From: Curtobacterium sp. HSID17257
GTDB lineage: Bacteria; Actinomycetota; Actinomycetes; Actinomycetales; Microbacteriaceae
Assembly: GCF_003989515.1 (NCBI RefSeq)
Contig: NZ_RBLU01000007.1
Span: 1 to 64,000, forward strand
Length of the DNA stretch: 64,000 bases
Reading direction: 5' to 3'
Shown here one piece after another: positions 1 through 64,000 of this stretch. The position numbers were made by a program, and so were the translations under genes. The notes beneath the pieces are model-generated. The model worked only from the letters and a program-made list of their open reading frames with translations, was not told where the DNA came from and searched no databases. The stretch's first letter is position 1. Each line of letters opens with the position of its first letter.

Positions 1-101
1 TTGAAGGCACGCCGCGCCCCGTCACGGACACCGCACCCCTGTACACCGGGGCGCAACGTCCGCGACGGGGCGCGAACGCGGATCCGGACGCCGCGCCACG
101 C

Positions 102-149
102 GACGGACGGGAGGCACGGTGCGAGCCCGCACCGTGCCTCCCGTCCGTC
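102..149. terminator. GACGGACGGGAGGC-type intergenic hairpin, copy 1
   Basis: A 22-bp perfect stem (102-123 with 128-149) closes on a 4-nt AGCC loop. It lies 24 nt beyond the stop codon of the minus-strand reductase, where a terminator would sit. There is no T-tract, so this is an actinobacterial stem-only terminator if it terminates. The same arm recurs at five other full-length sites in the window. Confidence 0.7.
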
Positions 150-173
150 AGCCGGTCACGCCGGCCGCTCGCG

Positions 174-827
174 TCAGTACGCGACGCCGAAGCGGGCGCG
201 GTGGTGCGCCGGGCGCTCGATCTCGTCGACGATCGCAATCGCGTAGTCCGCACCGGAGATGTCCGAGTTGCCCTCGGCGTCGGTGAGGAGCAGGTCGTCC
301 GTGGTGCGGTAGGTGCCCCGACGCTCACCGGGGTTGTACCCACCGAAGGCCGCGGCCGGGCTCACGTAGAACCAGTCGACGTCGCCGGTGTACTCGCCGG
401 AGCGCAGGCGGTCGAGGATCTCGCCGTGGCTCTTCGCCTCGCCCTTGAAGGCGTCCGGGAACTCCGCGGTGTCGTACAGCGCCGGGCCGCCCTCGGCGAC
501 GAGCAGCGAACCCGCGCCGCCGACGATGCCGAGTCGGGCGCCGGCAGCAGCAGCCGCGTCGACGAAGTGCTGGAACCTGTCCTTGAGCTCGCTGCCGTCC
601 GCCTGGACCGCGTGCAGCGAGACCACGACGACGTCGGCGTCCTTTGTGACGTCCGCCACGAACGACGGCTCGAAGGCGTCGCCCGGCGCGAGGGTGAGCC
701 CCTCGGCGGCGTCGAGCTTGGAGGTGTCGCGGGCGACGGCGGTGACGGCGATGCCGCGGGACAGGGCCTCGCGGACGATGGCGGAGCCGGCGTACCCGGT
801 GCCGCCGAAGACGACGATGTTGGTCAT
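174..827 (-). CDS. NAD(P)H-binding oxidoreductase, atypical SDR (NmrA/YwnB-like)
   Basis: A 217-aa soluble protein. The N-terminal Rossmann motif GGTGYAGS (residues 8-15) binds NAD(P), followed by a typical alternating beta/alpha pattern with the VVVSLHA strand. The family (atypical SDRs without the YxxxK dyad) contains NADH-dependent reductases and redox sensors; the substrate cannot be read from sequence. The start is supported by a GGAAGGA Shine-Dalgarno sequence 5 nt upstream. It is divergent from an HxlR regulator with an 89-nt shared promoter region, an arrangement common for redox- or electrophile-responsive reductases, so HxlR control is inferred. Confidence 0.85.
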   Translation of the reverse strand: MTNIVVFGGTGYAGSAIVREALSRGIAVTAVARDTSKLDAAEGLTLAPGDAFEPSFVADVTKDADVVVVSLHAVQADGSELKDRFQHFVDAAAAAGARLGIVGGAGSLLVAEGGPALYDTAEFPDAFKGEAKSHGEILDRLRSGEYTGDVDWFYVSPAAAFGGYNPGERRGTYRTTDDLLLTDAEGNSDISGADYAIAIVDEIERPAHHRARFGVAY

Positions 828-868
828 GAGTGTCCTTCCGTGACTGGTGCGACCGACGGTACTCGCGT

Positions 869-887
869 TACTCTCTTCTGGGAAGTA
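869..887. promoter_or_regulatory. Candidate HxlR operator between divergent genes
   Basis: TACT-N11-AGTA forms a 19-bp interrupted palindrome in the middle of the 89-nt gap between the reductase and the HxlR gene. HxlR-family dimers commonly bind such tACT...AGTa elements in the promoter they share with a divergent oxidoreductase. The assignment rests on position and symmetry only. Confidence 0.4.
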
Positions 888-916
888 GGCACCTCACAGT
901 GCGTAACGGAGGTCGG

Positions 917-1279
917 ATGTCAGCGCTCGAGTACAGCCCCTACGCGGCGGACTGCCCCTCTCGGCAGCTGCTCGACCGGATCGGCGACCGGTGGAGCGTC
1001 CTGGTGATCGGGTCGCTCGTGGACGGCCCGCAGCGCTACTCCGCCGTCGCGGACCGGGTGCAGGGCGTGTCGCAGAAGATGCTGACGCAGACGCTGCGCG
1101 CGCTCGAGCGGGACGGGCTCGTGACGCGCACGGTCTTCCCCGAGATCCCGCCGCGGGTCGAGTACGAGCTCACCGAGCGGGGGCGGTCGCTCCGCACCGT
1201 GCTGGCGCCGCTCGAGGACTGGGCGACGTCGCACATGGCCGACGTGCAGGACTCGCGCGACGCGTACGACGCGCACTGA
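917..1279 (+). CDS. HxlR-family winged-helix transcriptional regulator
   Basis: A 120-aa DNA-binding protein. The core C-P-S-R-Q-L-L-D-R-I-G-D-R-W-S-V-L segment and the following winged helix (recognition helix around GVSQKMLTQTLRALERDGL, then the TRTVFPEIPPRVEYELT wing) are diagnostic for HxlR/DUF24 regulators. The single Cys (about residue 12) is at the position used for thiol or aldehyde sensing in HypR/YodB relatives. The reading frame is open further upstream, but ATG 917 is chosen because GGAGG lies 4 nt before it and the family begins there. It probably represses the divergent reductase. Confidence 0.9.
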   Translation: MSALEYSPYAADCPSRQLLDRIGDRWSVLVIGSLVDGPQRYSAVADRVQGVSQKMLTQTLRALERDGLVTRTVFPEIPPRVEYELTERGRSLRTVLAPLEDWATSHMADVQDSRDAYDAH

Positions 1280-1417
1280 GCCGGGCGCGGCGGCGCCGCG
1301 GCACTTGCAGTCCCGGTGACGCACGCAGCCGCCGGCCGAGCGCCCCGGACACGCGCGACCGGCCGCCGCTGACCGTCACCAGGAAGACCCGGGGACCCAC
1401 GGTGGTTGCCTGGACAC

Positions 1418-2446
1418 ATGCGATCGATCGTCTACACGAAGCCCGGTGACAGCAGCGTCCTCGACCTGGTCGAGCGGGAGGTCCCGCAGCCCGGTCCCGG
1501 CGAGGTCCGCGTCCGCGTCGTCGTCTCCGGCGTGAACCCCACCGACTGGAAGGCCCGCGCCGGCGGCACCTACGGCGACGGCCTCCCCTTCCCCGAGATC
1601 ACCCCGAACCAGGACGGCGCCGGCGTGGTCGACGCCGTCGGCGAGGGCGTCGACACCCTCCACGAGGGCGACCGCGTGTGGCTGTACATGGCCGCCGCCA
1701 GCCGTCCCACCGGCACCGCGCAGGAGTACACGGTCGTCCCGGCAGCGCGCGCCGTCGCGCTGCCCGAGGGCACGAGCCTCGACGTCGGCGCCTCGCTCGG
1801 CGTCCCCGCGATGACCGCACACCGCGCGCTCACCACGCACGAGGACGGCCCGTCGCGACTCGCGCCCGGTGCCCTCGAGGGCCGCACCGTCCTGGTCGCC
1901 GGCGGCGCCGGGGCCGTCGGCCACGCGGCGATCCAGCTCGCCCGCTGGGCCGGCGCGACCGTCATCAGCACGATCAGCTCCGACGAGAAGGCCGCCCTGG
2001 CGACCGCCGCCGGCGCCCACCACACCGTGAACTACCGCGACGAGGACGCCGCCACGCGCATCCGCGAGATCGCCCCGGACGGCGTGGACATCGTCGTCGA
2101 GGTCTCGATCCCGCAGAACGCGCAGCTCGTCGCCGACGTCCTGGCGAACCACGGCGTCGTGTCGATCTACGCGAACAACGGCGGCGACGAGGCGACGCTC
2201 CCGATCCGCCCGAACATGTCGGTGAACGCCCGGTACCAGTTCCTGCTGCTCTACACGATCGGTGACCGGGCGCTCGCCGCTGCCGCCGAGGACGTCACCG
2301 CCGCACTGCGCGACGAGGTCCTGCCCGTCGGCGAGGACGCGGGCCTCCCCCTCACGCGCTTCGCGCTCGAGGACACCGCGGCTGCGCACGACGCCGTCGA
2401 GGGCGACGCGGTCGGCAAGGTCCTGATCGACGTCGCGTCCGAGTAG
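1418..2446 (+). CDS. NADPH:quinone oxidoreductase / zinc-independent MDR alcohol dehydrogenase
   Basis: A 342-aa MDR-superfamily protein with an N-terminal GroES-like fold (about 1-130) and a Rossmann domain carrying VAGGAGAVGHAAIQLA (about 155-170). It lacks the Cys/His zinc ligands of true alcohol dehydrogenases, so it resembles zeta-crystallin/QOR enzymes that transfer electrons from NADPH to quinones or reduce enones. ATG 1418 (MRSIVYTKPG) is preferred over an upstream in-frame codon because it matches the family N-terminus. It follows the HxlR gene by 138 nt and is monocistronic, ending at a strong hairpin. Confidence 0.85.
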   Translation: MRSIVYTKPGDSSVLDLVEREVPQPGPGEVRVRVVVSGVNPTDWKARAGGTYGDGLPFPEITPNQDGAGVVDAVGEGVDTLHEGDRVWLYMAAASRPTGTAQEYTVVPAARAVALPEGTSLDVGASLGVPAMTAHRALTTHEDGPSRLAPGALEGRTVLVAGGAGAVGHAAIQLARWAGATVISTISSDEKAALATAAGAHHTVNYRDEDAATRIREIAPDGVDIVVEVSIPQNAQLVADVLANHGVVSIYANNGGDEATLPIRPNMSVNARYQFLLLYTIGDRALAAAAEDVTAALRDEVLPVGEDAGLPLTRFALEDTAAAHDAVEGDAVGKVLIDVASE

Positions 2447-2475
2447 GACCGTCGCGCGGTCTTCTCTGACCGACT

Positions 2476-2523
2476 GACGGACGGGAGGCGCGTGGCGGGA
2501 TCGCCACGCGCCTCCCGTCCGTC
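2476..2523. terminator. GACGGACGGGAGGC-type intergenic hairpin, copy 2
   Basis: A 22-bp perfect stem (2476-2497 with 2502-2523) with GGAT loop lies 29 nt after the oxidoreductase stop codon and before the ROK gene. It is the same repeat family as at 102-149, with CGTGGCG replacing CGGTGCG near the loop; both arms change together, so pairing is conserved. Confidence 0.7.
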
Positions 2524-2575
2524 TCGGTGCGGGTACCCGCCAGGTCGCGTCCGGCGAGCCCGTTACGCTGTCCCC

Positions 2576-3748
2576 GTGTCAGAGCAACGCCGCAGTCCCG
2601 GGAACCAGACTTCACTGCGTGAAGCCAACCGGGGCCGGGTCATCGCTGCGGTGAAGCGCCACGGCGGCCTGACCCAGGTCGAGCTGGCCGGGGTGACCGG
2701 CCTGTCGCCCGCGACGGTCTCGAACATCGTCAAGGAACTCGTCGCGACCGGGGCCCTGCACGCCACCCCGAGCACGTCGAGCGGGCGTCGGGCTCTCCGG
2801 GTGACGCTCCCGCACGGCCTCGGCCTGGTCGCCGGCGTGCACGTTTCGCCGCGGCGCCTCCGGGTCGCCCTGTCCGACCTCAACGCGACGGTGCTGGCCG
2901 AGCGGCACATGCCCCTCGCCCGCGACCACCGAGCCGACGCGGAGCTCGACAAGACCGCCCTCCTCGTCGTGGACATGGTGGAGTCGATCGAGTCGTCGAT
3001 GGACGAGGTGCTCGCGGTCGGACTCGCCGTCGCCGCGCCGATCGACCGCCGGACCGGCATGACCGCGCGGGGAGGGATCCTGCGCGGGTGGGACGGCGTG
3101 CCGCTCGGGGCGTCGCTCGCGCGGCGACTGGGCAAGCCCGTCCAGGTCGACAACTCAGCGAACCTCGCAGCCCTCGCCGAGCACCGCAGCGGAGCCGCCC
3201 GCGGGCGCAGCACCGTCGTGACGCTCGACGTCGGGAACGGCATCGGGGCCGGACTGCTGCTCGACGGGCGACTCTTCCGTGGACACCACGGCGTCGCGGG
3301 CGAGTTCGGGCACACGCCCGTCGCGCCGCACGGCCCCGTGTGCCGGTGCGGGAACCGTGGCTGCCTCGAGGCGGTCGCGGGCGGCCCCGCGGTCCTGGCG
3401 GGCATCCGCGACGAGGTCGGCACCCTGAAGCTCGCGGACCTCGTCCTGCGCGCGATGGCGGGTGACGACACCTGCATCCGGGCGATCGCGGACGCCGGAC
3501 GGACGATCGGCACCGCGGCGGTCGGACTGTGCAACCTGCTCGACCCGGAGCGCGTCGTCGTCACCGGGGAGTTCGCCCGCGCCGGCGAGCTGCTGCTCGG
3601 GCCGATGCGGCACGCCCTGGAGTCGTCGCTCGTCGTCGAGGTGGACGGCACACCGGACGTGGTGCAGGGGCAGCTCGGGGAACGCGCGGCGGTCACCGGG
3701 GCGCTCGCGCTGGCGATCGAGTCGGTGGACGTCACGCAGGCACGCTGA
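2576..3748 (+). CDS. ROK-family transcriptional regulator (XylR-like)
   Basis: A 390-aa protein with an N-terminal winged helix (LTQVELAGVTGLSPATVSNIVKEL, about 28-50) and a C-terminal ROK kinase-like sensor domain with DVGNGIGAGLLLDG and the zinc motif CRCGNRGCLEAVAG. These are the features of sugar-sensing repressors such as XylR and NagC. GTG 2576 is chosen because TACGCT (2564-2569) lies 6 nt before it, the leaderless pattern, and no Shine-Dalgarno is present. It stands immediately upstream of a XylF/G/H-like sugar importer and probably controls it through the repeats at 3797-3851. Confidence 0.9.
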   Translation: MSEQRRSPGNQTSLREANRGRVIAAVKRHGGLTQVELAGVTGLSPATVSNIVKELVATGALHATPSTSSGRRALRVTLPHGLGLVAGVHVSPRRLRVALSDLNATVLAERHMPLARDHRADAELDKTALLVVDMVESIESSMDEVLAVGLAVAAPIDRRTGMTARGGILRGWDGVPLGASLARRLGKPVQVDNSANLAALAEHRSGAARGRSTVVTLDVGNGIGAGLLLDGRLFRGHHGVAGEFGHTPVAPHGPVCRCGNRGCLEAVAGGPAVLAGIRDEVGTLKLADLVLRAMAGDDTCIRAIADAGRTIGTAAVGLCNLLDPERVVVTGEFARAGELLLGPMRHALESSLVVEVDGTPDVVQGQLGERAAVTGALALAIESVDVTQAR

Positions 3749-3796
3749 CCTCAGTGCCGACGTCGCCGCCGGCCTCGGTCTGCACCGTCCGCCGCA

Positions 3797-3808
3797 GATA
3801 ACGTTTTC
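3797..3808. promoter_or_regulatory. Quasi-palindromic operator-like site upstream of the sugar ABC operon
   Basis: GATAACGTTTTC is symmetric at 10 of 12 positions around a central ACGT, like operators of LacI-family or catabolite-control regulators. It lies about 110 nt before the substrate-binding protein gene. Which regulator binds is not visible; no LacI-family gene is present in the window. Confidence 0.35.
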
Positions 3809-3826
3809 GGTACCACCCGCGCATCG

Positions 3827-3851
3827 CTTGCGTTCAAGTCTTGCAGCCAAG
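3827..3851. promoter_or_regulatory. Tandem CTTG-N4-CAAG operator pair, candidate ROK binding sites
   Basis: Two copies of the 12-bp interrupted palindrome CTTG-N4-CAAG (3827-3838 and 3840-3851) are separated by one base, in the gap between the ROK regulator gene and the ABC importer it probably controls. The spacer bases differ (CGTT and CAGC) while all palindrome bases are identical, as expected of a selected protein-binding site on successive helical turns (13-bp period). Confidence 0.5.
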
Positions 3852-3915
3852 GACGTCCGCTGCCACACTCAGCACACCGCCACCGTGGGCGGTCCACCCG
3901 TTGGAGGACGTTTCA

Positions 3916-5031
3916 ATGAAGAAAGCCACCACACGCGCCATGCTGGGCGCCGGCGCCCTGCTGCTCGCGATCACCACACTCGCCGGTTGCTCGAACGGAG
4001 CGGACGCGAACAACGGCTCCGGAGGAGGAGGCGGGGACGCGTCGAACGCGAAGATCGGTCTGCTCCTGCCCGACTCCGTCACCGCCCGCTACGCCAGCGC
4101 CGACCGCCCGCTCTTCACCGCGGAGGTCAAGAAGCAGTGCCCGGACTGCTCCGTCGTGTACGCGAACGCCGACGGCGACGCATCGAAGCAGCTCCAGCAG
4201 GCCCAGTCGATGCTCACCCAGGGCGTCAAGGTCCTCGTCCTCGACCCCTTCGACGGCGAGGCAGCGGCCTCGATCGTGCAGCAGGCCAAGGCCAAGAAGG
4301 TCCCCGTCATCTCGTACGACCGTCTCATCAACAGCCCCGACCTGAGCTACTACATCTCGTTCGACAACGAGAAGGTCGGCGAGCTGCAGGGTCAGGCACT
4401 CGTCGACGCGCTCAAGGCGAAGAACGTGCCGGCCGGCTCGGGGATCATCATGGTCAACGGCTCCCCGACCGACAACAACGCCTCGCAGTTCAAGAAGGGC
4501 GCACACTCGGTCATCGACAAGAGCGGCTACAAGGTGCTCGCCGAGTACGACACCCCCGGGTGGGACCCTGCCAAGGCGCAGGACTGGGCAGCCGGGCAGA
4601 TCAGCAAGCTCGGTACGGACGAGATCGCCGGTGTGTACGCGGCGAACGACGACACCGGCGGCGGTGTCATCGCGGCGCTGAAGGCAGCCGGTGCGAAGAC
4701 GCTCCCGCCGGTCACCGGACAGGACGCCAGCCTCGCCGGCATCCAGCGCATCCTCGCCGGTGAGCAGTACATGACCGTCTACAAGGCGTTCAAGCCCGAG
4801 GCCTCGAAGGCGGCCGACTTGGCGATCCAGTTCGCCAAGGGCGAGGACCCGAAGGGCGAGACCACGGTGAAGACCGCCGGTGGCGCCTCCGTGCAGTCGA
4901 CGCTGCTCGAGCCCGTCGCGGTGACGACGGAGAACGTGCAGGACACCGTCGTGAAGGACGGCCTGTACGAGGTCGGCCAGATCTGCACCGCGCAGTACGC
5001 CTCCGCCTGCACCACGGCCGGCATCAAGTAG
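3916..5031 (+). CDS. Sugar ABC transporter substrate-binding lipoprotein (XylF-like)
   Basis: A 371-aa extracellular lipoprotein. A signal peptide with lipobox LAGC (Cys25) is followed by a Gly/Ser/Asn linker and a type-I periplasmic-binding fold beginning KIGLLLPDSVTARY. The segment GVKVLVLDPFDGEAAASIV and SYDRLINSPDLSYYISFDN is characteristic of D-xylose/ribose binding proteins. GGAGG at 3903-3907 supports ATG 3916. It is the first gene of a three-gene importer and supplies the sugar to the permease. Xylose is the most likely ligand from similarity and the ROK neighbour, but another monosaccharide is possible. Confidence 0.88.
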   Translation: MKKATTRAMLGAGALLLAITTLAGCSNGADANNGSGGGGGDASNAKIGLLLPDSVTARYASADRPLFTAEVKKQCPDCSVVYANADGDASKQLQQAQSMLTQGVKVLVLDPFDGEAAASIVQQAKAKKVPVISYDRLINSPDLSYYISFDNEKVGELQGQALVDALKAKNVPAGSGIIMVNGSPTDNNASQFKKGAHSVIDKSGYKVLAEYDTPGWDPAKAQDWAAGQISKLGTDEIAGVYAANDDTGGGVIAALKAAGAKTLPPVTGQDASLAGIQRILAGEQYMTVYKAFKPEASKAADLAIQFAKGEDPKGETTVKTAGGASVQSTLLEPVAVTTENVQDTVVKDGLYEVGQICTAQYASACTTAGIK

Positions 5032-5128
5032 CCCCACCGCGGGTCCGGGGCGCTCCGGACCCGTCACGACACCGCCCGCCCGGTCCCTCCTCGGACCGGG
5101 CGGGCCCCACCTCGGAGAGGACGCTCCC

Positions 5129-5938
5129 GTGAGCAACGAGGCACCCGCACCACACCCCTCCGCCGAGCCGGTGATGTCCCTCCGTGGCATCACGAAGCGG
5201 TTCGGCGCCGTCCAGGCCCTGAGCGACATCGACTTCGACGTGTACCCGGGCGAGGTGGTCGCGATCGTCGGCGACAACGGCGCCGGCAAGTCCACGTTCG
5301 TGAAGATCCTCGCCGGGGTGTACACCCCCGACGGCGGCACCATCACGTTCGGCGGTGACGAGGTCACCGTGCCCAACCCGGCCGCCGCACAGGACCTCGG
5401 CATCGCGACCGTCTTCCAGGACCTCGCCCTCGCCGACAACCTCGACGTCGTGTCGAACCTGTACCTCGGGCGCGAGATCGTGCACCCGTTCCTCGACGAG
5501 GAGGAGATGGAGCGCCGCTCGTGGGAGCTCCTGCAGCAGCTCGCCGCCCGGATCCCCTCGGTCCGGATCCCGATCGCATCGCTCTCCGGCGGTCAGCGCC
5601 AGACCGTCGCGATCGCCCGCTCCCTGATCGGCGACCCACAGGTCGTGATCCTCGACGAGCCCACCGCCGCACTCGGCGTCGCCCAGACCGCCGAGGTCCT
5701 CAACCTCGTCGAGCGGCTGCGCGAGCGGGGCCTCGGGGTGGTCCTCATCAGCCACAACCTCGCGGACGTGCAGGCCGTGGCCGACCGGGTCGCGGTCCTG
5801 CGCCTTGGTCGGAACAACGGGACCTTCCGCATCGACGACGTCTCCTACGAGGAGATCATCGCCGCCATCACCGGGGCCACCGACAACGCCGTCACGCGTC
5901 GCGCGGCTGCCCGGACCGAGCAGGAGACGACAGCATGA
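5129..5938 (+). CDS. Sugar ABC transporter ATP-binding protein (single-domain XylG-like)
   Basis: A 269-aa ATPase with Walker A GDNGAGKST (about 48-56), signature LSGGQRQ (about 152-158), Walker B ILDEPTAAL and the switch histidine in VVLISHNLADV. Unlike E. coli XylG or RbsA (about 500 aa, two ATPase domains) it has one domain, as in several actinobacterial sugar importers, so it must act as a homodimer. GTG 5129 has a GGAGAGGA ribosome site. Its stop overlaps the permease start (ATGA), indicating translational coupling. Confidence 0.9.
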   Translation: MSNEAPAPHPSAEPVMSLRGITKRFGAVQALSDIDFDVYPGEVVAIVGDNGAGKSTFVKILAGVYTPDGGTITFGGDEVTVPNPAAAQDLGIATVFQDLALADNLDVVSNLYLGREIVHPFLDEEEMERRSWELLQQLAARIPSVRIPIASLSGGQRQTVAIARSLIGDPQVVILDEPTAALGVAQTAEVLNLVERLRERGLGVVLISHNLADVQAVADRVAVLRLGRNNGTFRIDDVSYEEIIAAITGATDNAVTRRAAARTEQETTA

Positions 5939-7203
5939 GCAAGACCGACGAGACCCTCACCGCGGCGACCCCGACGGCGTCAGCGGCGGACCTGCAGGAC
6001 GAACGACTCCTCCGCGACCAGGGACTCGGTGGCGCCGCCAGGGCGTTCGTGCGCCGGGTCCGTGGCGGCGACATCGGTTCACTGCCGGTGGTCGTCGGAC
6101 TCGTGGTCATCTGGGCGGTGTTCCAGGCGCTCTCCCCCGACTTCCTGTCCCCGGGCAACCTCGTCAACCTCGCGCTGCAGTGCGCCGCGGTCGGCACCAT
6201 CGCCATCGGGATCGTCCTCGTGCTGCTCCTCGGTGAGATCGACCTCTCCGTCGGCAGTGTCAGTGGTCTGGCCGCCGCGATCCTCGGGCAGGGACTCACG
6301 TCGCTCGGGTGGCCGCTCTGGCTCGTCCTCCTGGTCGCGCTCGCGGTCGGCGCCGCGGCGGGCCTGCTCTACGGCCTGCTCTTCACCCGCTTCGGCGTCC
6401 CGAGCTTCGTGATCACCCTCGCCGGCCTGCTCGGCTTCCTCGGCCTGCAGCTGCTCATCCTCGGGCCGAACGGGTCGATCAACCTGCCCTACACCGACCC
6501 GATCGTGCAGTTCGCCTCGGCGTCCTACCTGCCGCCCTGGCTCGCGTACCTGCTGGCGGCCGTGGCCGCGGGCGGGCTCTTCGTCACCGAGGTCCGCCGC
6601 GCCGCCCGCCGTCGGAAGGCCGGGCTCTCGACGGGCGCGATCTCGCTGACGATCACGAAGTCGGTGCTGCTGTTCGTCGGCCTCGCGGTCATGGTCTGGT
6701 ACCTGTCGCGCGACTTCGGCACCGGCACCTCGTTCGTGTTCTTCGTCGTCCTCGTCGTGCTGATGAACTTCCTGCTCAAGCGCACCCGCTGGGGCCGGTC
6801 GGTCTACGCGGTCGGCGGCAACGTCGAGGCGGCGCGACGTTCCGGCATCCGGGTGAACCGCATCTACATCTCGGTGTTCGTGCTCACGTCGCTCTTCGCC
6901 ACGGTCGGCGGCATCCTGGCCGCGGCACGCCTCAACTCGGCGAGCCTGTCGTCGGGCGCCGGTGACACCAACCTCAACGCCATCGCCGCCGCGGTCATCG
7001 GCGGGACGAGCCTGTTCGGCGGCCGAGGGAGTGCGTGGTCGGCGCTCCTCGGCATCGTCGTGATCCAGTCGATCTCGAACGGGCTGACCCTCCTCAGCCT
7101 CGACTCGTCGATCCGCTACATGATCACCGGTGCCGTCCTGCTGCTCGCCGTCATCATCGACTCGCTGTCGCGGCGGAGCCGCGCCAGCCACGGGGCGGCC
7201 TGA
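5935..7203 (+). CDS. Sugar ABC transporter permease (XylH/RbsC-like)
   Basis: A 422-aa integral membrane protein with about ten hydrophobic helices and the BPD_transp_2 motif GEIDLSVGSVSGLAAAI (about 100-116), typical of monosaccharide permeases of the CUT2 class. An extended cytoplasmic N-terminus (about 50 residues) precedes the first helix. ATG 5935 overlaps the ATPase stop codon (ATGA). The frame is open far upstream, but that extension is the antisense-like shadow of the ATPase gene. It completes the importer; no sugar kinase or isomerase follows, so catabolic genes must lie elsewhere. Confidence 0.9.
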   Translation: MSKTDETLTAATPTASAADLQDERLLRDQGLGGAARAFVRRVRGGDIGSLPVVVGLVVIWAVFQALSPDFLSPGNLVNLALQCAAVGTIAIGIVLVLLLGEIDLSVGSVSGLAAAILGQGLTSLGWPLWLVLLVALAVGAAAGLLYGLLFTRFGVPSFVITLAGLLGFLGLQLLILGPNGSINLPYTDPIVQFASASYLPPWLAYLLAAVAAGGLFVTEVRRAARRRKAGLSTGAISLTITKSVLLFVGLAVMVWYLSRDFGTGTSFVFFVVLVVLMNFLLKRTRWGRSVYAVGGNVEAARRSGIRVNRIYISVFVLTSLFATVGGILAAARLNSASLSSGAGDTNLNAIAAAVIGGTSLFGGRGSAWSALLGIVVIQSISNGLTLLSLDSSIRYMITGAVLLLAVIIDSLSRRSRASHGAA

Positions 7204-7220
7204 CCGAGCGCGTGCGACAC

Positions 7221-7264
7221 CGGACGGGAGGCGCGTGACCACACCGGCACGCGCCTCCCGTCCG
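7221..7264. terminator. GACGGACGGGAGGC-type intergenic hairpin, copy 3
   Basis: A 17-bp perfect stem (7221-7237 with 7248-7264) with a 10-nt loop begins 18 nt after the permease stop codon, the expected place for the terminator of the sugar importer operon. The loop-proximal bases differ from the other copies while the outer arms are the same. Confidence 0.7.
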
Positions 7265-7306
7265 TCACGTCCCCGGTTCGTCGACGTGACCTGGTATGCA
7301 GGACCC

Positions 7307-8179
7307 ATGACCGACCTCTCGACGCCCACGCCCGGAACCAGAGCACTCGTCCTCGGCGGCGGCGGCGTCGCCGGCATCGCGTGGGAGGTCGGGGTGCTCT
7401 CCGCCCTGCAGGACGCCGGGGTCGACCTCGACGCCGCGGACCTGGTCGCCGGGACGAGCGCCGGCAGCGTCGTCGGGTCGTTCGTGCGCGCCGGCGCCGT
7501 GGCCCACGCGTACGAGCAGCAGCACGCGCCGCTGCCGAGCACGTACGTCGAGCCGGAGCGGATCGCCGGCGAGGACTTCCAGGACCGCCTGCTGCAGGTG
7601 CTCGCCGGCGCGACCTCGGAGCAGGACGCCCGCGCGCGGCTCGGGGCCGTGGTGCAGCAGGTCGTCACCGGGCAGTCCGACGACGAACGGGTCGCGACGT
7701 TCAGCGAGACGCTGCCGTCGACCGAGTGGCCGGCGAAGCCGCTCGCGCTGACCACCATCGACGCCCTCGACGGTGCGTTCCGGGTGCTGACCGCCGAGTC
7801 GGGCGTCCCGCTCCCCCGCGCCGTCGCGGCGAGCTGCTCGGTGCCGTTCGTGTGGTCACCCGTGCACATCGACGGGGTGCCGCACTACGACGGCGGCCTC
7901 CGCTCCGCCACGAACGCGGACGTCGCCGCCGGGTACGAGCGCGTGCTCGTCGTGGCCTGCGGGCCAGAGGGACCGTCGCCGCTCGGGCCGTGGCTCGACG
8001 TGGCGGTGGAGTCGCTCCGGGCCGGCGGGAGCTCGGTCGAGACGATCGTGGCGGACAGCGGGGCGCAGCACGCCTTCGGGGACAACTCGCTGTCGCTGTC
8101 GACGCAGGCGCCCTCGGCGACCGAGGGCCGGCGGCAGGGCGAGGCGGCGGCCGAGGCAATCGCGGCCTTCTGGGCGTAG
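7307..8179 (+). CDS. Patatin-like phospholipase / acyl hydrolase
   Basis: A 290-aa serine hydrolase. The oxyanion-hole glycine run LGGGGVAGI (about 16-24), the nucleophile elbow GTSAG (Ser51) and the catalytic Asp in YDGGLRS (about residue 195) give the complete Ser-Asp dyad of patatin-family lipid acyl hydrolases. No signal peptide is visible, so it probably acts on membrane lipids from the cytoplasm. ATG 7307 is chosen as the family start; the TATGCA hexamer 6 nt upstream is a weak leaderless signal. It is monocistronic, converging on the acyl-CoA dehydrogenase gene. Confidence 0.88.
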   Translation: MTDLSTPTPGTRALVLGGGGVAGIAWEVGVLSALQDAGVDLDAADLVAGTSAGSVVGSFVRAGAVAHAYEQQHAPLPSTYVEPERIAGEDFQDRLLQVLAGATSEQDARARLGAVVQQVVTGQSDDERVATFSETLPSTEWPAKPLALTTIDALDGAFRVLTAESGVPLPRAVAASCSVPFVWSPVHIDGVPHYDGGLRSATNADVAAGYERVLVVACGPEGPSPLGPWLDVAVESLRAGGSSVETIVADSGAQHAFGDNSLSLSTQAPSATEGRRQGEAAAEAIAAFWA

Positions 8180-8190
8180 GCGACGCGGCG

Positions 8191-8214
8191 GGCGTCGGCG
8201 TCGGCGTCGGCGTC
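8191..8214. repeat. (GGCGTC)4 hexanucleotide repeat
   Basis: Four perfect copies of GGCGTC lie in the 51-bp gap between two convergent genes. It may vary by slippage but is outside both coding regions, so no phase-variation role is apparent. Confidence 0.7.
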
Positions 8215-8230
8215 GGCGCAGCGGACGCTC

Positions 8231-9424
8231 CTAGACGAACGCGGCCTGCCCGGTGATCGCCCGACCCACGATGAGCGTGTTCACCTCGCGCGTGCCCTCG
8301 TAGGAGTAGATCGCCTCGGCATCGGAGAAGAAGCGCGCGACGCCCTTGTCGAGCACGATGCCGTTGCCGCCCTGGACCTCGCGGCACCAGCCGACGGTCT
8401 CGCGCATCTTCGCCGTCGCGAACGCCTTCGCCATCGCGGAGTGCTCGTCGGCGCCGACGCCCTGGTCCTGCATGGCAGAGGCCTGCGTGCACAGTGCGAT
8501 CGACGCGGTGATGTTCATGAGCGACCGCACGAGCAGGTCCTGCACCATCTGGTGCGCCGCGATCGGCTTGCCGAACTGGATGCGCTCGCGGGCGTAGGCG
8601 AGCGCGGCCTCGTAGGCACCGATCGCGATGCCGATGGCCTGCCAGGCGACCTCGGTCCGGGTGAGCCGGAGCACCGCCGCCGTGGTGCGGAAGGAGTCCG
8701 CGCGCTGCAGCCGGCGCGACTCGGGAACCCGGACGCCGTCGAGCACGATGTCGGCGTTCTGCACCGTGCGCAGGGCGATCTTGTCCTCGATCTTCGTCGC
8801 GGTGAAGCCCGGGGTGTCCGTCGTGACGAGGAAGCCCTTGACCTGCTCGTCGGCGACGTCCTTCGCCCAGATGACGACGACGTCCGCGAAGGTCGCGTTG
8901 CCGATCCACCGCTTCTCGCCGTCGAGCACCCAGGTGTCGCCCTCGCGCCGGGCGGTGGTGCGGAGTCCGCGGGCGGAGTCGCTGCCCGACAGCGGCTCGG
9001 TCAGCCCGAAGGCCCCGACGACCTCGCCTCGGGCCATGCGCGGCAGCCACTCCTGCTGCTGCTCGTCGCTGCCGCCGACCGCGATCGAGTTCATCGCGAG
9101 ACCGGACTGGACACCGATGAACGTCGAGACGCCGGCGTCGATGCGACCGAGCTCGAGCGCCGCCCAGCCGCGGTAGACGGCCGAGTTCTCGAAGTGCCGC
9201 ACGAGCGGGATGCCCGGCCCGTACATGCCGAGTTCGGCGAGCGGCGCGATGGTCTGCATCGGGAACTCCGCCCGCGCCCAGTACTGGTCGGCGATCGGTC
9301 GCACCTCGGCCTCGAGGTACGCGCGCAGCTGCCCGAGCGACTCCCGCTCGCGGGGCGTGAGCCCCTCCTGGAAGCGGTAGAAGTCGGATTCGAGCAGGGG
9401 CGTGTCGGTGATCGACGTTGACAT
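8231..9424 (-). CDS. Acyl-CoA dehydrogenase (glutaryl-CoA dehydrogenase-like)
   Basis: A 397-aa flavoprotein catalysing FAD-dependent alpha,beta-dehydrogenation of an acyl-CoA. The FAD/substrate segment FGLTEPLSGSDSARG and WIGNATFADVVVIWAKD are conserved, and the catalytic glutamate lies in YSYEGTREVN near the C-terminus, as in glutaryl-CoA dehydrogenases. The N-terminal helices (LTPRERESLGQLRAYLEAEV) also fit that subgroup. It is divergent from a QsdR/TetR regulator with 63 nt between the starts, suggesting repression by that protein when the acyl substrate is absent. The exact acyl chain is not determinable. Confidence 0.88.
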   Translation of the reverse strand: MSTSITDTPLLESDFYRFQEGLTPRERESLGQLRAYLEAEVRPIADQYWARAEFPMQTIAPLAELGMYGPGIPLVRHFENSAVYRGWAALELGRIDAGVSTFIGVQSGLAMNSIAVGGSDEQQQEWLPRMARGEVVGAFGLTEPLSGSDSARGLRTTARREGDTWVLDGEKRWIGNATFADVVVIWAKDVADEQVKGFLVTTDTPGFTATKIEDKIALRTVQNADIVLDGVRVPESRRLQRADSFRTTAAVLRLTRTEVAWQAIGIAIGAYEAALAYARERIQFGKPIAAHQMVQDLLVRSLMNITASIALCTQASAMQDQGVGADEHSAMAKAFATAKMRETVGWCREVQGGNGIVLDKGVARFFSDAEAIYSYEGTREVNTLIVGRAITGQAAFV

Positions 9425-9429
9425 GGCAC

Positions 9430-9457
9430 CAACGATGCATCATTCTCGAAAACGTTG
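9430..9457. promoter_or_regulatory. Candidate TetR/QsdR operator
   Basis: An interrupted inverted repeat, CAACG-N18-CGTTG, contains a central ATGCAT palindrome and spans most of the 63-nt gap between the divergent acyl-CoA dehydrogenase and QsdR-like genes. The local AT content is well above the surroundings. Position and symmetry suggest an operator overlapping both promoters. Confidence 0.4.
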
Positions 9458-9487
9458 CAAGACCGGCGTCGGCACTCAGGGGGAACG

Positions 9488-10108
9488 GTGAGGAACGAAC
9501 CACTCGGCACGCTCGGATCGACGCTCGTCCCGAGCGCGCTGGCCGCCAGACTGGAGGCGCACGGCGACTCCCGACGCGCGTTCCGTTCCGCACGTCGAGC
9601 GTTCATCGACGGGGCGCGCATCGACATGGGCTCGCTCGCCGCGTCCCTCGGTGTCGACCGCACCTCGCTGTTCCGCTGGGTCGGCAACCGCGACCAGCTG
9701 CTCTCGGAGATCCTGTGGTCACTCGCCGTGCCGACGCTCGACGCTGCGGGACGGGCAGCGGCTCCGTCCGGCGCCGCGCGGATCGTCGACGTGCTCGACC
9801 ACTTCACGGCGGACCTCATCCGAGCGCCCTACTTCCGCGCCTTCCTGACGCGTGAGCCGAGCCGTGCCCTGCGGCTGCTGACGACGGCGGACAGCGACGT
9901 GCAGCGCCGCTTCGTCGCGGTGGTGACCTCCGTGATCACGACGGAGCACGAGGCCGGCGCGTTCGACCCGACGCCGCTGTCCGCCGGGGAACTCGCACGG
10001 CTGCTCGTCCGGGTCTCGGAGTCGTTCACGTACGCGGACCTGATCTCCGGCGAGACCCCGGACCCCGAACGCGCCCGGACGACGTTCGAGTACATCCTCC
10101 GGCCGTGA
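9488..10108 (+). CDS. TetR-superfamily regulator, QsdR type
   Basis: A 206-aa regulator. The helix-turn-helix is MGSLAASLGVDRTSLFRWVGNRDQLLSEILW (about 41-70) with the R-W-V-G-N-R-D recognition stretch found in QsdR-type proteins (regulators of lactone-catabolic genes in Rhodococcus). The C-terminal half is a helical ligand domain. GTG 9488 is preferred since GGGGGAAC precedes it directly; the upstream extension would add 11 basic residues. Divergent orientation to the acyl-CoA dehydrogenase suggests it controls that gene. A role in acyl-homoserine-lactone degradation is not implied, as no lactonase is nearby. Confidence 0.8.
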   Translation: MRNEPLGTLGSTLVPSALAARLEAHGDSRRAFRSARRAFIDGARIDMGSLAASLGVDRTSLFRWVGNRDQLLSEILWSLAVPTLDAAGRAAAPSGAARIVDVLDHFTADLIRAPYFRAFLTREPSRALRLLTTADSDVQRRFVAVVTSVITTEHEAGAFDPTPLSAGELARLLVRVSESFTYADLISGETPDPERARTTFEYILRP

Positions 10109-10132
10109 CGCCCGGGGTCCGTGCCCGCGAGG

Positions 10133-10570
10133 TCACTTCTGCGCGGCGAGCTCCAGGTTGATGTCGTCCGGGTCCTGCACGGACAGGATGACCATGCCCG
10201 CATCACCGAGGTCGGTGACCTCGCCGTGCTCGATGCCGGCGGCGTCGAGGCGTCCGGCAGCGGCGTGCAGCTCGTCGACGGAGCCCACGACGAAGCTCAC
10301 GTGGTCGAGGCCGACGGTGTCCGGGTCGAAGCGCTGACCGCTCGGGGCCACCGGGCGCAGCCCGAAGAGCTGCTCGCCGACCGGGAAGATCGCGCCGCCG
10401 TAGAGCCGCTCGCGGTCCTCGGTGATCCCGGGCTCGTCGATGTGCTCGCTGAAGTCCATCGCGGGCGCGGTACCGAGCAGCTGCTCGTAGAACGCCTTGC
10501 TCCGGTGGATGTCGGTGACGGTGACCCGCACGTGTGCGAGGCCGAGGGGCTTGACGATCTGTTCGCTCAT
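10133..10570 (-). CDS. VOC-superfamily protein (glyoxalase/dioxygenase fold)
   Basis: A 145-aa single-domain vicinal-oxygen-chelate protein. It starts with the typical LAHVRVTVTDIHRSKAFYEQLLG strand-helix unit, has a second repeat at GLDHVSFVVGSVDELHAAAGRLDAAG, and ends VQDPDDINLELAA. His13, His in GLDHVSF and the C-terminal Glu are the usual metal ligands. Members include lactoylglutathione lyase-like enzymes and antibiotic-binding proteins; the substrate here is unknown. It is monocistronic, converging on the QsdR gene. Confidence 0.8.
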   Translation of the reverse strand: MSEQIVKPLGLAHVRVTVTDIHRSKAFYEQLLGTAPAMDFSEHIDEPGITEDRERLYGGAIFPVGEQLFGLRPVAPSGQRFDPDTVGLDHVSFVVGSVDELHAAAGRLDAAGIEHGEVTDLGDAGMVILSVQDPDDINLELAAQK

Positions 10571-10687
10571 GCACCAGAGCCAACGCCGGAGGCCTGAGCA
10601 GCCCCGGGCAGCGTGCGGGTACCGGCCAGCCCTGCCGGCGAGCGGTGGATCAGGCGTGGGACGGTCGCGGTGCGGCGAGCTCGAGAG

Positions 10688-10744
10688 ACCACGAATGCGA
10701 CATCGAACCAGCGCGCGGTGCTGGTTCGATGTCGCATCCGTGGT
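10688..10744. terminator. Long hairpin terminator downstream of putA
   Basis: A 25-bp stem with one mismatch (10688-10712 with 10720-10744) and a 7-nt loop lies 22 nt after the putA stop codon on the minus strand, before the VOC gene. The sequence is unrelated to the GACGGACGGGAGGC family. Its length and position support a terminator that isolates the VOC gene from putA. Confidence 0.75.
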
Positions 10745-10765
10745 TCGACTCTCGCCGCCCGCCGG

Positions 10766-13700
10766 TCAGATCAGCGCGTCGGTGAGGTGGTTCGGCGTCC
10801 CGAAGCGGTGCGCCGTGATCGACACCGCCTGCTCGCGGAGGAACGGCAGCAGCTCGATGCGGCCGGCCTCGGTGACGGGTTCCCCGTACACGGCGACGTC
10901 CGGTCGCCCGCCGATCGCGGTCGTCAGCGTTGCGGTCTCGCCGCCGATGAGCCGGACCCGGGTGGACTCCCCACGCTCGATGCGCTTCGCGAACGCCTCG
11001 TCCGACTGCCCCTCGGCGACGGAACGCACGTTCGGCAGCGCACGGATCGCGGATGCGAGCGCCGACGGCAGCGCAGCCACCGTCGAGACGTCGATCGTCG
11101 TGCCGGCTCGGACTGCTGCGGCGAGGACGCGCACGAGGTCGGCGACCGCGGCCTCCTCCGCCGAAGCCAGGCGGACGTGCACGCCCGGGTACGGCAGGTA
11201 CCGCGCGATGTTCCGCTCGGCCGAGAGCGCCGACACGTCGACCGCTGCGCCGAAGAGGGACGACCAGGCCTGCTCGTCGGACGCGGTGGCCCGGTCGAGC
11301 GACTCGGACGCGATCCCGGTGCCGCGGAGGAACGAGCGCACCGGAGCGGACACCGTCCCACCGGTCGACGCCTGTGCCGGCGACCACGACCCGAGACCGA
11401 GCAGGTAGTTCAGCCCGCCGGCCTTCGTACCGGCACCGACCGCGGACTTCTTCCACCCGCCGAACGGCTGCCGCCGGACGATCGCACCGGTGATCCCGCG
11501 GTTGACGTAGAGGTTGCCCGCCTCGATCCGGTCGAGCCACGTGCCGATCTCGGTGGCGTCGAGCGAGTGCAGGCCCGAGGTCAGGCCGTAGTCGACCTCG
11601 TTCACGATGTCGATCGCCTCGTCGAGGGTCTTCGCGGTCATGATGCCGAGGATCGGGCCGAAGTACTCCGTGCGGTGGAAGGCCGACCCGCGCCGGACGC
11701 CGTCGCGGACCCCGGGGCTCCAGAGCTTGCCGGTGTCGTCGAGGCGCTCCGGTGCGACCGCCCAGGACTCCCCCGCTCCGAGCGTCGTCAGCCCCTCGAG
11801 CAGCTTGCCGGCCGCGGGCTCGATGACCGGACCCATCTGCGTCGTCGGGTCGGTCGGGTACCCGACGGTGAGTGACGACACGGCGTCGAGGAGCTGCGAC
11901 CGGAACCGGCGCGAGGTCGCCACGGACCCCACGAGCACCACGAGCGAGGCGGCCGAGCACTTCTGGCCGGCGTGCCCGAACGCCGAGGCGACGACGTCCT
12001 TCACGGCGAGGTCGAGGTCGGCCGACGGCGTGACGATGATCGCGTTCTTGCCGGAGGTCTCCGCGAGCAGCGGCAGGTCGGGGCGGAACGACCGGAACAG
12101 CTCCGCGGTCTCGTACGCACCGGTGAGGATGACCCGGTCGACCTGCGGCGCGGCGATGAGCTGCTTGCCGAGGTCGTCCTCGGCCACTTGCACGAAGGCG
12201 AGCACGTCGGCCGGTACCCCGTGGGCGTCGAGCGCGGTCTCGATGACCGATGCCAGCACGGCGCCGCACCGCTCGGCCGGCGGCGCCGGCTTCAGCACGA
12301 CGGCAGAACCGGCGGCGAGCGCCGCCAGGGTCGAGCCGGCCGGGATCGCCACCGGGAAGTTCCACGGCGGGGTGACCAGGGTCAGCGCGGCGGGCGTGAA
12401 GGTCGCGCCGTCGACGTCGTCGAGCTGCGCGGCGAGCTCGCCGTAGAAGTGCGCGAAGTCGATCGCCTCGGAGACCTCGACGTCGGCCTGGTCGATCGTC
12501 TTGCCGGCCTCGGCCGCCATGACCTCGACGAGCGCGGCGCGGTTCGCCTCGAGCGCGTCGCCGACGGCGTGCAGGACCGCACCGCGGGCTGCCCCGGACC
12601 ACTGGCCCCACTCGGTACCGGCGGCGCGGACGCGACCCAGGACGGACTCGAGCTGCTCGGCGGAGGTGAGCCGGGCCTCTTGGACGGCGCGTTCGCCGAG
12701 CGTCGACGTGGCGACGCGCGACGTGATCGCGGCACCCCACTCGCGGACCGTCGCGACCGACGGGTCACTGTCCGGCGTGTTCTCGAAGTGCCCGGGGCGG
12801 GGCCGCTCGACCGCCGCGTACCGGTCGGCAATGCGGTGCGGCGCCGGGGCGTCGAGACCGCCGGGCTGCGTGAGCGGGGCGAGGGAGTCGCGGAAGCGGG
12901 ACTCCTCGCGAGCGAAGAGCTCGGGCGACGAGGCCAGCGAGAACACCGCCGACATGAAGTTCTCCTGCGACGCGCCTTCTTCGAGCCGTCGGATCAGGTA
13001 GGCGATCGCGACGTCGAACTCGCCCGGGTGGACGACCGGCGTGTACAGGAGCAGCGAACCGACCGTGCGGCGGACCGCCTCGGCCTGCCCCTGGGCCATG
13101 CCGAGCAGCATCTCGAACTCGATGCCGTCACGGACGCCGCGCTCCCCGGCGAGCAGCCAGGCGTGCGCGACGTCGAACAGGTTGTGCCCGGCGACGCCCA
13201 CGCGGACGTTCGCGATGCGCTCAGGCGTGAGCGCCCAGTCGAGCACGCGCTTGTAGTTGGTGTCGGAGTCCTGCTTCGTGTGCCAGGTGGCGAGCGGCCA
13301 ACCGTGCACCGAGGCCTCGACCTGCTCCATCGGCAGGTTCGCGCCCTTGACGAGCCGGACCTTGATGTCGGCACCGCCGCGGGCGCGACGCGCGGCCGAC
13401 CACTCCTGCAGGTGCTGCATCGCGGCGAGCGCGTCGGGCAGGTACGCCTGCAGCACGATGCCCGCTTCGAGGTCGGTGAACTCCGGCTCGTCGAGGAGCT
13501 TCGTGAAGACCGCGATCGTCAGGTCGAGGTCCTTGTACTCCTCCATGTCGAGGTTGATGAACTTGCGCGGCGAGCTCTGCACGGCTCGGCGGAAGAGCGG
13601 ACGGAGCTTGGCGATGATGTCCTCGACCGCGTGGTCGAAGGCCCACGGGGAGTGCGGGTGCACGGTCGACGAGACCTTGATCGACACGTAGTCGACGTCG

Positions 13701-14236
13701 TCGCGGGCGAGGAGCCGCTGCGTGCCCTCGAGCCGGCGCGAGGCCTCCTTCTCGCCGAGCACGGCCTCACCGAGCAGGTTGACGTTCAGCCGCACACCGT
13801 CGCGCTTGATCTTCGCGATGGCCGGGCCGAGCTTGGCGTCGGTCGCGTCGACGATCAGGTGGCCGACCATCTCGCGGAGCACCCGGCGCGCGATCGGGAC
13901 GACGACCCCCGGCAGCACCGGTGCCATGCCACCGCCGAGCCGGACGAGTCCGCGGAGCGCGGCGGGCAGGAAGCCGGGCGCGCCGGGCGCGATCTGCCGG
14001 AGCTTCCGTGCGGCCACCCCGAGGTCCTCGGGTCGGACGACGCCGTCGACGAACCCGACCGCGAAGTCGAGTCCGGCCGGGTCGGCGAGGACACCGGCGA
14101 GCTGCTTCGCCGAGCCGTCGACCGGGTAGGTCTCGGCCTCGGCCAACCACTGGCGGACGAGGGCGACGGACTGGTCCGCCAGGTCGTCGTGCGGGGTCGG
14201 AGCGGCGTCGGTGTCGCGTGCCTGGAGGTCGGTCAT
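10766..14236 (-). CDS. putA: Bifunctional proline dehydrogenase / L-glutamate gamma-semialdehyde dehydrogenase
   Basis: An 1156-aa fused enzyme converting proline to glutamate. The N-terminal half is an FAD-dependent TIM-barrel proline dehydrogenase (VRLVKGANLPMEQV, PERIANVRVGVAGHN and RRLEEGAS). The C-terminal half is an NAD-dependent aldehyde dehydrogenase with catalytic Glu in LAETSGKNAI (about 727) and Cys in HAGQKCSAASL (about 759). No N-terminal ribbon-helix-helix DNA-binding domain is present, so it is not autoregulatory like E. coli PutA. ATG 14236 (MTDLQARD) is the family start, although the frame is open another 386 codons antisense to the LysR gene. Control by the divergent LysR protein is likely. 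Confidence 0.93.
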   Translation of the reverse strand: MTDLQARDTDAAPTPHDDLADQSVALVRQWLAEAETYPVDGSAKQLAGVLADPAGLDFAVGFVDGVVRPEDLGVAARKLRQIAPGAPGFLPAALRGLVRLGGGMAPVLPGVVVPIARRVLREMVGHLIVDATDAKLGPAIAKIKRDGVRLNVNLLGEAVLGEKEASRRLEGTQRLLARDDVDYVSIKVSSTVHPHSPWAFDHAVEDIIAKLRPLFRRAVQSSPRKFINLDMEEYKDLDLTIAVFTKLLDEPEFTDLEAGIVLQAYLPDALAAMQHLQEWSAARRARGGADIKVRLVKGANLPMEQVEASVHGWPLATWHTKQDSDTNYKRVLDWALTPERIANVRVGVAGHNLFDVAHAWLLAGERGVRDGIEFEMLLGMAQGQAEAVRRTVGSLLLYTPVVHPGEFDVAIAYLIRRLEEGASQENFMSAVFSLASSPELFAREESRFRDSLAPLTQPGGLDAPAPHRIADRYAAVERPRPGHFENTPDSDPSVATVREWGAAITSRVATSTLGERAVQEARLTSAEQLESVLGRVRAAGTEWGQWSGAARGAVLHAVGDALEANRAALVEVMAAEAGKTIDQADVEVSEAIDFAHFYGELAAQLDDVDGATFTPAALTLVTPPWNFPVAIPAGSTLAALAAGSAVVLKPAPPAERCGAVLASVIETALDAHGVPADVLAFVQVAEDDLGKQLIAAPQVDRVILTGAYETAELFRSFRPDLPLLAETSGKNAIIVTPSADLDLAVKDVVASAFGHAGQKCSAASLVVLVGSVATSRRFRSQLLDAVSSLTVGYPTDPTTQMGPVIEPAAGKLLEGLTTLGAGESWAVAPERLDDTGKLWSPGVRDGVRRGSAFHRTEYFGPILGIMTAKTLDEAIDIVNEVDYGLTSGLHSLDATEIGTWLDRIEAGNLYVNRGITGAIVRRQPFGGWKKSAVGAGTKAGGLNYLLGLGSWSPAQASTGGTVSAPVRSFLRGTGIASESLDRATASDEQAWSSLFGAAVDVSALSAERNIARYLPYPGVHVRLASAEEAAVADLVRVLAAAVRAGTTIDVSTVAALPSALASAIRALPNVRSVAEGQSDEAFAKRIERGESTRVRLIGGETATLTTAIGGRPDVAVYGEPVTEAGRIELLPFLREQAVSITAHRFGTPNHLTDALI

Positions 14237-14261
14237 GGGATCAGTGTGGAGTTCCGGAAGC

Positions 14262-14292
14262 GTAAGCGGAAGCAACTCCTGCTGACGCTTAC
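14262..14292. promoter_or_regulatory. Candidate LysR operator between putA and its regulator
   Basis: GTAAGCG (14262-14268) and CGCTTAC (14286-14292) form a 7-bp inverted repeat with a 17-nt spacer in the 81-nt divergent promoter region. LysR regulators usually bind interrupted palindromes overlapping the target promoter. The right arm ends 14 nt before the TACTGT -10 hexamer of the LysR gene, consistent with autorepression. Confidence 0.5.
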
Positions 14293-14317
14293 CGTTCAGT
14301 TCAGCTACTGTTCGGTC

Positions 14318-15244
14318 ATGCTCGACGTCCGCCGTCTCGTGCTCCTCCGGGAACTCTCGATCCGGGGCACGGTCGCCGCCGTGGCCGGGGCGATGAACTT
14401 CACCCCCTCGGCGGTCTCGCAGCAGCTCGCGGTGCTCGAGCGGGAGGCCGGCGTGCAGCTCCTGCGACGCTCCGGTCGGCGGCTGCAGCTCACCCCGCAG
14501 GCCGAGGTCCTCGTGGCCGCGGCGGGCGAGGTGCTCGACGTGCTCGAACGCGCACAGGCCAGCGTGGAGTCGACCCTGACGTCCGTGCAGGGCCGCGTGC
14601 GCGTCGCCGTCTTCCAGTCCGCAGCCCTCGCCCTGATGCCGACGGCACTCCGCACGATGGCGCTGGAGCACCCCGACGTCCGGGTCGAGATGGTGCAGCG
14701 CGAGCCGGAGACGGCGCTGAACGAGACCTGGGCGCGGGACTTCGACATGGTGATCGCCGAGCAATACCCGGCGCACGCGGCACCGCGCTTCCCCGGACTC
14801 GACCGTCGCGACCTCACCACCGACTCGGTCCGCCTCGCGCTCCCACCCGTCGACGTCTGCCTGGTGCCGCTCACCGACGACGACCCCGGCGTCGCCCTGC
14901 TCGACGCCGCGGACATGCCGTGGGTGATGGAGCCACGCGGGGCCGCGTCCCGACACTTCGCCGAGCAGACCTGCCGCCGCGCCGGCTTCGAACCGGACGT
15001 CCGCTACGAGACCGCCGACCTGCAGGCGCAGATCCGCCTGATCGAGTCGGGGAACGCGGTCGGCCTGATGCCGGACCTCGTCTGGGCGGGTCGCTCGACG
15101 TCCTGTCGACTCCTCGACCTGCCCGACCCGGCACGCCGCACGATCTTCACGGCACAGCGGATGTCGAGCGCGGACTCGCCCGCCGTGACGGCCCTCCGGG
15201 TGGCCCTCGAGGGCGCCGCGAGCGCTCAGCGCGACCACGGGTGA
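14318..15244 (+). CDS. LysR-family transcriptional regulator, divergent from putA
   Basis: A 308-aa regulator: N-terminal helix-turn-helix (GTVAAVAGAMNFTPSAVSQQLAVLE, about 17-41) followed by a periplasmic-binding-like effector domain (VQGRVRVAVFQSAALALMPTAL onward). TACTGT (14306-14311) precedes ATG 14318 by 6 nt and no Shine-Dalgarno is seen, so it is probably leaderless. Gene order suggests it activates putA in response to proline or a related amino acid; that effector is inference. The frame is open far upstream antisense to putA, which is a high-GC shadow. Confidence 0.88.
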   Translation: MLDVRRLVLLRELSIRGTVAAVAGAMNFTPSAVSQQLAVLEREAGVQLLRRSGRRLQLTPQAEVLVAAAGEVLDVLERAQASVESTLTSVQGRVRVAVFQSAALALMPTALRTMALEHPDVRVEMVQREPETALNETWARDFDMVIAEQYPAHAAPRFPGLDRRDLTTDSVRLALPPVDVCLVPLTDDDPGVALLDAADMPWVMEPRGAASRHFAEQTCRRAGFEPDVRYETADLQAQIRLIESGNAVGLMPDLVWAGRSTSCRLLDLPDPARRTIFTAQRMSSADSPAVTALRVALEGAASAQRDHG

Positions 15245-15611
15245 TGCCGCGCTCCGGCGTCGTTGCCGGATCGTGACCTCACGTCGGTGAGATCGGTCGC
15301 CGTGCCGCACACCTCCAGGTGAGGAGCCATCACGGCTCCACCGCACACCAGGGAGAAGACATGCAGCACGACGACCGGCCGGCCTCCGGCACACCGCGAC
15401 GTTCCGACCGGGCGCGACGATCGCGTCCGCCGTCGCCGCACTCCTGCGGGCACCCTCCGTACGGAGAGCCGCACACGCCCCCAGTGCAGGTCACGATCCG
15501 GCCACACGCGCCCGCGTGGCGCTTCGGAGCGCTTACGATCCGAGAACGCCGGACATTCACGGCAGATTCTCACGATCCGGCACCCGACCGGACCTGATCC
15601 CTGGGGGAACA
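15245..15611. other. Intergenic region without a convincing gene
   Basis: A 367-nt gap. It contains two weak hairpins (CTCAC-GTCG-GTGAG at 15278-15291; GGAGCC-ATCAC-GGCTCC at 15323-15339) that may end the LysR transcript. An ORF from ATG 15361 (78 codons) has a good AGGGAGAAG ribosome site, but its Arg/Pro/His-rich product resembles nothing known and lacks codon-position bias, so it is not called as a gene. The promoter of the surface-protein gene must lie here. Confidence 0.5.
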
Positions 15612-17162
15612 GTGCACCGCAGCACCTCCACGACCCGACGCGCGTGCGCGCTCGGGACCACCGTCGCACTCATCGGTCTGACCACCGGTCTGGGCGTCTT
15701 CACCTCGACCGCCGCGTTCGCCGACACGACGGCTGCCGTCTCGTCGACCGACCCCTCGCATTCGACCGCCGCGCCGTCCGACACCGCCACCGCGACTCCG
15801 GCCGACACGACCACCGGCGCACCGGCCGGCCAGTCGTCCGACGCCGGCGCGACCCCGACCGCGGACCCGTCGACCCCGGCCGACGCCGAGACGCCGTCGG
15901 CCACCGAGACCGCGGCGCCGACGTCGTCCGACGCAGCATCGTCGGGCGCCGCGTCTTCCGACGCCGCCACGACGCCGTCCCCGGCCGCCACCGCCCCCGC
16001 AGCAACGGACAGCCCGACCGCCGCCGCCGTGGCCGCACCGACGGTGACCATCGTCGGCACGCCCACCGTCGGCAGCACCCTGGGGTACGTCTCCACCGGG
16101 TTCACCGACCCGATCGACGCCTTCTGGGACGTCGACGGCGACACGGTGTGGCACGGCGACACCTTCGTGGTGCCCAAGGAGCTGGTCGGCAAGACGATCA
16201 CCCTGACGTTGATCGGCAGGGTGCCCGAGCAGTACGCGAAGGCCACCGTCGTCGTCGCCCAGGCCCTGACGCTGACGACCACCGCCGGCCAGGCGTTCTC
16301 GCGCTCGTTCGCCGTCCCGGCGCCCAGCGGTGCCGTGACGTACTCCGTCGGCTACGCCGACCCGTCGTCCGCCGACCCCACGGACCCCGACGACGCTCCG
16401 GAGTTCCGCCTGCCCTACGACCTGACCCTCGATGCGACGACCGGTGTCCTGAGCGGCACGCCGATCGTCGCCGGCGACTACGAGTTCACGATCGTCGCCA
16501 CGGACGGGACGACGACCTCGACCCAGTACGTCGAGATCTCGGTGGACCCGGCGGCGGCGGTCGGTGTCCTCGCGTACGTTACGGACACCTCGTCGGCGGA
16601 GTACTCCGACCCCATCGACGAGAACGGTGACGCCCACCTGACGCACCCGGTCAAGACCTGGATCATCCACCCGGACGGCAGCATCACCAGCATCACCCAG
16701 CCCGCCGACGAGTCGCAGAACCCGACGTACGAGGCGGGCGGCAACCCGACCGTGGCCCAGGGCGGGTCGCTCTGGATCAGTGGTGAGTCGGTCGACGAGT
16801 TCGGCAACTTCACGACGCAGTTCGACGAGGACAGCCCCCGCCCGACCGTGACGAGCGACGTCGCCACCGACCAGATCGCCTTCGACGAGGACGAGTACGC
16901 GACCAAGGTCACGTTCCCGCACGCCTCGACCCACCGCCTGACGGTGGCGCAGGACGACGTCTCGGTCTCCTTCCCGGTGACGGTCGTCCCGACCGCCGCG
17001 ACCGTCGGCACCACGCCGACCGTGCCGACGGCCACGACGGGCCAGCTCGCCTTCACCGGTGCCGACGAGACCGCGCCGATCGCCTGGGCCCTCGGCCTGA
17101 TCGCCGCCGGTGCGGGTCTGGCAGGCGCCCGCACCATCGGTCGCCGTCGCACCCAGCGCTGA
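15612..17162 (+). CDS. LAFTG-anchored cell-surface protein with Thr/Ala/Ser-rich stalk
   Basis: A 516-aa secreted protein. A signal peptide (about 1-40, ending AAFA) is followed by a low-complexity Ala/Thr/Ser/Asp stalk (about 42-140), then beta-rich repeats including a putative Ig-like module (LTTTAGQAFSRSFAVP ... LDATTGVLSGTPIVAGDYEFTI). The C-terminus has LAFTG (about 479-483), a hydrophobic helix and RRRTQR, which is a sortase-sorting signal of the LAXTG type used by actinobacterial class E sortases. GTG 15612 follows GGGGGAAC. The protein is probably covalently attached to peptidoglycan; its ligand is unknown and no sortase lies nearby. Confidence 0.85.
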   Translation: MHRSTSTTRRACALGTTVALIGLTTGLGVFTSTAAFADTTAAVSSTDPSHSTAAPSDTATATPADTTTGAPAGQSSDAGATPTADPSTPADAETPSATETAAPTSSDAASSGAASSDAATTPSPAATAPAATDSPTAAAVAAPTVTIVGTPTVGSTLGYVSTGFTDPIDAFWDVDGDTVWHGDTFVVPKELVGKTITLTLIGRVPEQYAKATVVVAQALTLTTTAGQAFSRSFAVPAPSGAVTYSVGYADPSSADPTDPDDAPEFRLPYDLTLDATTGVLSGTPIVAGDYEFTIVATDGTTTSTQYVEISVDPAAAVGVLAYVTDTSSAEYSDPIDENGDAHLTHPVKTWIIHPDGSITSITQPADESQNPTYEAGGNPTVAQGGSLWISGESVDEFGNFTTQFDEDSPRPTVTSDVATDQIAFDEDEYATKVTFPHASTHRLTVAQDDVSVSFPVTVVPTAATVGTTPTVPTATTGQLAFTGADETAPIAWALGLIAAGAGLAGARTIGRRRTQR

Positions 17163-17219
17163 CACCACCGTCCGGTTCGGCCGTCGGTCCCGTTCGTCGG
17201 GCCGTCGGACCGGGCCGGA

Positions 17220-17235
17220 CGGGAGGCACCTCCCG
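17220..17235. terminator. Short degenerate copy of the GACGGGAGGC hairpin
   Basis: CGGGAGG (17220-17226) and CCTCCCG (17229-17235) form a minimal stem preceded by CCGGA, 57 nt after the surface-protein stop codon. It matches the outer arm of the window's recurring hairpin but has lost the inner part. A 2-nt loop is too tight, so the outermost pairs would form the hairpin. Confidence 0.4.
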
Positions 17236-17342
17236 CGGCCCCGCCGTGTCCCACCCGGACACGACGGGGCCGTCGGCGTCCGTGCGGACACGACCGGTCG
17301 GCTGCCCGTCCGCCGCGGCCCGGCATCGGTAGCGTGGGCCGC

Positions 17343-17975
17343 ATGCCCTCCCTGCTGCACATCGACTCGTCGGCCGACCTCGCTCACTCGCGTTCGCGCG
17401 CCCTGACCGCCGCGTTCGCAGATGCCTGGCGCGCCCGCGGTCCCGAGTACACGGTGGTGCGGCGGGACCTGCACGTCGACCAGCTCCCGCACCTGGAGTC
17501 GTCCGCACTGCACTGGGCAGCAGCCGACCGCACCGCCGAGGAGTCCGTCGCGCCCGAGGCCGAGGCGCTCCGCCAGCAGGTCATCGACGAGCTCCTCGCC
17601 GCCGACGCCGTCGTGGTCGGCGCGCCGCTGTACAACTACACGGTGCCGTCGACCCTCAAGGCGTGGATCGACCGCATTCACGTGCCCGGGGTGCTGGCCG
17701 GCGACGTGCAGCCGCTCGCGGGTCGCCCCGTGGTGACCGTGGTCAGCCGTGGGGCGACCTACGACGCGGGCTCCCCGACCGAGACCTGGGACCACGGCTC
17801 GCCGGTGCTGCACCTCATCCTCGGCACCGCGCTCGGCATGAAGCTGTACCCGGTGACCGTCAGCGCCACCCTGGCCGACCGGATCCCGGACCTCGCGCCG
17901 CTCGCCGAGCACGCGGCGGCCGAGTTCGCCGACGCGCGCACGACGCTCGAACGGCTCGCAGCGACGGTCGCCTGA
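17343..17975 (+). CDS. azoR: FMN-dependent NADH-azoreductase / flavodoxin-fold quinone reductase
   Basis: A 210-aa flavodoxin-fold enzyme. The N-terminal FMN phosphate loop DSSADLAHSRSR (about 7-18), the PLYNYTVPSTLKAWIDRI motif and VVSRGATYDAGSP are the signature of AzoR-type NAD(P)H:quinone/azo oxidoreductases, which detoxify quinones by two-electron reduction. The start codon ATG 17343 is preceded by TAGCGT plus 7 nt and has no Shine-Dalgarno, a leaderless pattern. It stands alone between the surface-protein gene and a convergent metallo-hydrolase. Confidence 0.85.
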   Translation: MPSLLHIDSSADLAHSRSRALTAAFADAWRARGPEYTVVRRDLHVDQLPHLESSALHWAAADRTAEESVAPEAEALRQQVIDELLAADAVVVGAPLYNYTVPSTLKAWIDRIHVPGVLAGDVQPLAGRPVVTVVSRGATYDAGSPTETWDHGSPVLHLILGTALGMKLYPVTVSATLADRIPDLAPLAEHAAAEFADARTTLERLAATVA

Positions 17976-18034
17976 TCCCACTGGTCGCCTGATCCGACGA
18001 TCGGACAGGCCCCGCCGGTCGGACAGGCCCGTCG

Positions 18035-19078
18035 TCAGGCTGGTCGGATCTCGTCCGACCGGCCGAGCAGATCCGCGTGGAAGGCCGTCTGGGTCAGCGC
18101 GCTCGCGAGCAGGAACCCCGACATCGAGTCGATCCCACCACTGAACGGCACGCGCGACGCGACCTCGAACAGGGTCGGGGACGTCAGCGCGTCGAGCGCC
18201 TCGGCGACGTGCCGGGAGCGCTCCTCGCGGTGTCGCGCGAGCGTCCGCGCACGCGTCACGACGTCCCGGAAGCGGTACTCGTGCCCCGGGCAGACCTCCA
18301 GGTGCGCGTACCCGTCGAGCCGCGCGAGGGAGGCCAGGTAGTCGCCGAGCGGGTTCGTCGCCGTCCGCCCGCCCAGGCCGATGCCCGGGTTGATCCGCGG
18401 CAGCACGTGGTCGCCGGTGAAGAGCAGCCCGTCGCCCTCGTCGACGAGGCACAGGTGCCCGGCGGTGTGCCCCGGCGTCCAGAGCGCCCGGACGTCGCGC
18501 CCGGGGATCGGCAGCATGCCGCCGTCCTCCACGAGCAGGTCCGCGAAGGGCTCCGCCGTCCGCCCGAGCCCGATCCGACGTCCGCTCCCCCAGGCCGCGA
18601 CCACGCCGGCGACCAGCTCGTCGGGCAGCCCCCACCCGGCGATGTCGGCGTCGTTCGCCGCGGCGTCCTCCCGTTCCCGACGCAGGGCGTCGACCTCGAG
18701 CCGGTGCATCACGACCCGGGCGCCGCTCGCGCGCCGGAGCGCTGCGGCGGCGCCGAGGTGGTCGGCGTGCAGGTGCGTCACCACGACGAGTCCGACCTGG
18801 TCGACGGACCGCCCGACCGCTGCGAGGCCCGCGCGGAGCACCGTGAGGTCGTCGTCCGCCGCCCAGCCGGGATCGACGACGGTGAGCGAGCCGTCGGTCC
18901 CCTCGACCACGTAGGACAGGGTCGCGTCCGGGACTCCTCCGCGGAACGGCACCGCGATGGTCCAGACCCCGGGGCGGACCTGCTCGACGGGCGGCAGGGC
19001 ACCGGCGCGGAGCGCAGCGGCCTGCACGGGGCTGATCGGTTCCGGTGCCGGCGCTGCCGGCGGGGGCACGGTCGTCAC
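18035..19078 (-). CDS. MBL-fold metallo-hydrolase
   Basis: A 347-aa metallo-beta-lactamase-fold hydrolase. The zinc motif THLHADHLG (about 98-106), the distal WTPGHTAGHLC and TGDHVLP ligands are intact, and a C-terminal helical extension (VCPGHEYRFRDVVTRARTL...) matches the LACTB2-like thioester/nucleic acid hydrolase subgroup. The N-terminus is Pro-rich with no signal peptide, so the enzyme is cytoplasmic. GTG 19078 is preceded by TAGGGT plus 6 nt, a leaderless pattern. The substrate is unknown; regulation is not apparent. Confidence 0.85.
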   Translation of the reverse strand: MTTVPPPAAPAPEPISPVQAAALRAGALPPVEQVRPGVWTIAVPFRGGVPDATLSYVVEGTDGSLTVVDPGWAADDDLTVLRAGLAAVGRSVDQVGLVVVTHLHADHLGAAAALRRASGARVVMHRLEVDALRREREDAAANDADIAGWGLPDELVAGVVAAWGSGRRIGLGRTAEPFADLLVEDGGMLPIPGRDVRALWTPGHTAGHLCLVDEGDGLLFTGDHVLPRINPGIGLGGRTATNPLGDYLASLARLDGYAHLEVCPGHEYRFRDVVTRARTLARHREERSRHVAEALDALTSPTLFEVASRVPFSGGIDSMSGFLLASALTQTAFHADLLGRSDEIRPA

Positions 19079-19165
19079 GCGACCACCCTAGTGACGGAGC
19101 CGACCGAGCACGGCGAGCCGCGCCTCCCGTCCGTCCACCGGAGCACCCGCGAGTAGACAGGCAGC

Positions 19166-20209
19166 ATGGAGATCGCACCGATGCTCGCCAAGGCCGTCGC
19201 CACCGTGCCCGACCCGGACAGCGTCCGCGGCGGGCTGCGGTACGAGCCGAAGTGGGACGGCTTCCGCGGGATCGTGACCGTCGACGGCGACGACGTCACC
19301 ATCGGCAGCCGCGGCGCCAAGCCGCTGACACGGTACTTCCCGGAGCTCGTCGAAGCGTTCCGCGCGCAGTTCGGCGGGCGCGACCACCCGGTCGTGCTCG
19401 ACGGCGAGGTGGTGCTGCGGAGCGGCGAGCCGGGCGCGGAGCACCTCGACTGGGAGGCCCTGTCGCAGCGCATCCACCCCGCAGAGTCGCGCATCCGGAA
19501 GCTCAGCGTCGAGACCCCCGCACAGTTCGTCGCGTTCGACCTGCTCGCGGTCGACGGGACGGAACTGGTGGACCTGCCGTTCGACGAACGGCGCGAGCGA
19601 CTCGAGGCCCTCGCGGAGGGCATGACCGACCCGCTGTTCGTCACCCGCACCACGCTCGACGTCGACCTCGCCCGCGAGTGGCTCACCACGTTCGAGGGCG
19701 CCGGTCTCGACGGCGTGGTCGCGAAGCCGCGGGCGAAGGCGTACGAGCCGAACAAGCGCACGATGCTCAAGGTGAAGCACCACCGGACCGCCGACGTCGT
19801 CGCGATCGGGTACCGCGTGCACAAGAGCGGCAGCGGCGTCGGCTCGCTGCTCGTCGGGCTGTACGACGAGGACGGCGACCTCCGCCAGGTCGGCGGCGTC
19901 TCCGCCTTCACCGACCGTCGGCGCCAGCAGTTGGTGGAGGAACTCGAGCCCGTCGTGCTCCGCGACGCGGACGGGAGGCCCGTGACCGGTGACGGGGAAC
20001 GGTCGCGGTTCTCGTCGGGTCGCGACACCTCCTTCGTCCGGCTCGAGCCGTCGCGCGTGCTCGAGGTGCGGTACGACCAGATGGAGGGCGAGCGGTTCCG
20101 GCACACCGTGCAGTTCGAGCGCTGGCGGCCGGACCGCGACGCCCGGTCATGCGGGTTCGAGCAGCTCGATGTCCCATCTGCGTACGACCTGCGTGACGTG
20201 CTGTCCTAG
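19166..20209 (+). CDS. ATP-dependent DNA ligase (NHEJ/LigC-type)
   Basis: A 347-aa ligase. The adenylation motif YEPKWDGFRG places the catalytic Lys at residue 29; downstream motifs VLDGEVV, GVVAKPRAKAYEPNKRTMLKVKHH and a C-terminal OB fold complete a minimal two-domain ligase. This size and N-terminus (MEIAPMLAKA) fit actinobacterial LigC proteins that act as back-up end-joining or repair ligases, seal nicks using ATP, and work beside LigD. ATG 19166 lies 6 nt after TAGACA. Its position next to a LigD-type polymerase (20478-21497) supports a repair role. Confidence 0.9.
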   Translation: MEIAPMLAKAVATVPDPDSVRGGLRYEPKWDGFRGIVTVDGDDVTIGSRGAKPLTRYFPELVEAFRAQFGGRDHPVVLDGEVVLRSGEPGAEHLDWEALSQRIHPAESRIRKLSVETPAQFVAFDLLAVDGTELVDLPFDERRERLEALAEGMTDPLFVTRTTLDVDLAREWLTTFEGAGLDGVVAKPRAKAYEPNKRTMLKVKHHRTADVVAIGYRVHKSGSGVGSLLVGLYDEDGDLRQVGGVSAFTDRRRQQLVEELEPVVLRDADGRPVTGDGERSRFSSGRDTSFVRLEPSRVLEVRYDQMEGERFRHTVQFERWRPDRDARSCGFEQLDVPSAYDLRDVLS

Positions 20210-20212
20210 CGC

Positions 20213-20261
20213 TTGCACCGGCCGTCGCGCGTCAATATGCTCGCAGTAGTTAGGCTAACTA
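20213..20261 (+). promoter_or_regulatory. Sigma70-type promoter with an IdeR/DtxR-like iron box at the start site
   Basis: TTGCAC (20213-20218) and TATGCT (20236-20241) are separated by exactly 17 nt, a near-consensus vegetative promoter. TAGTTAGGCTAACTA (20247-20261) is a perfect 15-bp palindrome whose central GTTAGGCTAAC equals the core of the DtxR/IdeR operator. It covers the predicted +1 position, where a bound repressor would block transcription. It drives the 47-codon ORF at 20311. Confidence 0.6.
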
Positions 20262-20310
20262 GTGACTTCCGGACGGGGATCCGGGAGCACACAGCAGACG
20301 GGAGCGGGAC

Positions 20311-20454
20311 ATGATCATCGACGGCATCAGCGACGCCAACCGAGGCACCTGGTCCCGCCTGACGCGCCTGCACACGGCGAGCGTCACGCTGCCGATGCAC
20401 ACCAGCCGAGTCGCGAAGCCCGAGCACCGCGCCGAGGACGTCGCCGCGGCCTGA
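20311..20454 (+). CDS. 47-aa hypothetical peptide downstream of an iron-box promoter
   Basis: ATG 20311 follows a GGGAGCGGG ribosome site by 3 nt and gives a 47-residue, His- and Arg-containing soluble peptide (starts MIIDGISDANRG, ends EHRAEDVAAA). No family is recognised. A near-consensus promoter with an IdeR/DtxR-like palindrome lies about 50 nt upstream, so expression is probably raised by iron limitation. It is not part of the flanking ligase or LigD reading frames. It could be a functional small protein or the leader of a regulatory RNA; promoter, operator and ribosome site together make chance unlikely. Confidence 0.55.
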   Translation: MIIDGISDANRGTWSRLTRLHTASVTLPMHTSRVAKPEHRAEDVAAA

Positions 20455-20477
20455 GCCGACGGGGGCTGCTCAGCCCC

Positions 20478-21497
20478 TCAGGCCTTCTTCGCCCGGGACG
20501 GCTGCACGCGCGGCGGCTCCCCCGGCATCTTCGGGAAGTCCGGCGGGAACGGCAGCTCGCCGAGGCCGTCCGCCAGGTCACGGTCCCACCAGCCGAGGAG
20601 CGGCGCGATGTCGCCCGGTTCCTCGTGCATGGTCTCCCACGGGTCCCCGCCGGTCCGCAGCCGTTCCGGGACGGTGAGCACCGTCAGTGTCGTCGGGTCC
20701 ACGCTGTCGAGCTCGTCCCAGGTGACGGGCGTCGAGACGCTCGCGTGCGCCAGGGCTCGTGGGCTGTAGGCACCGGCCATGGTGCGGTCACGGTTCGCCT
20801 GGTTGAAGTCGACGAACACGCGCTGCCCCCGCTCCTCCTTCCACCACGACGTCGTGACCCGGTCGGGCATCCGCCGCTCGAGTTCCCGCGCCGCCGCGAT
20901 CACCGCGTGCCGGACGTCGAGGAACTCGTGCTCGGGCCGGATCGGTGCGAACACGTGCAGGCCGCGGTTGCCGCTGGTCTTGATCCACGCCGTCAGTCCG
21001 ACCTCCGCGAGCACCGTCCGGAGTTCGTGCGCGACCGGCACGGTGTCGTGGAAGTCGGTCCCCGGCTGCGGGTCGAGGTCGATGCGGAGCTGGTCCGGGT
21101 GGTCGGAGTCCTCGGCGCGGGACGCCCAGGGGTGGAACACGACGGTGTTCATCTGCGCTGCCCAGACCGCGACCGCCGGCTCGTCGATCACCAGCTGCGG
21201 GTGCGAGCGGGCGCTCGGGTAGGTCACGACGACGTCGCGCACGTACTCGGGAGCGCCCTTCGGCGGGTTCTTCGAGAAGAACGACTCGCCGTCGATGCCC
21301 GACCCGAAGCGCTGCAGCGAGATCGGCCGGTCGCCGTTCGCCCGGACGAAGGGCTCCCCGACCGCGACCAGGTACTCGGCGAGGTCGAGCTTCGTGATGC
21401 CGACCTCGGGGAAGAGCACGCGGGACGGACTGCTGATCCGGACCTCCCGGTCGCCGTCCGGGCCCGGGACCGTCAGCGTCGTCGCCTCGCTCGCCAT
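20478..21497 (-). CDS. LigD-type NHEJ polymerase domain protein
   Basis: A 339-aa stand-alone primase-polymerase (LigD-Pol, AEP superfamily) of the bacterial non-homologous end-joining pathway, which fills gaps at double-strand breaks with ribonucleotides. Diagnostic stretches are SSPSRVLFPEVGITKLDLAEYL, KTSGNRGLHVF and the metal-binding D-x-D in LRIDLDPQPG (about 137-139), followed by WWKEERGQRVFVDFNQ. No ligase or phosphoesterase domain is fused; the ATP ligase 270 nt away may supply sealing. Ku is not in the window. ATG 21497 is preceded by TACGGT plus 7 nt, a leaderless pattern. Confidence 0.9.
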   Translation of the reverse strand: MASEATTLTVPGPDGDREVRISSPSRVLFPEVGITKLDLAEYLVAVGEPFVRANGDRPISLQRFGSGIDGESFFSKNPPKGAPEYVRDVVVTYPSARSHPQLVIDEPAVAVWAAQMNTVVFHPWASRAEDSDHPDQLRIDLDPQPGTDFHDTVPVAHELRTVLAEVGLTAWIKTSGNRGLHVFAPIRPEHEFLDVRHAVIAAARELERRMPDRVTTSWWKEERGQRVFVDFNQANRDRTMAGAYSPRALAHASVSTPVTWDELDSVDPTTLTVLTVPERLRTGGDPWETMHEEPGDIAPLLGWWDRDLADGLGELPFPPDFPKMPGEPPRVQPSRAKKA

Positions 21498-21531
21498 GCA
21501 GCGGACCGTACACGGCCGGACCGGCGTCGGG

Positions 21532-22197
21532 TCACATGGTGTTCCAGTGCAGGTGGCCGTTGGCGTCGGGCCCCTTGCCTCCGCACTGGTACGAGCGACC
21601 GTTGGCCGCCTGTGCGACTGCGCCGCTCTGCGCGTCGGAGCAGAACGCCCCCGGGGTGATCGTGCCCTGGGCCGGGGCCTGCTGCACGGGCGCAGGAGCG
21701 GCCGGAGCCTGTTGGACCGGTGCCGGAGCAGGCGCTACCGGAGCAGGAGCGACGTACGAACCGATGGCCGTCACTTCGGCGACCGGAGCACGGGTCACTT
21801 CCTTGCCGACCTCGACACGGTCGGTCTCCACGCCGTCGGTCGTGGTCACGCGCCAGGTGGTCGTCTCGACGCCGTCGACGCCGGCCGTCGTGACCTTCGA
21901 CTGTCCCTTCGGCAGCGCAGGGTCGTCGACCGAGGTCCGTTCGAACGGGATCGCGGTGTCCTCGGTCTCCTCCGAGACGGCGACGACGGGCGTGGGAGTC
22001 GGCGTCGGAGTGCGAGTGGCCTCGGGACGTGCGGTCTCGGCGGCCGCCACCGCCGTCACGGGCCGTGCATCGGCGGCGTTCGACGCGACCGCCCCGACGA
22101 GCGCTCCGGCCGAGCCCACTCCCCCGAGCCAGATCGTCGCTGCGACCGCGACGACGATCGTCGCCTTGGTCTTCGTCCTCAGTGCTGCCCACCGCAT
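21532..22197 (-). CDS. G5-domain cell-envelope protein
   Basis: A 221-aa secreted or membrane-anchored protein. A basic N-terminus and hydrophobic helix (about 13-35) act as signal or anchor. A Thr/Pro linker leads to a G5 domain (about 80-150: ERTSVDDPALPKGQSKVTT ... VGKEVTRAPVAEVTAIG), a module that binds N-acetylglucosamine-containing glycans or zinc. A PAPVQQAPA repeat linker follows, then a C-terminal module with two Cys (GAFCSDAQ and YQCGGKG) probably joined by a disulfide. The GGAAGGGG ribosome site fixes ATG 22197. This architecture is common beside resuscitation-promoting or lysozyme-like proteins, suggesting a cell-wall role. Confidence 0.78.
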   Translation of the reverse strand: MRWAALRTKTKATIVVAVAATIWLGGVGSAGALVGAVASNAADARPVTAVAAAETARPEATRTPTPTPTPVVAVSEETEDTAIPFERTSVDDPALPKGQSKVTTAGVDGVETTTWRVTTTDGVETDRVEVGKEVTRAPVAEVTAIGSYVAPAPVAPAPAPVQQAPAAPAPVQQAPAQGTITPGAFCSDAQSGAVAQAANGRSYQCGGKGPDANGHLHWNTM

Positions 22198-22410
22198 GCC
22201 ATCTGCCCCTTCCGGCCGGTCGGAGTCGATAGTGACGACACCTCAGCGTCACCGCGAGTCCCCGAACGGGGCTCCGCGCCCACCGGATGAACCCTCGGCG
22301 ATGCCGGACGCAGGCCGCCTGACCGCCGTCGCCCGCTCCCGCTCCCGCCGAGCGCTCCCGCCCAGCGGGCCAGTTCTGTCACGCTCACCGCCTCCGGCCG
22401 ACGACTTGCA

Positions 22411-22483
22411 CCCGCTCGGCGCACCTCGGGCGGCATGTCGTGCCCGCTCGGTGCACCACGGGCGGCATGTCCTGCCCGCTCGG
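22411..22483. repeat. Tandem 32-bp direct repeats in a 366-bp intergenic region
   Basis: Two complete 32-bp units (22411-22442 and 22443-22474) differ at only three positions, and a third begins at 22475 (CCCGCTCGG). Each unit holds CCCG...CGGG symmetry. They lie between the divergent G5 and DUF429 genes; the rest of the 366-nt gap holds no gene that I can see. They could be regulator binding sites or a REP-like array. Confidence 0.7.
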
Positions 22484-22563
22484 CAACGGCTGCTGCGCGT
22501 CGGCCGGGCCGCTCGGCGACGGGTGTGGAGCGTCGACCGAGCGACAGCGGGCACGATGGACCG

Positions 22564-23400
22564 GTGACGGCGTACCTCGGGGTGGACCTGGCGTGGGGAC
22601 TCGGCAGCGACCGGAAGCCCGCGAACGAGACCGGCCTCGTCGCGATGGCCGACGACGGCACGATCACCGACGCCGGGTGGGCCCGCGGGGTCGACGCCGT
22701 GACGGACTGGATCGCGGCGCACCTCGGCCCGCGGACCCTGGTCGCCGTCGACGCCTCGCTCGTGGTGACGAACCCGACCGGTATCCGCGAGGCCGAGCGG
22801 CAGGTCGGGCAGCGCTACGGCCGGTGGAAGGTCGCGGCGAACCCGACGAACCTGGCCTCGGCGGCGAGCGCCGGCGCCCGACTGCTCGACCGGCTGACGG
22901 CGCTCGGGATCGGCTACGTCAGCGACACCGCCGCGATGCGCGAGCGCACCGGGCCGGCGGCCTTCGAGTGCTACCCGTACACGACGCTCGTGGGTGTCGA
23001 GGAGCTCGGCTACGACGACGAGCGTCCGCGGTACAAGCGCCTCGACCTGAAGGTGCCGGCAGCGGTCGCCCGGCAGCGGCGTGCCGAGGCGTTCGACGAC
23101 CTCGTGCACCGGCTGCGCACGACTCCGCTCGACCCGCCGCTGCTGCTCGACTCGCATCCGCTGACGGCCGGACTCGCCGAGCCCTCGGTGCTGCACGGGC
23201 CGACGCACAAGCACCGGGAGGACCTGCTCGACGGTGCCCTCTGCGCCTGGACCGCCGCGTTCTGGGAGCGGCACGGCGACGGACGGGTGCAGGTGCTGGG
23301 AGGTGATCCGGGCCTCCCGTCCGACCCGCCGGACGAGGCGGGCCGCCGGCCCGTCCTGGTGGCGCCCGCCCGTGGGTCCCAGCGGCGGCCGCGCGGCTAG
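22564..23400 (+). CDS. DUF429 domain-containing protein
   Basis: A 278-aa protein with the DUF429 N-terminus YLGVDLAWG (RNase H-like first strand and Asp) and the conserved later segments VAVDASLVVTN, RTGPAAFECYPYTTLVG and HKHREDLLDGALCAWTAAFW. The acidic residues (Asp8, Asp in DASL, Asp in DLLDGALC) resemble the RNase H fold of predicted nucleases, though no activity is established for the family. GTG 22564 lies 6 nt after CACGAT (leaderless); the earlier frame is intergenic repeat. Its last codons sit on the promoter of the next gene. Confidence 0.82.
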   Translation: MTAYLGVDLAWGLGSDRKPANETGLVAMADDGTITDAGWARGVDAVTDWIAAHLGPRTLVAVDASLVVTNPTGIREAERQVGQRYGRWKVAANPTNLASAASAGARLLDRLTALGIGYVSDTAAMRERTGPAAFECYPYTTLVGVEELGYDDERPRYKRLDLKVPAAVARQRRAEAFDDLVHRLRTTPLDPPLLLDSHPLTAGLAEPSVLHGPTHKHREDLLDGALCAWTAAFWERHGDGRVQVLGGDPGLPSDPPDEAGRRPVLVAPARGSQRRPRG

Positions 23401-23410
23401 GCTCGACGCC

Positions 23411-24613
23411 GTGAGCACCACGACCGAACCCCTGCGCATCGGGCTGGTGTCGCTGCACACCTCCCCCGGCGACGAGCCCGGATCCGGCGAGGTCGGCGGC
23501 ATGAACGTCGTCGTCCGGCACCAGGCCGAGGCCCTGGCCGACCGCGGTCACCAGGTCGAGATCATCACGCGACGATCGGCGCCGACGCAGCCGGACAGCG
23601 TGTCGCTGGTGCCGGGCGTGTGCCTGCGGTTCCTGTCCGCCGGCCCCGCCGAGCCGGTGCCCAAGGGCGAGCACGACGCGTTCATCGAGCCGTTCCGGGC
23701 GGGCCTCGAGGAGCTCGGCCCGTACGACGTGCTGCACTCGCACCATTGGTTCTCCGGCGTCGCCGCGTTGCCCGTCGCCCGCGAGCGGGGCATCCCGCAC
23801 GTGCAGTCCTTCCACTCCATCGCGGCCGAGTCGGACACCCCGCTGTCCGAGGGCGAGCGCCCCGAGTCCGCCGGTCGTCCCGCCGGCGAGCAGATGCTCG
23901 CACGCGAGTCCGACGCCGTGGTCGTCGTGTCCTCAGCCGAGGCGTCGACCGTCCGCACCCGCCTGGGCGGCGACGAGTCGCGCACCTGGATCGTGCCGCC
24001 GGGCGTCGACGGATCCGTCTTCCGCCCCGCGGGTGCGGGTGCGCGCCGTGCGGAGACCCCGTACGTCGTCGCGGCGGCGCGCGTGCAACCGCTCAAGGGG
24101 CTCGACCTGGCGATCGAGGCGGTGGCGGGCATCGGCCGGGAGGCCCGCCCCACCCTCGTCATCGCGGGCGACGCCTCGAGCGAGGCGGGCGACTACGTGG
24201 ACGAACTGCGTCGGCTCGCCGCCGCGCACGGCATCGCCGACCGCGTGACGTTCGTCGGTCCGCAGTCGCGTGCCGACCTGGCCTTCCTGTTCCGTGGCGC
24301 GGCGGCCGTGCTCGTGCCGTCGCACTCGGAGACGTACGGCCTCGTCGCGCTCGAGGGTTCCGCTTCCGGGGTGCCCGTCGTCGCCGCGGCGGCCGGTGGA
24401 CTGCGGGAGGCCGTGGTCGACGGGGAGACCGGGGTCGTGCTTGAGTCGCGGGACCCTGGCGACTGGGCCGCCGAGATCGAGCGGATCCTGACCGACGCCG
24501 CGTACGCCGCCGGGCTCGCTGCCGCTGGGCGCGAGCACGCCGAGCGCCTGAGCTGGGAGCGGTCGGCTGCCGGACTCGAGGACGTCTACCGCCGGGTGCT
24601 CGGACGCTCGTGA
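23411..24613 (+). CDS. Family 4 glycosyltransferase, MshA-like
   Basis: A 400-aa GT-B fold enzyme. The N-terminus LVSLHTSPG...VGGMNVVVRHQAEALADRGH is the hallmark of MshA (D-inositol-3-phosphate glycosyltransferase, first step of mycothiol synthesis) and close relatives; the sugar-nucleotide motif is SHSETYGLVALEGSASG (EX7E, about 306-314). It differs from MshA in the acceptor loop (PEPVPKGEHDAF), so another acceptor is possible. TAGGCT plus 7 nt precedes GTG 23411, and the TAG of that hexamer is also the stop codon of DUF429. Its stop overlaps the following glycosylase gene (GTGA). Confidence 0.85.
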   Translation: MSTTTEPLRIGLVSLHTSPGDEPGSGEVGGMNVVVRHQAEALADRGHQVEIITRRSAPTQPDSVSLVPGVCLRFLSAGPAEPVPKGEHDAFIEPFRAGLEELGPYDVLHSHHWFSGVAALPVARERGIPHVQSFHSIAAESDTPLSEGERPESAGRPAGEQMLARESDAVVVVSSAEASTVRTRLGGDESRTWIVPPGVDGSVFRPAGAGARRAETPYVVAAARVQPLKGLDLAIEAVAGIGREARPTLVIAGDASSEAGDYVDELRRLAAAHGIADRVTFVGPQSRADLAFLFRGAAAVLVPSHSETYGLVALEGSASGVPVVAAAAGGLREAVVDGETGVVLESRDPGDWAAEIERILTDAAYAAGLAAAGREHAERLSWERSAAGLEDVYRRVLGRS

Positions 24614-25230
24614 CCGGCCTCGGGGCGTTCTGGGCCGCGCTCGACGCCGTTCCGGTGGCCAACGACGCCGAGGCGCTCTACTCGACCGACTCGGCGGAGG
24701 GGCGGCTCCGACGGGCGAACCTGTCGGCCTACCTGTCCCACGTCGGGGCTGCTGCCGACACCGTGCTCGTCGCCGAGGCGCCCGGGTGGCGCGGCATGAC
24801 GAACACGGGCATCCCCTTCACGAGCATGCGGGAGCTCGACTCGCTCGGGTTCGACGTCCTCGTTCCGCCGGCACCGACGGCACCGTGGGAGGCCTCGTCG
24901 CGGGTCGTGCACGCTGCGCTGCAGGACTGGTCCGGGCCGCTGCCCCTTGCGTGGGCGATCTTCCCGCACCACCCGTTCGTCGCGCCCGATCGGCTGACGA
25001 ACCGGACCCCACGCCCGGCGGAGGTGCGCGCGGGAGCCCCGGTCGCGCTCGCGCTGCTCGAGGCGCTGCGTACGGCTCGCGGCGCCGGACACCCGGTGCG
25101 GGTCGTCGCGGTCGGGCGGAAGGCACAGGGAGCGCTCGCGCTGGCGGGCATCGACGCCGTGGCGGTGCGGCACCCGGCGCAGGGTGGCGCAGCGCAGTTC
25201 ACCGAGCAGGTGCGGGCGCTGCAGCGGTAG
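24610..25230 (+). CDS. Uracil-DNA glycosylase superfamily protein
   Basis: A 206-aa protein. The segment VLVAEAPGWRGMTNTGIPFTS resembles the G-E-x-P-G uracil-recognition loop of family 4/5 uracil-DNA glycosylases, followed by LPLAWAIFPHHPF and a C-terminal VAVGRKAQGAL ... VRHPAQGG in which the H-P pair would act on the glycosidic bond. No iron-sulfur Cys cluster is seen, so it departs from family 4. It overlaps the glycosyltransferase stop codon by 4 nt (GTGA), so both are co-translated. Base excision is the inferred role. Confidence 0.65.
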   Translation: MTGLGAFWAALDAVPVANDAEALYSTDSAEGRLRRANLSAYLSHVGAAADTVLVAEAPGWRGMTNTGIPFTSMRELDSLGFDVLVPPAPTAPWEASSRVVHAALQDWSGPLPLAWAIFPHHPFVAPDRLTNRTPRPAEVRAGAPVALALLEALRTARGAGHPVRVVAVGRKAQGALALAGIDAVAVRHPAQGGAAQFTEQVRALQR

Positions 25231-25263
25231 CGCGGGCTGCGCTGTGCCCGGCGCCGAGCAGGG

Positions 25264-25692
25264 TCAGGCGGAGCGGACCTCGACGCCCTTCGCAGCGAGG
25301 CGCTCGGTCACGTGCCCGGGCAGCGGCGCGGCGGCGTACACGGTCGTCAGCGCCGGGAGGTCGAGCACGTCGTCCCAGTTCTGCGGGTCGTACCGGTCGT
25401 CGGAGCCGTCCCAGCCGGGGTGGACGTCCTGCAGGACCTCGAGGTCGGAGTCGACGGTGAGCTCCGTCACCAGCGCCAGGTGCGACGGCAGCAGGTCGAG
25501 GTCGTCGTAGTACTCGCGGGCGCGGTCGTCCTGCCCCTCGACGTCGAGGTCCTCGCCGCTGTCCTCGTCCTCGTCCCCGTCGTAGGGCTCGAGGACGCCG
25601 AGGTCGTAGCAGAGGACGTCGAGCACGAGCAGCTTCGCGTTGAAGTCGGCGAACTCGACGGGTTCTTCGGTGGTGTCGGAATCGTCGTGCAT
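25264..25692 (-). CDS. Acidic hypothetical protein
   Basis: A 142-aa cytoplasmic protein, strongly acidic (run GDEDEDSGEDLDVEGQDD near residue 40), with a leucine-rich N-terminal helix (FADFNAKLLVLDVLCYDLGVLEPYD) and a conserved-looking WDDVLDLPALTTVYAAAP segment. No confident family. ATG 25692 is chosen over an upstream codon because TACGCT lies 7 nt before it, the leaderless pattern used by many genes here. It converges on the glycosylase gene and is divergent from the APC permease. Confidence 0.7.
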   Translation of the reverse strand: MHDDSDTTEEPVEFADFNAKLLVLDVLCYDLGVLEPYDGDEDEDSGEDLDVEGQDDRAREYYDDLDLLPSHLALVTELTVDSDLEVLQDVHPGWDGSDDRYDPQNWDDVLDLPALTTVYAAAPLPGHVTERLAAKGVEVRSA

Positions 25693-25815
25693 GTCCCGGA
25701 GCGTAGCGACCGGCACCCGTGAGCGACCGCGTGATCAGGAGACGGGCGTGTTGCAGGCAGCGGCGATCTTCCTGTGAGAGTAGACAGAGTGCCATCCCTC
25801 GGGAAAGGCTGACGT

Positions 25816-27327
25816 ATGACCACCACCAAGTCGGACGCGACGCAGCAGGAGCAGCCCACGCTCAAGCGCGTCATCGGGCCCAAGCTGCTGCTGCTCTTCA
25901 TCGTCGGGGACATCCTCGGCACCGGTGTCTACGCACTCACCGGTCAGGTGGCCGCGGAGGTCGGCGGCGCCGCGTGGCTCCCCTTCCTCATCGCGTTCGC
26001 GGTCGCGCTGCTGACGGCGTTCTCGTACCTGGAGCTCGTGACGAAGTACCCGCAGACGGCGGGCGCCGCCCTCTACGTCCACAAGGCGTTCGGGATCCAC
26101 TTCGTCACCTTCATCGTCACGTTCATCGTGATGTGCTCGGGCATCACGTCAGCGAGCACGGCCTCTCGGGCGTTCGCGGCGAACCTCGGCGCCGGCTTCG
26201 GCCTCGAGCTGCCGAACGGCGTCGTGATGCTCATCGCGATGGGCTTCATGCTCGCGGTGATGGCGGTCAACTTCCGCGGAGTCAGCGAGAGCGTGAAGAC
26301 GAACGTCGTGCTCACCCTCGTGGAGCTGTCCGGTCTGGTGATGGTGATCCTCATCGGCTTCTGGGCGATCGCGGGTGGCAACGCGGACTTCTCGCGCGTG
26401 GTGATGTTCGACACCCCCGAGGACAAGTCCCTGCTGCTGTCGGTGTCCACCGCGACGTCGTTGGCGTTCTTCGCGATGGTCGGCTTCGAGGACTCGGTCA
26501 ACATGGCCGAGGAGACGAAGGACCCGTCGCGGATCTTCCCGAAGGTGATGCTCACCGGCCTCGGCATCACGGCGGTCATCTACGTGCTCGTGTCCATCTG
26601 CGCCGTCGCCGTGGTTCCGATCGGTGAGCTCGCGGGCAACGAGACGCCGCTCGTCACGGTCGTGCAGACCGCGGCGCCGGACTTCCCGATCGCCGACCTG
26701 CTGCCGTTCATCTCGATGTTCGCGGTGGCGAACACGGCGCTGATCAACATGATGATGGCGTCCCGACTGCTCTACGGCATGAGCAAGCAGGGGGTGCTGC
26801 CCGGGTTCCTGTCGCGGGTGTCACCGGCCCGCCGCACCCCGTCGACGGCGATCGTCTTCACCACCGTCATCTCGCTGCTGCTCATCGGATGGGTGTCGCT
26901 CGACCCGGACTCCCCCATCGTCGTGGTCCTCGGCGGCACCACCTCGCTGCTCCTGCTCTCGGTCTTCACGGTCGTGAACCTCTCGGTGCTGGTGCTCCGT
27001 CGGGACCGCGTCGGCCACAAGCACTTCCGGGCGGGAGTCGTGATCCCCGTGATCGGTGTCGTGACCTGCCTGTGGCTGGTGCTGCCGTTCTCGTCGGGCC
27101 GGGACCCGCAGCAGTACCAGATCGCCGGAGCGCTGCTCGGCCTCGGCGTCCTGCTCTGGCTCCTCACCTGGTTCACGCACGGTCGGAAGCAGACCGAGAA
27201 GGCACCGACCGGCCTCGTCACCGAGCCCACCGCTGTGGTCCCCCCGGGCACGGGTCACCGGCACCACGCGGACGGCGGCCACGCCGAGCGCACCGACGGG
27301 CGGCGTGACGACGGGCGGGACGGCTGA
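25816..27327 (+). CDS. APC-family amino acid permease
   Basis: A 503-aa transporter with twelve predicted helices. The first helix carries the APC substrate/ion motif GDILGTGVYALTG, helix 6 region is LAFFAMVGFEDSVNMAEETKDPSRIFP and the protein ends in a hydrophilic His/Arg-rich tail (HRHHADGGHAERTDGRRDD). It imports or exchanges amino acids; specificity is unknown. GGGAAAGG precedes ATG 25816. Its stop codon overlaps the start of a 31-codon membrane-peptide gene (TGATG), so the two are translationally coupled. Confidence 0.88.
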   Translation: MTTTKSDATQQEQPTLKRVIGPKLLLLFIVGDILGTGVYALTGQVAAEVGGAAWLPFLIAFAVALLTAFSYLELVTKYPQTAGAALYVHKAFGIHFVTFIVTFIVMCSGITSASTASRAFAANLGAGFGLELPNGVVMLIAMGFMLAVMAVNFRGVSESVKTNVVLTLVELSGLVMVILIGFWAIAGGNADFSRVVMFDTPEDKSLLLSVSTATSLAFFAMVGFEDSVNMAEETKDPSRIFPKVMLTGLGITAVIYVLVSICAVAVVPIGELAGNETPLVTVVQTAAPDFPIADLLPFISMFAVANTALINMMMASRLLYGMSKQGVLPGFLSRVSPARRTPSTAIVFTTVISLLLIGWVSLDPDSPIVVVLGGTTSLLLLSVFTVVNLSVLVLRRDRVGHKHFRAGVVIPVIGVVTCLWLVLPFSSGRDPQQYQIAGALLGLGVLLWLLTWFTHGRKQTEKAPTGLVTEPTAVVPPGTGHRHHADGGHAERTDGRRDDGRDG

Positions 27328-27422
27328 TGGAAGCGAGCGAGATCATCCTGGCGGTGTCCGTCGGGGTGATCGCCCTCATCTCGCTGTCGGCCGCCTTCCG
27401 CTCCGGGCGACGGCGAGACTGA
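27327..27422 (+). CDS. 31-aa single-helix membrane peptide coupled to the APC permease
   Basis: ATG 27327 overlaps the permease stop as TGATG. The 31 residues comprise a short acidic N-terminus (MEASE), one hydrophobic helix (about 6-23) and a basic tail (RSGRRRD), giving a single-pass peptide with N-out/C-in charge asymmetry. Small one-helix partners of this kind (the MetS class) are known to be co-encoded with actinobacterial NSS-family methionine/alanine importers, where they are needed for activity. Here the partner is an APC permease instead. The role as accessory subunit is inference from coupling and topology. Confidence 0.6.
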   Translation: MEASEIILAVSVGVIALISLSAAFRSGRRRD

Positions 27423-27614
27423 TCTCCGGAGGCCGGGCCGACCTGCGGACAGTGAGCGGCAGGCCGCGTGAGCGGCGGGCGGCGGGCCGGGTCCTCGGCT
27501 GCCGACACCCCCGATCGGGCGGCTGCGGTTCCCAGCCGACGCCCGTACGCTCGTCGTGCTCTGCACCCGACCGTCCGGCCCTCGCGACGGACCACCCGCC
27601 CGGAAGGACCCGCC

Positions 27615-28229
27615 ATGCGCCGCGCCGGCATCACCATCGCCTCGGTGTTCGGGGCAGGGGTGGTCGCAGCCGTCATCGGCGTGGTGGTCGTCGTCGTCAT
27701 CGCCGTGCATTCGCTGACCGGTGCAGCCAGGTCTGTCACCGCCGAACCCGCATGCCCGGACGTCCCCTCGCGGACCGTCGGCGGCATCGTGGTGCCCGCT
27801 GGACCGATCGCCGGCTTCTGCCAGGACCGTCTGGTGAACGCGGCGTACGTGATCGAGGCCGCACAGGCGCTCGGCATCGGCCCGCACACCCAGGCCGTCG
27901 GCGTGATGACCGCGATCGGCGAGTCGAGCCTGGTGAATCTCGACCACGGGGACGCCGCCGGACCGGACAGCCGCGGGCTCTTCCAGCAGCGCGACAACGG
28001 CGCCTGGGGCACCTACGAGCAGCGGATGGACCCGTACACGGCCGCGACGATGTTCTTCACGAAGCTCGTCAAGACGCCGGGGTGGAAGACGATGACCCCG
28101 ACCCAGATGGCGCATGCGGTGCAGATCAACGCGGACCCGGACCACTACGCGAAGTCCTGGCCGGAGGCGAAGGCTGTCGTCGAGGGGCTGACCGGCCAGA
28201 CCGTGCCGGACACCGCCCCGCAGGGCTGA
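27615..28229 (+). CDS. Secreted/membrane-anchored lysozyme-like protein
   Basis: A 204-aa protein with an N-terminal hydrophobic anchor (about 5-33) and an extracellular domain. The stretch AVGVMTAIGESSLVNLDHGDAAGPDSRGLFQQRDNGAWG contains a Glu in the helix-E-S-S context and a glycine/glutamine-rich turn as in goose-type lysozyme/SLT folds of actinobacterial cell-wall hydrolases; AATMFFTKL and HAVQINADPDHYAKSW complete the domain. Two Cys (ACPD and GFCQD) may pair. GGAAGGA precedes ATG 27615. The likely role is peptidoglycan cleavage; activity is not proven by sequence. Confidence 0.65.
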   Translation: MRRAGITIASVFGAGVVAAVIGVVVVVVIAVHSLTGAARSVTAEPACPDVPSRTVGGIVVPAGPIAGFCQDRLVNAAYVIEAAQALGIGPHTQAVGVMTAIGESSLVNLDHGDAAGPDSRGLFQQRDNGAWGTYEQRMDPYTAATMFFTKLVKTPGWKTMTPTQMAHAVQINADPDHYAKSWPEAKAVVEGLTGQTVPDTAPQG

Positions 28230-28231
28230 GG

Positions 28232-28672
28232 TCACCGCAGCACCGGCCCGAGTTCCTCGGCGTCGTGGAGCTCGACCATCGACGCTCCCGTCGCGTTCAC
28301 GACGACCTGCCCCCGGAGGCGCACCGCCCGCTCGGCGAAGGCGCACGCGCAGGCGTCGATCCACTCCCAGTCGACCGGGAACAGCTGGGTCTCGCCCGGC
28401 CGTTCCCACGCGAGCACCACCTCGGCCGCGGAGTTGTCGACGCAGACCTCGGCGACGAGCGTGGCGAAGTCCTCGACGTGCTCGTCCGGCTGCAGCGGCA
28501 GGTCGGACACGGGGAGCAGGAACGGCACCGGGATCGCCCGTTCGTCGAGGAAGAGCACCCAGCACTGTCTCCGGATCGGGCGTCCGACGACCCCGGAGAC
28601 GAGGGCGACGACGTCGGCGTCGGTGCGTGCGGACGTGGTGAACAGCTGGTCGAGCACATCGGTTCCTGACAT
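28232..28672 (-). CDS. Hypothetical protein
   Basis: A 146-aa cytoplasmic protein of unrecognised family, with alternating strands and helices (QCWVLFLDERAIPVPFLLPVSD, AEVVLAWERPGE, LFPVDWEWIDACACAFAERAV, RLRGQVVVNATGASMVEL). The fold pattern vaguely recalls the JAB/RadC-like sheet, but no metal-ligand set is present. ATG 28672 is preceded by CAGGCT plus 6 nt, a leaderless pattern. Its 3' end is 2 nt from the convergent lysozyme-like gene. Confidence 0.65.
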   Translation of the reverse strand: MSGTDVLDQLFTTSARTDADVVALVSGVVGRPIRRQCWVLFLDERAIPVPFLLPVSDLPLQPDEHVEDFATLVAEVCVDNSAAEVVLAWERPGETQLFPVDWEWIDACACAFAERAVRLRGQVVVNATGASMVELHDAEELGPVLR

Positions 28673-28766
28673 GCCCCGAGCCTGCGGGACGCCAGCGGCC
28701 GCGAGCAGCGCCGAGCAACGATCTGTGGACGCCGTCGCCGAAGTCGTCCGCTGTGCAGGAGGACGG

Positions 28767-29312
28767 TCAGAACCCGTGCTGGACCGCGGCGTCGACGAGC
28801 AGCAGCGCGGCGAAGAAGACGACGACCATCGCCGCGATCCCGACGAGTGCCAGGGGCCAGGCGAGCCGTCGACGGACGAGTCGCAGCACGCAGCCGACCA
28901 CCGTCCCGACGAACACGAGCGCGACGATGACCGGTCCGACGGTCACCACCCCGGTACCGAGGCCGGCGTCGCACGTGGTGCCGGGAGCGGCGCACGAGTG
29001 GAACGCCATCGACAGGAAGACGATGCCGCCCCCGGCGGCCACCGCCTCGACGGCGAGCAGGGCGAGCAGCAGCACCGTCGCCACCACGTCGACGACGTGA
29101 CGGGGCGTGCGGGCGGCGCCCCGAGCCTCCCGGCCGGACGACGCCGACGACGCAGACGGAGCCGGCGACGCCGACGCGGACGCGGACGCAGGTGAACCCG
29201 GCAATGCAGGCGGAGCCAGCGACGCAGCCGACGCCACCGCCGCGTCCGACCCGGCCACGTCGACGGGCCCGGACGACAGGTCCGGGTCCTGCGATGCAGC
29301 CGGGGCGGACAT
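28767..29312 (-). CDS. Hypothetical membrane protein with disordered N-terminus
   Basis: A 181-aa protein with a Ser/Ala/Pro-rich cytoplasmic N-terminus (about 1-75) and three to four hydrophobic helices (VVDVVATVLLLALLAVEAVAAGG; VVTVGPVIVALVFVGTVVGCVL; LAWPLALVGIAAMVVVFFAALLL) with an extracytoplasmic Cys pair (SCAAPGTTC). No family is recognised. ATG 29312 overlaps the stop of the upstream DoxX gene (TGATG), so both form one operon. A longer upstream frame exists inside DoxX and is discounted. Confidence 0.65.
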   Translation of the reverse strand: MSAPAASQDPDLSSGPVDVAGSDAAVASAASLAPPALPGSPASASASASPAPSASSASSGREARGAARTPRHVVDVVATVLLLALLAVEAVAAGGGIVFLSMAFHSCAAPGTTCDAGLGTGVVTVGPVIVALVFVGTVVGCVLRLVRRRLAWPLALVGIAAMVVVFFAALLLVDAAVQHGF

Positions 29313-29698
29313 CAGCGCCCCGTACCGGACCCGCGCGTCGACCAGAGCGCCGCCCAGATGAGCAGCGGCTGCCCGAACAGGCGGGCGACCCGCTTCTCGT
29401 CCGAGTCGAGCCCGAACGCATCGCGCCGGTTGACCCACTGCGACAGGTTCCCCGGGAAGATCACCGTGAAGAACAGCGCCGCGATCGTGCCGACGGTCTT
29501 CCGGCGGCTGCGCGGCGTGACCAGGAGCGCGCTGCCGAGCCCGATCTCCGCCACGCCCGAGGCCAGCACCGTCGTGTCCGTGTCGAGCGGCACGAAGTCC
29601 GGCACCTGGGCGCGGAAGTCACGGCGGGCGAAGGTGAGGTGGCTCGTGCCGGCGAAGACGAGCGCGGCACCGAGGAGGACACGGACGAAGGAACGCAT
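29312..29698 (-). CDS. DoxX-like small membrane protein
   Basis: A 128-aa integral membrane protein with about four helices. FVRVLLGAALVFAGTSHLTFARRDFRAQVPDFVP is the typical DoxX-family N-terminus, followed by LASGVAEIGLGSALLV and FFTVIFPGNLSQWVNRRDAFG. Family members are linked to thiosulfate oxidation or redox balance at the membrane, without a firm biochemical role. ATG 29698 is chosen because CACGAT lies 6 nt upstream (leaderless) and the family begins here. Confidence 0.75.
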   Translation of the reverse strand: MRSFVRVLLGAALVFAGTSHLTFARRDFRAQVPDFVPLDTDTTVLASGVAEIGLGSALLVTPRSRRKTVGTIAALFFTVIFPGNLSQWVNRRDAFGLDSDEKRVARLFGQPLLIWAALWSTRGSGTGR

Positions 29699-29811
29699 GC
29701 CCCCATCGTGCTCGCTCCCACGAGAACCGTCCGGCGCGTCGGACGGCAGCGCGCGACGCGGCGGTCGAGGCATGCTGGCACGCTGCCTTCCACCTCGGTA
29801 GGTTCGGACCC

Positions 29812-30144
29812 ATGGCAGCCGTCGCTCGCGACCACGAACCGCCCGCCGTCCTCGCGACCGTCGCCGTGCTGCTCGCTCCCCTCTCGCTCTGGATGGGCAT
29901 CATCGTGCCCGCCGCCGACATGGTGCGGCACGTGCTCCTCGAGGCCGTCTTCGGCATCGTCTGCGTGCTCTGCGGCCTCCGCGCGGTGCGCCTCGCCGGT
30001 CGTCGACGAGCGGTGCGCGTGTGGGCGTGGATCGGGCTGGTGCTCGGTGCGCTCGGCCTGGTGATGATGACCTGGCAGCTGCTCGCCTTCGCGACGGACG
30101 GCGGCTTCCCGCCGCCGTTCTGGTCGCCCTACGCGCGTCGCTGA
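29812..30144 (+). CDS. Small DUF4190-like membrane protein
   Basis: A 110-aa protein with three hydrophobic helices (VLATVAVLLAPLSLWMGIIVP; HVLLEAVFGIVCVLCGLRAV; VWAWIGLVLGALGLVMMTWQLL). The G-R-R-R-A-V-R-V-W-A-W-I-G-L-V-L-G segment matches the small DUF4190-type membrane proteins common in actinobacteria. TAGGTT plus 7 nt precedes ATG 29812 (leaderless). It is divergent from the DoxX operon. Function is unknown. Confidence 0.65.
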   Translation: MAAVARDHEPPAVLATVAVLLAPLSLWMGIIVPAADMVRHVLLEAVFGIVCVLCGLRAVRLAGRRRAVRVWAWIGLVLGALGLVMMTWQLLAFATDGGFPPPFWSPYARR

Positions 30145-30220
30145 CGGCGGGCGGGCAGCACCGGTCGACGGCCTGGAGGCGCGGCGGACGTCCGCCCCGA
30201 TGGTCCGGCTCGACGTGCGG

Positions 30221-30712
30221 TCACCAGCCGAGGGTGCCCGGCCCGCCCTTGAACGGTCCGACCACCCGCGAGGTGATCCACCCGCCGTAGAAGTCGCCCT
30301 CCTGCGCCTGCACGACCTCGCCGCCGACCTCGCAGGAGTCCACCGCCGACGGGTAGATCGCGATCCGGTCGCGCAGGTCCTCGTACCCGGGCTCCGGCGT
30401 CGGGTAGTTCCACGCCGCCCGGGGCGCGACGACCCCGTCCCCGCCGAGCACGTCGAAGTAGCGTGCACGCCCCTTGAACTCGCACATGCTCGACCCCTGC
30501 GCCGGGCGCAGCTCGACCCCCGTCATCGGCACGTAGTAGACCGGCGGGTGCGAGGTCTCGAGCACCCGCACCGCATCGGTCGTGTCGACCACGACCGCAC
30601 CTCCGAGCCGCACCACGACCCGTTCGGGGACGGCCTCGACGGCGGGAGGACGCGGGTAGTCCCAGACGGACTCCTGACCGGGACCGGGTTCGACACGAGC
30701 TGCACGACGCAT
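30221..30712 (-). CDS. DUF427 domain-containing protein
   Basis: A 163-aa cytoplasmic protein. RESVWDYPRPP-like N-terminus (here QESVWDYPRPPAVEAV), the VVVDTTDAVRVLETSHPPVYYVP strand pair, CEFKGRARYFDV and the terminal AAWNYPTP...RIAIYPSAVDSCEVGGE are the diagnostic DUF427 blocks, forming a beta-tent fold. The Cys and His residues are conserved in the family but no reaction is established. The start ATG 30712 follows TAGACC by 7 nt. It is divergent from the second APC permease, with 46 nt between the starts. Confidence 0.85.
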   Translation of the reverse strand: MRRAARVEPGPGQESVWDYPRPPAVEAVPERVVVRLGGAVVVDTTDAVRVLETSHPPVYYVPMTGVELRPAQGSSMCEFKGRARYFDVLGGDGVVAPRAAWNYPTPEPGYEDLRDRIAIYPSAVDSCEVGGEVVQAQEGDFYGGWITSRVVGPFKGGPGTLGW

Positions 30713-30758
30713 ACAGCCGGGTCTACCACCACCGCCGCAGAAGGAGCAGAGTGGGCGC

Positions 30759-32168
30759 GTGACGACGACGACACAGGGGATCTTCCGGCGGAAGCCCATC
30801 GAGACCATCGACGACGGACCCGAGGGCGAGGGCGGCCTGAAACGGCACCTCGGCCTGTGGCAGCTGACGGCCATCGGCATCGGCGGCATCATCGGCGCGG
30901 GCATCTTCACGCTCGCCGGCACCGTCGCGAACGGTGTCGCCGGGCCCGCCGTCCTCATCAGCTTCCTCATCGCCGGGGTCGCGAGCGCGGCCGCCGCGTT
31001 GTCGTACGCGGAGTTCGCCGGACTCATCCCGAAGGCCGGCAGCGCCTACACCTACGGGTACGCCGTGCTCGGCGAGGTCGTCGGGTGGTTCATCGGCTGG
31101 GACCTGCTGCTCGAGTACACGGCCATCGTCGCCGTCGTCGCGATCGGCATCTCCGGCTACGTCGGCTTCCTGGTCGGGCAGTTCGGCATCGACCTGCCCG
31201 CGTGGATGCTCGGCGCGCCCGGGACCGGTGACGGGCACGTGGTCGACGTGTTCGCGATCCTGCTCTGCCTGCTCACCGCCTTCGTCCTGACCCGGGGCAT
31301 CCGGAGCGCCGCCCGCTTCGAGCTCGTCGCCGTCGCGATCAAGGTCGGCCTCGTCGTGCTCATCGTCGTGCTCGGGGTGTTCCACATCAACAGCGCGAAC
31401 TACTCGCCGTACTTCCCGTTCGGCTTCGGCGGCGTCATGACCGGCGCCGCGACCGTGTTCTTCGCCGTGTTCGGCTACGACGCGATGTCCACCGCCGCCG
31501 AGGAGTCCACCGACGCCCGGAAGCACATGCCGAAGGCGATCCTGCTGTCCCTCGGCATCGCGATGGTCCTGTACGTCCTGGCGACCCTGGTGCTCACCGG
31601 CATGCAGAAGTACACCGACATCGACCCGGCCTCGGGGTTCTCGTCGGCGTTCGCGTCGGTCGGGCTCGGCGGGGTCGCGAACGTCATCGCGATCGGTGCC
31701 ATCGTCGGCATCGTGACGGTGCTCGTCACCTTCATGCTCGGTGCCTCGCGCGTCTGGTTCTCGATGAGCCGCGACGGGCTCATGCCGAAGTGGTTCGCGA
31801 AGACCGACCCGAAGCGGCACGTGCCGACCCGGGTCACCTGGATCCTGGGCATCGCGTCGGCGGTGCTCGCCGGGGTGCTGCCGATCGGCGTCGTGGCGGA
31901 GCTGACGAACATCGGGATCCTGCTCGCGTTCGTCGTGGTCTGCTCGGCGGTGATCGTGCTGCGCTACCGGCAGCCCGACCTCGACCGGCAGTTCAAGCTC
32001 CCGTTCATGCCCGTCGTACCGATCATCGGTGTCGTCGCGTCGCTGTGGCTCGTGACGTTCCTGCAGTGGGAGACGTGGGTGCGGTTCGCGATCTGGTTCG
32101 CGATCGGGCTCGGGGTGTACTTCGGGTACTCGCGGAAGCACAGCAAGCTGGCCACGGAACAACGCTGA
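30759..32168 (+). CDS. APC-family amino acid permease (cationic amino acid transporter-like)
   Basis: A 469-aa transporter with twelve predicted helices. Helix 1 has the conserved GIGGIIGAGIFTLAG, followed by FAGLIPKAGSAYTYGYAVLGEVVGWFIGWDLLLEY and FFAVFGYDAMSTAAEE, as in CAT/YfnA-type permeases, and a C-terminal RQPDLDRQFKLPFMPVVPIIG block. It moves amino acids across the membrane by proton coupling. CAGAGT plus 6 nt precedes GTG 30759 (leaderless). A strong hairpin follows the stop codon. Unlike the APC gene at 25816, no small-peptide gene overlaps its end. Confidence 0.88.
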   Translation: MTTTTQGIFRRKPIETIDDGPEGEGGLKRHLGLWQLTAIGIGGIIGAGIFTLAGTVANGVAGPAVLISFLIAGVASAAAALSYAEFAGLIPKAGSAYTYGYAVLGEVVGWFIGWDLLLEYTAIVAVVAIGISGYVGFLVGQFGIDLPAWMLGAPGTGDGHVVDVFAILLCLLTAFVLTRGIRSAARFELVAVAIKVGLVVLIVVLGVFHINSANYSPYFPFGFGGVMTGAATVFFAVFGYDAMSTAAEESTDARKHMPKAILLSLGIAMVLYVLATLVLTGMQKYTDIDPASGFSSAFASVGLGGVANVIAIGAIVGIVTVLVTFMLGASRVWFSMSRDGLMPKWFAKTDPKRHVPTRVTWILGIASAVLAGVLPIGVVAELTNIGILLAFVVVCSAVIVLRYRQPDLDRQFKLPFMPVVPIIGVVASLWLVTFLQWETWVRFAIWFAIGLGVYFGYSRKHSKLATEQR

Positions 32169-32189
32169 AGCTCCTCGCCCGAGGGCGAC

Positions 32190-32224
32190 GGTGTGCGTGC
32201 TCCCGTCAGGAGAGCACGCGCACC
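32190..32224. terminator. Bidirectional hairpin terminator between convergent genes
   Basis: A 13-bp stem with one mismatch (32190-32202 with 32212-32224) and a 9-nt loop lies 22 nt after the APC stop and 8 nt before the end of the convergent gene. It can serve both directions. Confidence 0.65.
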
Positions 32225-32231
32225 GCCGGTC

Positions 32232-32588
32232 CTAGTCGAGCCAGCGGACCTCGGTCGGATCGGGCACGAGTCCCTCCGCCCAGTCGACGTCCTTCGGCGC
32301 TCCGTCCCCCGACGGGTCGGTGATGTCGGACACCCACGCTTCCGTCGCGAGCCACTGCGCCGTCTCGCCGCCGAAGAGCGCCGAGTACTCCCGCAGGAGG
32401 TAGCGCCGGCCGAGCACCGGACCGCCGGGCCGGTCCCGGTAGAGGATGATCGCTGCGTCCGGCGGCTGGACGCCGCCAGCCACCCACTCCATGCCGTCAG
32501 ACAGGAGCTCGCTGTCGCGGAAGCGGGCACGCACAGCGTCCACGAACTCGTTTGCGAACGGCTCGTCGATCGTCTGGGTCGTACTCAT
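32232..32588 (-). CDS. Hypothetical protein
   Basis: A 118-aa soluble, acidic protein (VRARFRDSELLSDGMEWVAGG; AIILYRDRPGGPVLGRRYLLREYSALFGG; SDITDPSGDGAPKDVDW). The family is not recognised; the aromatic-rich C-terminus (ending VRWLD) suggests a compact domain. ATG 32588 is preferred over the upstream codon because CATGAT lies 7 nt before it. It converges on the APC permease gene across a hairpin. Confidence 0.6.
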   Translation of the reverse strand: MSTTQTIDEPFANEFVDAVRARFRDSELLSDGMEWVAGGVQPPDAAIILYRDRPGGPVLGRRYLLREYSALFGGETAQWLATEAWVSDITDPSGDGAPKDVDWAEGLVPDPTEVRWLD

Positions 32589-32706
32589 GACCGCCATCAT
32601 GAGCAGTCTCCGGCCGTGCTGTCACCTCCGCCGGCAGGCCGTCGTCACGCCTCGCCCGTGCTGGGTACTCGCGTCGTCCTCGCTCCTCGGTCGGTAGTGT
32701 CGACCC

Positions 32707-33631
32707 GTGGTGGGGGAAGCAGCACGGGTCACCGATACCGTGCGTCCGGTGACGGTCCGCGGAGGTGTCGTCGCGCCGATCGCCTGGACGGCACTGTGCA
32801 CGGGCGTCCTCGCGCTCGGAGTCTGGCTGGCCTCGACCCGAGCGGTGTTCGGTGGCGCCTGGTTCACCCAGCTGTGGACGAGCGGCCTGCTGCTCGCCTT
32901 CGGTGTGCTCGGCCTGTACATGAGCGTCGGGAGCATCCGGAACCGCATCCGCGTGTTCCCGGATCGACTCGAGGTGGTGCCGCACCTGCGGCGGACCCGG
33001 ACGATCTCGCCCGGAGAGCTCGTCGAGTTCAGCGCATCGGGAACGGGCAACACCACCATCCGCGGCCGGACCGCGCGTGGTTGAGGCTTCTCCACCGACC
33101 GGTTCCACCGCAACCACGACGTCCTCGTCCACTGGCTCGAACAGAACGCCACGGAGCCGTGGACGGAGTTCACGACCTTCTTCGACAATCTCACCGCGGA
33201 CCGGAAGCCGAGACAGGTGCGCAACGTGCTGTTCACGCTGTTCTCCCTCTGCTTCTTCGTCACGACGCTGTCGGCGATCCCGGGGCTGTTCGTCATGGTC
33301 GCCTACGACGACGCACACCAGGAGCAGGTGACCTGCACGATCACGTCAGCGCGAGCCGTCACCGTGTCGAACCGGTCAGCCAAGGGTGCCGGTTCCTCGC
33401 ACCCGGCCGTGTCCCTCGAGACGACCGACTGCGGGCACCTGACCCTGTCGCGGCGCATCTACTCCGACAACCGCGACGCCGTCGCACGGGCGGTACAACC
33501 GGGCTCCCGGCCCCTACCGACTCACCGTGGGCGGTGGGAGCTTCTGGCTCCGGCAACACGCGTCCGTGCCCGTCCCGGAGCCGACGGTCTACAGCATCGA
33601 CGGGCCCGCCGCAGGCGCAGCCGAACGCTGA
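32707..33631 (+). pseudogene. Broken two-helix membrane protein gene (in-frame TGA plus C-run frameshift)
   Basis: TAGTGT plus 6 nt precedes GTG 32707. The first part encodes two helices (VAPIAWTALCTGVLALGVWLAS; LWTSGLLLAFGVLGLYMSVG) and a PH-like strand region (IRVFPDRLEVVPHLRR). TGA at 33082-33084 interrupts ...RTARG*GFSTDRFHRNHDVLVHWLEQ, where the same frame continues with clear coding character and a third helix. At the C4 run 33511-33514 the frame shifts; removing one C restores PYRLTVGGGSFWLRQHAS and a natural stop at 33629. Two independent lesions make it a pseudogene unless the sequence is in error. Confidence 0.7.
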
Positions 33632-33645
33632 TCAGCGATCCCGCG

Positions 33646-33951
33646 CTACTCCGCCACCACCCACACGTGCTGCGCCTGCCACCCCTCCGGCACGGTGTTC
33701 CGGTAGGCGGCCAGCGCCGCCTCGTAGTTCGGCCCGGACGCCTCGTGCTCTCGCGTCTCGCTCGACCGCGCGGTCGCCTTGATCGTGGTCTCCCCCGTCG
33801 CCTTGCTCTCGACCGCGTTCGTCTGCGTCAGCGCGAACCCGTCCAGGTCGAGTGCGGCGACCGCTGCCTCCTTGGCCGCCACGACGGAGTCCGCGTAGCC
33901 CTCGGCCTCGCGCGTCTCGGTCGAGCGGATCATGCCTCGCAGTGTCGTCAC
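33646..33951 (-). CDS. Hypothetical small protein
   Basis: A 101-aa soluble protein with a helical N-terminal half (TETREAEGYADSVVAAKEAAVAALDLDGFAL) and SSETREHEASGPNYEAALAAYRNTVPEGWQAQHVWVV at the end. The motif S-[ST]-E-T-R-E occurs twice (MIRSTETREAEG and ARSSETREHEA), indicating an internal duplication. No family is recognised. GTG 33951 is chosen because CATACT precedes it by 6 nt; an internal ATG at 33933 is the alternative. Confidence 0.6.
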   Translation of the reverse strand: MTTLRGMIRSTETREAEGYADSVVAAKEAAVAALDLDGFALTQTNAVESKATGETTIKATARSSETREHEASGPNYEAALAAYRNTVPEGWQAQHVWVVAE

Positions 33952-34005
33952 CGGACCAGTATGACCCGATCGATCCAGGTCCCCGAGCACGACAGTCGAA
34001 CGGCG

Positions 34006-34455
34006 TCAGGCGTCGCGCCGGTGCTTGCCCTTCGCCGCCGTCGGGTCCGCCATCGGGTGGTTCCGGAACCACCGCAGCAGCTCACGCGGGCGGCTCTGGT
34101 CGGCACTCTGGTCCCCCTGGTCGAGGAACGTGCTGAATCCCTCGGGCACCGCGACACCATCGGACTCACGGTCGTACGCCATCGACCACTCCGGGAACCG
34201 CCGCGTGTGGATCGACTCCTCGACGAGGAGCCGAACGTCGTCGTGCCGCTCGTCCGCGACGATCCGTCCGTAGGTCGCCATCACCGCGTCGTACGGCCCC
34301 TCGAGCAGCTGCATGAAGCGTCCGCCCCGGTGCACGAGCATGCCGGTCAGCCCGTCGGCGGTGTTCCGCGTCCGGGCGTGGTCGAGCACTGCCTCGAGGT
34401 CAGCCTCGTCGAAGGGCTCGGTGGCGGAGCTCATGTACACCAGTGACTGCAGCAC
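34006..34455 (-). CDS. BLUF-domain blue-light photoreceptor
   Basis: A 149-aa stand-alone BLUF protein. All FAD-pocket residues are present: Tyr7 (LVYMS), Asn31 (ARTRN), Gln49 (GRFMQLLEG), with Trp90 and Met92 (EWSMAY) on strand 5 and the ADERHDDVRLL segment before it. Light alters hydrogen bonding of the flavin through Tyr and Gln, and short BLUF proteins signal through partner proteins. No output domain is fused; the C-terminal tail (about 110-149) is Arg/Lys-rich. GTG 34455 follows CAAGAT by 6 nt. No obvious partner such as an EAL or MerR protein is adjacent. Confidence 0.9.
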   Translation of the reverse strand: MLQSLVYMSSATEPFDEADLEAVLDHARTRNTADGLTGMLVHRGGRFMQLLEGPYDAVMATYGRIVADERHDDVRLLVEESIHTRRFPEWSMAYDRESDGVAVPEGFSTFLDQGDQSADQSRPRELLRWFRNHPMADPTAAKGKHRRDA

Positions 34456-34518
34456 GCATCGATCTTGCACCTGAGCCGCTGTCAGCGACGCCCCCAGAAC
34501 GGGACGCGGACAGTCACC

Positions 34519-35082
34519 TCAGGCGAGTGGCGTCCAGTCGAGGACCTGACCGTCATCGGTGCAGTACGTCGTGTCCGAGTCCTCGGTGGTGGTCTTCGAC
34601 CACGACGGCGACCAGTACGAAGCGTCGATGTCCCGCTGCTTCGGGAAGACACCGACCACGGTGCCGGCCGACGTGTCGGGCTCACCGGGCACCGGATCGA
34701 CGTCGAGGGTGTCCGGGTCGAACCATCCGTAGGTGGTCGCCCCGGTGATGCTGTCGAACTCGATGTACATCGTGATGTGGTCGTCCTGCGACTCCGTGCC
34801 GAGCTGCACCTGGTACTCCTGCCGCGCCCCGTCGTCGTCCGTCGGCACGCCGGACCACTCGACGCGGTAGGCGTCCGCGGTCTCCTCGACGGAGACCGAC
34901 CCGGTCCCGGAGGCGAGGTCGCAGGACGCCTTGCCGGGCGTCGCCGCCGTCGTCGCGCTCGCGCTCGGGGCCGGCGCCTCGGCAGTCCGTGTCCCCGCGC
35001 CGAGCACACTGCACCCCGACAGGGCGACCACCGTCGCCACTGCCCCTGCCACCACGGCGCTGCTGCGCACTGCGTTCCCCAT
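34519..35082 (-). CDS. Secreted lipoprotein of unknown function
   Basis: A 187-aa lipoprotein: signal peptide with lipobox LSGC (Cys24), an Ala/Pro/Thr-rich linker, and a beta-rich extracellular domain (EYQVQLGTESQDDHITMYIEFDSITGATTYGWFDPDTLDVDPVPGEP) with two Cys that may form a disulfide (KASCDL and TTYCTDD). No family is recognised. It is divergent from the SNF2 helicase gene and 63 nt from the BLUF gene on the same strand, so it may share a transcript with it. Confidence 0.75.
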   Translation of the reverse strand: MGNAVRSSAVVAGAVATVVALSGCSVLGAGTRTAEAPAPSASATTAATPGKASCDLASGTGSVSVEETADAYRVEWSGVPTDDDGARQEYQVQLGTESQDDHITMYIEFDSITGATTYGWFDPDTLDVDPVPGEPDTSAGTVVGVFPKQRDIDASYWSPSWSKTTTEDSDTTYCTDDGQVLDWTPLA

Positions 35083-35177
35083 GCGATCCCCCTCGTGTCG
35101 CGCGCCCTCCGGCGCCCGCCCACGCTAGCAGCGGAGGGCCAGCAGCGGAGGTCGGTGGCGCCTGGCACGATGGACCC

Positions 35178-38100
35178 GTGCCCGCCGCCCCGATGATCGA
35201 CGCCGTCGACGTCATCCGGTTCGTCGGGCCGCAGACCTTCGGCCGTGCGCGCGACGTCGTCCGCGCCGGCCTGGTCGAGGACGCCACTTGGCACGACGAC
35301 GACGGCACGGTCACCGCGACCGTCTCCGGCTCCGCCGACGACCCCTACGAACTCCGCGTCGAGACCACCGTCGCCCGCGGCGAGTTCGTCCGCCCCGTCC
35401 GCAGCACGTGCTCCTGCCCCCTCGGCGGCGACTGCAAGCACGTCGCCGCCGCGCTCCTCACCATCAACGCGCGGGCCCTCGCCGCCGAACCCCGAGCAGC
35501 GACTCCCCCGGCCGCTCCTCCCGCCCCGGACTGGAGGCTCGACCTCGCCCGCCTCGCCGGTGACGACGACCAGGTGGTCGACCCGCAGGGCACGCCGATG
35601 GGTCTGCAGTTCGAGTTGCGTGACGCCGTCCCGGCCGCGCTCGCCTCACGAGCGCGAGCCGCCGGCCGGGCGCTGCCGTCGCGAGCTCGCGGTGTCCGGC
35701 TCGGCGTGCGCCCGGTCACCCGGAGCGCCGCGGGCAACTGGGTCCGCGGGCAGCTCACCTGGGGCACGCTCCCCTACTCGATGAACCGGCTCGGCATCCC
35801 ACACGAGCAGCACGCCTGGTTCCTGCAGTTCTCCGCGCTGCACCGAGCCGGGCAGCTCGCGGGACTGCCCGGCGAGAGCGACTGGGTGCACCTCGACGAC
35901 TTCGGCAGCCCGCTGCTCTGGCCGCTCCTGCAGCAGGCACCCGGGCTCGGGATCGCCTTCGTGACCGGCAAGCGCGAGGGCGGCGCGGCGCTCGGGAGCG
36001 AGGCCCGTGTGCTCCTCGACGCCGCGCGGCACGACGGCGCGCTGGTCATCGGCGCGAGCGCGGTCGTCGACGGGCGCCCGGTGCCCGAGGGTTCGGCGCG
36101 CACGATCGGCGACCACGGCGTCTACGCCTTCCGCGAGAGCCCCGAGTTCCACGTCACCCTGGCACCGACCGCCTCACCCGTCCCGGCGGACCAGCGCCGG
36201 ATGCTCGTCGAGGGTGCGCGCGTCACCGTCCCGCCGGAGTCGGTCGACGAGTTCCTGGCCGACTGGTCGCCGCGGCTCCGCGGAGCGCTCGGCCTCGTCA
36301 GCTCCGACGGCTCGGTCGAGCTCCCCGAGCGCACACCGGCGGAGCTCGTCCTGACGGCGACGTTCGAGCCGGCCCGGGCTCCGCGGACCGACGACCGCCT
36401 GCACCTCCAGTGGCGCTGGCACGTCGACGGACGGAAGGACCCGGTCACGCTGCACGGCCCGCTCCCCGACCTGTCGGGGGTGCGCGCCGCGGACGACCCG
36501 GCCGACCCGTCGGCGCAGGCCGACGACGGCAGGCGATCTGCGCCTCCCGGCCCTGGTGGCGGTCTCGCCTGGTTCGAGGACGGCACGGTCGACGGTGCGG
36601 ACGTCGCGGTCTTCGCGACCGAACTCCTGCCCGCCCTGCCCGCACACGGCGTCCGGACCGTCGTGCAGGGCGAGCCCGGCGACCACGAACGGTTGACCGG
36701 CCGCCCGCACATCCGTGTCACGACGATGCCGTCCGAGAAGCACGACTGGTTCGACCTCGGCATCTTCGTCACCGTGAACGGGCGGCAGATCCCCTTCACC
36801 CCGCTGCTCCGGGCGCTGGCGAAGCGCGACCGCCGCATGAAGCTCGTCGACGGGTCGTACCTGTCGTTGGCGGATCCGACGTTCGACCGGCTCAAGGAGC
36901 TCATCGAGGAAGCCCGCGAGCTCGACGAGTGGGAGCCCGACCAGGCCCTGACGGTGACCCCGCTGCAGGCCGGGCTGTGGTCGGAGTTCGATCAGCTAGC
37001 CGACGAGACCGAGCACGACGAACGCTGGCAGCGCATCGCCGCTGGCCTGCTCGACGCCGCACCGCCGGACGAGGTCCCCGTGCCCGACACCGTGCACGCC
37101 GACCTCCGTCCGTACCAGCACGCCGGCTACGCCTGGCTGCGGTTCCTCCGCGAGCACGGCATCGGCGGGGTACTCGCGGACGACATGGGTCTCGGCAAGA
37201 CCCTGCAGGTGCTCGCGATGATCGCCGCCGCCCGCGAGGCCGAGCCCGACGCCCCGCCGTTCCTCGTCGTCGCGCCGACGTCGGTCGTCGGCAACTGGGC
37301 GGACGAGGCAGCACGCTTCACCCCGTCGCTCCGCGTGACCACCGTCACGGCGACCTCGCTCAAGGACCACACCCGGGTCGCCCGTGCCGCCGCGGAGTCG
37401 GACGTCGTCGTGACGTCGTACGCACTGCTGCGCCTCGACGCCGCCGAGTACACCGGGGTGTCCTGGTCGGCGCTCGTGCTCGACGAGGCGCAGTTCGTGA
37501 AGAACCCGCAGTCGCAGACGCACCGGGTCGCGGCCGAGCTGCCCGCGCCGGTGAAGTTCGCGATCACCGGGACCCCGCTCGAGAACGGGCTGACCGACCT
37601 CTGGGCGTTGTTCCACGTCGTCGCGCCCGGGCTGCTGTCGTCGTGGTCGCGCTTCGGTGACGACTACGTGAAGCCGCTCGGCTCCCCCGACCTGCGCGGG
37701 GACGCCCGCAAGGACCTCACCGCCCGACTCCGTCGCCGGATCCGCCCGCTCATGCTCCGACGGACGAAGGAGAGCGTCGCTGCCGACCTGCCGCCGAAGC
37801 AGGAGCAGGTCGTCCGGGTGACGCTCGACCCCGCGCACCGTGCGCTCTACGAGACGACCCTGAACCGGGAGCGGCTGAAGGTCCTCGACCTCATCGACGA
37901 CCTCGCGCGCAACCGGATGATCGTCTTCCGGTCGCTGACGCTCCTCCGGATGCTCGCGCTGTCACCGGCACTCGTGCACCAGGCGGACCAGGACGCCGAC
38001 GGCGACGTCGCTGCCGGTACGGAGCCCGTTCCCTCGGCGAAGCTCGACCTGCTGCTCGACGAGCTCGAACAGCTCGCCGCCGAGGGCCGGCGCGCCCTGG

Positions 38101-38537
38101 TCTTCAGCCAGTTCACGACGTTCCTGCGGATGGTGGCCGAGGCGCTCGACGCCCGCGGCATCGGCTACGAGTACCTCGACGGGTCGACCCGGAAGCGTCC
38201 GCAGGTCATCGACCGCTTCCGGAACGGCACCGCGCCCGCGTTCCTCATCTCGCTCAAGGCCGGCGGCTTCGGGCTGACCCTGACCGAGGCGGACACCGTC
38301 TTCGTGCTCGACCCCTGGTGGAACCCGGCCGCCGAGTCCCAGGCGGTCGACCGGACGCACCGCATCGGGCAGACCCGCTCGGTGAACGTGCAGCGCTTCA
38401 TCGCCGAGGACACCATCGAGGAGAAGGTGCTCGCCCTCGCCGCCAAGAAGGCGGAACTCTTCGCGACCATGATCGACGACGACGCCCTGTTCGCCGACGA
38501 CCTGTCCGCCGACGACATCCGCTCCCTGCTCAGCTGA
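35178..38537 (+). CDS. SNF2-family DEAD/DEAH helicase with N-terminal SWIM zinc finger
   Basis: An 1119-aa ATP-dependent DNA translocase. The SWIM motif TCSCPLGGDCKHVAA (C-x-C-xn-C-x-H, about 77-90) is followed by a large bacterial SNF2-associated region, then motif I DDMGLGKTLQ (about 669), DEAQ box LDEAQFVKN (about 768) and the helicase C domain ending DRTHRIGQTRSVNVQRFIAEDTIEEKV. Members remodel protein-DNA complexes, probably at stalled RNA polymerase or in repair. CACGAT plus 6 nt precedes GTG 35178; the further upstream frame is antisense to the lipoprotein gene. Confidence 0.93.
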   Translation: MPAAPMIDAVDVIRFVGPQTFGRARDVVRAGLVEDATWHDDDGTVTATVSGSADDPYELRVETTVARGEFVRPVRSTCSCPLGGDCKHVAAALLTINARALAAEPRAATPPAAPPAPDWRLDLARLAGDDDQVVDPQGTPMGLQFELRDAVPAALASRARAAGRALPSRARGVRLGVRPVTRSAAGNWVRGQLTWGTLPYSMNRLGIPHEQHAWFLQFSALHRAGQLAGLPGESDWVHLDDFGSPLLWPLLQQAPGLGIAFVTGKREGGAALGSEARVLLDAARHDGALVIGASAVVDGRPVPEGSARTIGDHGVYAFRESPEFHVTLAPTASPVPADQRRMLVEGARVTVPPESVDEFLADWSPRLRGALGLVSSDGSVELPERTPAELVLTATFEPARAPRTDDRLHLQWRWHVDGRKDPVTLHGPLPDLSGVRAADDPADPSAQADDGRRSAPPGPGGGLAWFEDGTVDGADVAVFATELLPALPAHGVRTVVQGEPGDHERLTGRPHIRVTTMPSEKHDWFDLGIFVTVNGRQIPFTPLLRALAKRDRRMKLVDGSYLSLADPTFDRLKELIEEARELDEWEPDQALTVTPLQAGLWSEFDQLADETEHDERWQRIAAGLLDAAPPDEVPVPDTVHADLRPYQHAGYAWLRFLREHGIGGVLADDMGLGKTLQVLAMIAAAREAEPDAPPFLVVAPTSVVGNWADEAARFTPSLRVTTVTATSLKDHTRVARAAAESDVVVTSYALLRLDAAEYTGVSWSALVLDEAQFVKNPQSQTHRVAAELPAPVKFAITGTPLENGLTDLWALFHVVAPGLLSSWSRFGDDYVKPLGSPDLRGDARKDLTARLRRRIRPLMLRRTKESVAADLPPKQEQVVRVTLDPAHRALYETTLNRERLKVLDLIDDLARNRMIVFRSLTLLRMLALSPALVHQADQDADGDVAAGTEPVPSAKLDLLLDELEQLAAEGRRALVFSQFTTFLRMVAEALDARGIGYEYLDGSTRKRPQVIDRFRNGTAPAFLISLKAGGFGLTLTEADTVFVLDPWWNPAAESQAVDRTHRIGQTRSVNVQRFIAEDTIEEKVLALAAKKAELFATMIDDDALFADDLSADDIRSLLS

Positions 38538-38592
38538 GCAGCGACATACGAACTCCTTCGCGCCCGGGCATCCGCGTCAGTACCGTCGCCGC

Positions 38593-38874
38593 ATGTTCGT
38601 CGACGACAGCCGCTCCGCCCAGCCTCGTCCCGCGCCGCGCGTCCCGGTCGCGGACCTCCTGACGCGCAGTCACGCCGACCCGGAGGTCGAGCCCGATCTC
38701 GAGCCCGAGCCCGAGCCAACTCGGACGGGAGTCATCCGCCGCGATCCGGCCACCGCAACGTCCACCTTCCGCCTGCGCAACGGTGCGGAGGTGACCCTCG
38801 GCGGCTCCTTCGGTGGCAGCCGTGGGGTCTGGTCAGGCGCGGCAGCGCGACCGCGGAGGCAGCCGGCGCGGTGA
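38593..38874 (+). CDS. Putative antitoxin of a PIN-domain toxin-antitoxin pair
   Basis: A 93-aa protein directly upstream of a PIN-domain gene with a TGATG overlap, the gene order of VapBC-type modules (antitoxin first, coupled translation). The N-terminal half is Pro/Glu-rich and probably disordered (PEVEPDLEPEPEPTRTG); the C-terminal half (TSTFRLRNGAEVTLGGSFGG then a basic tail) could be the toxin-binding segment. It lacks a recognisable AbrB, RHH or Phd DNA-binding domain, so the assignment rests on context. TACCGT plus 6 nt precedes ATG 38593. Confidence 0.5.
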   Translation: MFVDDSRSAQPRPAPRVPVADLLTRSHADPEVEPDLEPEPEPTRTGVIRRDPATATSTFRLRNGAEVTLGGSFGGSRGVWSGAAARPRRQPAR

Positions 38875-39290
38875 TGGTCCTCGACGCGAACGTCGTCATC
38901 GCGCTCCTCGACGAAGGCGACGGTCTGCACGAGCGCGCGTACGACCTGATCGAGGACCACGCGTGGGACGAGTTCTGCACCTCGGCCCTGACGCTCGCCG
39001 AGATGCTCGTCCGACCAGCCTCCCGCGGGCACGCCGACCGCGAGCGCGGCACCATCGCGCGGCTCGGCGTCACCGTCGTCCCGGTGACGGACGGCACCGC
39101 TCGCAGGGCCGCCGACGTCCGTGCCACCCGTCGGCTCGGCATGCCGGATGCGGTCGTCCTCGTCACGGCTCAGCGCCTGCAGGGTCAGCTCGCGACATTC
39201 GATCGGAAGCTCGGCCGCATCGCACGAGCCGAGGGCCTCGTCGTCGCCGAACCGTACGACGACGGCGGGCCCTGGCCGTTCCCGACCTGA
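38874..39290 (+). CDS. PIN-domain ribonuclease toxin (VapC-like)
   Basis: A 138-aa PIN-domain protein. The acidic catalytic set is visible: Asp in VLDANVVIALLDE, Glu in LTLAEMLVRP, and Asp in GMPDAVVLVTAQ followed by ATFDRKL. VapC toxins cleave tRNA or rRNA in a magnesium-dependent manner when released from their antitoxin. ATG 38874 overlaps the upstream stop (TGATG); GTG 38871 is an alternative start in the same frame. Together with the preceding gene it forms a two-gene module. Confidence 0.82.
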   Translation: MVLDANVVIALLDEGDGLHERAYDLIEDHAWDEFCTSALTLAEMLVRPASRGHADRERGTIARLGVTVVPVTDGTARRAADVRATRRLGMPDAVVLVTAQRLQGQLATFDRKLGRIARAEGLVVAEPYDDGGPWPFPT

Positions 39291-39309
39291 GCCCGCCGTC
39301 GCGACCGGA

Positions 39310-40089
39310 TCAGCCGGCGAGCCCGTCGATCCGCGACACCTCGTCCGCGGACAGCTCGAGGTGTGCCCCGAGCGCGTTCGACCGGATGCGCTCCGGGTTC
39401 GAGGACTTCGGGATCACGACGAACCCGTGCGCCACGTGCCACGCGACGATGACCTGCGCACTGTCGGCGTCGTGCGCCTCGGCGATCTCGACGAGCGTCG
39501 GGTCCTGCAGGTTGCTCGCCTTGAAGGGGCTGTAGCCCTCGAGCACCACGCCGCGCTCGTGCAGCCCCGCGGCGACCTCGGCGTCGTACTCGGCCGGGCT
39601 CCACCGGATCTGGTTCACGGCCGGTGTCGTCCCGGTGGCGTCGGTCAGCTCGTCGATCTGCGCGAGCGAGTAGTTGCTCACCCCGACGGCTCGGGTCAGC
39701 CCGTCGGCCTGCGCCTGGACGACCTGCTCCCACACGTCGGGTCGGGCCTCGCCGTTCGGCGGCCAGTGCACGAGCCACAGGTCCAGGTGGTCGAGCCCGA
39801 GCTGCTCGAGGCTCTCCTCGATGGTCTGCCGGACACGGTCTGCGTTGTCCGGCGGGAGCTTGGTCGTGACGAAGACGTCGTCGCGCGCCAGGCCGGAGTC
39901 GGCGAGCGCCTTCCCGACGCCGCGCTGGTTCGAGTAGCCCGTCGCGGTGTCGATGTGGCGGTAGCCGGCCTCGAGGGCGGCACCCACGGCGGCGGGGGCG
40001 TCGGCGTCCGGGATCTGCCAGGTGCCGAAGCCGAGGAGCGGCATCGATCCACCGGTGACGGGCACGGAGGGATTCGCGTGATCGGTCAT
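39310..40089 (-). CDS. Aldo/keto reductase
   Basis: A 259-aa TIM-barrel NADPH-dependent oxidoreductase. The catalytic tetrad is recognisable: Asp and Tyr in GYRHIDTATGYSNQRGVGKAL, Lys in FVTTKLPPDN, His in LWLVHWPP; the NADPH phosphate site is VIPKSSNPERIRSN near the C-terminus. AKR3/AKR5-type enzymes reduce small carbonyls such as methylglyoxal, keto acids or 2,5-diketogluconate; the exact substrate is unknown. TAGACA plus 6 nt precedes ATG 40089. Confidence 0.9.
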   Translation of the reverse strand: MTDHANPSVPVTGGSMPLLGFGTWQIPDADAPAAVGAALEAGYRHIDTATGYSNQRGVGKALADSGLARDDVFVTTKLPPDNADRVRQTIEESLEQLGLDHLDLWLVHWPPNGEARPDVWEQVVQAQADGLTRAVGVSNYSLAQIDELTDATGTTPAVNQIRWSPAEYDAEVAAGLHERGVVLEGYSPFKASNLQDPTLVEIAEAHDADSAQVIVAWHVAHGFVVIPKSSNPERIRSNALGAHLELSADEVSRIDGLAG

Positions 40090-40184
40090 GACCCGTGTCT
40101 ACGCCTCGCTCCGTCGGTGCCGCACGGGATGATCGGGGATGGTCCACCCGGGCCCGTTCCACCGCACCACCGAAGGCTCTCCCC

Positions 40185-41036
40185 ATGACGTCCCGTCGAC
40201 GCCGTCCGCGTTCCACCCGTTCGACCTCCTCACGCCGCAGGGCTCGGGCCTCGCTGACCTCGCTCGGCCTCGTCGCGGTGGTCGCCCTGGCCGGCTGGCT
40301 GCTGCACACCACCGGCGTGACCGATGCCGACGCCGACGCGAGCGCGGACGGGACGCCCTCGTCGACAGCCGCACCGACGATCACCGCCGCACCGACGACC
40401 GACGCGGGCGGCGGGGCCGGGCCGGGCGGCGCCTCCCGGCCGACCGTCGACGCGACCGAGCCGATGAGCCCGTCCGACGCGACCGCAGCCGAGACCGCCC
40501 GCCGCCAGCTCGCCGCCCTGCCCGTGAAGGGCAAGGCCCCCGCCACCGGCTACGACCGCGAGGCCCGCTTCGGCACCGCCTGGCTCGACGTCGACCACAA
40601 CGGCTGCGACACCCGGAACGACGTGCTCGCCCGCGACCTCACCGACGTCGAACGGCAGGGCCCGTGCAAGGTCCTGCGCGGCACCCTCGTCTCCCCGTAC
40701 ACCGGCGAGCGCGTGGACTTCGTGCGGGGCAACCGGACGTCGACCCTCGTGCAGATCGACCACGTCGTCGCGCTCGAGAACGCGTGGCGCACCGGCGCGC
40801 GGCAGCTCAGCCAGGAGCAGCGCGAGGCCCTGGCGAACGACCCTGCGAACCTGTTCGCCGTCGACGGTCACTCGAACGCGCAGAAGCGGTCGGGCGATGC
40901 GGCGACCTGGCTCCCCGCGGACACGGCGTTCCGCTGCACCTACGTCGAGCACCAGGTCATGGTGAAGACGGCCTACCGGCTGTGGGTGGCGCCGGCGGAG
41001 CGCGACGCGATGGCGCGGGTGCTCGACCGGTGCTGA
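40185..41036 (+). CDS. Secreted HNH (DUF1524/GmrSD C-terminal type) nuclease
   Basis: A 283-aa protein with a basic N-terminus, one hydrophobic segment (LTSLGLVAVVALAGWLLHTTG) as signal or anchor, an Ala/Thr/Pro linker and a C-terminal HNH nuclease domain: TRNDVLARDL, VQIDHVVALENAW (catalytic His about 192), then ANDPANLFAVDGHSNAQKRSGDAATWLP. Secreted HNH nucleases of this type degrade environmental DNA and are widespread in actinobacteria. Two Cys pairs (GCDT/GPCK and FRCTY/DRC) are probable disulfides. ATG 40185 gives the usual family length. Confidence 0.85.
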   Translation: MTSRRRRPRSTRSTSSRRRARASLTSLGLVAVVALAGWLLHTTGVTDADADASADGTPSSTAAPTITAAPTTDAGGGAGPGGASRPTVDATEPMSPSDATAAETARRQLAALPVKGKAPATGYDREARFGTAWLDVDHNGCDTRNDVLARDLTDVERQGPCKVLRGTLVSPYTGERVDFVRGNRTSTLVQIDHVVALENAWRTGARQLSQEQREALANDPANLFAVDGHSNAQKRSGDAATWLPADTAFRCTYVEHQVMVKTAYRLWVAPAERDAMARVLDRC

Positions 41037-41053
41037 GCACCTGATCGCCCGTC

Positions 41054-41083
41054 TATACGACAGGTGTAGCCTAAAAGCTGTCG
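41054..41083. promoter_or_regulatory. Promoter/operator region of the SDR gene
   Basis: CGACAG (41058-41063) and CTGTCG (41078-41083) form an inverted repeat with a 14-nt spacer, beside a TATACG -10-like hexamer (41054-41059). The spacer read on the minus strand contains TTTTAGGCTACACC, which shares TTAGGCTA with the IdeR/DtxR core seen at 20247-20261 but is not itself palindromic. Either element may be the operator of the gene at 41164. Confidence 0.35.
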
Positions 41084-41163
41084 ATGCAGGCGCATCGATC
41101 CGGACTCGTCGCCCCACCGCTGGACCCGAGCCCTTCACCGTCGAAGACCGCAGGAGGCCACCC

Positions 41164-41955
41164 ATGACATCCACCACCCGCTTCACCGACCGCGTCGTCC
41201 TCATCACCGGCGGCGGCTCCGGCCTCGGCCGCGCGACCGCCGTCCGTCTGGCCGCCGAGGGCGCGCTGCTCTCGCTCGTCGACGTCTCCTCCGACGGCCT
41301 CGAGTCCACGAAGGCCGCCGTCCTCGAGGCGACCCCCGACGCCCAGGTCCGGACCACCGTCGCCGACGTCTCCGACGAGGCACAGGTCGACGCCTACGTC
41401 ACCGCGACCACCGAGCGGTTCGGCCGCATCGACGGCTTCTTCAACAACGCCGGCATCGAGGGCAAGCAGAACCTCACCGAGTCCTTCACCGCCGCCGAGT
41501 TCGACAAGGTCGTCTCGATCAACCTGCGCGGCGTGTTCCTCGGCCTCGAGAAGGTCCTGAAGGTGATGCGCGAGCAGGGCTCCGGCAAGGTCGTGAACAC
41601 CGCGAGCGTCGGCGGCATCCGAGGCGTCGGCAACCAGTCGGGCTACGCGGCCGCCAAGCACGGTGTCGTCGGCCTGACCCGCAACTCCGCCGTCGAGTAC
41701 GGCCAGTACGGCATCAGCATCAACGCGATCGCACCCGGCGCGATCTGGACGCCGATGGTCGAGAACTCGATGAAGCAGATCGACCCGGAGAACCCGCGGA
41801 AGGCCGCCGAGGAGTTCATCCAGGTCAACCCGACCAAGCGCTACGGCGAGGCCCCCGAGATCGCTGCCGTCGTCGCCTTCCTGCTGTCGGACGACGCCTC
41901 GTACGTCAACGCCGCGGTGATCCCGATCGACGGCGGGCAGTCGGCCAAGTACTGA
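41164..41955 (+). CDS. SDR-family oxidoreductase
   Basis: A 263-aa classical short-chain dehydrogenase. The cofactor motif TGGGSGLGR (about 15-23), NNAGI, catalytic Ser in VNTASVGG, Tyr161-x3-Lys165 in SGYAAAKHG and the C-terminal IPIDGGQSAKY are all present. An Asp after the second strand (LVDVSSD) favours NAD over NADP. GCAGGAGGCC is a strong ribosome site for ATG 41164. The substrate is not evident; it is monocistronic behind a promoter with an inverted repeat. Confidence 0.9.
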   Translation: MTSTTRFTDRVVLITGGGSGLGRATAVRLAAEGALLSLVDVSSDGLESTKAAVLEATPDAQVRTTVADVSDEAQVDAYVTATTERFGRIDGFFNNAGIEGKQNLTESFTAAEFDKVVSINLRGVFLGLEKVLKVMREQGSGKVVNTASVGGIRGVGNQSGYAAAKHGVVGLTRNSAVEYGQYGISINAIAPGAIWTPMVENSMKQIDPENPRKAAEEFIQVNPTKRYGEAPEIAAVVAFLLSDDASYVNAAVIPIDGGQSAKY

Positions 41956-42136
41956 GCGTGCTCCGTCCGGCGCCTGGCCCACGTCGTGGGTCGGGCGCCG
42001 TCGTCGGTCGGGAGGCACACCCCACCCCCGCAACGCCGCTCGCGTCCGGTGGGGAACCGGCAGCGGCGGCGCCGCGTTCGGTTCCGCTCCGACGACGTGG
42101 GAGCATGGCCGGGCACACCACGGCGGAGGGAACACC

Positions 42137-42568
42137 ATGAGCAGCAACGACACGAGCGGGTCGGCGTTCGGCCCCGGTGCCGGCAAGACCGAGTCGCCCG
42201 CCGGAGCCCTGCGGCGCCGCATGGCATCGTCGGCGCAGGGGTTCCTCGGCAGCGCCGCCTGGGTCCCGTGGAAGCCGGCGGACGACCCCGGGGGCGGGAG
42301 CATCGCGCACGTGATGATCCGCGACCTGCCGTTCGTCCCGGTGTTCACCGACCCCGCGCAGCTCAGCGAGGGTGTGCCCGGCACCGAGGCCCGCCCGGTC
42401 CGCATGGCCGAGCTCGTCACCGCCGTCCCCGAGGAGTTCGGCATCGTCGTCGACCCGACCAGTGCCGAGGACGCGAACTTCCTGCACGCCGACGTGCTCG
42501 CCGGGATCCGGGCGCAGATGCGCGGCGAGATCCCCGGCGACGACGCCACCGACTCCACCCAGAGCTAG
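42137..42568 (+). CDS. SseB-like domain protein
   Basis: A 143-aa soluble protein. After a Gly/Ser-rich N-terminus, VMIRDLPFVPVFTDPAQLSEGVPG is the diagnostic SseB N-terminal-domain motif, followed by ELVTAVPEEFGIVVDPTSAEDANFL. In enteric bacteria SseB is a type III secretion protein, but stand-alone SseB-domain proteins are common in actinobacteria without secretion systems; their role is unknown. GGAGGGAAC provides a clear ribosome site for ATG 42137. Confidence 0.7.
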   Translation: MSSNDTSGSAFGPGAGKTESPAGALRRRMASSAQGFLGSAAWVPWKPADDPGGGSIAHVMIRDLPFVPVFTDPAQLSEGVPGTEARPVRMAELVTAVPEEFGIVVDPTSAEDANFLHADVLAGIRAQMRGEIPGDDATDSTQS

Positions 42569-42696
42569 GCCACTACCGGCCGGGCCTGCGCGCCCGGGAC
42601 GGGCAAGGCGGACCTGCTCACTGCGATCCGCGGCTGAATCGCGATCGTAGTGGCGTGGCTGCCCACTCCTGACCACTGGACGGACCCAGTTCTGGG

Positions 42697-42710
42697 GATT
42701 CTTCAGAATC
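42697..42710. promoter_or_regulatory. GATTCT-TC-AGAATC palindrome upstream of a membrane-protein gene
   Basis: A perfect 6+6 inverted repeat with a 2-nt centre lies 47 nt before the start at 42757. It is AT-rich for this genome and could be a regulator site. Symmetry is the only evidence. Confidence 0.3.
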
Positions 42711-42756
42711 GTCTCGATCGGCACCATGGGATGGTTGCCGAACCGAGGGGGCGCAC

Positions 42757-43623
42757 GTGCCGTTGGGTGGACCCGGACCGCGAGACTGGTCGCCGAGCGA
42801 GCCGTCGACCCCACCGACGCGGACCCGGCGAGGGATGCCGCGACTGTACGCGCCGTCTCCGCTCCTCACCGCAGCCTCCGCAACGGACTGCACGACGCCC
42901 CGCACCCGCCCGTGGACCTTCGCGACCCTGTCGATGCTGCTCGGCCTGGGGAGCGTCGTACTCGCGCTCGTCGAGCCGCAGCACCAGGGCGTGCCGTCGG
43001 GCTTCATCGTCAGCACGATCGGCGTGACAGCGATCGCGTGCGGTGTCCAAGCAGTCCGTCGCGCCCGATGGGGCTCGGTCGTCTCGAGGGCGTTCGGCCG
43101 GGTCGGGATCGTCCTCGGCGCGGTCGGCTCTGCGCTGATGCTCTACGCCCTGCTGGCGTTCGGGCTGGTCAGTGTGGGGGTCGAGCTGCCCGCGCTCTCG
43201 CTCCCGGCGCTGACGTCGACGAAGAATCTCGGACCCTCTGTCGCCGAGTCCGACACCGGCACGGCCGCGCCTCCTCCCGCAGCTGATCCAGCGGCCGTTC
43301 CCGAGGCATCCAGCGAGCAGCCGTCGGGAGCCCTGACCGTCGACGGCGAACACAACGCCCTGATGCAGAGCGCTGGCACGCTGTCGTTCGCCATGCGTCA
43401 GTACTTCCCGAGCGGCGTCTACCCGTCGGAGCTCGTCGTCGCTGAACAGCCGAGCAGGCTCGCGCTCACGGATGGGACCGGGCTCGCCTCGTTGCCCGAG
43501 GGCACCCGAGTGCTCTACTCGGTCGCCGCAGACCGCTCAGCATGGTCGGTCACCCTCGTAGGTTCGCAGCACGGCTCCGTCGTGACCTACAGCTCGGCGG
43601 TCGGCACGATCCAGGCCGGCTGA
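42757..43623 (+). CDS. Hypothetical membrane protein, DUF4190-like N-terminal region
   Basis: A 288-aa protein with a basic, Pro-rich N-terminus, about three helices (TFATLSMLLGLGSVVLALVEP; GFIVSTIGVTAIACGVQAV; VGIVLGAVGSALMLYALLAFGLV) and a long extracytoplasmic C-terminal domain (LSFAMRQYFPSGVYPSELVV). The helix pattern and GRVGIVLGAVGSAL resemble DUF4190 membrane proteins; the outer domain is unrecognised. GTG 42757 follows GAGGGGG; an internal Met (residue 27) is an alternative start. Confidence 0.6.
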   Translation: MPLGGPGPRDWSPSEPSTPPTRTRRGMPRLYAPSPLLTAASATDCTTPRTRPWTFATLSMLLGLGSVVLALVEPQHQGVPSGFIVSTIGVTAIACGVQAVRRARWGSVVSRAFGRVGIVLGAVGSALMLYALLAFGLVSVGVELPALSLPALTSTKNLGPSVAESDTGTAAPPPAADPAAVPEASSEQPSGALTVDGEHNALMQSAGTLSFAMRQYFPSGVYPSELVVAEQPSRLALTDGTGLASLPEGTRVLYSVAADRSAWSVTLVGSQHGSVVTYSSAVGTIQAG

Positions 43624-43642
43624 CCTCGGTCGCCCTGCGGCG

Positions 43643-46600
43643 TCAGCGGCGCGGCTCGACGAGCTCGATGAACCGCGAGAGCAGCGACAGTCCGCTGATC
43701 GACGGGGGCAGCCCCGTGGTCAGCGCCGGTGAGTAGACGAGGTACGCCGCCCACTGCGCCCGGGACAACGCCACGTTGAGCCGATTCGGCATGAGCAGGA
43801 AGTCGAGTCCGCGCGGGATGTCCGCCGCGCTCGAGGCCGCGAGCGACGTGATCGACACCACGGCCTCGCGCCCCTGGAACATGTCGACCGTGCCGACCTG
43901 CGTGCCGCGGAGTCCAGCGCGGTCGAGGGCCTCGCGGATCAGAGCCCCCTGCGCGTTGTACGGCGCGACGACGATGACGTCCTCGTCTGTCAACGACCGG
44001 GAGACCTCGCCGTCGACCCAGCGGCGGCCGATCAGGTTCCGGGCGAGCTCGACGACCCTCGCGGCCTCCTCTTCCGACGACGTCGTGTTGCCGCTGTGCA
44101 CGACCGGCACCGGGTGGACGCCCGGGTCGAGGTCGTCCAGGTGCCGCTCGCTGACGATTGACGTCAACTGCCCGTCGTACGACAGCCCCGAGACCGACGC
44201 GGTCAGCGCGGGCTCCATGCGCCGGGTGTGCGCCAGGAAGTACCCGAACTCGGGCGGGAGCACGTGCTCGCCATCCGCCAGCCAGCCGAGCGCCGACTGG
44301 TCGACCGGCTCGGGGTGCGACCCCTGCGACACCTGCGGGAGCTGCTGCGGGTCACCGAGCAACAGCAGGCGCTGCGCGGCGATCGACGACGCGATGGTCG
44401 GGGCGAGCGAGAACTGCCCGGCCTCGTCGACCACGAGCAGGTCGAGGGAGCGCCGCGGGATCGTGCCCTCGTTCGCGAACGTCCACGCGGTGCCGCCGAC
44501 GACTCCCCCGGTGCCCGTCTCGGCGCACGACGACAGGAACGCCGAGACGGCTGCGTTGTTCTTCACCGGGGTCCACGCGGCGACCTCGAGCTCGTCCTCG
44601 GTCGCGCCGGACTTCGGCACCTTCACGACGCGGTCGGCGGGCACACCGGCGCGGACCACCGACGACAGGAAGTTCTCCGAGGTCGCATGCGACTGCCCGA
44701 CGACCCCGACGCGCCAGCCGTGCTCGCGGACGAGCCGGGCGACGACGTTCGACCCGACGTAGGTCTTGCCCGTGCCGGGAGGGCCCTGGATCGCCAGGTA
44801 CGACCGGTCGAGCCCGAGCAGCGTCGTGACGACCGCCGAGACGGTGTCGTCGCCGGCGACCGGAGCGAGTGCACCGCGCGGCGGCACCCGGCGAAGCAGG
44901 TCGAGCGCGGGGCCGGGCAGCATCGACGGCAGGGCGTCGAGGACCTCCTGGCCCCACTCGGCGATCGCCTCGGGCTGCGGCTTCGCCCGCGGCGGGGCGG
45001 CCGGTGCGAGCGCGACCGGGAAGTCGTGGTGCGGCTCCCCGCCGCCGACCGGCAGGCTCTCCTTCACCAGGACCTCGAACGCGTCGCCGTTGTCGGCCGC
45101 TTCCAGCACGACCGCGCGGGCCGACGCACCCTTCGAACCCGGCGCCGGAGCGGTGACCGACGGCGGGAGCGGGTCGTCGTAGACGAGGTGAGGCGCGCCT
45201 CCCGGCCGGATCCGCGAACCGGGCGCGAGCGTCCCGGACAGGCGGATCTCACGGGACTGCGAGCGGGCACGCGGCAGCGTGCCCCAGTCCCGTTCGACGG
45301 ACGCGCGCTCGACGACGAGGACGTCGCGGGTGTCGGCCCAGTCGTCGACGGGGTTGCGGAGGCGGTCGAAGTGGTCCTGCCAGAAGGTCTTGGCCTCGCG
45401 GCGGTGGTAGTCGATCGCGGCGGCAGCGAGCGCCAGGGCGGTCTGGTCGGCGTCGCGATCGAGGGGGTCGACGTCCGCGATCTGCGCGGCGAGGGCCGTG
45501 TACACGGGGTTCGGCTCGCGCTCGACGGGGATCGGCGGCAGGAGTTCCGTGTCCTCGGTCGCCGGCTCCGTGCGCGGGGGCCGGAGCGACAGCAGCCAGT
45601 CGCGGAGCCGCAGGGTCGAGCGGCAGTCGTAGGCGTTGTAGTCGGCGACCTGGTCGAGCATGCGCTGGCCGGTGGCGGCGTCGCCGTTGCGGAGCTCCTC
45701 GATTGCCTCGACGTAGGCGGTGATGCTGTCGGCGGCGTTCGTGACGTCACTGAGGCGGAGGTCCTCGCCCATGTACAGCGGCTCGAGCTTCTTGATCGAG
45801 TAGCTGTGGCTGCCGACCACCAGGGCCTTGCGGACGATCGGGTACAGGTCGACGAGGACGCCCGCGCGGAGCAGATCGTCGACATCGTCCTCCCCCACGC
45901 CGTGGCGAGCGGCGAGGGACAGCAGGTGCGTCCGCTCGTACGCGGCGTAGTGGTAGACGTGCATGCCGGGGTGCTGGGCGCGCCGCTCCTTGATGAAGGC
46001 GAGGAAGTCGACCAGCGCCTGGCGCTCGTCGCGGATGGTGTGCGCCCAGAAGGCGGTGAACTCGGCGCGGTCGTCGACCAGGCCGAACAGGTAGTCGATG
46101 CCCCAGTGCACACCGTCCTCGGTGTGCAGGGGGTCGCCCTCGAAGTCGAAGAAGACGTCGCCCGAGTCGGGCTCCGGGATCGCGTCGAGGGCACGGGGGT
46201 CGTGGAGTTCGAAGCGCGGCGTGGTCTTGTCGGCTCGGCCTGCTTGCTGCTCGGCTTCGGTCTCGGTCTGGAGGCGCGCCTGACGCACCAGCCGATCTTG
46301 CGTCGACCGCGACATGCCGGGCACGGCCGCGGTGCGGCCCGCCAGGTCGTCGATCGTCCGCACCCCCTGCCGGATCAGCTTCGTGCGCTGGTCGAGGCGC
46401 ATGCCGGCGACGAGGACCAGGTCGCGGTGCTGCTGCACCTGGGTCTGGCAGATCGCGCAGCGGCCGCAGCTGGAGTAGCGGGGGTCGCCCCACTGCAGTT
46501 CCTCGTGCTCCTGCATCCGCTCGCCGATGACCCGTTCGAGCTCGGCGCGCTGCGTGCGGTACACCGGGGCGATGTCGGCGAGGTCGTGCGTGGTGGTCGT

Positions 46601-47128
46601 GCGGTCGCCGAGGACGAGGTGGACCTGCTCGCCGGTGGGGATCCCGTGCGCCTGCATCTGCTCGGCGTAGGCGGCGAGCTGGAGCAGGGCGCTGATCTTG
46701 GCGTGGCGGGCGAGCTTGGTGTCGTAGACCTCGTAGGCGCCCTGGTCGTTGCGGAGGATGAAGTCCGCGAAGCCGATGAAGCCCGGGCGGTCGGGGGTGG
46801 GCGGCTCGTGGAAGGTCGGTTGGTAGAGGACGTCGGCACCGGTGGCGAAGCCGTCTCGCGCTTCGGCCGCTGCTCTGGCGTAGTCGACTGGGGCCGGTCG
46901 CTCGAACTCGACCACCTGGCGGGTCTGCTTGAGGATCTCGAGGTAGTCGAGCTCGTGCTGGTCCCCCAGGCGAGCGGTGCGCTCGAGCATGTCGTCGTGC
47001 TCGTCAGGCAGAGGGCCGCCGCGGCCGAGCTTGGCGTCGAGGCGGCGGAGGAACGCCCACTCGCAGGAGGCCCACATGCTGAGGTCGCTCGGGCTGAGGA
47101 GGACTTGGCGGTCGGTGGTGATCTGCAT
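43643..47128 (-). CDS. TM0106-type RecB-like nuclease fused to a superfamily 1 DNA helicase
   Basis: An 1161-aa fusion. The N-terminal PD-(D/E)XK nuclease (about 10-230) has FADFILRNDQGAYEVYDTKLA and a probable 4Fe-4S cluster made by Cys in WASCEWAF plus CGRCAIC, as in AddB/Cas4-like exonucleases. A middle RNase H-like region (DVFFDFEGDPLHTEDGVHWGIDYLFG) follows. The C-terminal Dna2/Upf1-like SF1 helicase has IQGPPGTGKTYVGSNVV (about 779) and LLVVDEAGQFS (about 898). It probably resects DNA in repair or defence. The GGGGGAG ribosome site supports ATG 47128. It borders the AT-rich restriction island but is itself native in base composition. Confidence 0.9.
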   Translation of the reverse strand: MQITTDRQVLLSPSDLSMWASCEWAFLRRLDAKLGRGGPLPDEHDDMLERTARLGDQHELDYLEILKQTRQVVEFERPAPVDYARAAAEARDGFATGADVLYQPTFHEPPTPDRPGFIGFADFILRNDQGAYEVYDTKLARHAKISALLQLAAYAEQMQAHGIPTGEQVHLVLGDRTTTTHDLADIAPVYRTQRAELERVIGERMQEHEELQWGDPRYSSCGRCAICQTQVQQHRDLVLVAGMRLDQRTKLIRQGVRTIDDLAGRTAAVPGMSRSTQDRLVRQARLQTETEAEQQAGRADKTTPRFELHDPRALDAIPEPDSGDVFFDFEGDPLHTEDGVHWGIDYLFGLVDDRAEFTAFWAHTIRDERQALVDFLAFIKERRAQHPGMHVYHYAAYERTHLLSLAARHGVGEDDVDDLLRAGVLVDLYPIVRKALVVGSHSYSIKKLEPLYMGEDLRLSDVTNAADSITAYVEAIEELRNGDAATGQRMLDQVADYNAYDCRSTLRLRDWLLSLRPPRTEPATEDTELLPPIPVEREPNPVYTALAAQIADVDPLDRDADQTALALAAAAIDYHRREAKTFWQDHFDRLRNPVDDWADTRDVLVVERASVERDWGTLPRARSQSREIRLSGTLAPGSRIRPGGAPHLVYDDPLPPSVTAPAPGSKGASARAVVLEAADNGDAFEVLVKESLPVGGGEPHHDFPVALAPAAPPRAKPQPEAIAEWGQEVLDALPSMLPGPALDLLRRVPPRGALAPVAGDDTVSAVVTTLLGLDRSYLAIQGPPGTGKTYVGSNVVARLVREHGWRVGVVGQSHATSENFLSSVVRAGVPADRVVKVPKSGATEDELEVAAWTPVKNNAAVSAFLSSCAETGTGGVVGGTAWTFANEGTIPRRSLDLLVVDEAGQFSLAPTIASSIAAQRLLLLGDPQQLPQVSQGSHPEPVDQSALGWLADGEHVLPPEFGYFLAHTRRMEPALTASVSGLSYDGQLTSIVSERHLDDLDPGVHPVPVVHSGNTTSSEEEAARVVELARNLIGRRWVDGEVSRSLTDEDVIVVAPYNAQGALIREALDRAGLRGTQVGTVDMFQGREAVVSITSLAASSAADIPRGLDFLLMPNRLNVALSRAQWAAYLVYSPALTTGLPPSISGLSLLSRFIELVEPRR

Positions 47129-47849
47129 GGGCTCCCCCGTCTCGTCGGTGCCCTGTGAGCCTATGGGCGACCACCGATGAGCCTCCTGCGAGATGAGGTA
47201 GTCCCGATGTTCTTCCGCGCAGCCACGCACCGGGGGAACAGCGATGCGGCAGTCGACCGCGGCCGCCGAGACAAAGGCTTGCCAAGTCGATCCCACTGTG
47301 GCAGATTCCGCGCCGTGCCAGGACCCGTGATTGCAACGGGGCCGAGCAATTTGAGGTTCGTCGGCAGCGAAGTCTTCAACAAGGACGTCGAACGCTGACT
47401 ATGAACAGCACCAAACAATAACGCCGCTCCGATTAGTCACCCAGTATCACGAATAACCGGGGCGCCTTACGCATTGACGATATCGACGAACATTCCACGG
47501 GGGCGAGGGAAGGCCGCACAAGATGAGCGCCGCTCCTCATACAATCACAAAGGCCGTCCCCGCCCGTACCGGTCGGCGATCGACGCCGACGGACACACAG
47601 TCAGATCCAATGCGGCGAAGGCAGGCAGATGAGCCCCGACCCGACCGTCGGCAGTCCAGCGGGCTTCCCGTGTGTCACCACCGCGCTGCAGCAGGACACA
47701 GCGGCGCGCCAGCCGCCACGGGCTCGATCACGAACAGCGCTGTTTCGACTACGGCGACCACCTACATAGGATACGCCCAGGGAGTTTCATGGGGAGCGCC
47801 GACGATGTTGCGGAACGTCGGCTGGACCGCCACGGAACACGGCGTCGAG

Positions 47850-47893
47850 ATGCCGGTTCCGCGGTGTCGCAATGCCGGTTCCGCAGTGCCGCC
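47850..47893. repeat. 22-bp tandem direct repeat
   Basis: Two adjacent 22-bp units starting ATGCCGGTTCCGC (47850-47871 and 47872-47893) differ at three or four positions. They lie in the non-coding region 400 nt before the GmrSD-type gene and could be binding sites or a remnant of recombination. Confidence 0.6.
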
Positions 47894-48262
47894 AACCAAC
47901 CCTAGCGCGAAGCAGAGACTTCGCAGGCAACAGCGGCGCAACGCGGGAGAACGGGAAAGGATATTCAATCGAGCCGACAAGCGCGCCGGATCAAACAGCG
48001 AGACACGCATCGACAGCGCGAAACCCCCGCCGACCAGCGGGCGGCTCTCCAGGTCGCGAGAGCAGCGGTTGAACACCGTTGGCGGGACCTCGTCGCTCGG
48101 CGGACACCCGTCGACAGCAACGCCCCGTCGAGGCTCAGAAACACGGAAGTCTCCTTGCGTTCTTCCGAGGCCCTCGCCCCGTGCGTATCGCACGTCCGTG
48201 CGCCTGTTGCACGGGTCTCGTCGCGATCAACCCTCGCCAAGCCGCCAACTCGGCGCACGGCC

Positions 48263-48271
48263 TACTATGCT
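48263..48271 (+). promoter_or_regulatory. -10 promoter element of the GmrSD-type gene
   Basis: Overlapping TACTAT and TATGCT hexamers lie 29-37 nt before ATG 48300, in an otherwise GC-rich stretch. No good -35 hexamer is visible at 17 nt. Confidence 0.35.
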
Positions 48272-48299
48272 CCACGCAGGAGCAGAAGGAAGTAGAGCC

Positions 48300-50135
48300 A
48301 TGCACGCCGCCGAGATAAACGTCGAAGAGCTCTTCAAGAGCGACAACCAACTCACCGTACCCCTATGGCAAAGACGCTACGCATGGCAACGTGATCAGTG
48401 GGCCGCACTTTGGTCTGACTTAATGCGTGTTGAAGAGGCAAGTTCGGGTGATGCGCCGATAAGCCACTTCGTTGGAAGCGTCGTTCTCCATGCGCAGGAG
48501 GGCACAGGGCTCCCATTTGAGTCCCACCGATATCTGATCGTCGACGGCCAGCAGCGCATCACGACCCTCACTATACTCATATGCGCAATCCGAGACCAGA
48601 TTGCAAGGCAAGAACAAGACGGGGATCGACGCGATCAGGTCATCACTCTTTACACATCCCGCTACCTTCGAAATACAAACCTGGCCGACGACCACCAGGA
48701 ACGGCTCGTTCTCCAGCAACCTGATCGCACGGCCTTGAGCCTGCTTGTCAACGGCGGCGAGCGGACCGGCACTACTCTGGTCGAGCAAGCCTACGAGTAC
48801 TTCTCAGCCGCCCTTTCGCGCCTGACGAGCGCGCGCGTTCAATCGCTAATCCGGATCATCGCTAAACGACTTACGGCCGTGTGGGTTGTTCTAGAACCGG
48901 GTGACAACGCGCATCGCGTGTTCCAAACGCTCAATTCGGGCGGCAGGCAGCTAGATCAATCAGACTTAGTACGGAATTATTTCTTCCTTCTCCTCGGGGA
49001 GGACGGTGACGAGTTCTACGATCTGCACTGGAAACACCTCGAGTCCGACATCCCGCAGGGTCGCCTTCAGTCATATCTCGCGGCATGGTCGGTCAGTCAG
49101 GGTTTCGCGGGCTCAAAGTCGGCCTTGTTTGCATACTTCCAAGATGACCTGGGCGGGAGCGAGCACAACAAAAGTGCCGTTCTTGAGTACGGGAAGAGCT
49201 TTGTGAAATCGGCGGCGCTATACCGGCACATTCTCTTTCCTGAAGAGTGGGTGGATGTTGATACCGCAACGAGGGGGACCCTGAAAACTCTTGCGCGATG
49301 GGGTACGGAGCCAGCCGAGGGGCTACTTCTATACCTCCTACGCGCACATCAAGCGGGCACCGTCGACGACGCGGAGCTCGGCACGGCCGGGGAGCTGATA
49401 CTCAGTTACCTCGCCCGGAGGTTCTTAGCGGGGTATGCGCCGAATCGCCATCGGTCAATCTTTGTTCGGTTGGCTCAAAAGTTGCGCGAACGCGATGACT
49501 TGCGAGGGCCTGAGCTGGTCAAGTTCCTTCGCGCGCTTCTGTCTGAACTAGACGGAGATAACGCTTGGCCCACGGACGCGTTCCTCGCCGAGAGAGCAAT
49601 CGGAACACCCCTCTACACCCCATCGAGAACGAAGTGGGTGTTCATCGTACTCGAGAGAATCAACGCGGAGTACTTTGACTATAAGGCCAATGTCCCTGGG
49701 TCTTTGAATGACTCGTCATATACAGTCGAGCACATCCTTCCACAGCGCCCGTCAACCGACTGGGAATCTGATCTACTTTCTTGGGGGGTTGGCAGCGTGC
49801 AGAATCTTCTCGAGACACACAAGGACGTCCTCGGGAACTTGACACTATCAGCAACGAACTCTCAGTTGGGGAACAAATCGCTCGCTCAAAAACAGAACAT
49901 ATATAAAGATGACACGCTCCGACTGAACCTTGGACTAATCACAGTGGACCGTTGGGATGCTGCTCGCATCAACCAGCGGGGACAGGAACTCATTTATCGC
50001 GCAGGTAAGGCGTTCGCCCCTCCACTTTCGAAGCAGCAGATTGCCTCCCTTGGGTTTTTCGACTCAAGTAGAGATTCTTTAGGAGCAGACGTCAGCGAAG
50101 ATTCCGACGAAGAGTCGAATACGCCCATGGGGTGA
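48300..50135 (+). CDS. GmrSD-type restriction protein (DUF262 + DUF1524)
   Basis: A 611-aa single-chain type IV-like restriction factor. The N-terminal DUF262 (GmrS-type, ParB-like NTPase) has VPLWQRRYAW and YLIVDGQQRITTL (DGQQR 82-86); the C-terminal DUF1524 (GmrD-type HNH nuclease) has YTVEHILPQ (His478), then LGNLTLSATNSQLGNKSL. GmrSD enzymes use NTP to cleave phage DNA carrying modified cytosine; target specificity here is unknown. GGAAG precedes ATG 48300. Base composition is more AT-rich than the surroundings, supporting horizontal transfer. A terminator-like hairpin (50255-50275) separates it from the methylase gene. Confidence 0.9.
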   Translation: MHAAEINVEELFKSDNQLTVPLWQRRYAWQRDQWAALWSDLMRVEEASSGDAPISHFVGSVVLHAQEGTGLPFESHRYLIVDGQQRITTLTILICAIRDQIARQEQDGDRRDQVITLYTSRYLRNTNLADDHQERLVLQQPDRTALSLLVNGGERTGTTLVEQAYEYFSAALSRLTSARVQSLIRIIAKRLTAVWVVLEPGDNAHRVFQTLNSGGRQLDQSDLVRNYFFLLLGEDGDEFYDLHWKHLESDIPQGRLQSYLAAWSVSQGFAGSKSALFAYFQDDLGGSEHNKSAVLEYGKSFVKSAALYRHILFPEEWVDVDTATRGTLKTLARWGTEPAEGLLLYLLRAHQAGTVDDAELGTAGELILSYLARRFLAGYAPNRHRSIFVRLAQKLRERDDLRGPELVKFLRALLSELDGDNAWPTDAFLAERAIGTPLYTPSRTKWVFIVLERINAEYFDYKANVPGSLNDSSYTVEHILPQRPSTDWESDLLSWGVGSVQNLLETHKDVLGNLTLSATNSQLGNKSLAQKQNIYKDDTLRLNLGLITVDRWDAARINQRGQELIYRAGKAFAPPLSKQQIASLGFFDSSRDSLGADVSEDSDEESNTPMG

Positions 50136-50506
50136 CTATGGCTCGCTCGTTCAAGGAGAACGCAGGACCCGCTAACCACATGCGTTCATCGAAGCAGAAC
50201 GGCCCGATGACTCTTGCGAGCCCCGCGAGGGCTAATCTTCCTCACCATTAGAAGGGCTCCGAAAACTCCGGAGCCGCACAAGGCTCCGGTCGCCCGCACT
50301 AGCGGTGCTGAACACGATCGTTGCGTCAGACAAGTGAGCCCGTCGTGGGAGCGCATGATGGACCAAACGCAGGCTTGGGGCTATCCGGCGCGGGGCTAGG
50401 CACGCCGCGCCGCGGCCGCTGCGGGCCTAGCCCGAGATGTCGGAGGCTCGTTGGTAGGCTAGCCCAGCCCTACCCCAGCCCAAGCTACCAAAACGAAAGA
50501 AGCCGA
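50136..50506. other. 371-nt intergenic region within the island
   Basis: Between the GmrSD gene and the methylase gene there is a terminator-like hairpin (50255-50275) and a C/G-rich stretch with GTAGGCT/AGCCCTAC symmetry around 50455-50474. No coding region or tRNA is recognised. The promoter of the methylase-nuclease pair should lie in its second half. Confidence 0.5.
50255..50275. terminator. Hairpin terminator after the GmrSD gene
   Basis: GGCTCCG (50255-50261) pairs with CGGAGCC (50269-50275) around a 7-nt A-rich loop, 120 nt beyond the GmrSD stop codon. No T-run follows. It separates the restriction gene from the downstream methylase-nuclease pair. Confidence 0.5.
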
Positions 50507-52117
50507 TTGAGCATCACAACGGCGGGACGCGAAACGAATACGAATCTCTTTGGTGACTATACGCACGCCGCCAAAAACCGGACTAGTGACGCGATAACTG
50601 CTGTTGCAGCCGACGACCGAGCGACTGCTCAGGTCAACTGGCTATCTGCCGTGGCATCGCTCGCACAGAATGTCCGGCCAGACTTGGCAGCGTCGGTAAG
50701 CGCCTACCTGGGAGTGGAGCCGTCAGGGAACAATCCGCTGGCGGACTTGTCTATCGGCGAGCTTGGCGTTGTTTATGAGGCGATCCTGGCCCTCTCCGAC
50801 CACCATAGCAGGAAAGCCGAAGGACAATACTTTACGCCGGATGACGTCGCCGAGTTTATGGCATCTCACCTTGCGTCGTACGAGCCGGGCGTTTGGATTG
50901 ATCCGTGCTGCGGCGTTGGCAACCTAGCGTGGCACCTGATCGCGAACTCCGACGAGGACGCACGTGGAGAATTCCTTCGAGGCCGCCTCATTCTCGTCGA
51001 TCGTGATCCCGTTGCACTGAGAACGGCAGTCGCCCTGCTGTGCTTGACCTTCGCTGACCTCGGTGACGAGGACGCGGTTGCTGCGCTGGCGGAGCACTCA
51101 ATTGTCAGCGACTTTCTACGCGATACTCCTCTTCCGCCCTACGACTTTGCCATATTCAATCCTCCCTACGCCCGCTCATCTGATTACGACTCCTATAGGA
51201 CAGCCGCTACTCGAGACCTGTACGCGCTTTTCATGGAGAAGATCAGCGCAACCACCGCCGGTTTCATATCGATCACCCCTTCGTCATATTTAAGCGGTAC
51301 GAAATACGCGCCCGTGCGTCAAGTTCTCAAGGAGCTGAATGGTGGGCGAGTTTATGTCTTTGATAACGTTCCAGACACCTGTTTCAGGGGCTTCAAGTAC
51401 GGAAGTTCGAATACATCGAAAACGAATTTCGTTCGAGCAGCCATCACCGTTGTGTCCCCGAAAGATAAACGATGGCTAATTACTCCGATACTTCGATGGG
51501 CAAGTCGATCGCGTTCGAAGACTTTCAAGAATGCTTGGCGCTGGCTGACGCCTTTGAAAGTCTCTCCGGACGGCACTTGGGCGAAGGTGATGCCAGGATT
51601 TGAAGATCTTTGGGACGTAGCCGTATCGGCCCCTAAGCTTCGCGAACTGACACAGCACCATCCCTCTCCCTGGCGTTTAGAAGTTGCATCTACTCCCCGG
51701 TACTACATTTCTGCCAGCACCCGCGACCTCGACAGATCTTCAAAACATGTTTTATTCTTTACAAGCGAGGAGGCGAGAGATCGCGGCTATCTCGCCCTAA
51801 ACAGCTCCATGGCCTACTGGTGGTGGCGAACTACAGACGGCGGCATCTCCCTGTCCAAGCGTACGCTTCTATCGGTGCCAGTACTGACTGCACCGGAAGA
51901 AGCGCCTGCACATTTGATAGAAAAACTTCGGCAATCAGACATTGCCGATGTGGTTGTCAAACTCAACTCAGGCCGTTTGAACGAGAACGTGAAGCGTTCG
52001 CGAGAACTAATAGCGGAAGTTGACCGGGCGGTTTTCGGTGAAAATCACCCGGACTTCAGCAGCGTTTACGCGGCAGATATGTTCGCTGAAACGGAAGGAT
52101 CCAATCTTGTTCATTGA
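50507..52117 (+). CDS. N6-adenine DNA methyltransferase (N-6 DNA methylase family)
   Basis: A 536-aa gamma-type amino-methyltransferase. GQYFTPDDVAEFMASHL is the N6_Mtase (HsdM/Eco57I-like) entry motif, SAM-binding motif I is VWIDPCCGVGNLAWHL (about 130-145), and catalytic motif IV is FNPPYARS (about 217-224). The C-terminal part (HLIEKLRQSDIADVVVKLNSGRLNENVKRSRELIAEVD) may form a target-recognition and dimer region. TTG 50507 is chosen because AAAGAAG lies before it and no ATG/GTG fits; this start is moderately certain. It overlaps the nuclease gene by 11 nt. It probably protects host DNA from that nuclease. Confidence 0.85.
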   Translation: MSITTAGRETNTNLFGDYTHAAKNRTSDAITAVAADDRATAQVNWLSAVASLAQNVRPDLAASVSAYLGVEPSGNNPLADLSIGELGVVYEAILALSDHHSRKAEGQYFTPDDVAEFMASHLASYEPGVWIDPCCGVGNLAWHLIANSDEDARGEFLRGRLILVDRDPVALRTAVALLCLTFADLGDEDAVAALAEHSIVSDFLRDTPLPPYDFAIFNPPYARSSDYDSYRTAATRDLYALFMEKISATTAGFISITPSSYLSGTKYAPVRQVLKELNGGRVYVFDNVPDTCFRGFKYGSSNTSKTNFVRAAITVVSPKDKRWLITPILRWASRSRSKTFKNAWRWLTPLKVSPDGTWAKVMPGFEDLWDVAVSAPKLRELTQHHPSPWRLEVASTPRYYISASTRDLDRSSKHVLFFTSEEARDRGYLALNSSMAYWWWRTTDGGISLSKRTLLSVPVLTAPEEAPAHLIEKLRQSDIADVVVKLNSGRLNENVKRSRELIAEVDRAVFGENHPDFSSVYAADMFAETEGSNLVH

Positions 52118-53318
52118 GACAATACCTCGCCCGACCAAGAAAGACATAGCGCGCGATATTGCTCGGATTCTCGCTATACCGGAGGCGGAGATGTCCCGAG
52201 GGGGCACCGTTAAGAGCGACTTTCTGGACCGAATCTCGGAAGCACTCCTCGGGTCCAGCACTAATCAGGAGGATACGTATCGTAAGGCCGAGTTTGTACT
52301 TTCCGGCTTAGGCGAGACGTACGATCCGTGGTGGGATACGAGCGAAGCCCAAGGCCCGACCGGTGGGGGCACAGTCACGACTCGCGCATACTCGCGGATT
52401 CGAGCAAATCTCGCCCGCGAGCAGCGCTGCTTTGCAGTACCCGGCAGTGTGGCTGCAGGGCGCGAGGAATCCCACACATTCAATGGGCGACCGCACAGAA
52501 TCCCACTAGCGGAAGCCGGTCCCGGAAGTAATCTACTCTTCTTCGAAGAGACCTCGGATGGGTATGTTGCTACAGGTGTCGGCTCGTTGTTAGTCACGGC
52601 TCCTGGTTGGACCGACCCGTGGAAAATCCAGTGGACCTACCGACCCTTTGAGACTCCGCTAGTCTTTGATTCCCCTTTCGGGCTACCATCTGGTGTTTTT
52701 GAAATCTCGGTCGCATCCTTCGAGAGCTTTGGGACCGCGACTGCGGAGCTCGAGTCAACTAATTCCGGTCGCGCAGAAGCGGCCATTGCAGAACGACTGA
52801 CCGATACGTACAAGGTAGACGACGTTCGGCTCAATTCGGTAGCCATCCCTCCTCGCTCGGACGTTGGCGGCCCAATTGCGGCGCTCACCGAAGTCGCCTA
52901 TACCGAACAGAATACGGGTGCTCTCAAGCCAGCACATGATGCACCAACGTTCCGGCGTCCTCAAAATCGTGCCCTTTCTCGCGAGATTGAACGAAGAGGG
53001 GTGCAGTTAGCTCACCGCGCTTTGACAGAAGATGGTTGGCTACTTGAGAGGGATTGCCAGAAAGATGGCGTTGGATACGACTTTGTTTACCTGAAGAACG
53101 GGCGTCGAATTCACGTTGAAGTCAAGGGGATACAGGGTACAAGAATAGACTTCAATTTGACGCCGAAAGAATGGTGGCGAGCGCTCACAGACGAAGATTG
53201 GCTGCTGGTCACAGTAACGAACGCACTCTCTCCAGCCCAGTCGACGATTTCTGTCTTCACCGGGAATCAGGTCCGTGCGGCACCGCGATCGGTTGTGAGC
53301 TACCGCTTGGCGATGTGA
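52107..53318 (+). CDS. DUF3883-domain putative restriction endonuclease
   Basis: A 403-aa protein partnered with the upstream methylase (11-nt overlap). The C-terminal DUF3883 (NO-VEIN nuclease-like) domain, about 299-370, has a PD-(D/E)XK-type core: DGVGYDFVYLKNGRRIHVEVKG (Asp, then E-V-K) preceded by a helix with AHRALTEDGW. The N-terminal 290 residues (helical KKDIARDIARILAIP, then a beta-rich region with SNLLFFEETSDGYVATGVGSLLV) are unrecognised and may hold sequence recognition. TTG 52107 follows GGAAGGA. With the methylase it forms a plausible two-gene restriction-modification system of no standard architecture. Confidence 0.75.
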   Translation: MFIETIPRPTKKDIARDIARILAIPEAEMSRGGTVKSDFLDRISEALLGSSTNQEDTYRKAEFVLSGLGETYDPWWDTSEAQGPTGGGTVTTRAYSRIRANLAREQRCFAVPGSVAAGREESHTFNGRPHRIPLAEAGPGSNLLFFEETSDGYVATGVGSLLVTAPGWTDPWKIQWTYRPFETPLVFDSPFGLPSGVFEISVASFESFGTATAELESTNSGRAEAAIAERLTDTYKVDDVRLNSVAIPPRSDVGGPIAALTEVAYTEQNTGALKPAHDAPTFRRPQNRALSREIERRGVQLAHRALTEDGWLLERDCQKDGVGYDFVYLKNGRRIHVEVKGIQGTRIDFNLTPKEWWRALTDEDWLLVTVTNALSPAQSTISVFTGNQVRAAPRSVVSYRLAM

Positions 53319-53466
53319 ATTCCCAACCGTTGGATGAATAGGATTTTTTCTCCTACCTACTGGAATAGGTTGCCGATCCAACTGAGCGGGAACGTGCCCT
53401 GTCACGATGCTGTGAGTAGGCTCGACTACAACGGCCGGATGCTTCGGTCACCGGCGACCGAAAGAG

Positions 53467-53667
53467 GTGCTGGCTACGACGACCCCGGGCAACGCCGACT
53501 CGGCCGACGTCCTCGCCGCGATGACGCAGGGCACCCCAGCAGGCGTCCCGGTGCAGCCGGTCGACATCGCCCGCGCCGTCCTCTGGGTGGTCTCCGACCA
53601 GGCCGCGTTCGTCACCGGCGGCACCATCGACGTCGACGGCGGGATCGCGTCGACGCGCATGAGCTGA
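53467..53667 (+). pseudogene. 3' remnant of an SDR oxidoreductase gene at the island boundary
   Basis: About 66 codons encode the C-terminus of an SDR: TPGNADSADVLAAMTQGTPAGVPVQPVDIARAVLWVVSDQAAFVTGG then IDVDGGIASTRMS. The cofactor motif and the YxxxK active site are missing, and the upstream sequence is unrelated AT-rich island DNA with a stop codon in frame at 53413. The junction is near 53.45-53.47 kb. High GC returns exactly here, so the fragment marks the right edge of the acquired segment. No matching 5' part is seen on the left side. Confidence 0.75.
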
Positions 53668-53712
53668 CCGCGCCTGCGCTCACTGCGACCGCCGAGCGGT
53701 TGACGGAACCAC

Positions 53713-53764
53713 GTGACGGACGGGAGGCGCGGTGCCAGCTGGCACCGCGCCTCCCGTCCGTCAC
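53713..53764. terminator. GACGGACGGGAGGC-type hairpin, copy 4 (perfect 52-bp palindrome)
   Basis: The left arm 53713-53738 is exactly complementary to 53739-53764, with AGCT at the centre and no spacer. It lies 46 nt after the SDR remnant and 4 nt before the end of the convergent gene, so it can terminate from both sides. It is the most perfect copy in the window. Confidence 0.75.
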
Positions 53765-53767
53765 CGC

Positions 53768-54283
53768 TCAGGTCTCCGGGTGATCGCCGCCGTCCGTCTG
53801 GAGGGGTACGAGCCACGGCGCGATCCGGACGAGCTGCTCCCAGCCCGCCCCGAGCACGGCGTCGATCTCTTCGACCGGCACCGGGAACAGCCTGCCGACG
53901 AACGCCTCCCACCCGTGCGCGTCGAGCTCGCCGGCTCGCACCTCGTAGGGCTGCCACTCCTCGGGCACGAGCTCGAGACGGTCCATCGCGTCGTCTCGCC
54001 GATCGGCCACGACCGCCTCGGCCGGCACGGAGATCGGGGCCGCCTGCAGGAACCGCACGACCTGCCCGATCGACCCGCTGTCGGGAACAGGCTGCACGAG
54101 CTCGATCTCAGCGGCGACGCTGCCGTTGCCGACCAGCGACAGGGCTGCCGTCTCGTCGTCGATGGTCGCGAACCACGTCTGCGGAGGGGCATCGGCATCT
54201 CGTCGCGCGACGACACCGGTCGGCTCGGCGACGAGAACACCCTCGCGACGGACGACGAACACCTCTCCCACGTACCGGCTCAT
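53768..54283 (-). CDS. Hypothetical protein
   Basis: A 171-aa soluble acidic protein (VGEVFVVRREGVLVAEPTG; TWFATIDDETAALSLVGNGSVAAEIELVQPV; HGWEAFVGRLFPVPVEEIDAVLGAGWEQLVRIAPWLVP). It has no signal peptide or helix suggesting a membrane role, and no recognised family. ATG 54283 follows AACAAT by 7 nt; another ATG three codons upstream is possible. It ends at the perfect palindrome 53713-53764. Confidence 0.65.
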   Translation of the reverse strand: MSRYVGEVFVVRREGVLVAEPTGVVARRDADAPPQTWFATIDDETAALSLVGNGSVAAEIELVQPVPDSGSIGQVVRFLQAAPISVPAEAVVADRRDDAMDRLELVPEEWQPYEVRAGELDAHGWEAFVGRLFPVPVEEIDAVLGAGWEQLVRIAPWLVPLQTDGGDHPET

Positions 54284-54421
54284 CACACCCATTGTTGCCG
54301 GTGGGTGCACGGCCGCCAAGGGCCGCACGAGGTATTGATGTTTCAAACCCGAGTCAGTGCGAATGAGACCGATGCCGCGGCCGACGACCACGGCTTGACG
54401 ACCGACCACCAGGAGACCCCT

Positions 54422-54727
54422 GTGCAGCCCTTGCGCCTCACCTTCGTCGTCGTCGGATCGATGGTGGGCAGTGTCGTGACACTCTCTGCTGCAGCGATCG
54501 TGATGACAGCCCTCGCCGCGATAACCGGTGCGCCCACCAGCGTCCCCGGTCTCATCACCGCCACGCCCGGCGACGGACCCACGCTCGCGACGGCGTCGAC
54601 GGGCGATGCGACCACGGTCTGGTTCATCGTCGTCACGCTCGGGTTCGTCGCGGCCGACCTGCTCGTGGTCCGGCGGCGCCGGACCCAGCGCGTGCACCCC
54701 GCCGGCGCCGCGGATCGACGGAGGTGA
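54422..54727 (+). CDS. Small hypothetical membrane protein
   Basis: A 101-aa protein with two hydrophobic helices (LTFVVVGSMVGSVVTLSAAAIVMTALAAI; TTVWFIVVTLGFVAADLLVV) separated by a Gly/Thr/Pro loop, and a basic tail. CCAGGAG before GTG 54422 supports this start; an ATG at 54340 would add 27 mainly hydrophilic residues. No family is recognised. It converges on the DUF1653 gene with 3 nt between. Confidence 0.55.
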   Translation: MQPLRLTFVVVGSMVGSVVTLSAAAIVMTALAAITGAPTSVPGLITATPGDGPTLATASTGDATTVWFIVVTLGFVAADLLVVRRRRTQRVHPAGAADRRR

Positions 54728-54730
54728 CGG

Positions 54731-54946
54731 TCAGGCCAGTCGGACGAACCGCGGCCCCTCGTACCCGTCCCGAGCCACGTGCGCCGTGAAGTCGGCGAGC
54801 GACCGCACCCAGTGCCCGCGCTCCCCGTACAGCGCCTGGTACACGACGATCGGCTCCTCGGTCTCGACGTCCTTCGCCACGAGGACCACCTCGTACTCCC
54901 CACCCTTGAAGTGCCGGTACCGCCCAGGGGTCACGTCGCTGCTCAC
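54731..54946 (-). CDS. DUF1653 domain protein
   Basis: A 71-aa protein that is almost entirely a DUF1653 domain: GRYRHFKGGEYEVVLVAKDVETEEPIVVYQALYGERGHWVRSLADF and GYEGPRFVRLA. Members are small beta-barrel proteins of unknown function. GTG 54946 is preferred since TACCAT lies 7 nt upstream (leaderless) and the domain starts soon after; ATG 54964 would put that hexamer inside the coding sequence. Confidence 0.82.
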   Translation of the reverse strand: MSSDVTPGRYRHFKGGEYEVVLVAKDVETEEPIVVYQALYGERGHWVRSLADFTAHVARDGYEGPRFVRLA

Positions 54947-55175
54947 GCGGCCGATGGTACCCATGCGACCATCGTTCGACGGCGTGATCGTCTTCGTGGT
55001 GCTGCACCGCAACCTCGACCGCGTCCGTCGCTCCCTCGCGACGCTCGACACCGCAGCGGCTCGAGCGAGGCGTCCACTCCCCTGCACCGGATATCCGACA
55101 CAGAGCCTTGTCCACCGATCCGTCATCGTTCGCGCGACGACGGTGCACGCGTGCGACCCGTCGCACGGTGGAACA

Positions 55176-55625
55176 GTGGAACAGTGGGAAGCCGATGACG
55201 CACGCCGCCGACACATGGCGCGTTTCGGTCGACGGGACACGGCACCCGAGCTCGCCGTCCGACGAGAGCTTCACCGCCGTGGCCGTCGGTTCTTCGTCGA
55301 TCGTCAGGTCAGCCGCCGGTGCCGCGTCCGCCCCGACCTCGTGTTCCCTCGTGCTCGGATCGCGGTGTTCATCGACGGCTGCTTCTGGCACCGCTGCGAG
55401 GAGCACGTGCAGCTCCCGCAGGCGAACGCCGAGCTGTGGCGCCGGAAGCTGCTGGCGAACCGGCAGCGCGACGCCCGGAACCAGGCGATCCTGACGACCG
55501 AGGGCTGGCGGGTCCTCCGCTCGTGGGAGCACGACGATCCCGCAGCAGTCGCAGATCGCGGCGAGGACGAGCTCGACCGCTGGGCCGCCATCGTCGGCCG
55601 ACCGCAAGGGCAGGGACGAGAGTGA
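55176..55625 (+). CDS. vsr: Very short patch repair endonuclease
   Basis: A 149-aa Vsr endonuclease. FGRRDTAPELAVRRELHRRGRRFFVDR, the metal-binding Asp in RVRPDLVFPRARIAVFIDGCFWHRCEEH (with H-x-C-x2-H zinc site) and NQAILTTEGWRVLRSWEHD match the family. Vsr nicks 5' of T in T:G mismatches arising by deamination of 5-methylcytosine, so a Dcm-type methylase is expected; none is in the window, and the island methylase is of the adenine type. CACGGT plus 6 nt precedes GTG 55176. Confidence 0.92.
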   Translation: MEQWEADDARRRHMARFGRRDTAPELAVRRELHRRGRRFFVDRQVSRRCRVRPDLVFPRARIAVFIDGCFWHRCEEHVQLPQANAELWRRKLLANRQRDARNQAILTTEGWRVLRSWEHDDPAAVADRGEDELDRWAAIVGRPQGQGRE

Positions 55626-55653
55626 CGGGAGGCTGTGCCCCGACCGTCGGGCG

Positions 55654-56298
55654 TCAGAGGGTGATCTGACCGCCTGCCCACTCCTGCAGCGTGGCATCGT
55701 GGGTCGCCACCACGATCGCGCTCCCCGCACTCCGGAGCTGCTCGAGTGCGTCCCGCACCAGCACCGCGCTCATCTCGTCGAGCGAGGCCGTCGGCTCATC
55801 TGCGAGCACCAGCAACGGCCGTTGTACGAGCACCCGCGCGACGGCGACCCGCTGCTGCTCCCCACCGCTGAGGAACCCCGCCCGCATCCGGAGGCGACCC
55901 CCGAGCCCCACCGCGTTCGCCGCCTCCTGGACCCGCTCGTCGCGCTCACGCGGAGGGACACCGGTCGGCCGCACGACGCCGAGGTTCTGCTCGATCGTCC
56001 ACTGCGGCACGACCGCGTGGTCCTGCACGACGAACCCGACGCGGTCTCGCCGCATCAGCCGCCGCGCGCGACGAACACTCCGGTGCACGTCCTCGCCCCG
56101 CAACCGGACAGCCCCTCGCGTCGGGGTCTGCAGCCCGCCGAGACAGCGGAGCAGCGTCGTCTTCCCCTGCCCCGACGGCCCGAGGACTGCGACGGCGTTC
56201 CCCGGTCGGACGGACAGGGACAGCTCGTCCCACAATCTCCGGGGCCCGATGTCGAACCCCAGTCCGTCGACTTCGAGCACCGGCGCTCCGATCACCAT
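55654..56298 (-). CDS. ABC transporter ATP-binding protein of a lactococcin-972-type bacteriocin operon
   Basis: A 214-aa ATPase (MacB/LolD-like): Walker A GPSGQGKTT (40-48), Q-loop VVQDHAVVPQ, signature LSGGEQQR (143-150), Walker B VLADEPTASLDE and switch His in VVATHDAT. It overlaps the membrane-protein gene by 7 nt and is the third gene of the cluster precursor - membrane protein - ATPase, the standard order for lactococcin-972-like bacteriocins. It probably powers immunity or export together with the 639-aa membrane protein. Confidence 0.88.
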   Translation of the reverse strand: MVIGAPVLEVDGLGFDIGPRRLWDELSLSVRPGNAVAVLGPSGQGKTTLLRCLGGLQTPTRGAVRLRGEDVHRSVRRARRLMRRDRVGFVVQDHAVVPQWTIEQNLGVVRPTGVPPRERDERVQEAANAVGLGGRLRMRAGFLSGGEQQRVAVARVLVQRPLLVLADEPTASLDEMSAVLVRDALEQLRSAGSAIVVATHDATLQEWAGGQITL

Positions 56299-58211
56299 GT
56301 CTTCCTCCACTCGTCCGCTCCACGGGTCGGGATCACGGCGGATACCACGCCGAGCAACACGAGGGCGCCCACTCCGCTGGCGACGCCTGCGGTGAGGATC
56401 ACGTCCCCACGAGCTCCCGACAACGCACTCGTCACCGCGGCGGTGGTCAGGGCTGTGCCGCTCGCGCCGACGAGGAACCACCGGTGCCGGACCAGCGGGT
56501 GCCGTCCGACCAGGTACTGCACGCGCCCGAGTCGAGCGGTGCGGATGCGGTGTTCGCCCACGAGCGAGATCGCTGCGAGCACGAGGGCCGACAACGCAGC
56601 ACCGACGGCCAGCAGCAGCGTGTGGCGCTCGGTCCGGAGTTCTCCGAGTTGCCGTTCCACGCGGGCCCCCACGCGGTCGACCTGCAGGACGATGTCCGCG
56701 AGCCCGGCAGCCCGCAGCTGGCGTTCGAGCGCCGCGCGGTCGGCGAAGCGCACCTCGCCGTTCGCGACGCCGGTCCCGACCTGATTCGGTGCGAGGTCGC
56801 TCGGGTCGGGGACGACCAACACGGGAATGTCCGGCCACGTCGGCAGCAGCGGTTCGATCCCGTTCGTCCAGAGGATCGCGGACTCGGAGACGGCTGCGGT
56901 CGAGCGCACCCGTCGGATCCGGATGTCGAGTGGTCGCGGAGGCTGACGTCCTTCCACCTGCCAACCGGTCGCGATGTCCGCCGCTGCCGCATCGCGCAGC
57001 GCGTCGCTCTCGCCGGCGAGGGCATCGGGCACGAGCAGGAGTGGTTGCCCGTGCGGAGGGAGGCCGCCCGGCACGAGTGCACGCAGGGACGCGCTGGCGT
57101 CGCCGACCAGTGTGAACCGATCCGTGAAGGAGGAGTACGCCATGCTGGCGTCCCCTCGCGCGAGTGCTCCGGTCGCGATCGCCCCCAACGCCTGGTCCTG
57201 CTCGAGGGTCGTCGACGCTGTGCCGAGCACGACGTCGTCCCCGTGCGCAGCTTCGGCGACGAGGATCCGTTCGGCCTCGGCGGTGGTCCGCTGACGGTCC
57301 TGCAGGCACTGCACGTCGGCGACGGCCACGACGACGAGCGACATGCCGGCGGCGGCGACGAGGACCATCGGCCATCGAGCCTCCGCAGCGCGGTGGGTCG
57401 CGGCAGCGCTCAGCAGGGCGCAGCCGACGTGCAGCACGAGGGCGGCCAGCAACGCCGCGAGGACGCACACCACGACGACGACCGTCGTGAACCGGAGCGC
57501 CGGAGCGCTGGCCCCGTGCACCGCGAGCGCCACCGGCGGACCCACGCATGCTGCGACCACCACTGGGCCCGTCAGGCGACCGAGGTCCAGGGCTTCCGCG
57601 CAGGCCACGCTCCCACCGGACCAGCCCGCTCGCAAGCGAAGGTCCTGCCGTCCGGCACGGCGTCTCGACTCGGCGACGAGCGCGATCCCCAGTCCGAGCA
57701 GGACGGCGACCGTGACGAGCGCGATGGTCGGCCGCGCCAGGACCACGACGAGCGCCTCGACCGGAGCGGGCGTGGTGTCGACCGTCGTGTACCCGGCCTG
57801 CCGCAGCTCCTCGGTGAACCGTCGGACCGACCGTCCGTCGCCCTCGACCGCCATCGGACCGAGCAGGTCGAGCGTGCCACCGTCACCGATCGGCCGTGTG
57901 CTGATCGCCGCACCGATCCCGGGCTGCGCTGCCGTCCCCCGGAACGTGTAGGCGGTCCACACCCCGGGCCGTCCGTCACGGTCCGGAACCAGGAGCGAGA
58001 CTCGCACCCCGGAGCGCTCAGCCGCAGCGGTGATGTCTCGGATGTGTTCGACCTTCGTCTCGCCGACCGGCAGCTCAGTGAGCTCGAGCGTCGCCCGCCC
58101 GGCGAGGAGCCCGAGTGCCTCGACCTCGCCGACGACGGACACCGCGAGCACTGCCGACAGCGCGAGGACGGCTGCCACCGCCAGGACGGTGGCAGCCGCG
58201 AAGTTCCTCAT
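56292..58211 (-). CDS. Bacteriocin-associated integral membrane protein (DUF1430/FtsX-like)
   Basis: A 639-aa membrane protein with an N-terminal helix (RNFAAATVLAVAAVLALSAVLAV), a large extracytoplasmic region, and clusters of helices in the centre (TIALVTVAVLLGLGIAL; VVVVCVLAALLAALVLHV) and at the C-terminus (LLLAVGAALSALVLAAISLVG; DVILTAGVASGVGALVLLGVVSAV). This matches the large membrane protein that accompanies lactococcin-972-type bacteriocins and forms an ABC system with the next gene, thought to give immunity. ATG 58211 overlaps the precursor stop codon (ATGA). No classical FtsX motif is strong, so family assignment uses context. Confidence 0.8.
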   Translation of the reverse strand: MRNFAAATVLAVAAVLALSAVLAVSVVGEVEALGLLAGRATLELTELPVGETKVEHIRDITAAAERSGVRVSLLVPDRDGRPGVWTAYTFRGTAAQPGIGAAISTRPIGDGGTLDLLGPMAVEGDGRSVRRFTEELRQAGYTTVDTTPAPVEALVVVLARPTIALVTVAVLLGLGIALVAESRRRAGRQDLRLRAGWSGGSVACAEALDLGRLTGPVVVAACVGPPVALAVHGASAPALRFTTVVVVVCVLAALLAALVLHVGCALLSAAATHRAAEARWPMVLVAAAGMSLVVVAVADVQCLQDRQRTTAEAERILVAEAAHGDDVVLGTASTTLEQDQALGAIATGALARGDASMAYSSFTDRFTLVGDASASLRALVPGGLPPHGQPLLLVPDALAGESDALRDAAAADIATGWQVEGRQPPRPLDIRIRRVRSTAAVSESAILWTNGIEPLLPTWPDIPVLVVPDPSDLAPNQVGTGVANGEVRFADRAALERQLRAAGLADIVLQVDRVGARVERQLGELRTERHTLLLAVGAALSALVLAAISLVGEHRIRTARLGRVQYLVGRHPLVRHRWFLVGASGTALTTAAVTSALSGARGDVILTAGVASGVGALVLLGVVSAVIPTRGADEWRKTW

Positions 58212-58582
58212 CCGCGGCGGGCCCAGAACGCCTGGTTCCCGGAAACCGCCTTCGGCCGGTGGGCGTACGCGACCTTCGTCGGTGGCTGCCATGCCGATCG
58301 GGTCACGACGCCGTGCGACTTCACCGATGCACGGTGCGTGGATCCGTTGTGCTGGTAGACCGAGTGCACCTCCCCGCTCCACACGCCGTAGGTCCACGTG
58401 CCGCCCTCCGGGTAGGACGTCCCGTTCCGGGTCTCGCCGACCCGGTCAGCGGACGCGCCTCCCTCGACCACCCGTCCGGACGACGCCGGAGAGTCCGACG
58501 CCACCGCCGCGGTCGCTCCGACCGGCCCGATGGCGGCCACGACGACCGCGGCGGCTGCGATCGAGACCAACTTCTTCCTCAC
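58208..58582 (-). CDS. Lactococcin 972-family bacteriocin precursor
   Basis: A 124-aa secreted peptide. A Sec signal peptide (KKLVSIAAAAVVVAAIGPVGATAAVAS, cleavage about residue 28) is followed by the Lcn972 hallmark GGTWTYGVWSGEVHSVYQHNGSTHRASVKS and a W-x-P-P-T-K-V-A-Y-A-H-R ending. The Lactococcus prototype is a non-modified bacteriocin that binds lipid II and blocks septum formation. GTG 58582 has a strong GAGGAGG ribosome site. Unusual for the family is a mature N-terminal extension of about 30 residues (DSPASSGRVVEGGASADRV) and a Trp-Ala-Arg-Arg end. Confidence 0.88.
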   Translation of the reverse strand: MRKKLVSIAAAAVVVAAIGPVGATAAVASDSPASSGRVVEGGASADRVGETRNGTSYPEGGTWTYGVWSGEVHSVYQHNGSTHRASVKSHGVVTRSAWQPPTKVAYAHRPKAVSGNQAFWARRG

Positions 58583-58684
58583 GATTGCTCCTCCTCAACT
58601 CCCGACGGGCTCCCATCGGAAGCGCCACCGTAGCAACCGGAACACCGCGCGTCATGCTTGGTATATCAACCGTGTACGAGGAAA

Positions 58685-58730
58685 ACGGACGGGAGGCGCG
58701 GTACCAGCTGGCACCGCGCCTCCCGTCCGT
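58685..58730. terminator. GACGGACGGGAGGC-type hairpin, copy 5
   Basis: A 23-bp stem with a single mismatch (58685-58707 with 58708-58730) has no loop spacer. It lies 26 nt after the end of the quinone oxidoreductase gene on the minus strand and before the bacteriocin promoter. The central bases are nearly the same as copy 4 (GGTACCAG/CTGGCACC). Confidence 0.7.
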
Positions 58731-58756
58731 CATCGTGTCGCGACCGCGACCCGCAC

Positions 58757-59689
58757 TCACCAGGTGAGCACGAACCGCCCCCGCGTCCCACCAGCAGCCA
58801 GCCGCTCGTGCGCCTCAGCCGCACGCGCAGCGGGCAGCACCTCGGCCACCCGCGGCGTGAGGACCCCGTCCTCCACCGCCTGCCGCAGCTCCTCGAGCAG
58901 GTCGAACGACGTGTACTCCGAGAACACCATGATCCGCTCGAACCGGATGCCGCGAGCGCCGTTGCCCTCCCAGCCCCGCACGTCCGCGAAGAACCCGCCG
59001 TCCCGCACCGCGTCGACGACCTCGTCCCGCTGCACCGCGGCGTCGGCGAGCGCGTCGACCCCGCCGTGCACGATGCCCCGGACGGCCGCTGCGAACCCGT
59101 CGCCCCGGCGCACCATGTGGTCCGGCCCGAGGGAGCGCACGAGGTCCTCGTCCTTCGGTGCTGCGTCGGCGATGACCGTGATGCCGCGCTGCTCCGCGAG
59201 CTGCACGACGTAGTTGCCGAGCAGCCCGGCGGCCCCGGTGACGGCGAGCGTGTCGCCCTCCGCCAGATCGGCGCGCGCGAGGATCTGCAGCGCGGTCAGC
59301 CCGTTCATCGGGACGGTCGCCGCCTCCTCGATCGACAGGCCCGCCGGGATCCGTGTGAAGGAACCGACCGGTGCGACGAGGTACTCGACGTAGGCGCCGC
59401 CGTGCTCGGACAGCGGCAGGGCCATCGCCATGACCTGGTCACCGACCTGCCAGTCCTCGACGTCGGGTCCGACCTCGTCGATCACCCCGGCGGCGTCCAT
59501 CCCGGGCACGTACGGCGGCGAGGCCTCGGACGAGTCCCGCTGCCCCTCGCGCACCCCGGTGTCGGTGGGGTTCACGGCGAACGCCTGCACCCGGATGCGG
59601 ACGGTGCCGGGGCCGGCGTGCGGCTCCGGGACCTCGTGGACGGCGAGGGCTTCGGGCCCTCCGAACGTTTCGACTCCGACGACCTTCAT
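58757..59689 (-). CDS. Zinc-independent MDR oxidoreductase (NADPH:quinone reductase-like)
   Basis: A 310-aa MDR enzyme with N-terminal GroES-like fold (VVGVETFGGPEALAVHEVPEPHAGPGTVRIRVQAFAVNPTD, YVPGMDAAGVIDEVG) and NADPH-binding TGAAGLLGNYVVQLA. No structural or catalytic zinc ligands are present. It is a paralogue of the gene at 1418-2446 with the same domain order but clearly different sequence. GGAGG precedes ATG 59689. A reduction of quinones or enones with NADPH is likely; substrate unknown. Confidence 0.85.
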   Translation of the reverse strand: MKVVGVETFGGPEALAVHEVPEPHAGPGTVRIRVQAFAVNPTDTGVREGQRDSSEASPPYVPGMDAAGVIDEVGPDVEDWQVGDQVMAMALPLSEHGGAYVEYLVAPVGSFTRIPAGLSIEEAATVPMNGLTALQILARADLAEGDTLAVTGAAGLLGNYVVQLAEQRGITVIADAAPKDEDLVRSLGPDHMVRRGDGFAAAVRGIVHGGVDALADAAVQRDEVVDAVRDGGFFADVRGWEGNGARGIRFERIMVFSEYTSFDLLEELRQAVEDGVLTPRVAEVLPAARAAEAHERLAAGGTRGRFVLTW

Positions 59690-59784
59690 GTCCTCCGGTC
59701 TACGCGCCCCGGACCGTGCGGACTCAGCGGACGTTGCAGGAGCGAACATCCGCGCGGCCGACACCGAGCCGTCCCGCTCGGTCG

Positions 59785-60186
59785 CTACGACAGGGCCTGG
59801 GCGACCTGGAGGAAGAGCATCGGCAGGAGCGTGCAGACGGCCGACACCATGACGACCGCGCACACGGCCGGTGCCGCAGCGCCGATCGGCCGGCCGAGCC
59901 GCTCCTGCCGCCGCATGCGGAGGAGGCCCAGGGCGGGCACTCCGATACCCATGACCGCGGCGATCACGCCCAGCAGCAGCCTGCCGTCGCCGGACCACTG
60001 GGCCGACGAGGGTCCCACGGTGGACAGGACCGATGCCAGCGCCAACGACCACCCGATGAAGAGGGACACGATGCTGCCCGCGATCCACCCGGTGCTCGTC
60101 AGGTCCTCGCCGCCCGGCTGATCCTCGCCATCCGGCTGGCGCTTGCCACCCGGCTGACGCTCGCCACCGGGACCGCTGCGGGTCAC
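59785..60186 (-). CDS. Membrane protein of a paralogous cluster, short form
   Basis: A 133-aa protein: a hydrophilic repeat (GGERQPGGKRQPDGEDQPGGED) then three helices (GWIAGSIVSLFIGWSLALASVLSTVGP; LLLGVIAAVMGIGVPALGLL; AAAPAVCAVVMVSAVCTLLPML). The helices closely follow the first 120 residues of the next protein (GWIAGSIVALFVGWWLALASVLSTAGP), so it is a truncated paralogue without the outer domain. GTG 60186 overlaps the preceding stop (GTGA), so it is co-translated. The repeat-rich N-terminus may vary by slippage. Confidence 0.65.
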   Translation of the reverse strand: MTRSGPGGERQPGGKRQPDGEDQPGGEDLTSTGWIAGSIVSLFIGWSLALASVLSTVGPSSAQWSGDGRLLLGVIAAVMGIGVPALGLLRMRRQERLGRPIGAAAPAVCAVVMVSAVCTLLPMLFLQVAQALS

Positions 60187-61079
60187 TCCTCGTCGACCGC
60201 GTTCGGGTCGACCAAGCACCCGCTCTCGAGCAGCAGGTCCTCGGCGCGCTGTCCGACCGTCGCCCTGCCGTGCCAGTCGTCCGCTACGAACAGGTGGCCA
60301 CCGCCACCGTCGAACCGTTGGTACAGCTCGTAGCCCTCGTCCTGCAGCAGGCGCAGCGCGGGCTCGCTCATCCGGGCGCCTTCGGCATCGGACACGGTCG
60401 CGGACGGCGAGGGCACCGGCGAACCGGACGCCGCGGGCGCGGATGGTGCCGACCCGTCCGCCGGGGGCGCGGGCGCCGCCGCCGACGGCGCCCAACCTGC
60501 GACGAACCAGGAGTAGCGCACCATCGTGCCCGCGCTGTGGTTGTCCAGGCGACAGCTGTCCGTCTCGACCTCGGCCGGCGGCGCCGAGCTGTCCCGCCCC
60601 ATCGCCGCGACGACCCGGTCGCCGAGCGACCGCAGCTCCTCCTGCGCCTCCGCCACGGTCCGCGCCGTCTCCCCGTCCGTCGGCGGCTGCGCACGCTCGG
60701 CGGCGTCGGAGGCCATGCGCGCCCCCTGGAAGAACGGCAGCGGCAACAGCGTGACCCCGCCCAGGGCGGCCAGGAGCAGGCACACGGTCGGACCGACGAT
60801 GCGCGCCGATCGGCCGTCACGCCGCTCCCGGCGCAGGCTGAGGAAGCCCCAGAACGGCACGCCGAAGCCGAGCGCCGCGGCGATCAGGTAGGCGAGGATC
60901 ATGCCGCCGTCGGACCAGCGGCCCGACCACGGCCCGGCGGTCGACAGGACGGAGGCCAGCGCCAACCACCAGCCGACGAACAGCGCGACGATGCTGCCCG
61001 CGATCCAGCCGCCAGCGCTCGCGCGGCCTTCGCCGCTCGGAGCGCCGCTGTCCCTGGTCCCGTCCTCGTCCGTCGTCAC
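60183..61079 (-). CDS. Membrane protein of a paralogous cluster with C-terminal extracytoplasmic domain
   Basis: A 298-aa protein with three N-terminal helices (GWIAGSIVALFVGWWLALAS; LAYLIAAALGFGVPFWGFL; IVGPTVCLLLAALGGVTLLPLPFF) and an outer domain starting AERAQPPTDGETARTVAEAQEELRSLGDRVVAAMG, followed by a Pro/Ala/Ser linker and RLLQDEGYELYQRFDGGGGHLFVADDWHG. The motif R-A-Q-P-P-T-x2-E-T-[AS]-R-T is shared with the protein at 61406, so the two are paralogues. Unknown function; overlaps the downstream gene by 4 nt. Confidence 0.7.
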   Translation of the reverse strand: MTTDEDGTRDSGAPSGEGRASAGGWIAGSIVALFVGWWLALASVLSTAGPWSGRWSDGGMILAYLIAAALGFGVPFWGFLSLRRERRDGRSARIVGPTVCLLLAALGGVTLLPLPFFQGARMASDAAERAQPPTDGETARTVAEAQEELRSLGDRVVAAMGRDSSAPPAEVETDSCRLDNHSAGTMVRYSWFVAGWAPSAAAPAPPADGSAPSAPAASGSPVPSPSATVSDAEGARMSEPALRLLQDEGYELYQRFDGGGGHLFVADDWHGRATVGQRAEDLLLESGCLVDPNAVDEE

Positions 61080-61107
61080 GCTTCCCCCTCGTTCACAGCC
61101 CGATCCT

Positions 61108-61413
61108 TCAGCTCCACGTCCGCATCGCCACGACCACCGCGACCGGCAACGACACCGCGAGCACGATCCCCACGACGACCGCCAGCGTCCGCGCCACTCG
61201 GATCCCCTGCTGCCCGACCCAGATCAGCAGCAGGATCGCCGTCAGGTAGAGCGGCGGCACGAGCAGCAGCGGCACGAAGCCGAGCCCGGTCCACTCGACG
61301 AGCGCACCCGCGAGCATCTCGTACGCGGTGCAGCCGACAGCCACCACGAGCGCGATCCAGACGCCGGCGGGTGCCCGACGTCCCGGCGCACCGGCAGACA
61401 CGTGCTCACTCAT
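61108..61413 (-). CDS. Small three-helix membrane protein
   Basis: A 101-aa protein: VWIALVVAVGCTAYEMLAGALVEW, GFVPLLLVPPLYLTAILLLIWVG and LAVVVGIVLAVSLPVAVVVAM form three helices. ATG 61413 overlaps the upstream gene by 8 nt (ATGAGTGA), so it belongs to the same operon of membrane proteins. No family recognised. The gap to the next gene downstream is 28 nt. Confidence 0.65.
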   Translation of the reverse strand: MSEHVSAGAPGRRAPAGVWIALVVAVGCTAYEMLAGALVEWTGLGFVPLLLVPPLYLTAILLLIWVGQQGIRVARTLAVVVGIVLAVSLPVAVVVAMRTWS

Positions 61414-62242
61414 CCTCGTCGTACCCGTCGCCCGGACCGCCCGCCAGACAGGTCGTCTCGAGGTCCACCTCACCCGAGACCTCGGTCACCCCGGCGTACG
61501 CCTCGTGCAGCCATCCGTCCCCGTATCCTCGGACGTCCCAGCCGAGCGGGTCCGCGTCCCGGAGTCCGGCGTCACGGAAGACGTCACGCACGGGAGCGAT
61601 CCGCTGCTCGAGCTCCGCCGCCGGCAGTTCGTCGGCCTCGCGCTCCGCCTCGGATCGCGGGTCGTCCTCCGGCACCGAGGAGGCGGACCACCGCCACCGG
61701 TACTGCGTGCCCTGGTCGAGGTTCGACAGGGGGCACGCCGCGGTGTACTGCCCGACCTCCCCGGAGCCGAAGTCTGCGCCCATCGCCCGCACCGCGCGCT
61801 CTCCCACGGCCGTCAGGTCCTGCTCGGCCTGCGCCTGCGTCCGGCTCGTCTCGAGCGCGGTCGGAGGCTGCGCCCGCTGTTCCTCCTCCGCCGCCCAGCT
61901 CTGCGCGATCCCGACGGTCGGGTACCCGAGCGACACGGCCGCGAGGACCGCGAACACCGCGCAGCCGATCGGCCCGACCAGCGTCACCGACCGGTTCCGC
62001 CGCCGCTGCACCAGCAGCACGACGATCCCTGCCAGCGGCACCCCGGCGCACACCACCGTGACGACGATGCTCCCGATCGTCTGGTTCGAGAGCGTGTGCG
62101 TCGAGTTCCCGGCGCCGTTGTACCCGGCGAGCGCGACCAGCAGCCACATCACCCACCCGGCGGGCAGCAGCAGCCCGCTCGCCACGATCCACCAAATGCC
62201 GTTCCGCCGCCTCGGCGGCGACCACGCGACGTCGTCGACCAT
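61406..62242 (-). CDS. Membrane protein of a paralogous cluster (first gene of operon)
   Basis: A 278-aa protein with three to four helices (GIWWIVASGLLLPAGWVMWLLVALAGY; SIVVTVVCAGVPLAGIVVLLVQRR; LVGPIGCAVFAVLAAVSLGYP) and an outer domain with RAQPPTALETSRTQAQAEQDLTAVGERAVRAMGAD and two Cys (AACPLSN and TTCLAGG) possibly disulfide-bonded. It is a paralogue of the 298-aa protein (60183-61079). The GGGGGA ribosome site supports ATG 62242. Function unknown; the family may be restricted to related actinobacteria. Confidence 0.7.
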   Translation of the reverse strand: MVDDVAWSPPRRRNGIWWIVASGLLLPAGWVMWLLVALAGYNGAGNSTHTLSNQTIGSIVVTVVCAGVPLAGIVVLLVQRRRNRSVTLVGPIGCAVFAVLAAVSLGYPTVGIAQSWAAEEEQRAQPPTALETSRTQAQAEQDLTAVGERAVRAMGADFGSGEVGQYTAACPLSNLDQGTQYRWRWSASSVPEDDPRSEAEREADELPAAELEQRIAPVRDVFRDAGLRDADPLGWDVRGYGDGWLHEAYAGVTEVSGEVDLETTCLAGGPGDGYDEDE

Positions 62243-62274
62243 CGATCCCCCGTTCCCCACGACCACCGTACCCA

Positions 62275-62320
62275 CCGGACGGGAGGCGCGTGACCAGCCC
62301 GCCCCGCGCCTCCCGTCCGG
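62275..62320. terminator. GACGGACGGGAGGC-type hairpin, copy 6
   Basis: A 15-bp stem (62275-62289 with 62306-62320) with a 16-nt loop lies between the divergent membrane-protein operon and the UvrA-like gene. Since both flanking genes start here, this copy cannot terminate either one; it argues that the element is also a mobile or REP-like unit rather than only a terminator. Confidence 0.65.
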
Positions 62321-62355
62321 AACACCAGCCGACGGTTCCGCCTACGCTCGAACGA

Positions 62356-64000
62356 ATGCCCGCCCCGCACCACCCTGCCGACCAGCCGTCGTCGTCCGAC
62401 GGGTTCATCCGCGTCCGTGGCGCCCGTGAGCACAACCTGCAGGACGTCGACGTCGACATCCCCCGCGACCGCATCGTCGCCTTCACCGGTGTTTCCGGCT
62501 CCGGCAAGTCCAGCCTGGCCTTCGGCACGGTCTTCGCCGAGGCACAGCGTCGGTTCCTCGAGTCCGTCGCCCCGTACGCCCGGCGGCTCATCGCGCAGGG
62601 TTCGACCCCGCACGTCGACTCGATCACGGGCCTGCCCCCGGCCGTGGCACTGCAGCAGCGCCGCGGAGCCCCGAGCACCCGCTCGACCGTCGGCACCCTG
62701 ACGACACTGAGCAACTCGGTGCGCATGCTCTACTCGCGCGCCGGGACCTACCCCGAGGGCGCCGAGCAGCTGTACTCGGACTCGTTCTCGCCGAACACGG
62801 TCGCCGGTGCCTGTCCGCGCTGCCACGGACTCGGCACCGCGCACGAGGTCACCGAGGCCTCGGCGGTGCACGACCCGTCGCTGTCCATCCGCGACGGCGC
62901 GATCACCGCGTGGCCCGGTGCCTGGCAGGGCAAGAACCTCCGCGACGTGACGGCGGTGCTCGGCTACGACATCGAGCGTCCGTGGCGGGAGCTGCCGCAG
63001 GCGGACCGCGACTGGCTGCTCTTCACCGAGGAGCAGCCCGTCGTCGAGGTCCACCCCAAGCGCGACCGGGTGGCGAAGCCGTACAAGGGCCGGTTCTGGA
63101 GCGCACGGCAGTACACGCTGCACACCCTCGCCGACTCGCAGAGCGAGACGCAGCGGAACAAGGCCCTGCGCTTCGTCGAGTCCGGCCCGTGTCAGCTCTG
63201 CCACGGCTCCGGGCTGACCCGGGCAGCCCTCGCGGTGACGTTCGGCGGCCACTCCATCGCGGAGTTCAACGCGCTGCCGCTGTCCGAGGTCGCCGAGGTC
63301 CTCCGACCGGCTGCGACACTGACCGACCCGTCGCCCGCGCAGAGCCGGGTGACGTCCGGGGAACGGTCCGAGGTCGCGAAGTCGATCGCGGCGGACCTGC
63401 TCGGCCGGGTCGAGGTGCTCGTCGGACTCGGCCTCGGGTACCTCGGGCTCGACCGTGCGACGCCGACGCTCTCCCCCGGTGAGACGCAGCGCCTGCGCAT
63501 CGCGACGCAGCTCCGGTCGGGGCTGTTCGGCGTCGTCTACGTGCTCGATGAGCCGAGCGCTGGGCTGCACCCTGCCGATGCTGAGTCCCTCGTGCAGGTG
63601 CTCGACGACCTCCGCGCGAGCGGCAACAGCGTCTTCGTGGTCGAGCACGACATGGACATCGTCCGGCGAGCGGACTGGATCGTCGACGTCGGCCCGGGTG
63701 CCGGTTCGGGAGGTGGACGCGTGCTCTACAGCGGGCCGCCCGAGGGGCTCGCCGACGTCCCCGAGAGCGTGACACGGCGCTACCTGCAGCCCCGGACCTC
63801 GCCCGTCGAGCACGAGCAGCGGGAACCCGTGGCAACGCTCGAGCTCCGTGACCTCACCCTGCACAACCTTCGTGGCGACACGGGCAACGGGCTCGACGTC
63901 GACCTACCCCTCGGAGTGATGACCGCCGTCACGGGCGTCTCGGGCTCCGGCAAGTCGTCGCTCGTCGGCGGCGTCCTGCCGACGGTCGCTACGCAGCACC
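62356..64000 (+). CDS. UvrA-like ABC ATPase without UvrB-binding domain (partial, runs off the window)
   Basis: At least 548 codons are visible. Two Walker A motifs, both GVSGSGKSS (about 45-53 and about 528-536), a signature LSPGETQRLRIATQL and Walker B VVYVLDEPSAGLHP (about 395), and zinc Cys pairs CPRCHGLG and CQLCHGSG show the UvrA fold. After the first half (ESVAPYARRLIAQG, STRSTVGTLTTLSNSVRML) the sequence goes directly to the zinc module, so the UvrB-interaction domain of canonical UvrA is missing, as in DrrC/UvrA2-type proteins tied to drug or damage tolerance. TACGCT plus 7 nt precedes ATG 62356 (leaderless). Confidence 0.85.
   Translation, partial: MPAPHHPADQPSSSDGFIRVRGAREHNLQDVDVDIPRDRIVAFTGVSGSGKSSLAFGTVFAEAQRRFLESVAPYARRLIAQGSTPHVDSITGLPPAVALQQRRGAPSTRSTVGTLTTLSNSVRMLYSRAGTYPEGAEQLYSDSFSPNTVAGACPRCHGLGTAHEVTEASAVHDPSLSIRDGAITAWPGAWQGKNLRDVTAVLGYDIERPWRELPQADRDWLLFTEEQPVVEVHPKRDRVAKPYKGRFWSARQYTLHTLADSQSETQRNKALRFVESGPCQLCHGSGLTRAALAVTFGGHSIAEFNALPLSEVAEVLRPAATLTDPSPAQSRVTSGERSEVAKSIAADLLGRVEVLVGLGLGYLGLDRATPTLSPGETQRLRIATQLRSGLFGVVYVLDEPSAGLHPADAESLVQVLDDLRASGNSVFVVEHDMDIVRRADWIVDVGPGAGSGGGRVLYSGPPEGLADVPESVTRRYLQPRTSPVEHEQREPVATLELRDLTLHNLRGDTGNGLDVDLPLGVMTAVTGVSGSGKSSLVGGVLPTVATQH

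Follow-up and report, generated by a model that had tools for sequence, protein, structure and literature searches.

A predicted Type II restriction-modification pair, an adenine methylase and a DUF3883-domain protein, at a defence hotspot of an actinobacterial genus

DUF3883 is listed as a presumed Type II restriction endonuclease group in the REBASE-based HMM library of Anton and Roberts (PMC10609329, section 3.2), and the part of PMC3710099 drawn on here terms it 'a novel REase domain' and describes SNF2-DUF3883 operons. The literature searched for this work yielded no biochemical characterisation of a restriction enzyme from this group. We take the Pfam family NOV_C (PF13020) to be the DUF3883 family. 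Here we describe two overlapping genes, M and R, in the window, by which we mean the whole 64,000-base stretch of DNA analysed (bases 1-64000 of contig C230 in a 3.35-Mb draft genome), and we consider it likely, from what the genes are predicted to encode, that they make up a two-gene Type II restriction-modification system. M would methylate adenine, presumably at N6 rather than N4, within a short sequence of the host genome. R would cut DNA that is unmethylated at what we suppose to be the same site, using residues D325, E338 and K340 of a C-terminal DUF3883 domain, and its N-terminal 285 residues would recognise that site. Like the REBASE group, as that section presents it, the locus has a solitary DUF3883 protein accompanied by a DNA methylase, a likeness at the level of the domain. 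The features discussed below are collected in Table 1.

Table 1. Positions of the features discussed; those with an L number are in the coordinates of that locus, all others in those of the window.
Feature	Position	Strand	Basis or remark
TM0106-family RecB-like nuclease with SF1-type helicase part, 1217-aa frame	43643-47296	-	
Acquired island (GmrSD, M and R)	47178..53472	.	coding GC 54-56% vs ~72% in flanking genes
GmrSD-type restriction enzyme gene, 611 aa, probable ATG start	48300..50135	+	Pfam
M gene, predicted gamma-type N6-adenine DNA methyltransferase, 536 aa	50507..52117	+	Pfam, PADLOC, motifs
R gene, candidate restriction endonuclease, 403 aa, TTG start	52107..53318	+	frame, NOV_C match
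N-terminal 285 residues of R, no known family, presumed DNA-recognition part	52107..52961	+	inference
NOV_C/DUF3883 PD-(D/E)XK-like domain of R, residues ~294-373, with D325, E338, K340	52986..53225	+	Pfam
Putative restriction enzyme beside PDLC03219 methylase, L055	7426-8622		D...E-(F/V)-K motif
Putative restriction enzyme beside PDLC03219 methylase, L056	7422-8531		D...E-(F/V)-K motif
Putative restriction enzyme beside PDLC03219 methylase, L057	7404-8513		D...E-(F/V)-K motif

An earlier note on this DNA had proposed a restriction-modification candidate in which the methylase gene shares 11 nt with the gene of a 403-aa protein that has a nuclease core in its DUF3883 C-terminus, and both the arrangement and the family assignments bear this out. 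The M frame is read from a TTG, with the longest open frame opening upstream at TTG 50321. Its product matches N6_Mtase (2e-8) and Eco57I (1e-5) in Pfam, and the PADLOC MTase_II profile PDLC03219 at 5e-99 (329.9 bits, profile positions 23-459 of 504); the latter match spans most of the protein and places M in that family. Motif I reads DPCCGVGN and motif IV NPPY, and residues D132, C135, G136, G138 and N218-Y221 are invariant in a five-row alignment of relatives, with the SAM-binding and catalytic motifs intact, as in a Type II methylase. The gamma class is read from motif order (I, then IV, then a long C-terminal part), and by that order M is gamma-type. Relatives of M were found neither in the viral_contigs nor in the phages collection. 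One plasmid match (L007) was rejected as a PDLC03219 relative, its protein scoring far better as DrmMI or Type IIG; the methylase of another (L008) is known from annotation only and lies beside Type I genes.

R lies on the same strand as M, as a separate and adjacent gene in the Type II manner, and since it is downstream of M and overlaps it, the two are probably co-transcribed and translationally coupled. Its product matches NOV_C at 2.5e-10 (40.7 bits against a cut-off of 22.1). When R was aligned with 34 other NOV_C domains, drawn from 34 of the 37 other places in genomes of the same phylum, D325 was shared by 33 of the 34, E338 and K340 by all 34, and E355 was E or Q in all 34; L015 (equal to L014 in score and frame length), G516:41981 and G432 were omitted. 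The D...ExK arrangement is the pattern of PD-(D/E)XK nucleases, and the predicted catalytic core of R is conserved. The earlier note had made its proposal depend on just such conservation among homologues. With the NOV_C profile, the solved structures gave three matches to E 1: an endo-beta-N-acetylglucosaminidase scored best (0.044), the Hjc resolvase came next at 0.8, and the third, a hypothetical protein, reached 0.85. A single-sequence AlphaFold2 model of R was uninformative (pLDDT 35, pTM 0.21).

Outside its C-terminal domain, no homologue of R was found in the searches made. No relatives came from plasmids, phages, genome_contigs or viral_contigs, the last two searched with short peptide patterns, and a family search with R in 397 other genomes gave just two weak matches, L002 and L003. 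We judged both to be chance: by eye, L002 is a repeat protein of adhesin type, and L003 lies on the strand opposite a larger open frame. L006, a short segment within a kinase-like protein (by eye), was also taken for a chance match. Since close relatives by which to gauge selection on R were not found, one might suppose that M has a regulatory role or stands as an orphan, and that R has decayed or lost its activity. We regard this as very improbable: R retains an intact 403-codon frame and its core catalytic residues, and a Shine-Dalgarno-like stretch (GGAAGGA) stands just before its TTG.

The relatives of M are few and informative about its partner. At E 1e-30, the window's genome was the only one among 396 of its phylum to match PDLC03219, and at E 1e-20 there were four among the 292 genomes in the phylum of G788 (G788 included), which from sequence traits we presume to be Cyanobacteriota; PDLC03219 is rare in the genomes sampled. 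At one of the four loci (L005) the contig ends at the methylase. In all three that can be read past it (L055-L057), whose methylases are 28-29% identical to M, the next same-strand gene is nuclease-like and similar in size to R, encoding 369-398 aa with a D...E-(F/V)-K motif recognised by eye. The PDLC03219 family therefore seems to come as a methylase-endonuclease pair. These partners differ from R: none of the three has a significant Pfam family or a NOV_C match, and although the L055 and L056 partners resemble one another (4e-14), neither shows significant similarity to R by BLASTP. Methylases of this family thus go with more than one kind of nuclease, in the manner of Type II systems.

The N-terminal part of R was described in the earlier note as matching nothing familiar, and that description stands. 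Neither Pfam nor PADLOC gave a match to residues 1-285 at E 10, a search in which the HMMER filters mask most weak matches, and phmmer showed no similarity to the N-termini of 19 other short NOV_C proteins. In hhalign, R residues 1-290 were compared with 11 targets, namely nine N-terminal regions of short NOV_C proteins and the full-length L055 and L056 partner nucleases, and the probabilities were no better than those of shuffled R. These residues probably set specificity by recognising the site. Alternatively, R could depend on modification, as Type IV-like nucleases do, and use its N-terminus to read modified bases, with M either marking the cell's own DNA or being an unrelated neighbour. 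By eye, residues 140-190 (LLFF...GVG...FETPLVF) do resemble PUA/EVE-like stretches of L042 and L049, and the gene next door encodes a GmrSD, a modification-dependent type of enzyme. However, a PUA/EVE-like reader in R found no support in Pfam at E 10 or in hhalign with its shuffled controls, and the 11-nt overlap between M and R, together with the tendency of the M family to bring its own nuclease, speaks against this alternative, which we consider unlikely. We would give about the same slight credence to the idea that the N-terminus is an undescribed DNA-recognition fold, conferring a new site or a dependence on modified phage DNA, and that the island, with GmrSD and the pair together, hits both unmodified and modified phage genomes.

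Separately, the N-termini of some short actinobacterial NOV_C proteins look PUA/SRA/EVE-type by eye (L044, 5431-6369; L049, 5854-6762; L042, 5521-6363). Pfam gave no domain of this type in the N-termini of L044 and L042, and it is possible that the NOV_C proteins of the three loci are modification-dependent nucleases.

Returning to the candidate Type II pair, its composition sets it apart from other systems with which it shares a component. Type I and Type III systems likewise have a methylase of the N6 superfamily, yet the island carries no HsdS, HsdR or Res gene: no HsdS or HsdR was found among 10 neighbouring proteins in Pfam and seven in PADLOC, and no Res helicase-nuclease partner was found, R being 403 aa with NOV_C as its sole match. 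The earlier note's statement that helicase and specificity subunit are absent is therefore upheld for the island. Helicase-DUF3883 proteins and TmtA of PADLOC (which we take to be Tiamat) share DUF3883 with R, which matches TmtA at 1.8e-9 in its C-terminal part only. Stretches of R residues 217-385 align with the C-terminal end of three models of 1302-1782 positions, and R is not a TmtA member. Unlike the helicase-DUF3883 proteins, R is short, has no ATPase or helicase domain that we could find, and is paired with a methylase.

How unusual is such a pairing? The earlier note had called the system one of unusual type, on the view that DUF3883 is usually joined to helicases and does not serve as the sole partner of a methylase. 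Among 246 genomes of the window's phylum, NOV_C was found in 36 at E 1e-5, at 38 places, of which 26 lie in open frames of at least 1073 aa, termed helicase-like by length alone, and 12, the window's included, in short ones. A motif scan gave an adjacent DNA methylase at none of the 11 other short loci, the motif hits in L043 being excluded from judgement. A DPPY motif in L046 sits in a 402-aa lipoprotein-like protein, a DPPY protein in L045 belongs to the same gene run as a ZorD-like helicase, and an m5C methylase frame in L042 is 1.5-1.9 kb off on the opposite strand. Within this phylum the expectation of helicases was right, given the 26 long frames of 38 and the 11 short loci without an adjacent methylase.

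The picture differs in the phylum of G788, where 53 of the 292 genomes carry NOV_C. Of the 58 places concerned, 19 are in short frames. Fifteen of the 19 were examined, the other four (in G814, G803, G881 and G850) having open frames of 94-127 aa, and 10 of the 15 have an adjacent DNA methylase on the same strand (L093, L094, L095, L097-L100, L102, L103 and L105). Pfam confirmed the methylase in nine of these; that of L094 was assigned from motifs and near identity to L095. At the remaining five (L091, L092, L096, L101 and L104, with L092 truncated by the contig end) there is no adjacent methylase, or a DPPY-type protein in another setting only. The positives are not independent: L094 is nearly the same as L095, homology seems likely within each of the groups L098-L100 and L102/L103, and the 10 loci perhaps represent six lineages. 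With these loci, and with DUF3883 in the published list of presumed Type II groups (in section 3.2 of PMC10609329), the arrangement is already known, and the claim of an unusual type is not borne out. What distinguishes the present pair from the other DUF3883 pairs is the unmatched N-terminal region of R and the predicted N6 type of its methylase; seven of the 10 paired loci (L097-L100, L102, L103 and L105) have m5C methylases.

Two of these arrangements deserve mention in their own right. In L098 (3829-7370), L099 (4285-7708) and L100 (4871-8342), a NOV_C protein of 469-483 aa has an m5C methylase frame on either side, so that a DUF3883 system with two methylases recurs in three genomes. L094 (5863-10112) and L095 (2123-6372), from two genomes, hold a near-identical cassette of an N6 methylase, an m5C methylase and a 441-aa NOV_C protein, adjoining a resolvase-like gene (by eye) and with differing outer genes; the cassette looks recently mobile.

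The pair belongs to an island, with edges placed where matches to other genomes end, that was acquired horizontally. Over roughly 47.2-53.5 kb, GC falls from ~71% to ~55%. At third codon positions it ranges from 0.56 to 0.62 in GmrSD, M and R, whereas the three flanking genes measured have 0.83-0.94. Searched by themselves at E 1e-5, positions 47300-53400 of the window matched no DNA from the 20 other genomes sampled in the genus. The left-hand TM0106 gene was matched in all 20 (in G1088 in part), with bases 40001-60000 as the query. In five genomes (L069-L073) the flank matches, up to 47177 and from ~54740, sit 11-43 nt apart, so that the island and 1.3 kb on its right are absent there; part of that 1.3 kb is retained in G1095 and G1094. 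The site as a whole (47177-54740), from the TM0106 gene to a DUF1653 gene (L069-L085), is variable in the genus, with flanks elsewhere ~0.7 to 36 kb apart. Between these two flanking genes lie other restriction or defence genes in two of the genomes. Those of G1095 encode an m5C methylase together with a Type II helicase-domain protein; those of G1094 encode a Type IIG-like enzyme, DrmD/DruE-like helicases and a Type II REase-like protein. The insertion site is a defence hotspot.

To the right of the island, a Vsr-type very-short-patch endonuclease gene was seen at 55155-55625 (NCBIfam vsr, 2.7e-31 on a longer frame; PHROG endonuclease). A perfect 26+26-nt palindrome (GTGACGGACGGGAGGCGCGGTGCCAG and its complement) stands at 53713-53764, with a further copy at 58685-58737. 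Its 40-base core has 77 dispersed copies in the genome with 0-3 mismatches, and a reversed control pattern gave none. The element is abundant and has the look of a REP-like sequence or a bidirectional terminator.

The remaining gene of the island encodes the GmrSD-type enzyme, with Pfam matches to GmrSD_N (2e-32) and GmrSD_C (5e-17) on a longer frame from 47523. Because GmrSD, M and R share a single insertion of the same composition, all three might form one functional unit in which the methylase complements GmrSD, a link that the earlier note had raised. This finds no support in the relatives of GmrSD, which, at an E of 1e-40, turn up in seven of 298 further family genomes. No (N/D/S)PP(Y/F/W) motif was present near any of the seven in the frames checked within ~1.5 kb (at least 120 aa, third-position GC above 0.55; m5C motifs lay outside the scan), and R itself gave nothing beyond chance matches. 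GmrSD probably works alone, since its relatives occur without the M-R pair. Moreover, a gap of 371 nt in which no gene is listed lies between it and the pair, and we think a single unit highly unlikely; GmrSD and the pair are probably together by chance of acquisition. The earlier note had also placed a terminator in this gap. Hairpins are present there, but the terminator was not confirmed: no stem followed by a T-tract was listed on the + strand, and compared with shuffled sequence the two halves of the gap gain little in folding (z -1.56 and -0.52).

Taken as a whole, the Type II reading is favoured by the strength of the PDLC03219 match, the intact motifs of M, the conserved core of R, the paired relatives and a site used by other restriction genes. 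It is weakened by R having yielded no homologue beyond its C-terminal domain, by the lack of an adjacent methylase at the other short actinobacterial loci, and, in the phylum of G788, by the five loci that are not positive and the non-independence of the 10 that are.

We suggest that the pair is a clean and short candidate for testing DUF3883 as a stand-alone Type II enzyme, a role merely presumed by the REBASE authors in section 3.2 of PMC10609329. At E 0.001 the genome has M as its sole match to PF02384, the adenine-methylase family covered, and within that scope an m6A motif from long reads would be easier to assign to it. Apart from that, the pair would simply add another restriction system to a defence hotspot.
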